IMG/VR virus record: IMGVR_UViG_3300029922_001574
Coordinates: 1-20,985 of that record
DNA: 20,985 nt
From: a virus
Strand: one strand, 5' to 3'
Below, one piece after another: positions 1-20,985 of this stretch (positions are counted from its first letter, which is position 1; each line of letters begins with the position of its first letter). The notes under the pieces are model-generated. The model saw only the letters and a program-made list of their open reading frames with translations, did not search any database and had not been told where the DNA came from. The position numbers and the translations under genes were made by a program.

Positions 1-282
1 ATGGCTACTTGGGTTTTCTTCAATGGCCGCTGGAAGTTGATTGAAGCGCGGCGGCGGGTTTGGTACATCGTGACGATTTGTGTCCTTTCCGCCGCCATTG
101 GCGCATGCTTAGGTTTCCTGCCGGGGCTTTATATGGGCTCCGACCTTACGGCCCGCGCGTATAATGAACGCCTAGCCGAAATAGATCGCAAGGTGGCTGA
201 GCTTGACAGGAGAGCCGAAGAATTGGAGAAAGCATATACACCGCTTACAAAGCAATGGGGTGTTTCAAAACCACCCCAGTAG
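1..282 (+). CDS. Small membrane-anchored coiled-coil protein (possibly truncated at left edge)
   Basis: A 93-codon frame begins with ATG at base 1, so the true start may lie outside the window and no ribosome site can be checked. A basic stretch (WKLIEARRRVW, residues 11-21) precedes one hydrophobic segment at about residues 22-45, then a charged helix rich in E, K and R with coiled-coil spacing (about 50-80). This is the layout of a type II membrane protein with a short coiled coil outside the membrane. Phage inner-membrane spanins share the layout, but no lysis gene is visible beside it, so I do not assign that role. It converges on the minus-strand protease gene, with six bases between the stops. 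Confidence 0.6.
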   Translation: MATWVFFNGRWKLIEARRRVWYIVTICVLSAAIGACLGFLPGLYMGSDLTARAYNERLAEIDRKVAELDRRAEELEKAYTPLTKQWGVSKPPQ

Positions 283-288
283 AGGTCT

Positions 289-978
289 TTAGTTCGGTAT
301 GGGAAACAACCAGCGCGGGTCCGGATTCATCAGCGGCAGCTTCCCAGGCGGCGGCTGGAACGTCAAGGCTTCAGCCCATTGGGCGTCCGTGAAGCGGAGC
401 GGATAAGCGGCTGGCATTTTGAACGGCACTTCCGGATCGTCGGAGAGGTTTACCAGCAAACTTTCAACCGCGTACAGCGTTCCATCTTCCGCGAATAGAC
501 CGGAGCCAGAGTCACCGATATAACTGACGAAATTAAACAGGTAGATGTCGCCCAGCACTTGATCTAAAATCCCAGAAAAGGTGCCCGAACGGTAGAGGTT
601 CACCCCCATGCCGGGATTCCCGGCCATCGCCACGAAGCTACCTTGCTCCGGAACGATAACCTTCACCCGCGCCCACTGGTCGAATGGATCGGTATCGCTC
701 AGATACAGGATGGTGTGATCGAAATCGTCACGCACCAGATGATGAATCGTAGCCCATTGCATGTCAACCCTAATCTTGTCGGTGGGCTCTTCGCAGTGAG
801 ATGCGATCAACAGCGCGTACGGCCCTATGGCCGTGGCCGAACAATGGCCGCGCCCAGTGATCGTCCGCATGAAAATCCGATGGGTGACGGCCCCGATGCC
901 GGGAACAAGCGGTGTCCGGACAACATCGGCCCTAAACAAGACCAAGTGAGCGGAGAGTACGGCGATTAGAGGTAACAT
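289..978 (-). CDS. Trypsin-like serine protease (chymotrypsin fold)
   Basis: This 229-aa protein carries the full chymotrypsin-family triad. His61 sits in IASHCE, Asp87 in DDFDHTILYL and Ser157 in GDSGSG. Cys46 and Cys62 lie 16 residues apart around the catalytic His, matching the conserved 42-58 disulfide of trypsins, which would form only outside the cytoplasm or on a particle. The first about 15 residues (LPLIAVLSAHLVLF) are hydrophobic but lack an N-terminal positive charge, so a signal peptide is possible and not certain. ATG at 978 follows an AAAGGAAA ribosome site, and the gene lies 12 bases after the upstream gene. The family cleaves peptide bonds. The substrate here is unknown, and a virion protein or host-surface protein is conceivable. 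Confidence 0.85.
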   Translation of the reverse strand: MLPLIAVLSAHLVLFRADVVRTPLVPGIGAVTHRIFMRTITGRGHCSATAIGPYALLIASHCEEPTDKIRVDMQWATIHHLVRDDFDHTILYLSDTDPFDQWARVKVIVPEQGSFVAMAGNPGMGVNLYRSGTFSGILDQVLGDIYLFNFVSYIGDSGSGLFAEDGTLYAVESLLVNLSDDPEVPFKMPAAYPLRFTDAQWAEALTFQPPPGKLPLMNPDPRWLFPIPN

Positions 979-990
979 TGATTTCCTTTC

Positions 991-1722
991 TTAACGGTTG
1001 GCGCGGGATACGAAGATCTGATCAAAATCCGTCGCCGTCACCGGGATGCGGAACTCACCCAGCAGCGCGGGCATGGTCACGTAGATGTCACCCTGTTTGG
1101 CCATCTTCCTTCTAGAGAATCCTTGGCCGGAAGCGGACGCTTTATCGATCAGATCCGACAGGTAGGCACCAATCGCCTTGTCGCGCGTGTCGAGCGACTT
1201 GCTGAGCGTCTTGGATGCTTGGCTCATGATGCGGCGTACTTGCGGACGGTGGAGCATCAACACCTCCGCCACCCGCTGGAAGGATCGCGTCTTGGAGTAT
1301 AGCTCCACTACTTGGGATAGGGGAACGGGAAGCAGGTTCTCCAGACCGGCTGCGGTGAACGGCTCCCGCATGGTTTCGGCGATGGGAGGGCCCAGGATGA
1401 TGTATGTACCCATCTTCCGCATGGCAAGCCGGATACGGGAGGAACAAAGGGTTTGAGTGGAGCCGTGGAGCTTGGCCAGGGCGGTCTGGGTTTTGGCTAG
1501 AACGTAGTAGGCAAGTAGAAGTTCCTGGTCTTCTTTGGAAAGAAATCGCAGGTTGCGCAGGAAGTCGGCAAAGTTGTGCTCCACGTAGGTAAGCACGTCG
1601 CTTTCCGCCATGTCCTGGGTTTCAAGCGATAGGGTAGCGCCGCCTTCCAGCGCGGTCTCCTCGTCCAGTAGGATGGCACGGGCGGCTACGATAGCTTCAA
1701 AGAATAGGGAATTTTCAGCCAT
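991..1722 (-). CDS. Helix-turn-helix protein resembling sigma factor region 4
   Basis: The 243-aa product has two segments that look like DNA-binding helix-turn-helix units. The first, about residues 61-105 (LSKEDQELLLAYYVLAKTQT onward, then SSRIRLAMRKMG), has the hydrophobic and polar spacing of sigma-70 region 4: a helix, a 'no-step-back' tract, a turn at HGS and a recognition helix ending in basic residues. The second, about 135-175 (LSQVVELYSKT ... RRIMSQASKTL), repeats the pattern. No region 2 is evident, so it may be a partial sigma-like regulator and not a full sigma factor. It sits directly upstream of the protease gene on the same strand. The ribosome site before ATG 1722 is weak (AGGATC at long spacing). 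Function is inferred from pattern only. Confidence 0.8.
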   Translation of the reverse strand: MAENSLFFEAIVAARAILLDEETALEGGATLSLETQDMAESDVLTYVEHNFADFLRNLRFLSKEDQELLLAYYVLAKTQTALAKLHGSTQTLCSSRIRLAMRKMGTYIILGPPIAETMREPFTAAGLENLLPVPLSQVVELYSKTRSFQRVAEVLMLHRPQVRRIMSQASKTLSKSLDTRDKAIGAYLSDLIDKASASGQGFSRRKMAKQGDIYVTMPALLGEFRIPVTATDFDQIFVSRANR

Positions 1723-1768
1723 TGGGAAACGATCCTAATGGCTAATACCGGGCGGCGGGGATAAACGA

Positions 1769-2054
1769 TCAGTTTATTTTAGGGGCGGCGGCGCTAGCTG
1801 GCCAATAGGCTTCTTTGGTGGAATTGGAATCGGCGGCATGATGCGACCATAGAGAACTCACGTATGCGCGAAGGGCTTTATTGAAGTCGATGCTGCCCTT
1901 TTCGAGTGTGTCGATGTAAACCGAAAATGCCCGCTGCAAACGGACGGCTTCCAGTCAAATCCTCGCCAGTCGCATCCAACTCACGCTTATAGTTCTCAAT
2001 CGCTTGATCAACGGTAACCTGCTTGTCGGTCTCTAGTATCTGCGTCTGCGCCAT
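1769..2054 (-). pseudogene. Small protein gene split by a one-base frameshift
   Basis: Two adjoining frames make one sensible 94-residue protein. ATG 2054 (alternative 2059 is out of frame), behind AGGGAGAA, opens 34 codons ending in GEDLT at 1953. One extra base at 1951/1952 (GG where a single G would suffice) must be skipped, after which 60 codons run to TGA at 1769-1771, beginning EAVRLQRAF and continuing through VYIDTLEKGSIDFNKALRAY. Without the shift the frame ends at TAA 1878-1880 after a Pro/His/Arg-rich tail unlike the rest. The second frame has a TGA just upstream of the junction, so it cannot be an independent gene starting earlier. It could be a sequencing or assembly error, a real mutation or +1 frameshifting. 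The family is not recognised; the product would be helical and soluble. Confidence 0.7.
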
Positions 2055-2097
2055 GTCATGTTCTCCCTAATGCCACAATAGCATTACAGCCCAAAAG

Positions 2098-4944
2098 TCA
2101 CCGAACCCGCTTCCGGCCAGCCATCCGCGCCTCCGGTGCCGGGGCATCCGATTCCGTGTCCGTGCTACCTCTGAAAATCCTTTTAATAGAAGCTACCAAA
2201 CCTTCCTGTGTCTTGGTTCCCCAGCCGGTTTGGACGCGATCCCTGTTCTCCCGGTCACGACGCATACTGGACCATAACCCGCTGATCAACTGTGACTGAT
2301 CTTCAGCAGCGAACCGTTTTACCGTAGCGACCAACCCCTGCTGCGTCTTAGTGCCCCAACCGGTTTGAACACGGTCTTTGTGTTCGGGGTCCTTACGCAT
2401 ATAGCCCCAAAGAAGTTCGATCACCTGTTGATCGGGGCTGGCTTGCTTCCGGCCAGCCGTCCGCCCCTCTGGGGCCTCACCGCCCCACGACACATCATTC
2501 TTAGCAATAAGCCGGAACGCTTCCGCTAAAACCTTCCATTGCGCCTCCTCAAAGCCACGACTCTCAAGCGGCCCGAATTGGCTGGAATACTCCCAACCTA
2601 TATCAGTGAAATGCTCACAACGCGTTTCACCACCGTCATTAAAAGCGTCATCTAAGAATGTATTGAAATTGTTAATGGTAAGGCCATGAAGATCAACCCC
2701 TTGGTCCTCTGCTTCAGAATAAAGGCTGTCAACCATTTTACGGGCGACGTCAGCCATCCTGATTCTTGGGCCGGTTGGCCTCACAGCCTGCTTCCGGCCA
2801 GCTATCTTACCTTCCTCACCTTCGCCCGGTACCGCCTGAAAATCGTCTTCCAATGGTTCTTCCTCTTCTAAAACTGGCGCTTCGCCTTCAGTGCCTAATT
2901 CATCACCTGTCGGCCCCAGTTCAACTCCTATGTTATCAGCAAAATTCTCCAATTCTCCGGCCAAACCATCCAATTGGCCATAAAATTCAGTGATCGCGGT
3001 CGCTAATTCTTGCGGGGCCTCCGTAGCCAAACGGCGTAGGGTGGTGCCATAGCGGTTGCGGTGCGCAACCTTCTGCCGGATGCTGGCTTCCTTCGGTGCT
3101 TCAGCCAGATCAAGATTATCTTTAAGCGCCGCCAACTGGCTGGCCATGCGCGTGAACGAATCGCTCAAATCGTTGATCGCCGCCGCCACTTCTTGTGGCT
3201 CCTGTTCGGCGATGCGGCGTAGTGAGGCGAACTTCGCGGCGGTGATGCCGCGAATCTCATTTAGACTAGCTTTCTCCTGTCCCATAGCCTTAAGAACGAC
3301 GTCCAACAAACGGTCATTGAAGTTATCCGTGAGCGCTTTCCGTAATGGCGTTCCGGCATTAACCGCCTCTTCGACCCGTTCAGCCGCTTCAAGGTACAGG
3401 TTCAGCGCATACGGATTGTATGACCGTTTCCCTTGCTGCTTCGCGTCATAGCGCGTGAGGGCGCGGCCTAGCGTTAAGCTGATTGACTCGGCTGGGCTTT
3501 CGTCGGGGGCGGCGGCCTTCGGCGCAGCCATACTCGCGCGGCGCTCATGCGCCATTAAGCGATCAATGGTGGTCATATCTTTCTCCTCAAATTCTTCAGA
3601 TGATGCGGTGTGGTTCACCCCAGGGATTTCCGGGGGGATGGTCAATTTCGGCTTCTTAGGGTCAACGCCGTTCTCAAGCGTGGGCGTCTTGGGGTTCTCC
3701 GCAACCGCCTCCTGCTGCGCCACGTTGGGATTCGTCGGCTTGACGGCGGCGGGCGGTAGCTGGACCTTCTCCAGCTTGTCAAGCAACTCCTCTTCCATCT
3801 CTTGTTCTTCCTGAACGCCCGCCGCTAGATGTAGCGACGACATGACCGGCATTTCTTCCTTGTCGGCCATGTTGCCGATCAGACGGGCAACCGGCGAATC
3901 ACTCCAACCGCTCTCAGGATCTTTGGCGAAAGCGCGGATGAACTGGCCCCACCTCTTCATAATGTATTGGTAGGCATTCTTATCCAGTGGTTCGCCGCCG
4001 CGTGACTTAAACTTCGTAGACCCGATGATGGCATTGCGCAGTTCCTGCCTATCCATACCTTTTTCGAAGCCGTCGCTAATGAAGTTGAGCACTTGCGCCG
4101 AATACTCGGTTTGCGTTTCATTGATGTGTTCCTTGAACGCATCTAGAAACTGGCTCACTTCATTGTTGCCTTCCATCTCCGCGATATCCGGCGACTCGCC
4201 ACCCTTGTCAACCTTCAGCTTTGCCAGATCAGCGGCGTCGTTAAGGGTTTCACCCTCATCGGAAGAGACATCCATGCCCTCCGTCTCACGAAGTCCCTGC
4301 TCTCCACGCATGCCCGCGCCCAGGCTGCGCCGCAAGGCGATGCCGACACGCTGCTTCTGAAACTTGAACAGGCTGATCAGGTAGGCGGTCACTTTCTGAT
4401 CCAACTGTTTACCTTCGAAGTTAGGGTGGTTCGGGTTAAAGTGAGCGTGAACGCTGTCGGACGACAGCATTTGCTTCTCAAACAGTTCATGCACGATCAT
4501 GTTCCTGACGGCATCATCCTGCAAGGAGACATCGTTGCTGATGTGCTTCAAGTACGGCGTGTACATCCGCTCCAGGTATTTCGACCAATTCATGGCCTGA
4601 TCCACCGGCAAGCCAGCGGCTTTGATCGCTTCCTTCACGTAGTCGTCCAGGCCCGCTTCGAAGGACAGCCGCACGAACGCGGCAAGGCGCGTCATCGCTT
4701 TAGAAACCGGACCCATCTCCACAAACTGGCGGGCGGATAGAATCCGGGGACCGGCAGCGGTGGCAACGCGCATCCGCAAGCCATCACTGGAACTGTTGGT
4801 CTGCATCACCCGTACGCGCGAACCGTCTGAGAAGCTGACCACAGCGCCCGGTTCAAGACGAGCCGCGACCCTATGAGCGTAGGTACTACTGCTGCCCCGT
4901 TTGGCGGCGACCGTCCCGCCGATGATGGATGCGTTCAGTTTCAT
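2098..4944 (-). CDS. Large multidomain phage protein with C-terminal repeats (candidate virion protein)
   Basis: The 948-aa product starts at ATG 4944 behind AGAGG. Residues about 28-75 look like a small beta barrel (GAVVSFSDGSRVRV...). Residues about 80-350 are helical, with a pattern loosely like sigma factor regions (VRNMIVHELFEKQ ... YLISLFKFQKQRV, then NFISDGFEKGMDRQELRNAI). A Pro/Glu-rich linker spans about 385-480. Two further helical blocks (about 495-690) each contain FASLRRIAEQEPQEVAAAI-type or LRRLATEAPQELATAI-type segments, an internal duplication. The last about 235 residues carry three AGRK motifs at A715, A830 and A941, and two tandem about 45-residue repeats with RVQTGWGTKTQ at the core. 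Size and position suggest a structural or ejected protein. I do not recognise the family. Confidence 0.9.
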   Translation of the reverse strand: MKLNASIIGGTVAAKRGSSSTYAHRVAARLEPGAVVSFSDGSRVRVMQTNSSSDGLRMRVATAAGPRILSARQFVEMGPVSKAMTRLAAFVRLSFEAGLDDYVKEAIKAAGLPVDQAMNWSKYLERMYTPYLKHISNDVSLQDDAVRNMIVHELFEKQMLSSDSVHAHFNPNHPNFEGKQLDQKVTAYLISLFKFQKQRVGIALRRSLGAGMRGEQGLRETEGMDVSSDEGETLNDAADLAKLKVDKGGESPDIAEMEGNNEVSQFLDAFKEHINETQTEYSAQVLNFISDGFEKGMDRQELRNAIIGSTKFKSRGGEPLDKNAYQYIMKRWGQFIRAFAKDPESGWSDSPVARLIGNMADKEEMPVMSSLHLAAGVQEEQEMEEELLDKLEKVQLPPAAVKPTNPNVAQQEAVAENPKTPTLENGVDPKKPKLTIPPEIPGVNHTASSEEFEEKDMTTIDRLMAHERRASMAAPKAAAPDESPAESISLTLGRALTRYDAKQQGKRSYNPYALNLYLEAAERVEEAVNAGTPLRKALTDNFNDRLLDVVLKAMGQEKASLNEIRGITAAKFASLRRIAEQEPQEVAAAINDLSDSFTRMASQLAALKDNLDLAEAPKEASIRQKVAHRNRYGTTLRRLATEAPQELATAITEFYGQLDGLAGELENFADNIGVELGPTGDELGTEGEAPVLEEEEPLEDDFQAVPGEGEEGKIAGRKQAVRPTGPRIRMADVARKMVDSLYSEAEDQGVDLHGLTINNFNTFLDDAFNDGGETRCEHFTDIGWEYSSQFGPLESRGFEEAQWKVLAEAFRLIAKNDVSWGGEAPEGRTAGRKQASPDQQVIELLWGYMRKDPEHKDRVQTGWGTKTQQGLVATVKRFAAEDQSQLISGLWSSMRRDRENRDRVQTGWGTKTQEGLVASIKRIFRGSTDTESDAPAPEARMAGRKRVR
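2167..2433 (-). repeat. Two tandem about 45-aa coding repeats
   Basis: Residues 838-882 and 882-926 of the 948-aa protein repeat each other with a one-residue indel near the start. Both contain (M)R-x-D-x-E-x-(K/R)DRVQTGWGTKTQ followed by GLVA and KR. At DNA level the CGGTTTG core recurs at 2226 and 2361, exactly 135 bases apart. The conserved Trp/Gly and basic positions suggest a small folded unit that may bind a repeated surface or nucleic acid; this is inference. Confidence 0.85.
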
Positions 4945-4959
4945 TTAGCCTCTTCACGG

Positions 4960-5166
4960 TTAGTCGAGAATCATGTCGTTCGGCGGCCAGCTTTCGCGTT
5001 TGTCTTCGGACAGAACCGATTGCACCACCGATTCATACTCCGCGTGATCCTTGAATGCGTCCACGGGCTCACCCGCAGCCACCTTGGCTCCATTGCGCGT
5101 CCGTTCGGACAGATAGAGCTTGTTCATCGCGGTGTTATCACCGCTGGCAATTTTCTTCGCAGTCAT
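4960..5166 (-). CDS. Small hypothetical protein, 68 aa
   Basis: ATG 5166 follows a strong GGGGAGAG ribosome site at good spacing, and the stop lies 15 bases before the start of the 948-aa gene, so the two are probably co-translated. The product is hydrophilic, begins MTAKKIASGDNT and ends in an acidic tail (DKRESWPPNDMILD). No Cys, no membrane segment. Not recognised; by position it could be a minor partner of the large downstream protein. Confidence 0.75.
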   Translation of the reverse strand: MTAKKIASGDNTAMNKLYLSERTRNGAKVAAGEPVDAFKDHAEYESVVQSVLSEDKRESWPPNDMILD

Positions 5167-5180
5167 AGGTAACTCTCCCC

Positions 5181-5202
5181 TTAAAACACGCTATCCGCGT
5201 GC
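5181..5202 (-). terminator. Candidate intrinsic terminator
   Basis: Read on the minus strand, GCACGC and GCGTGT flank a GGATA loop (5-bp GC-rich stem plus a G-U pair) and are followed by TTTAAG. It lies between the 199-aa gene (stop at 5252) and the 68-aa gene, in an 85-base gap. The stem is short, so it may be only partly effective. Confidence 0.45.
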
Positions 5203-5251
5203 TGTTTCTCTCTATGTAATGAAGTTGATAGCCGATTTATTCGAAGTAGTT

Positions 5252-5851
5252 TCACGGCGCGGCGGCCACAATCAGCGGAATCGTCGCGGCCAAAAATTCC
5301 ACGCCGCTGGAGTTATACGCCGTGATGGTGGCCGAATATGTCCCGCTCGAAGAGAAGCCGGACGTGTAAACCACGCCCGCCGAAGACAGGGCCGCGAGTA
5401 AGCCGGAGTCATAGCCGGTGGTTGTGGTGATGCGGATTTGCGCGGCCCCGGCAGCGGACCAGGTGAACGCCACCGGCTGATGCTGCACGATGCCGGGTGG
5501 AACGCTGACCATCACGTTACTGGCTACCATATCTAGGCCGGTGGTTAAAGTAGCGATCAGCGCGAAGCCGGGAAGCGGCGCTCCACCCGCCGTGAAGGGT
5601 GGATCGGGGATGTGATGTATGACTTGCACCAGCGATGCCGGATCGAACACTTGGCCAAGGAACATCAGGTATTGATTATTGGCGGCGTCGAAGCGGAAAG
5701 AGACCATCGTAGCCACCGCGCCGTTCACATAGACTTCCAGATCGCGCTGTGGATTGAACGGCCCTAGCGCCGTGGAGACCAAGGGTCCGGTCAACGTTCC
5801 CAATTGGAGTTGAATGCGATTGGGATAAGCCGCATTGATGGTAGCTTGCAT
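5252..5851 (-). CDS. Beta-rich protein with a C-terminal Ig-like domain (structural candidate)
   Basis: The 199-aa product starts at ATG 5851, behind AAGGGAAG and one base after the stop of the 321-aa gene. Residues 1-100 alternate in a beta pattern (NRIQLQLGTLTGPLV, LEVYVNGAVATMVSFRF). Residues about 110-199 resemble an Ig/PKD-like domain, with PVAFTWSAAGAAQIRI, GYDSG, SGTYSATITAYNSSG and a hydrophobic last strand. Ig-like additions are common on phage capsid, neck and tail proteins, where they aid surface attachment. It has no Cys or membrane segment. A virion role is inferred from the fold pattern and neighbours. Confidence 0.85.
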   Translation of the reverse strand: MQATINAAYPNRIQLQLGTLTGPLVSTALGPFNPQRDLEVYVNGAVATMVSFRFDAANNQYLMFLGQVFDPASLVQVIHHIPDPPFTAGGAPLPGFALIATLTTGLDMVASNVMVSVPPGIVQHQPVAFTWSAAGAAQIRITTTTGYDSGLLAALSSAGVVYTSGFSSSGTYSATITAYNSSGVEFLAATIPLIVAAAP

Positions 5852-5852
5852 C

Positions 5853-6818
5853 TTACTTCCCTTGCTTCTCCCGCATCAAGCGCCGCATGTACTCACGGTC
5901 CTCTTTCGTCATCTGCGGTAGCGTCTGAGGTCTTGGCTCCGGTCGTTCCGGAGCCGGTGGCGGCGGCGGAAGTTCTTCCTCCTCGTCAACACTATCGTCA
6001 AGCCCTTCGATCTCCGGAATAGGTTCAAACTCATCCTCTACCGCTGGAGCCGGTGTGGTCGGCCCCAACGCTTCTTGGGGAGCCAGCTCAGGTACGCGCT
6101 CTTGCTCTTCCGGCGTTGCTGGCGTGTCCCGCGCCACCAGTTCGGGTGTTACCCCTTCCCGTTCCTCAAGACCGCGTAGGAGCTTGTTTCTGATCTCCTC
6201 ATCCCTATCCATCTGGGGTTGCTGCTGGCGCTGGCGCAAGTTCTTCTGGCGCAAGGTTAGGCCACGCGGCGGTTTCTTGTCCTTCTCTTCTTCCTTGATG
6301 CGCTTCATCTCACGGTCACGAAGAATTTTTACGATATTGTGTTGGACAGACGGTAAGATTCTTGCACAGGCAACGTACTCGTGTTTACACAAAATGTAGC
6401 CGTCACGGAGATCTAAACGTTCAGTGGGCGCAGTGAGCACAGGCCGTGGTTCACCTTCCAAAGCGTCCCTTTGGTGCAAATTCCATTGGCTGCCCCACCA
6501 TAAAGCAGCCGGACAGGTGCAGGCGATGGAAACATCTAAATCCTTAGCCTTGGTATCGTCGGTTACTTTAGACAGATCAAAGTGAATCTTTACATCATGC
6601 CCGTTGGGATCAGACGTCTCCAGATCGCATGTAACATTATATTGGAGAAATAACTCTTTTGGTGATGAGTTGGTTAGCTTTGGCACACACCCAGGGGCAT
6701 TTTTGTGTGAAAAGGAATTTGTAGATTTCGTCAGTTCTGGCAGTGAGATGGCCACCTTCATTCGACGAGACCGCAAATAGTCACTAACCGGAAATGTAAT
6801 CCAACCCTCTTTACGCAT
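5853..6818 (-). CDS. SWIM-type zinc-finger protein with acidic/Pro-rich tail
   Basis: The 321-aa product has a C-x-C ... C-x-H arrangement typical of SWIM zinc fingers: Cys100 and Cys102 in ACTCPAALWW, Cys144 and His146 in YILCKHEYVACARIL. SWIM fingers bind nucleic acid or protein. Versions with aromatic residues between the pairs occur in large-phage proteins of unknown role. Residues about 165-235 are charged and helical (RDREMKRIKEEEKDKK), and about 240-300 are Glu/Pro-rich and probably disordered, with a PPPPP run. ATG 6818 lies inside the end of the GIY-YIG gene (ATGCGTAA), so translation is probably coupled. The stop lies one base before the next start. Confidence 0.85.
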   Translation of the reverse strand: MRKEGWITFPVSDYLRSRRMKVAISLPELTKSTNSFSHKNAPGCVPKLTNSSPKELFLQYNVTCDLETSDPNGHDVKIHFDLSKVTDDTKAKDLDVSIACTCPAALWWGSQWNLHQRDALEGEPRPVLTAPTERLDLRDGYILCKHEYVACARILPSVQHNIVKILRDREMKRIKEEEKDKKPPRGLTLRQKNLRQRQQQPQMDRDEEIRNKLLRGLEEREGVTPELVARDTPATPEEQERVPELAPQEALGPTTPAPAVEDEFEPIPEIEGLDDSVDEEEELPPPPPAPERPEPRPQTLPQMTKEDREYMRRLMREKQGK

Positions 6819-7629
6819 AGTTTAAGGCTCTTTGCTTATTCCTCAACCGCGTCTTGTCGGCTAAAGCTGCTTTTCTCTCAGGAGTCCATGCGGCGCTGAT
6901 CTTCTTACGACATTCCTCAGAACATTTGTGCCCCTGTAGTCCCATAGAGATGCGCCCCCGATGCTCTGTTGAGAGTGGCTTTTTACGTTTTCCTTTCTGC
7001 CATTCGGACAGCTTAAGACAATGTGCCGGGGATTTACGCACACCCCGTAGAGCTTCCGCAACCTTCTGGCAGTGATCCGCTGTTAACTGTTTCCCTGTAT
7101 GCGCCCTGCTGATTTTGTCTTTATGCGCCTGCGTAAGGATTTTTCCAAGCTGCCCCTGACTAATTGCTAATGACCATTCTTTTGAATGCTTTTTCCCGAA
7201 GTTGCCGTTATCGGGGCCCCGTTTGATAGGCTTATCTTTTCGCGCTAGGGATAGTTGGCGGCGGTGTTCTACCGATAAGGTCTTCCCCTTATGGGCCTCA
7301 CTCATGTGCCTGCGTGCCGCTGGAGTCTTCTGGCCACCATCTCCGCCAAGCGTTAGGTTGTAACCGAACTCCTCAAGATGTGACCGATGCTGTTGAATGT
7401 GAAACTGCTCTAATGCATTTAACTCCAATTCGGTAGATGCATAAGCGAGTATTTCAATCAAAAAGGACTCTGGCCCATATTTACGAATCGCCCGATAGAA
7501 AAAGGGAAGTTCATTATTGCCTTGAATGGCATTGGAGAGGTGCTTACGCTCCCGTCGTCCGACCGATTGTGTCGTCTTGCCGATGTACACCTTGTCGTTC
7601 TTTAGATTGGAAAACCTGTAGATATACAC
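6811..7629 (-). CDS. GIY-YIG homing endonuclease with NUMOD3-type repeats
   Basis: The 272-aa product has an N-terminal GIY-YIG nuclease: YIY at 2-4, VYIG at 14-17, the Arg-rich RRERKH at 25-30, catalytic Glu74 in NALEQFHI and Asn91 in GYNLTLGGDGG. This family cuts DNA site-specifically to spread its own gene. Residues about 105-265 hold at least six NUMOD3-like DNA-binding motifs (for example HMSEAHKGKTLS, KISRAHTGKQLT, RISMGLQGHKCS), with many Lys and Arg. Start is GTG 7629 behind GAGGG. The stop overlaps the start of the SWIM gene by eight bases. It is free-standing: no intron splice features are visible around it. Confidence 0.93.
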   Translation of the reverse strand: MYIYRFSNLKNDKVYIGKTTQSVGRRERKHLSNAIQGNNELPFFYRAIRKYGPESFLIEILAYASTELELNALEQFHIQQHRSHLEEFGYNLTLGGDGGQKTPAARRHMSEAHKGKTLSVEHRRQLSLARKDKPIKRGPDNGNFGKKHSKEWSLAISQGQLGKILTQAHKDKISRAHTGKQLTADHCQKVAEALRGVRKSPAHCLKLSEWQKGKRKKPLSTEHRGRISMGLQGHKCSEECRKKISAAWTPERKAALADKTRLRNKQRALNYA

Positions 7630-7707
7630 CTTCGCGCCCTCAAATAAAGGGTTAGAAAGTTAGCTACCAACCGGAAGGTATGCCCACCAGCCTGATGCGG
7701 TTAAGTG

Positions 7708-8109
7708 TTAAGACTCGTACGGTAGAGCCGCAACTTCTTGACTAGTTGTGTACTCGTGAAGAGCGTTTGGCGGGATCGGCGTCTCAGCGATTAGCACATC
7801 TCCCCCAACCGCTACGGGAGCTTTCACCGCCTTGGTAACCTTCTGCGCCTTGACCGGCAAGGAAGCTGTTACCGGCTTGGCGGCTGACGGCGGCGCTTCA
7901 CCCCTCAGTTCCTCTAGAATACCTGCGTGGCCCAGCGCCGTCACGCCCACCTGAGAATGGGTGACGGTCTTCACGAGGCTACCGCCCCGGTAGATCGTAA
8001 AATTATTCGTCTTGGCCACGGCATCATAAACCACGATGTCGCCCTTCTCCAGGTAAGTATTGGCCAGCGCCAGCAGGATGCGTTTCAGCGTTAGGTAGGA
8101 TTTCTTCAA
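7708..8109 (-). CDS. Hypothetical protein, 133 aa
   Basis: The frame opens at TTG 8109 behind AAGGTG; an in-frame TAA 12 bases upstream rules out a longer start. Residues 1-65 look like a small folded domain (LEKGDIVVYD, NNFTIYRGGSLVKTV). Residues 70-110 are Pro/Ala/Lys-rich (PSAAKPVTASLPVKAQKVTK) and probably a flexible linker, ending in an acidic tail. No recognised family. It lies between the GIY-YIG gene and an uncharacterised conserved gene on the same strand. Confidence 0.75.
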   Translation of the reverse strand: MKKSYLTLKRILLALANTYLEKGDIVVYDAVAKTNNFTIYRGGSLVKTVTHSQVGVTALGHAGILEELRGEAPPSAAKPVTASLPVKAQKVTKAVKAPVAVGGDVLIAETPIPPNALHEYTTSQEVAALPYES

Positions 8110-8176
8110 GATTACACCTTAGGGGCGAGTAGCCCCATAGATGGAATCCGAAAGTCGGTTTATTCTGAATTACTTC

Positions 8177-8626
8177 TTAACGACACTTGGCGCAGCGGTA
8201 ATGCTCATCGTCCGGTTGGTTACTCGTATTCTCCGGAAGATTCATTTCGCGATAAATTCTAGCCAGCATCTCTGAGTCCTTTAGAATACACCGGTCGGCT
8301 GTCAAGATAAACTGGCGGTTCCCAATATCGTAACCAACTCGCCCACGCGGTGGCGTCCGATAATCCATATCGTTTGGAACCATACCCCAGCGCTGAAATT
8401 TCGGCCACATTTTCTCATGGTTAGATGGATACGTCTTATAACCCGACCATTCGTCCGCTTCACTGAGAGCGGCTGTATCAAAGATGAGTTCAGAACCGAC
8501 AACCCAGAAGATGCCAACCTCCGGCATACCAGCTTCTTTAGCCATCTGCTCCCTGGAGTGCTCGTTCCGCGATTGCATCTCGTCGAATAAGCCTTGTAGG
8601 CGTTGTGGGGGGTCAGTTTCACTCAT
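8177..8626 (-). CDS. Conserved hypothetical protein with IFWVVG and YDIGNRQFILTADRCIL motifs
   Basis: The 149-aa product starts at ATG 8626 behind GGAGGAG. Residues 37-130 contain GIFWVVGSELIFDTAALSEA, a Lys/Pro/His segment (YKTYPSNHEKMWPKFQ), PRGRVGYD and FILTADRCIL. I recall this combination in an uncharacterised bacterial family, which would make this a host-derived cargo gene in the phage. The tail ends CAKC, a single Cys pair that could join a metal site. No enzyme motif is evident. Confidence 0.8.
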   Translation of the reverse strand: MSETDPPQRLQGLFDEMQSRNEHSREQMAKEAGMPEVGIFWVVGSELIFDTAALSEADEWSGYKTYPSNHEKMWPKFQRWGMVPNDMDYRTPPRGRVGYDIGNRQFILTADRCILKDSEMLARIYREMNLPENTSNQPDDEHYRCAKCR

Positions 8627-8668
8627 TTTGTAGCGCTCCTCCAGGTGCTTCCAATATACCGTAAAACG

Positions 8669-9097
8669 CTACATCTGCTCCAAAACCGCGTCACAATTGG
8701 CGCGGACGCGCAGAAAGTACGTGGCTTCGATATCTTGCCGATTGGGTAGCTTCAGCTTCTTAGGCGACACCTTCAAGTATTTCGCTATTTTGTTGACCGC
8801 CTGGGTCCATTTACTGTTGGTCTGGCTTTCCACAAGGCGAATTGACTCCTCGATAGCCTTAGCCCGGTCGAAACGGCCCTTTGTTCCCGTTATCTCCAGC
8901 CATTTAGGGAGCGTTTGATCGATCAGGTTTTCCACTTCTTCTTCCCAACCGTCTACCGGAGCCATGAACCCATTCGCCTTCGCAATCTCCGCCTTGAAGT
9001 ATTCGCCAACCGCTCCCCACACAAACTCCCAGACGCGATCCTTGTAAACGTCGCGCGGGAATGCGAAGGCGAATTTTGGGATTGTGGCCGTGCTCAT
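8669..9097 (-). CDS. Hypothetical helical protein, 142 aa
   Basis: ATG 9097 overlaps the stop of the upstream 73-aa gene as ATGA, so the two are translationally coupled. The product is mostly helical and mixed-charge (RAKAIEESIRLVESQ, AVNKIAKYLKVSPKKLKLPN). The C-terminal half (about 95-142) has the spacing of a small DNA-binding helical bundle, but no definite helix-turn-helix can be claimed. Not recognised. Confidence 0.75.
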   Translation of the reverse strand: MSTATIPKFAFAFPRDVYKDRVWEFVWGAVGEYFKAEIAKANGFMAPVDGWEEEVENLIDQTLPKWLEITGTKGRFDRAKAIEESIRLVESQTNSKWTQAVNKIAKYLKVSPKKLKLPNRQDIEATYFLRVRANCDAVLEQM

Positions 9098-9315
9098 ACC
9101 TTCACTATACCAAGAACCGGCGCAATCACGACCGCGCGGCCAAACTCACTGCGCCACTGCCCGTTCCTATTGAAGAAGCGTAGATCGCCCGTCTCCGAAT
9201 CCAGGTGCAGGTGTAGGGAGGCTTTGGTTGCCTTAACGACGGTGCCGGGGTAAGGTTTCGGTTCTACGTAGCAGTAGGTTAAGGTAACCCGGTCGCCGGG
9301 ATGCAAGGGGCTCAT
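9094..9315 (-). CDS. Small SH3-like beta-barrel protein, 73 aa
   Basis: The product is a run of short beta strands: HPGDRVTLTYCYVEPKPYPG, TVVKATKASLHLHLD, RFFNRNGQWRSEF and VVIAPVLGIVKV. The opening 'PGDRV...PGTVVKA' resembles KOW/SH3-like barrels that bind nucleic acid or protein. Start ATG 9315 has only a weak upstream purine stretch. It is coupled to the next gene by an ATGA overlap. Role unknown. Confidence 0.75.
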   Translation of the reverse strand: MSPLHPGDRVTLTYCYVEPKPYPGTVVKATKASLHLHLDSETGDLRFFNRNGQWRSEFGRAVVIAPVLGIVKV

Positions 9316-9374
9316 ACTCTAATCTACCGGGTGGGTAGCTGGAATGTTGATTCAGGAATGGGTTTATTTTGCGT

Positions 9375-10010
9375 CTATTTGTTAAGTTCGGTTCGAACAA
9401 ACACATTGCGGCCTTGTTTCTTTATTCGCTGGATCTCACCAGCGTTCGTCATTTGAGCCAAGGCGGTCCGCAGGACGCCAAGCCGTCCTAACACGTCATA
9501 CCGTTTGCGCAAGACCGTTTGAATATCACGCTCCAACATTGGACCGGTCAGCAGCAACCGTATCAGACGTTTTCTTGTGTCCACTTCCGCCTGATACTCC
9601 CGGTGCCGGATCGCTTCCTCCGCTTTCAGTTGTTCCATCCATGCAACATGGCGTTTGCGTCTCTCCTCCAACGCCTGCTGAAACTGTAACCAGGATTCCG
9701 ACTGGGGGAAGTCAAGTCCTTTAGCCTGTTGTGCCAGAAAGCTAAGCCACCCTTCTTGGCCGCCCACATGGGTGTTGTCCCATAGGCCGTCAACAAACAG
9801 CAGATTGTTGATCTGATCAGATCGACTTGGGTCCTGAACGGTAACGCTTGTGCCACCGCCGCGTCCCCACATACCCGGTGACAAGGTGAAGGTTGTCAAC
9901 AGCGTATCACTAGGGGGTGTGATATCTACCGCACCGCCAGTTTCATACTCGTAACTACCCTGTACCCACCCAGCCGGGGTCAAATGATGGTACCAATATT
10001 CGTCTCTCAT
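9375..10010 (-). CDS. Hypothetical protein with a C-terminal winged-helix-like domain, 211 aa
   Basis: ATG 10010 follows AAGGAG, preceded at once by a perfect 7-bp hairpin. Residues 1-85 are aromatic- and Gly-rich and beta-like (DEYWYHHLTPAGWVQGSYEY, GMWGRGGGTSVTV). Residues 95-145 form a long charged helix. Residues about 145-211 fit a winged helix: LIRLLLTGPMLERDIQTVLR, then LRTALAQMTNAGEIQRI and the wing GRNVFVRTEL. This suggests DNA binding or autoregulation. Family not recognised. Confidence 0.78.
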   Translation of the reverse strand: MRDEYWYHHLTPAGWVQGSYEYETGGAVDITPPSDTLLTTFTLSPGMWGRGGGTSVTVQDPSRSDQINNLLFVDGLWDNTHVGGQEGWLSFLAQQAKGLDFPQSESWLQFQQALEERRKRHVAWMEQLKAEEAIRHREYQAEVDTRKRLIRLLLTGPMLERDIQTVLRKRYDVLGRLGVLRTALAQMTNAGEIQRIKKQGRNVFVRTELNK

Positions 10011-10025
10011 GCAATGAACTCCTTC

Positions 10026-10043
10026 GGAACCCGGTTGGGTTCC
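10026..10043 (-). promoter_or_regulatory. Perfect hairpin next to the ribosome site of the 211-aa gene
   Basis: GGAACCC and GGGTTCC pair over 7 bp around a 4-base loop. On the minus strand the stem ends two bases before AAGGAG of the 211-aa gene, in a position to affect translation or bind a repressor. No U tract follows on either strand, so a terminator is unlikely. Confidence 0.45.
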
Positions 10044-10123
10044 TAGTTAGGGAGTGGCGGTTGGGGCGGGAAGTTCTCTAGGAAAAGTCTGGTAGCTGGG
10101 GCCGGAGAGATTCCGGGAGCCGG

Positions 10124-10516
10124 TTGCACTTCGTTAGCATGAAAGCTACAGATGAAAGAGCGTACGCGATTGAGCTAGGCGTCAGCGGCCTTGGCGGTCG
10201 GCTTTGCTGCCCTTCATGCCTTGGGGATAACCTACATCAATATCGGGTAGAAGTATTCGAGCGGAAGGAGGACAGCGCCACAGGCCGTCACGTTGCCGTC
10301 ACAAGAAACGCCATCGTCGCCGACGATGACCTTACAGATAACCCAAGTGATAGGCGGCAAGGTTGCTGCGTCTACCTATGGTGTGAAACATGCCCAGCGT
10401 TAGCGGTTCTCAAGATTGATCAACGCAAAGGCGTAACATCCTTTGAGCTAACACCTCATATGAAACGACCGAATTCCCGTTTTGAAGAACCGACGTTTCA
10501 CACCAAAGAGTTCTGA
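10124..10516 (+). CDS. Zinc-ribbon protein, 130 aa
   Basis: Two Cys pairs, C29-x-x-C32 (CCPSCLGD) and C87-x-x-C90 (WCETC), frame conserved-looking segments YRVEVFERKED, DNPSDRRQG and KIDQRKGVTSFEL. I recall this arrangement (CxxC, a 'vFxRxED' strand, NPSxRR, WCExC, QxKG) in small zinc-ribbon proteins of bacteria and their phages; biochemical function is unknown. TTG 10124 sits four bases after GGGAG, whereas ATG 10139 has no ribosome site, so I prefer TTG. It is one of the few plus-strand genes, with its own terminator just downstream, which suggests an accessory gene. Confidence 0.82.
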   Translation: MHFVSMKATDERAYAIELGVSGLGGRLCCPSCLGDNLHQYRVEVFERKEDSATGRHVAVTRNAIVADDDLTDNPSDRRQGCCVYLWCETCPALAVLKIDQRKGVTSFELTPHMKRPNSRFEEPTFHTKEF

Positions 10517-10528
10517 ATGCTTGTAAAA

Positions 10529-10562
10529 CGAATGGAGCCCCCATTGCTGAGGGCTCCATTCG
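10529..10562. terminator. Strong hairpin, probable bidirectional terminator
   Basis: CGAATGGAGCCC pairs perfectly with GGGCTCCATTCG over 12 bp around a 10-base loop, 13 bases after the zinc-ribbon gene's stop. On the minus strand the stem is followed by TTTTAC; on the plus strand by GCGTCTTG. It fits best as a terminator for minus-strand transcription arriving from 10684 and may also stop the plus-strand gene. Confidence 0.75.
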
Positions 10563-10618
10563 GCGTCTTGTGACTTAGGACCGGGGCGGCCCGGTTATGG
10601 TTTGTGCGCTTCAAATAG

Positions 10619-10659
10619 CTTCAGAGGCGATTGACGGACCATAAACCGTCATACTGAAG
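10619..10659. repeat. Nested inverted repeat
   Basis: An outer stem CTTCAG/CTGAAG (10619-10624, 10654-10659) encloses an inner stem TGACGG/CCGTCA (10632-10637, 10646-10651) with an 8-base loop. It lies just past the stop of the frameshifted TM gene. There is no T tract. It could be an mRNA 3'-end structure or a protein-binding site. Confidence 0.4.
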
Positions 10660-10683
10660 GGCGCGGTAGTCGGATCTACCCGC

Positions 10684-10898
10684 CTAGCTCTTCCGGTCCA
10701 TCAACTTGCCGATCTCTAAATCCATGGCACCAAGCTTCTGAACGATAATCTTTATATCGGTACGGATTTCACGGATGTCCTCCCGAATCTCCTTGGATGT
10801 TTCACGCACCCCCTGATGCCAAGGAGACTAACAACCAAGCTGGCAATGACGGTAAGGCAAGGCAAGCCAACGGCGAAATATAATTGCGTGTCGGTCAT
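10684..10898 (-). pseudogene. One-TM coiled-coil protein gene split at a G5 run
   Basis: From ATG 10898, 30 codons encode a hydrophobic helix (LYFAVGLPCLTVIASLVVSL) up to IRG. The minus-strand run of five G's (10809-10813) then breaks the frame. Stepping back one base gives 41 further codons, beginning VRETSKEIREDIREIRTD and ending KLMDRKS at TAG 10684-10686: a clear amphipathic coiled coil. Without the shift the tail is Arg/Pro-rich and stops near 10752. A sixth G would restore one frame. Either a homopolymer sequencing error or -1 slippage on AGG GGG is possible. An upstream in-frame ATG at 10997 overlaps the endonuclease 3' end and would add 33 residues. I recall similar short TM-plus-coiled-coil proteins in soil bacteria. 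Confidence 0.7.
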
Positions 10899-10986
10899 GT
10901 GATCCAGTATATCGCCTACGCCGCCAGCGGCACCGCAGCCGCCCGTCGCTTGATCCAGGTTTCCGACGTGCGCCAGTAGCGGCGCT

Positions 10987-12621
10987 TCACCGCTCATACA
11001 CCCAGCGCCGGTACCCGGCGTCGTAGAGGCATCTGGCACCGGCGCGGTACATGTTCTGGTGTTCGGTGAGCGAAGGGTCGTATTGATCGCCTAACAGTTG
11101 CGCCAGCCGGGAATGGCGGCAGCGGCGCTTGTTCAATACGCGATGTTTATAAAACCACTGGTAGGAGGGTGTGACATCCTTATCCTTGCTAAAGCCTAAC
11201 TCCTTGTAGAGAGTACCTGTGGAGTATTGGTTATTGGAGAAGGTCACAATCCTTAGAGCAGGAAGTGTTCTGAGTGCGTTTTTCAGTAGCTTACTCGCGC
11301 CGCCAACCACCGTAGTGTTGATTGGAAATGCCAGCCGCGTTAAGCTCAATTCCCGTTTCTCATGTCCGGCAAAGGTAATGACGCCAACCAACTCTTCGCC
11401 CGCAAACAAGCCATAACAAAACTTGGCGGTTGGCGTCGATCCCTGAAGATGATTGGCGTCTAAAAACGAACTAGCATCCTCACGGCTAATCTCCCGGAAG
11501 GTGGTGGAACGCGCCGCTATACGTCGCTCATGGCGGCCCAGCCGGGAAGCGATGATTGACTTCCATATCTCCCGCTTAACCGGGTGGACCCATTCATGTT
11601 CGTCAAGCTGCAAAAGCCGAATACCCTTCTCCTGGCAGATTAGGAATTTGTCCCGGTGCTTCATTCTGGAACCTAGATCGTCGTTCTCAGCGACGGAATG
11701 CCAGTAGGTGCCGTTCAACTCCAAGGCAAGCTGGGCGGTTGGAATCCAAATATCCAATTCCTTTGGACGGATGACATCGCGGGCGTTTGACACATAAGCT
11801 ACGCCAAGGGACGCCAGGAAGATCTCAATCTCCTTATGGGGAGTGGAGTGGGCGGCAGGGCAGTATGGACACCCACAGTCTTTAAAATGCACCTCCGGCG
11901 TCTGCGAAAATTCATGGCCATTTTGACACCGCATCCGGATAGGTGTGTAGTAATCAACGTACTCGCTCAAGTATTCAGTGGTAAGCGTTTGCTCCTCACT
12001 AATTCGGCCCTTAAACCATGCGTCGTCTTTGAGCATATACTGGCGGTGGTTTTCGCGGCGGCATTTAGGGCAGGTGCTTCCTTCCAGGTGGTAGGCTGGC
12101 TTCTGCCGAAAAACCCCATGCCGTGGACAAACAATGTCCATGTCAGTATAAACGGTAATGAACGTTTCAGCGACGTAGGTATACTTGCCTGGATGCTTCA
12201 ACTCTGCCCGCCGCAAGAAAACGTCAAACGTTCGCACTTGACCTTTACACACCGGGCACCCGCGTTTGTGGAAGATGTGGTCATAAGGCGACATCGGAAA
12301 CGGCCCATGTTCCCGGCAGACGATCTCTACCGGCGTCTTATGGTCAACATAAACCACCTTAGAGTACAGGTACTCAGTGCCATAGATGTCTGCTGCCTTT
12401 TTGATGAATGAAGCTGTGTTATCAAACCGGTACAGTGGGCAGCCACCGTCTTTGGATGATAGATGATTGTTTGGAATCTGCCAGTACGAAACTCCATGCT
12501 CCTTGCAGATAATCTCTACCTTCGTTTTCGCGTCTACATAGAGCGATTTAGAGTAGTCGCAAACAGCGCCATGTACGAGCTTGGCTTGAGCCACAAACTC
12601 CTGGGTCGTATTGCGTTTCAT
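10987..12621 (-). CDS. Vsr-like (EDxHD-type) homing endonuclease with zinc-ribbon array
   Basis: The 544-aa product begins with four repeats of the DUF723-like type (about 1-66, 67-127, 128-189, 190-256), each with a 'Y-Y-S-K' type opening, C-x-x-H-G and a closing C-P-x-C; repeat 1 ends CPLY, having lost its last Cys. A Vsr-like nuclease follows (about 260-362): Glu264/266, Asp290 in KELDIWIP, Glu301 and His308 in ELNGTYWHS, and DEHEW at 340-344. Phage EDxHD endonucleases such as I-Bth0305I share this nuclease type. Residues 370-544 form a C-terminal domain (CYGLFAGEELVGVITF, RLAF, TVVGGASKLLKNAL, FSNNQYSTGTLYKELGF). The last about 43 codons are nearly identical in DNA to the plus-strand paralogue. 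It lies just downstream of the capsid terminator with its own candidate promoter. Confidence 0.93.
   Translation of the reverse strand: MKRNTTQEFVAQAKLVHGAVCDYSKSLYVDAKTKVEIICKEHGVSYWQIPNNHLSSKDGGCPLYRFDNTASFIKKAADIYGTEYLYSKVVYVDHKTPVEIVCREHGPFPMSPYDHIFHKRGCPVCKGQVRTFDVFLRRAELKHPGKYTYVAETFITVYTDMDIVCPRHGVFRQKPAYHLEGSTCPKCRRENHRQYMLKDDAWFKGRISEEQTLTTEYLSEYVDYYTPIRMRCQNGHEFSQTPEVHFKDCGCPYCPAAHSTPHKEIEIFLASLGVAYVSNARDVIRPKELDIWIPTAQLALELNGTYWHSVAENDDLGSRMKHRDKFLICQEKGIRLLQLDEHEWVHPVKREIWKSIIASRLGRHERRIAARSTTFREISREDASSFLDANHLQGSTPTAKFCYGLFAGEELVGVITFAGHEKRELSLTRLAFPINTTVVGGASKLLKNALRTLPALRIVTFSNNQYSTGTLYKELGFSKDKDVTPSYQWFYKHRVLNKRRCRHSRLAQLLGDQYDPSLTEHQNMYRAGARCLYDAGYRRWVYER
10994..11121 (-). 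repeat. 128-bp inverted repeat, copy 1 (3' end of endonuclease)
   Basis: The minus-strand sequence here matches plus-strand 15885-16012 at 126 of 128 positions by direct comparison, without gaps. The two differences are C/T in TACGA(C/T)CCTT and G/A in TACC(G/A)GCG. It encodes the C-terminal residues from CRHSRLAQLLG to RRWVYE. Identity drops sharply at both ends. Confidence 0.95.
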
Positions 12622-12627
12622 GACGCT

Positions 12628-12656
12628 TATATTCTACCGCACTAAAACTCGCCGAA
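12628..12656 (-). promoter_or_regulatory. Candidate promoter of the minus-strand Vsr-like endonuclease
   Basis: On the minus strand, TTGTTC is followed after 17 bases by TAGAAT (5 of 6 to the -10 consensus); the -35 is weak (3 of 6). The -10 ends nine bases before ATG 12621, so the transcript would be almost leaderless, and no clear ribosome site is present. It lies just beyond the capsid terminator, so the gene could be expressed independently. Confidence 0.45.
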
Positions 12657-12665
12657 CAAATAGAA

Positions 12666-12689
12666 AAAGGCCCCATTTCTGGGGCCTTT
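12666..12689 (-). terminator. Intrinsic terminator of the capsid genes
   Basis: AAAGGCCCC and GGGGCCTTT form a perfect 9-bp stem with a 6-base loop, followed on the minus strand by TTCTATTT, giving a TTTTT tract at the stem end. It starts 26 bases after the capsid stop and would separate capsid transcription from the downstream endonuclease. Confidence 0.88.
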
Positions 12690-12714
12690 GTCATCACTTA
12701 GTCCGCCTTATTGT

Positions 12715-13650
12715 TTAGATTTGCGGAGCGTCTACTGTTAGGCCCGTACGACCCGTTACTATCAACCGTTGTACGGCGGACGGGTTGAAAATAGCTATTC
12801 CGAGTATCTCGAAGATGCTAAACCCGATTTGCCTAAGGTCCGGCCTATCGGCACTCATGACGGTCAAGGGAACACGTTCGGGTATCACACCCAAAAACTC
12901 GTTCTCCGCCAGGATGTAGATGTTACCGTAGTTCACCTTACGTGACTGGAGAATGGTTGCTCCCCAGAGGTAACCCATGACGCCTGTTTTTAACAAAGCG
13001 CGTTGGGTTTCACGGTCGATGTTCGAATCGGTCCACTTACGGAAGTCGGCATAATCGCGAGGGTTCACGAAAATGTAGGCTACCGATAAGTCGTGGCGCT
13101 CGATACCGGCAAAGCCGTCGGCAAGCGCATCGGTGGTGATTGGCGCGGCAATCGTCTGATCCACGTTCAACACGTAGTCAGTCGGTACCGCGTTAACAGC
13201 CGCATTGGCGACCGCATCTAGCAGCCCGAAGACCTTTTCATCTTCGGTTGCGCCGATTTCGGCCTTACCCAGGTTAAGCGCACGTTGGACAACGTCGAAA
13301 CGGCGCTCTTTAATCTGAGTGATGGGGATCATCGGCATTTCGGCGATTTCGAAAGTCGGCACCGTGAGACGGATGGGTTTAACCACCATCGCCGGAGCGA
13401 GACCTTCTTCACCAACCACAAAGGCCAACGTGAAGGATTGACCGGAAGCGTCAAATTCCTTGTCGTATATGGGCAAGGCTCCATCGGCTAACGTCTCTAC
13501 CATCAATGCTTTACGAGCGATGCTCATATAGTCACGACGGCGGCGAAGCGACGGTCCAAGCGAAGCGGCCAGCTTTTGACGGCCAGCGGCGGATTTCAGC
13601 AAAGAGCCCAATAGGTTCTGTTGCTGCTGAGTTCTGGAAAGATTTGCCAT
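12715..13650 (-). CDS. Major capsid protein, HK97-fold type
   Basis: The 311-aa product starts at ATG 13650 behind CAGGAGA. The first about 40 residues are basic and helical (LGPSLRRRRDYMSIARKAL), like an N-arm. The middle has a mixed alpha/beta stretch with FDVVQRALNLGKAEIGATED and a long helix LLDAVANAA. The C-terminal half follows the HK97 capsid pattern: YIFVNPRDYADFRKW, then GYLWGATILQSRKVNYGNIY, an EFLGVIPERVPLTVM strand, a charged DRPDLRQIGFSIFEILGIAIFNPSAV strand-turn unit and VQRLIV. HK97-fold proteins form the icosahedral shell. The strong ribosome site, strong terminator and upstream decoration-like gene agree with high expression. No protease-cleaved delta domain is obvious within this gene. 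Confidence 0.85.
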   Translation of the reverse strand: MANLSRTQQQQNLLGSLLKSAAGRQKLAASLGPSLRRRRDYMSIARKALMVETLADGALPIYDKEFDASGQSFTLAFVVGEEGLAPAMVVKPIRLTVPTFEIAEMPMIPITQIKERRFDVVQRALNLGKAEIGATEDEKVFGLLDAVANAAVNAVPTDYVLNVDQTIAAPITTDALADGFAGIERHDLSVAYIFVNPRDYADFRKWTDSNIDRETQRALLKTGVMGYLWGATILQSRKVNYGNIYILAENEFLGVIPERVPLTVMSADRPDLRQIGFSIFEILGIAIFNPSAVQRLIVTGRTGLTVDAPQI

Positions 13651-13696
13651 AGTAAGTTCTCCTGTTTCCTTTTCTCTTGATCTTTTGCCTCTGGGC

Positions 13697-14188
13697 TTAG
13701 ATCAGGGCAGCAATACCTAGCCACGGGAAGGTGGCCGTTGGGACACACATGATGATGCCGATAGGGTTTTTAAATCCACTACCCGGCTGATCCGAAGTGA
13801 CAAGACCCTTGAAAGCCCCGGTGCCACAATAGGCTGGTGCGCCTATGATGTACGGAGCCGTGGGGGTCACATTATATGCCTGGGCGTCCACTAAGATCGT
13901 GGGCATCGCACGCACAACCGAAATCTTGCCTGAGCCAGATGGTCCGATTGCGCCCGCGAATTCGCCGGGGCCGTTGATGAGAAATCCATATGGCTGCGCA
14001 AGTGCGGAGTCACATGGGATGATGACAGTGCCGCGTGACACGGTTGCAGATGCGAAAAGGCTAACTACTTTGCCTCCAAGGTAACCTGCATTGAGTAACG
14101 TAACGTTGTCGGTTCCGGGATCGCCGGTCAGAATAACATCGGGGCCATGGGCACCGTCATTCTGTCCGTAATAGACGAGTTTCAACAT
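13697..14188 (-). CDS. Putative capsid decoration/stabilisation protein
   Basis: The 163-aa product starts at ATG 14188 behind a perfect AGGAGG. It is rich in Gly, Ala, Pro, Thr and Val and has beta-type alternation throughout (KVVSLFASATVSRGTVIIPCD, YGFLINGPGEFAG, GKISVVRAMPTILVD, GIIMCVP). No signal peptide. Its position one gene upstream of the capsid gene on the same transcript (46-base gap) is where many phages keep the head-decoration protein. The role is inferred from position and composition; the family is not recognised. Confidence 0.85.
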   Translation of the reverse strand: MLKLVYYGQNDGAHGPDVILTGDPGTDNVTLLNAGYLGGKVVSLFASATVSRGTVIIPCDSALAQPYGFLINGPGEFAGAIGPSGSGKISVVRAMPTILVDAQAYNVTPTAPYIIGAPAYCGTGAFKGLVTSDQPGSGFKNPIGIIMCVPTATFPWLGIAALI

Positions 14189-14329
14189 GAAACTAATCCT
14201 CCTGAGTAAAGTTCATGTACTTTCCCAGTGCCACCGCCTGGAGAGGAAGTTAAGCACTTTAGGTCAAGTACCGGAGAACGTATTTAGCGTCCACAACTAG
14301 GGGAACCGTAGTTGAAAAGTTGCGTTTAC

Positions 14330-14358
14330 TTTAAAAAGGGCCACCTTCTATGCGTCAA
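14330..14358 (-). promoter_or_regulatory. Candidate promoter for the decoration/capsid genes
   Basis: On the minus strand TTGACG (5 of 6 to the -35 consensus; plus-strand 14353-14358) is followed after exactly 17 bases by TTTAAA (4 of 6; 14330-14335). Transcription would begin near 14323 and give a leader of about 135 nt before ATG 14188. It points toward the capsid genes and overlaps back-to-back with the endonuclease promoter. Confidence 0.55.
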
Positions 14359-14363
14359 CACTT

Positions 14364-14372
14364 TGGTATAAT
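14364..14372 (+). promoter_or_regulatory. Extended -10 promoter of the plus-strand endonuclease
   Basis: TGGTATAAT is an exact TGn-TATAAT extended -10 element. No -35 match lies at 16-18 bases upstream. Nine bases separate it from ATG 14382, so the start site would fall within or just before AGGTAGAG, giving a nearly leaderless mRNA. Confidence 0.55.
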
Positions 14373-14381
14373 TAGGTAGAG

Positions 14382-16025
14382 ATGATCAGTCCATTAACAA
14401 CACAGGAGTTTTGCGCAAAAGCGCTAGCGGTGCATGGGCTAGGACGGTATGACTACTCCAAGTCCGTTTACGTAAGAAGCCAAGTCAAGGTGTGTATTTT
14501 ATGCTTGGAGCCGGAGCATGGTGAGTTTTGGCAAACCCCCAACAATCACCTTAACGGAAAGGGTTGCCCCGAGTGCGCTGGCTTAAAGAGGCTCACCCAA
14601 GAAAGCTTCTTACGCCGCGCTGTTGCCGTTCACGCTAATCGGTACAATTACTCGCAAACCGCTTACCAAAGCATTAAAGCCGACGTATGTATCGTTTGCC
14701 CGGTTCATGGACCGTTCTTGCAAGCGCCCGATAATCATCTAAGAAATCACGGATGTCCGGCGTGTGTGGGCTTGGATCGGCTTACCCAAGAAGAGTTTTT
14801 GGTGAAGGCTCATAGGGCTCATAACGGTAGGTACGATTACTCCAAGGCGGTGGTGACGAGTAATACAACTAAGCTCTGCATTGTTTGTCCGATACATGGG
14901 GAATTTTGGCAGGCTCCTAAGAGTCACCTTAAAGGTTATGGATGCGCTGACTGTGCTGGTAATAAGCAACGCGACCCCGCCTTATTCGCTGGTATGGCGG
15001 TGGCAGTTCACGGAGAGAAGTACGACTATTCGCAGGCGGTGTACACAAATACGGATACTAAACTAGTGATCATCTGTCGCCAGCATGGTCCTTTCGAGCA
15101 AACACCTTATAATCACGTCAATCTAGGTAAGGGCTGCGCCTCTTGTTCCAATGTATATTCGAAGCCCCACAAAGAAGTCGAGTCTTACCTGACTTCTCTG
15201 GGGGTGGTCTACTTGAGCAATAGTCGCTCCATCATCCCTCCAAAGGAGTTGGATATTTATCTTCCGGCGCACAACCTTGCCGTTGAGTTTAATGGTACAT
15301 TTTGGCATTCCATTGATGAGTTTGACTCTCCGGGCGATAAGCTGAAACACCGCAACAAATTCCTTTCGTGTCAAACGAAGGGCATCCGGTTGCTTCAGAT
15401 AAGCGAACATGAATGGAGTGACCCGCGAACTCAAAGCATCTGGCAATCTGTTCTTGCTTCTAAATTGGGTAAGCATATAATTAAAGTATCAGCCAGGAAA
15501 ACAACGTTTCGGGCTATAACGCGCTACGAAGCCAACACTTTCTTAGCTACCAATCACCTCCAAGGAGGGACTCCCTATACCCGTTTTTGTTTCGGGTTGT
15601 TCCTGAAAGAGACCCTAATCGGGGTAATAACCTTTGCCTATCACGAAAAACAGTACTTGAATCTTTCACGTTTAGCCTTCCCACTCAACACAACCGTCGT
15701 CGGTGGCGCTCAAAAGCTTTTCAAGAACGCCCTCAAGGCGCTACCGGCCTTACCAGTGATTACGTTCAGCCACAACCAATACTCTGGCGGGGCGGTCTAT
15801 GAAACGTTGGGCTTCAGGAAAGACGGTGATCTATCAGCCTCCTACCAGTGGGTATTCCAAGGTGAAATTTTGAATAAGCGTTTGTGCCGCCATTCCCGGC
15901 TGGCGCAACTGTTAGGCGATCAATACGATCCTTCGCTCACCGAACACCAGAACATGTACCGCGCCGGTGCCAGATGCCTCTACGACGCCGGGTACCAGCG
16001 CTGGGTGTATGAATTGCATTTCTAA
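14382..16025 (+). CDS. Vsr-like (EDxHD-type) homing endonuclease with four zinc-ribbon repeats
   Basis: The 547-aa product has four well-kept DUF723-like repeats (about 5-67, 70-130, 133-194, 198-257), each ending in C-x-x-C and containing HG(P/E)F-x-Q-(A/T)P. The Vsr-like nuclease spans about 260-365: KELDIYLP (Asp291), VEFNGTFWHS (His309), GIRLLQISEHEW. The last carries Ser where the paralogues have Asp. The C-terminal domain (370-547) matches the paralogues, and its last 43 codons are nearly identical in DNA to the minus-strand copy. It is the only endonuclease here on the plus strand, inserted against the direction of the head genes between the two-TM gene and the decoration gene. The ribosome site AGGTAGAG overlaps the likely transcription start. 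Confidence 0.93.
   Translation: MISPLTTQEFCAKALAVHGLGRYDYSKSVYVRSQVKVCILCLEPEHGEFWQTPNNHLNGKGCPECAGLKRLTQESFLRRAVAVHANRYNYSQTAYQSIKADVCIVCPVHGPFLQAPDNHLRNHGCPACVGLDRLTQEEFLVKAHRAHNGRYDYSKAVVTSNTTKLCIVCPIHGEFWQAPKSHLKGYGCADCAGNKQRDPALFAGMAVAVHGEKYDYSQAVYTNTDTKLVIICRQHGPFEQTPYNHVNLGKGCASCSNVYSKPHKEVESYLTSLGVVYLSNSRSIIPPKELDIYLPAHNLAVEFNGTFWHSIDEFDSPGDKLKHRNKFLSCQTKGIRLLQISEHEWSDPRTQSIWQSVLASKLGKHIIKVSARKTTFRAITRYEANTFLATNHLQGGTPYTRFCFGLFLKETLIGVITFAYHEKQYLNLSRLAFPLNTTVVGGAQKLFKNALKALPALPVITFSHNQYSGGAVYETLGFRKDGDLSASYQWVFQGEILNKRLCRHSRLAQLLGDQYDPSLTEHQNMYRAGARCLYDAGYQRWVYELHF
15885..16012 (+). repeat. 128-bp inverted repeat, copy 2 (3' end of plus-strand endonuclease)
   Basis: Matches minus-strand 11121-10994 at 126 of 128 positions. 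After 16012 the copies diverge at once (GAATTGCATTTC here against GAGCGGTGAAGC), and before 15885 the identity falls to that expected of distant paralogues. The copies are about 4.9 kb apart in inverted orientation and bracket the capsid and decoration genes. Confidence 0.95.
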
Positions 16026-16097
16026 GACGAGTACTCACTAAGCAGGTCACCCGTGCTTAGCTTTCGCCGGATGAATACCCGCTTGAAGTGTCGCTAC

Positions 16098-16283
16098 TTA
16101 GCAGCCGTGTTTAGCTTTACGGGCCTGCCGTAACGCTACCGCCCAAGACGTGCGGCTACCCAGGCCACCCACAGCCAAGGCAAACCCGTATGCGATAGCC
16201 AACGATTCCAGGCTCATGTTCAATGAGACGCCGATAAAGGCAGCGCCGGTGAGCGCCGCGATAAAGCTACCCGTGAGCCACAT
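16098..16283 (-). CDS. Small two-TM membrane protein, 61 aa
   Basis: I choose ATG 16283, ten bases after TTGGAG, over an upstream GTG at 16304 that lacks a ribosome site. Two hydrophobic helices are predicted (about 3-20 and 26-44: LTGSFIAALTGAAFIGV and LAIAYGFALAVGGLG) with a short loop and a basic tail ending KAKHGC. The size and topology resemble small holins, but no endolysin gene is near, so this stays a membrane protein of unknown role. The start overlaps the end of the 214-aa gene by 17 bases. Confidence 0.7.
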   Translation of the reverse strand: MWLTGSFIAALTGAAFIGVSLNMSLESLAIAYGFALAVGGLGSRTSWAVALRQARKAKHGC

Positions 16284-16911
16284 AATCGTACATCTCCAAG
16301 TCACTCTTCACAACTTGGAAAGAGAAGCGTTCTGGCGGTAGGGATACATGGTCACTCGCCATATCGGACCAGGTATGGTAGGCACTGTTACCCACAGTTG
16401 AATTCAGGTAGAGAAGAAACTGATCGGAGCAGCAGCGGATGGGTGGCATCTGCCGGAAGCTTAAACGCAAGCCAACCGCGCATTCCAGATCAACGCCCGT
16501 ATGGTCTACTTCCTTATCTTCCAGGAGCGTCACGAAGCTGGCGCGGCCCGCGTGCGGCCATACGTCGTAGCGCAGTAACGGCCTTAGCGCTTGCCGGGTG
16601 CCGAACGTCGTTTCACATTGCCGTATCCATTGCAGGATGGAATCGCCCCAGTTCCATTGATACTGAAGATCGCGGTAGCGGGCAACCAGATTCAAGGCAA
16701 GATCCATCTGGCGGCGCTGGTGATCGACGCGCAGCATAGGAACGCCTAAGGGTGCGGCTTCCACCATCTCTTCCTGATCTATAATGACGCTGGCCGTATC
16801 GAAGAGTCCGGTGGCGCTTCCCGGCGTGGATGCAGCGGCTAGAAAGAGCGGTGGCAACTCGTGGGTATCGTTTCCGGCTAGTTCGACGAAGGTACGGGCT
16901 CCAATGATCAT
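16267..16911 (-). CDS. Hypothetical protein, 214 aa (structural candidate)
   Basis: ATG 16911 follows GGGAG at somewhat long spacing. The product is a soluble mixed alpha/beta protein with many aromatic and Arg residues (ARYRDLQYQWNWGDSILQWI, LRPLLRYDVWPHAG) and an FVTLLEDKEVDHTGVDL segment. It has no Cys motif beyond an adjacent CC at about 159-160. It lies between the GNAT-like and two-TM genes in the head region and could be a neck or connector component, but I do not recognise it. Confidence 0.8.
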   Translation of the reverse strand: MIIGARTFVELAGNDTHELPPLFLAAASTPGSATGLFDTASVIIDQEEMVEAAPLGVPMLRVDHQRRQMDLALNLVARYRDLQYQWNWGDSILQWIRQCETTFGTRQALRPLLRYDVWPHAGRASFVTLLEDKEVDHTGVDLECAVGLRLSFRQMPPIRCCSDQFLLYLNSTVGNSAYHTWSDMASDHVSLPPERFSFQVVKSDLEMYDYVAHG

Positions 16912-16953
16912 GGTAAGGATTCACTCCCTACTAAAGGATTGGGAAGCTTGGCA

Positions 16954-17316
16954 TCAGGTTGGCTTATACATCGAGAAGCCAAGCCCCGGTGTATCCTGCC
17001 AAGCGTAACCACGCCTGTGAAGGAACCCGATCAGCCGCTCCTCCAGAATAGATTCAACGAACACGATGCGCTGGTGCTCAGCGGCGATCCGCTCCATCAC
17101 ATCCACCAAGCGCGTGAATGCGCCGGTACCCTGCGGGTAGGCACCGACGGACGCGATGTCAAGTGTTTTACACAAGATGTGCCCACAGACGTGATTGGCT
17201 TTGCGCACATAGATTTTCAGGTACGCGGCATCTGTGTGGAAATGCAGCCACGCGCTGCGTTTTGGTGAGTTTACGAACTCTTCAATCGCATCCTCGGGAT
17301 TCCATTGCATCGCCAT
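16954..17316 (-). CDS. GNAT-like acetyltransferase-fold protein, 120 aa
   Basis: The C-terminal two thirds fit a short GNAT fold: strand AYLKIYVRKANHVCGHILC (31-49), strand LDIASVGAY, then PQGTGAFTRLVDVMERIA (61-78), where the Q-x-x-G-x-(G/A) acetyl-CoA loop is expected, strand RIVFVESI (83-90) and helix LEERLIGFLHRRGY (91-104). GNAT enzymes move acetyl groups from acetyl-CoA to amines. The acceptor here is unknown, and the loop reads QGTGAF, slightly off consensus. ATG 17316 follows the previous stop directly (TGAATG), so the two genes are coupled. Confidence 0.82.
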   Translation of the reverse strand: MAMQWNPEDAIEEFVNSPKRSAWLHFHTDAAYLKIYVRKANHVCGHILCKTLDIASVGAYPQGTGAFTRLVDVMERIAAEHQRIVFVESILEERLIGFLHRRGYAWQDTPGLGFSMYKPT

Positions 17317-17502
17317 TCAAGCCTCTACTTTGATTGTGCCAACGTGAAACTGTTCACAATGAAGGCAGGGGTAAACAACGAACTTCTTTGTTGGGTATTT
17401 CTCGGCCATGAAAACCAACGCATCCTCTGCCTGCCGCCGATTTGCGTAACGAACTTTCTCACTACAGCCCGGTCGCCATTTCTTGCGCTTTAACTTTTGC
17501 AC
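17317..17502 (-). CDS. Small zinc-ribbon-like protein, 61 aa
   Basis: The product has Cys13, a basic N-terminus (KLKRKKWRPG), a helix NRRQAEDALVFMAEKY and the closing YPCLHCEQFHVG with Cys46, Cys49 and His53. This CxxC-x3-H ending with an upstream Cys and a K-x-x-Y segment is a pattern I know from small phage and actinobacterial proteins of unknown role, probably binding one zinc. The start is GTG 17502 with only a G-rich upstream stretch, so it may be poorly or conditionally translated. It is coupled to the GNAT-like gene. Confidence 0.72.
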   Translation of the reverse strand: MQKLKRKKWRPGCSEKVRYANRRQAEDALVFMAEKYPTKKFVVYPCLHCEQFHVGTIKVEA

Positions 17503-17532
17503 AACCCCAACCCAATCCTACCTTAAATAGAA

Positions 17533-17557
17533 AACCCCCACCACGGGGATGGGGGTT
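17533..17557 (-). terminator. Intrinsic terminator after the acidic head protein gene
   Basis: AACCCCCA and TGGGGGTT form a perfect 8-bp stem. Read on the minus strand it ends GGGGGTT and is followed by TTCTATTT, the same trailing sequence seen after the capsid terminator. It lies about 55 bases beyond the stop at 17613. Confidence 0.85.
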
Positions 17558-17612
17558 CTTTTACCATGTTCACGGTTCGCGAACACGATGACCGTTATGA
17601 AGCGGCCATGCC

Positions 17613-19478
17613 CTAGAATGTATCAGGGTCATCGGTGAACAGCAGCTTGGCCAAGTTGCCATGACCGGCTGCTACCTTAGCGGCGGGCGCGGCCTGCTTG
17701 ATCTGGCGGATGACAGTGGCCCCTTTAGGCGGTGGCTGTAACTTGGCCGCCGTGTCGCGTGTTTCAACGCGCGTCGGCTGCTTCAGCGATTCCAGAACGT
17801 CACTGGCGATATCGCCGGTGTGATCGTTGTCCGCATCCCTGACGTCAGACTTCAAATCGGTATCGAAGTAGGCTTGCAGGTCACCTGGCGCAACGATGTC
17901 GCTATCGCTGCTAGCTTCCTTGACGGAAGCGAACATAGCGGCCAGCGGATCGTTGTCCACGCCGTTCAGCGCGAACATATCCGCAGGCGAAGTCAACCCT
18001 TCTTCCTGCTCCAGGATAGCTTCCAGATCGGATGGCTCAGATGGACCGAAGAAGTCATCCCCTAGCAAACCGGCCTGCATCATTTCTTCTTCATCGTTGA
18101 GGCTGGAAACCTTATCCGCCATGGCATCCTGGTTGAAGATGTCCTCCAGGTTGAGTTCTTCTTCAGAACCCTCTGGCGCTAATGGATCTAGTCCCTCCAT
18201 GCCGTCTACTGGCATCTCACCTTCAAGCCCCTCTTCCTCCATCGGCATCTCGCCCTCCCTGGCGGGTAGCGCTAAGTCGTCCGGCGAACCGGAGAAATCG
18301 GCGATTGCCTCTTCAAGCGTCTCAATGTCGGCCTTGATGTCTTCCACCGCATCTGTGAGGTCGGCATGCTCTTCGTCAAACGGCTCCGCTTCATCATCGG
18401 CGGGTGCGTCATCCATGGGCGGTTCATCCCCTGCTGGCGCATCGCCCTCCTCAGATACACCGTCATCCACTGGAGCATCACCCTCAGGCGCGTCTTCAGC
18501 GGGAGCGTCGTCGTCGCCCTTGTCATCGGGTGGTGCATCGTCGGCTGGTTTGTCATCGTCACCTTCCGCTTTCTTTGCTAGGGCTGCTTTCTTACTGGCG
18601 GCGGCCTTGGCTACAGCAACCTTGGCGGCGGCGATAGCGGCCTTGGCGGCGGCTAAGGCAATCGTTACGGGCGTGGATGCTTCCTTCTTGTCTTTGGCGT
18701 CGTCAGCTTTCTTTTCCGCTTCCGCCTTCTTGGGCGCGGCTTTCTTAGGCGCGGCGGCTTCTTTCTTGTCGTCCTTCTTGTCCTTTTCTTTCTTATCCGC
18801 TTCAGCGTCGGCCTTCTTCACTGGGACGGCGGCTTTCTTCTTATCCTTGGGTTCACATTCGTCGCAGCCTTTGCAGTCCTTGTCGTGAGCAACCTTGACA
18901 GCGGCCTTCTTGTCCTTGTCTTTGTCGCAGACGGGGCAACCCTTGCAATCTTTGTCATGGGCCGTCTTGGTACCAGCAGCCTTCATAGCGGCAGCGGGTT
19001 CCTTGGGGCGGTCGGCGGCGTGGCTGCCTTCCATGCCATCTGGTTCGTTGCGCTTCGGCTCCGGGTACTTGTCAGGCATTGGACCACATTCCTTGCGGTC
19101 ATCGGCGGTCTTCGCGTTTGCGTTCTTGGCATCGCCCTTCAGTTCGGAGGTAACCGCTGCTCGTTCCTTGCTCAGCACGGAAGGATTCTCAAGCAGGTCG
19201 TTGAGATCGACTTTGAGTTCAGCTTCCACACGGCCAGCAAGGCGCGTGTAGTGGGCGTTCACCGCCGTCTGCTTCAGCGCAAGCTTCAAGGCTTGGGTTG
19301 AATTCGCCAGCAAGTTCGTTGCGAACTTGTACTGTTCGTTCTCTGGCGCGTTGGGAAGCATGGTCTTTGCTAAAGTCCACGCTGCGGCTACGCGCATCTT
19401 CAGTTGCTTGTTCTTCTCAGCCGCTAGGCGGCTTTTCAAACCTGGGTCTGGGGTTGCTGCTTTCGTTACGGTGGCCAT
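17613..19478 (-). CDS. Long acidic, Lys/Ala-rich low-complexity protein (scaffold or internal head candidate)
   Basis: I take ATG 19478 (621 aa), behind AAGGAAGG, over an upstream ATG at 19517 inside a hairpin. Residues about 1-125 are folded and helical (KMRVAAAWTLAKTMLPNAPE, YKFATNLLANSTQAL). About 165-205 hold two copies of AHDKDCKGC-x-x-C. About 205-300 are Lys/Ala/Glu-rich coiled or disordered sequence. About 305-480 are very acidic (Asp/Glu/Ala/Pro). The end (about 490-621) regains order, with EASSDSDIVAPGDLQAYFD, SDVLESLKQ and NLAKLLFTDDPDTF. Highly acidic, helical, low-complexity proteins upstream of capsid genes are often scaffolds or core proteins. That role is inference. A strong terminator follows. 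Confidence 0.88.
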   Translation of the reverse strand: MATVTKAATPDPGLKSRLAAEKNKQLKMRVAAAWTLAKTMLPNAPENEQYKFATNLLANSTQALKLALKQTAVNAHYTRLAGRVEAELKVDLNDLLENPSVLSKERAAVTSELKGDAKNANAKTADDRKECGPMPDKYPEPKRNEPDGMEGSHAADRPKEPAAAMKAAGTKTAHDKDCKGCPVCDKDKDKKAAVKVAHDKDCKGCDECEPKDKKKAAVPVKKADAEADKKEKDKKDDKKEAAAPKKAAPKKAEAEKKADDAKDKKEASTPVTIALAAAKAAIAAAKVAVAKAAASKKAALAKKAEGDDDKPADDAPPDDKGDDDAPAEDAPEGDAPVDDGVSEEGDAPAGDEPPMDDAPADDEAEPFDEEHADLTDAVEDIKADIETLEEAIADFSGSPDDLALPAREGEMPMEEEGLEGEMPVDGMEGLDPLAPEGSEEELNLEDIFNQDAMADKVSSLNDEEEMMQAGLLGDDFFGPSEPSDLEAILEQEEGLTSPADMFALNGVDNDPLAAMFASVKEASSDSDIVAPGDLQAYFDTDLKSDVRDADNDHTGDIASDVLESLKQPTRVETRDTAAKLQPPPKGATVIRQIKQAAPAAKVAAGHGNLAKLLFTDDPDTF

Positions 19479-19506
19479 TTCTTGAATACCTTCCTTTTGT
19501 TGACAT

Positions 19507-19550
19507 CCCCTCTCCATGCGGAGGGGCTTTCTACTTCGCGTTGCCGCGAA
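19507..19550 (-). promoter_or_regulatory. Two tandem hairpins in the leader of the acidic protein gene
   Basis: Minus-strand RNA would form TTCGCG-GCAA-CGCGAA (19550-19535), a 6-bp stem capped by a GNRA tetraloop, then CCCCTC/GAGGGG (19526-19507) with an 8-base loop. About 30 bases and the AAGGAAGG ribosome site separate them from ATG 19478. They may stabilise the mRNA, terminate endonuclease transcripts weakly, or be an RNA-processing site. Confidence 0.45.
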
Positions 19551-19622
19551 TAGGAATGATTTCGCACTCCACCCAGTAGGTTGAAAGTCGCTTTTTTGGA
19601 TAGTGGGAAGATTTGCCGGGGT

Positions 19623-20985
19623 TTAGCAGCGGCGAAACAACCATCGCTGATAACCCGCGTCATACAAACAGCGGCCACCATTCCGGTACATATTCTGATG
19701 TTCAGTTTCGTTTGGGTTATATCCATTACCCAGGGCCACAGCTAATCGGCTATGACGGAACATCCGCTTGTTGTGGACACGATTCTTGAAAAACCATTGG
19801 TAAGAAGGAGGGACGGCTGCGTCACGCTGAAATCCCAGTATTGGGTACACCGACCCAGAACTGTACCTGTTGTTTGAGAAGGTGACAATATCCTTGCCGG
19901 GAGGAAGTAATGAAACTGCGTTGACGAAGAGCTTCCGCGCTCCGCCGACAACGGTAAGATTGGCCTTGAAAGCCAATCGACTTAGATTTATACTGCGCTT
20001 CTCATGTTCAGCAAATACAATCACACCGACCAAGCCCCCTTGAAAGAAAAGGCCATAACGCCACCGATGAAGCGTCGTACCTTGAAGGTGATTGGAGCAC
20101 AGGAAGGCGTCGGCCTCACTCGCGGATATCTCCTTGAAAGCGGTCTTGCGGGCAGCCACTTTTAGTTGTAATCCAGCCTTTGACGCAATGATGGATTCCC
20201 AAATAGCTTTAGTCCCGGCGTTAGTCCACTCATGCTCGTCGATTTGAAGTAGCGATATGCCCCTATCCCGGCAAAGTTGGTACTTCAGCAAGTGGCTTTT
20301 CTTTTCAGCCGGTGGCTCCTTGCCCGTGAGAGCATGCCAGTAGGTGCCATTCAATTCTATGGCCAATGCTTTGCTGGGAATGTAGACGTCTAACTCTTTA
20401 GGAGGTATTACGGATCTCGTGTTTGACTCAAACTCTATCCCCAACGATTGAACAAACGCCTCCACGCTCTTATGAGGTCTTGTGTAGTGATCACAACAAG
20501 AAGGGCATCCCCTACCGCTGATGTGCGAGGATGCTTCTTGGAAGAATGAGCCGTGCCGCTTACAAACGATCTCCACCTTTTCCTTAGCTCCGGCGTAAAC
20601 CGCCCTTGAGTAATCGTACCGATCTCCGTGGGTGACGTTGGCTCCGTGGATGTATTGATCAAGCTCCTTGCGTTGCGTGTCAGAGCGGCTAAGCTTCCCA
20701 CACGCCGGACAACCGATTTGAGCGAGTAGATGGTGTTCAGCCGCAACCGAGAACGGCCCATGCTGTAAACAAGTAATATGAACCTTGCCACGATAAGTTC
20801 TGTAAACCGTCGCCGTGTAGTCGTACTTATCTCCGTGAATCTCTTTCGCTTTATGGACAAAGCCCACGGTATTCATGCGCTGAGAAGCGCTTCTCTTAAT
20901 AATTCCACACTGAGGACACCCATTCCCATCCCAATGGTACTCAACGACTTGCCAGAACGATCCATGATCGACACAAATAATCTCG
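19623..20985 (-). CDS. Vsr-like homing endonuclease, 5' end beyond the window
   Basis: The frame stays open upstream of Met 20876 to the window edge and encodes another zinc-ribbon repeat there (HGSFWQ ... GNGCPQCG), so Met 20876 is internal and the gene is partial. Two complete repeats follow (HGDKYDY ... GCPACGK and HGDRYDY ... GCPSCCD), then the Vsr-like nuclease (KELDVYIP, ALAIELNGTYWHAL, GISLLQIDEHEW) and the C-terminal domain (YGLFFQGGLVGVIVF, TVVGGARKLFVNAV, FSNNRYSSGSVYPILGF). The ending TEHQNMYRNGGRCLYDAGYQ matches its two paralogues in protein but not closely in DNA. It lies upstream of the acidic head gene on the same strand. Confidence 0.92.
   Translation of the reverse strand, partial: EIICVDHGSFWQVVEYHWDGNGCPQCGIIKRSASQRMNTVGFVHKAKEIHGDKYDYTATVYRTYRGKVHITCLQHGPFSVAAEHHLLAQIGCPACGKLSRSDTQRKELDQYIHGANVTHGDRYDYSRAVYAGAKEKVEIVCKRHGSFFQEASSHISGRGCPSCCDHYTRPHKSVEAFVQSLGIEFESNTRSVIPPKELDVYIPSKALAIELNGTYWHALTGKEPPAEKKSHLLKYQLCRDRGISLLQIDEHEWTNAGTKAIWESIIASKAGLQLKVAARKTAFKEISASEADAFLCSNHLQGTTLHRWRYGLFFQGGLVGVIVFAEHEKRSINLSRLAFKANLTVVGGARKLFVNAVSLLPPGKDIVTFSNNRYSSGSVYPILGFQRDAAVPPSYQWFFKNRVHNKRMFRHSRLAVALGNGYNPNETEHQNMYRNGGRCLYDAGYQRWLFRRC

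Follow-up and report, generated by a model that had tools for sequence, protein, structure and literature searches.

The window is a virus contig of 20,985 bases, analysed at its full length, and the database record consists of this window itself. It contains three paralogous genes, E1, E2 and E3, whose products match the phage homing endonuclease gene (HEG) families phrog_559 and phrog_3339 across most of their length. E1 (10987..12621, minus strand) encodes a 544-residue protein of the Hef/phrog_559-like type (phrog_559, E 6e-109; phrog_3339, named 'homing endonuclease', E 3e-78) and immediately follows the gene for the major capsid protein on its downstream side. E2 (14382..16025, plus strand) encodes a 547-residue paralog (phrog_559, E 1e-114) in the opposite orientation on the far side of the capsid gene pair, and the two genes are directed outward from each other. 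The third paralog, E3 (19623..20876, minus strand), has 417 residues. Based on the full-length profile matches, E1 to E3 are predicted members of the free-standing Hef-like homing endonuclease family, and relatives of E2 in Klebsiella and Pseudomonas phages carry the annotation 'Hef-like homing endonuclease'. A second HEG class is represented in the same operon by a GIY-YIG/NUMOD3 homing endonuclease gene (6811..7629, minus strand; Pfam GIY-YIG 34 bits, NUMOD3 46 bits).

The pair enclosed by E1 and E2 comprises the gene for the major capsid protein (12715..13650, minus strand; phrog_2522, E 1e-47) and an adjoining conserved gene (13697..14188, minus strand). The nearest sequenced relative is the Tunturiibacter phage Tunturi_5, with 308 kb, whose gp334 and gp333 share 85% and 63% amino acid identity with the two products, respectively. 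In Tunturi_5, the capsid gene, gp333, a scaffold-like gene and gp335 are consecutive with short gaps, and no member of the E1/E2/E3 family was found across its 308 kb. The capsid gene and the gp335 homolog are separated in the window by about 4.6 kb with E1 and small accessory genes, and the gp333 homolog and the scaffold-like gene by about 3.4 kb with E2 and other genes. Both sites are empty in Tunturi_5, with short gaps only, which is the pattern of insertion at an empty site. E3 is located upstream of the scaffold-like gene, and the HEGs of two other contigs, L083 and L084, occupy that same site.

The gene order of the capsid block is the same as in Tunturi_5 and other contigs, and an inversion of the block was ruled out on this agreement. 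Transfer of the capsid pair as an HEG island was likewise rejected, as the DNA between E1 and E2 is 70% identical to Tunturi_5, similar to the 70.7% found for the gene at 991-1722. HEG islands have been defined as stretches of high-identity DNA that exceed 10 kb, lie between flanking HEGs and are common to diverged phages (PMC10448857); the block between E1 and E2 measures less than 2 kb.

Domain architecture of the paralogs

Members of the family combine a zinc ribbon, a nuclease domain resembling Vsr and I-Bth0305I, and a domain resembling the Mom protein of phage Mu. The AlphaFold2 model of E2 has a mean pLDDT of 90.5. Its N-terminal part consists of repeated units, for which Pfam reports treble-clef DUF4379/DUF723 matches in most family members. 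Residues of about 256-365 adopt a Vsr/EDxHD nuclease fold, with Foldseek matches to Vsr (1cw0/1vsr) at E about 2e-3. The sequence profile of the nuclease domain also matches PDB entry 3r3p (E 3e-8), with only profile residues 282-356 aligning. This entry was deposited as 'Mobile intron protein' and is the homing endonuclease I-Bth0305I; its solved chain of 105 residues is related to E2 by profile in the nuclease domain but, unlike E2, has no Mom-like domain.

The best Foldseek match of the C-terminal domain of the E2 model is phage Mu Mom (8bv8, E 7e-7). Alignment of residues 370-547 of the model with Mom by VIA-align yields a Z-score of 13.1 and an rmsd of 2.5 over 131 residues, a result with which other GNAT enzymes tie. 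As the Pfam Mom match remains below the gathering score (20-22 bits against 27.1), the domain is termed Mom-like only.

A near-identical 3' tract in E1 and E2

The 3' ends of E1 and E2 share a tract of 128 bp. The copy in E2 is located at 15885..16012 on the plus strand and covers codons 502-543 plus 2 bases, encoding CRHSRLAQLLGDQYDPSLTEHQNMYRAGARCLYDAGYQRWVY(E), while that in E1 is located at 10994..11121 in the reverse orientation. Both copies are in frame, and with the outward direction of the two genes they constitute 128-bp inverted repeats. The re-computed alignment of plus-strand 15885-16012 with minus-strand 11121-10994 gives 126 equal bases of 128, exactly as in a preliminary description of this DNA. 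The longest exact runs shared by the copies measure 44, 67 and 15 bases. One of the two differences is silent (GAT/GAC, Asp); the other exchanges CAG (Gln), present in E2 and every aligned relative, for CGG (Arg) in E1. Given this distribution, the arginine of E1 looks like the derived state. In the E2 model, the tract corresponds to the end of the Mom-like domain, with its final helices and strands. The alignment with relatives indicates a homologous tail replaced in register, with no insertion.

The preliminary description had further noted an abrupt step in identity at both ends and clear divergence of the genes upstream, and both observations hold. The base flanking the tract differs on each side (G/C before, A/G after). 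In blocks of 30 bases, only 12-22 positions are equal 5' of the tract and 3-13 past it, and the sequences downstream of the two stop codons are unrelated. Upstream of the tract, E1 and E2 have a DNA identity of 54%, with 247 of 490 aligned residues equal.

The contrast is most pronounced at silent sites. Within the tract, dS is about 0.036, whereas it is saturated or undefined across most upstream windows. Where both proteins have the same degenerate residue, the same codon is used at 38 of 39 positions in the tract and at 100 of 242 outside it (Fisher p = 2.3e-12). The maximal segment of silent identity between the two genes was matched in none of 20,000 permutations. Counting silent differences inside and outside the tract had been proposed as a check of gene conversion, and the outcome is the contrast that conversion predicts.

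Other copies of the tract were sought in several collections. No third copy was detected in IMG/VR, the GTDB species genomes or the phage records. Scans of IMG/VR with peptide patterns identified a related tail at only four loci, of which the closest has 87% protein and approximately 79% DNA identity. The GTDB species genomes yielded no related tract copy, the phage records no DNA match to the tract, and a search for related loci with E1 alone as query returned nothing. The record itself holds two copies only. The further proposal to look in related phages for copies sharing only the tract was carried out and gave none outside the window.

Origin of the shared tract

DNA-level constraint could, in principle, have kept the two copies alike, for instance if the tract contained an overlapping gene, a recognition site or an RNA element. 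No other stretch of the tail is as conserved as the tract, in which E521, G529, D535 and G537 are near-invariant, and the tail in turn is the best-conserved protein part of the E1/E2 family. However, E3 on the same contig and the relatives L082, L083 and L084 from three other contigs keep many of the tail residues with different codons. E3, whose tail is not converted, shows 60% DNA identity to both E1 and E2 in the tract region and shares 6-7 codons at 27-28 identical tail residues. The corresponding values are 12-14 of 33-34 for L082, 16-17 of 30-31 for L083 and 8 of 23-24 for L084. At identical residues, relatives with a similar tail have only some 20-55% of codons in common, so that selection on protein or DNA does not yield a DNA identity of 98%. 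The earlier argument that selection on protein alone would not preserve silent positions is borne out by these comparisons. In addition, the window gave no Rfam match, and neither an RNA element nor a tRNA was found in it. Constraint at the DNA level was rejected on the codon comparison with E3 and L082-L084, and its probability is negligible.

Recent ectopic gene conversion between the paralogs E1 and E2, with no direction assigned, is the best explanation of the tract, with an estimated probability of about 0.78. The preference for recent conversion or template repair over slow divergence, expressed in the preliminary description, gains support from the silent-site contrast and from relatives that are free in their codons. 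Tracts of the same kind between other paralogs of the family, and the published recombination between HEGs (PMC10448857), also speak for conversion. With two differences in 128 bases, the event would be recent. Repair or recombination is the probable cause, and a course of events may be proposed from the sequences. A break or stalled end would have arisen towards the 3' end of one gene, either E1 or E2, and repair would have copied about 130 bp from its inverted partner at a distance of 4.8 kb. The last 42 or so codons of the recipient, which specify the helices and strands at the C-terminus of the Mom-like domain, would thereby have been replaced, and copying would have ended at the point where the homology of E1 and E2 ceases. 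The recombinase involved is presumably a phage enzyme that accepts short, imperfect homology; that phage recombination has this tolerance is a point made in PMC10448857. The block between E1 and E2 would have undergone no lasting rearrangement, and its gene order, which is that of the relatives, implies that no net inversion was left by the copying of the tail.

The donor was sought in base composition and in trees. The third-position GC of the tract is 0.74-0.76 and exceeds that of the gene body of both E1 (0.59, p 0.03) and E2 (0.53, p 0.01). GC content as an indicator of the donor was discarded, as it points to neither gene. The tree of the gene bodies provides no branching order among E1, E2, E3, L082-L084 and L090, and the tails of relatives are too diverged to single out the recipient.

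The elevated GC content hints at a third donor. One or both tails may have been imported by recombination from another HEG of the same or a co-infecting phage, with no direct exchange between E1 and E2. The record comprises only 20,985 bases, and other paralogs of the phage may lie outside it, which would leave room for such a source. Against this stand the lack of a third tract copy in IMG/VR, the GTDB species genomes and the phage records, as well as the two events that import of both tails would take; this origin is considered unlikely, though conceivable. A far weaker candidate is that a whole gene was recently duplicated and one copy then had its body replaced, with the tail alone left. 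Swaps of nuclease and DNA-binding parts are known from HEGs (PMC10448857), and Jedunavirus HEGs beside the capsid gene have a common 3' half and differing 5' halves. However, E1 and E2 are located at different sites in opposite orientation with unrelated downstream sequence, which would place the end of the duplicated segment almost precisely at the stop codon, and the scenario is costlier than a conversion of 128 bp. Similarly slim, if not slimmer, are the chances of a chimera in which metagenome assembly put the tail of one gene on the other. The record is indeed an environmental virus contig, but a copy made in assembly would be identical, whereas the tract copies differ at two positions, and similar tracts are also known from the sequences of cultured phages.

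Ectopic conversion between E1 and E2 also invites a more speculative thought, namely that the near-identical outward tails make the two genes and the enclosed capsid pair a recombining unit. This is very doubtful. If true, the block could flip by means of the 128-bp inverted repeats, or the HEGs could go on swapping their ends. Two HEGs with different targets would then stay coupled, resulting in a small collaborative homing cassette around the capsid genes.

Recurrence in other phages and relation to known systems

Tracts of the same kind were surveyed in paralogs of the E1/E2 family, collected from many records, using blastn with stricter penalties, which stop alignments from extending into diverged sequence past a tract. 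With a threshold of at least 60 bp at ≥ 93% identity, identity confined to a tract was found in 15 of 432 pairs within records and in 3 of 10,299 pairs between records. Before counting, rows were removed that stemmed from whole-gene matches, from record ends or from gene flanks extending into a neighbour in tandem, the last two kinds by hand; several of the 15 tracts are short and lie in the repeated zinc units. Tracts at the 3' terminus occur in the records G020 (159 bp at 96.9%, extending past the stop codon) and G021 (72 bp at 97%).

The cultured Campylobacter phages F367 and vB_Cj_QDYZ contain 11 and 10 family copies holding the tail, respectively. They provide the clearest cases: their paralogs have a DNA identity of about 70% in general but share stretches of 158 bp (100%), 135 bp (99%) and 86 bp (100%), as well as a 3'-terminal tract of 131 bp (95%). 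In a strict permutation test restricted to full-length paralogs, 17 of 185 pairs within genomes reached the 2% level or better (about 4 expected), compared with 7 of 500 pairs between genomes (10 expected). All 17 belong to the window and the two Campylobacter phages, and in the HEG-rich record G034 none of 45 pairs reached the 2% level. Judged from these sequences, exchange of tracts between HEG paralogs appears to be common in some phages but not general. A description of mosaic HEG paralogs in Campylobacter phages was not found in the open-access literature. Paralogous HEGs are awkward for short-read assembly, a caveat that applies to the Campylobacter isolates. In one study, HEG variants called from whole-genome data could not be reproduced (PMC8540345).

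As an instance of concerted evolution of selfish nuclease genes within a single virus, the pair E1/E2 would be very clean. In some culturable HEG-rich phages, members of this zinc ribbon, Vsr-like and Mom-like family are mosaic, which makes recombination of HEG paralogs measurable in Campylobacter Fletcherviruses. Whole-gene phylogenies of such HEGs can therefore mislead.

Several known systems are related to the genes described here. Hef-like homing endonucleases include hef of phage U5 (PMC2988022) and Hef59 and Hef168 of NCTC 12673 (PMC8540345). The Hef-like enzymes of T4-like and Campylobacter phages are free-standing, as are E1 to E3, and the link between them is the annotation of E2 relatives; in contrast to the Hef systems, homing by E1 to E3 is a prediction. 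Fusions of Mom and endonuclease domains are known from jumbo phages, with five momylating enzymes in PA5oct (PMC7824862). Five members of the E1/E2 family were found in PA5oct, and the fusions thus agree with the family in domain combination as well as in phage. The fusions of PA5oct are read as restriction-modification in PMC7824862, whereas homing is a candidate reading for the E1/E2 family.

Phage HEGs that recombine and swap domains, as well as HEGs on either side of essential modules, have already been described (Barth, Dunham and Seed 2023, PMC10448857). As with E1 and E2, those cases involve near-identical DNA segments between otherwise diverged HEGs that flank essential gene modules. 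Unlike E1 and E2, they concern T5orf172 HEGs and repeats of DNA-binding domains, whereas the tract described here comprises the 3'-terminal 128 bp, encodes part of a Mom-like domain, belongs to a Vsr/Mom HEG family and is inverted. Recombination between HEGs is therefore already known, and E1/E2 is a clean new example from a different HEG family, affecting the C-terminal end of the gene.

Insertions in the head operon

Compared with Tunturi_5, the nearest sequenced relative phage, the head operon of the window contains two extra segments of ~4.6 kb and ~3.4 kb, located at positions 8177-12621 and 14382-17502, respectively. Each insertion carries one homing endonuclease gene (HEG) together with several small accessory genes, most of which have no database matches. 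A HEG of a different class, GIY-YIG/NUMOD3 (6811-7629), lies between the homologs of the Tunturi_5 genes gp335 and gp336. The head operon of L083, another contig with a related HEG, also includes a GIY-YIG gene (4410-5054), which is placed differently.

C-terminal domain of the paralogous HEGs

The C-terminal end of the E2 product (14382-16025, plus strand; residues 370-547) is formed by a Mom-like domain, a putative DNA-modifying GNAT domain. Likewise, this domain is C-terminal to the Vsr-like nuclease in the paralogs E1 (10987-12621, minus strand) and E3 (19623-20876, minus strand). The three proteins are candidates either for homing enzymes with a built-in modification domain or for restriction-modification fusions.

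Related HEGs in other phages

In the Campylobacter phage F367, two tandem HEGs of this family (loci L232 and L243; 123864-128610) directly follow the major capsid gene, the same relative position as that of E1. A HEG also follows the capsid gene in a Jedunavirus phage (L159; capsid 38707-39741, HEG ORF from ~39716). The Jedunavirus alleles at this site (L158, L159, L160) share ~92% DNA identity across the common 3' half, and their 5' zinc-ribbon half is divergent. Judged from the sequences, this pattern resembles what a swap of the DNA-binding part might produce.

Adjacent shorter paralogs with near-identical 3' ends occur at two further survey loci, over 159 bp in L211 (record G020) and 72 bp in L219 (record G021), the latter pair also having the first 74 bp in common. 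F367 and vB_Cj_QDYZ, both cultured Campylobacter phages, harbour 10-11 mosaic HEG paralogs per genome (L236-L251), which share stretches of 86-158 bp that are 99-100% identical.
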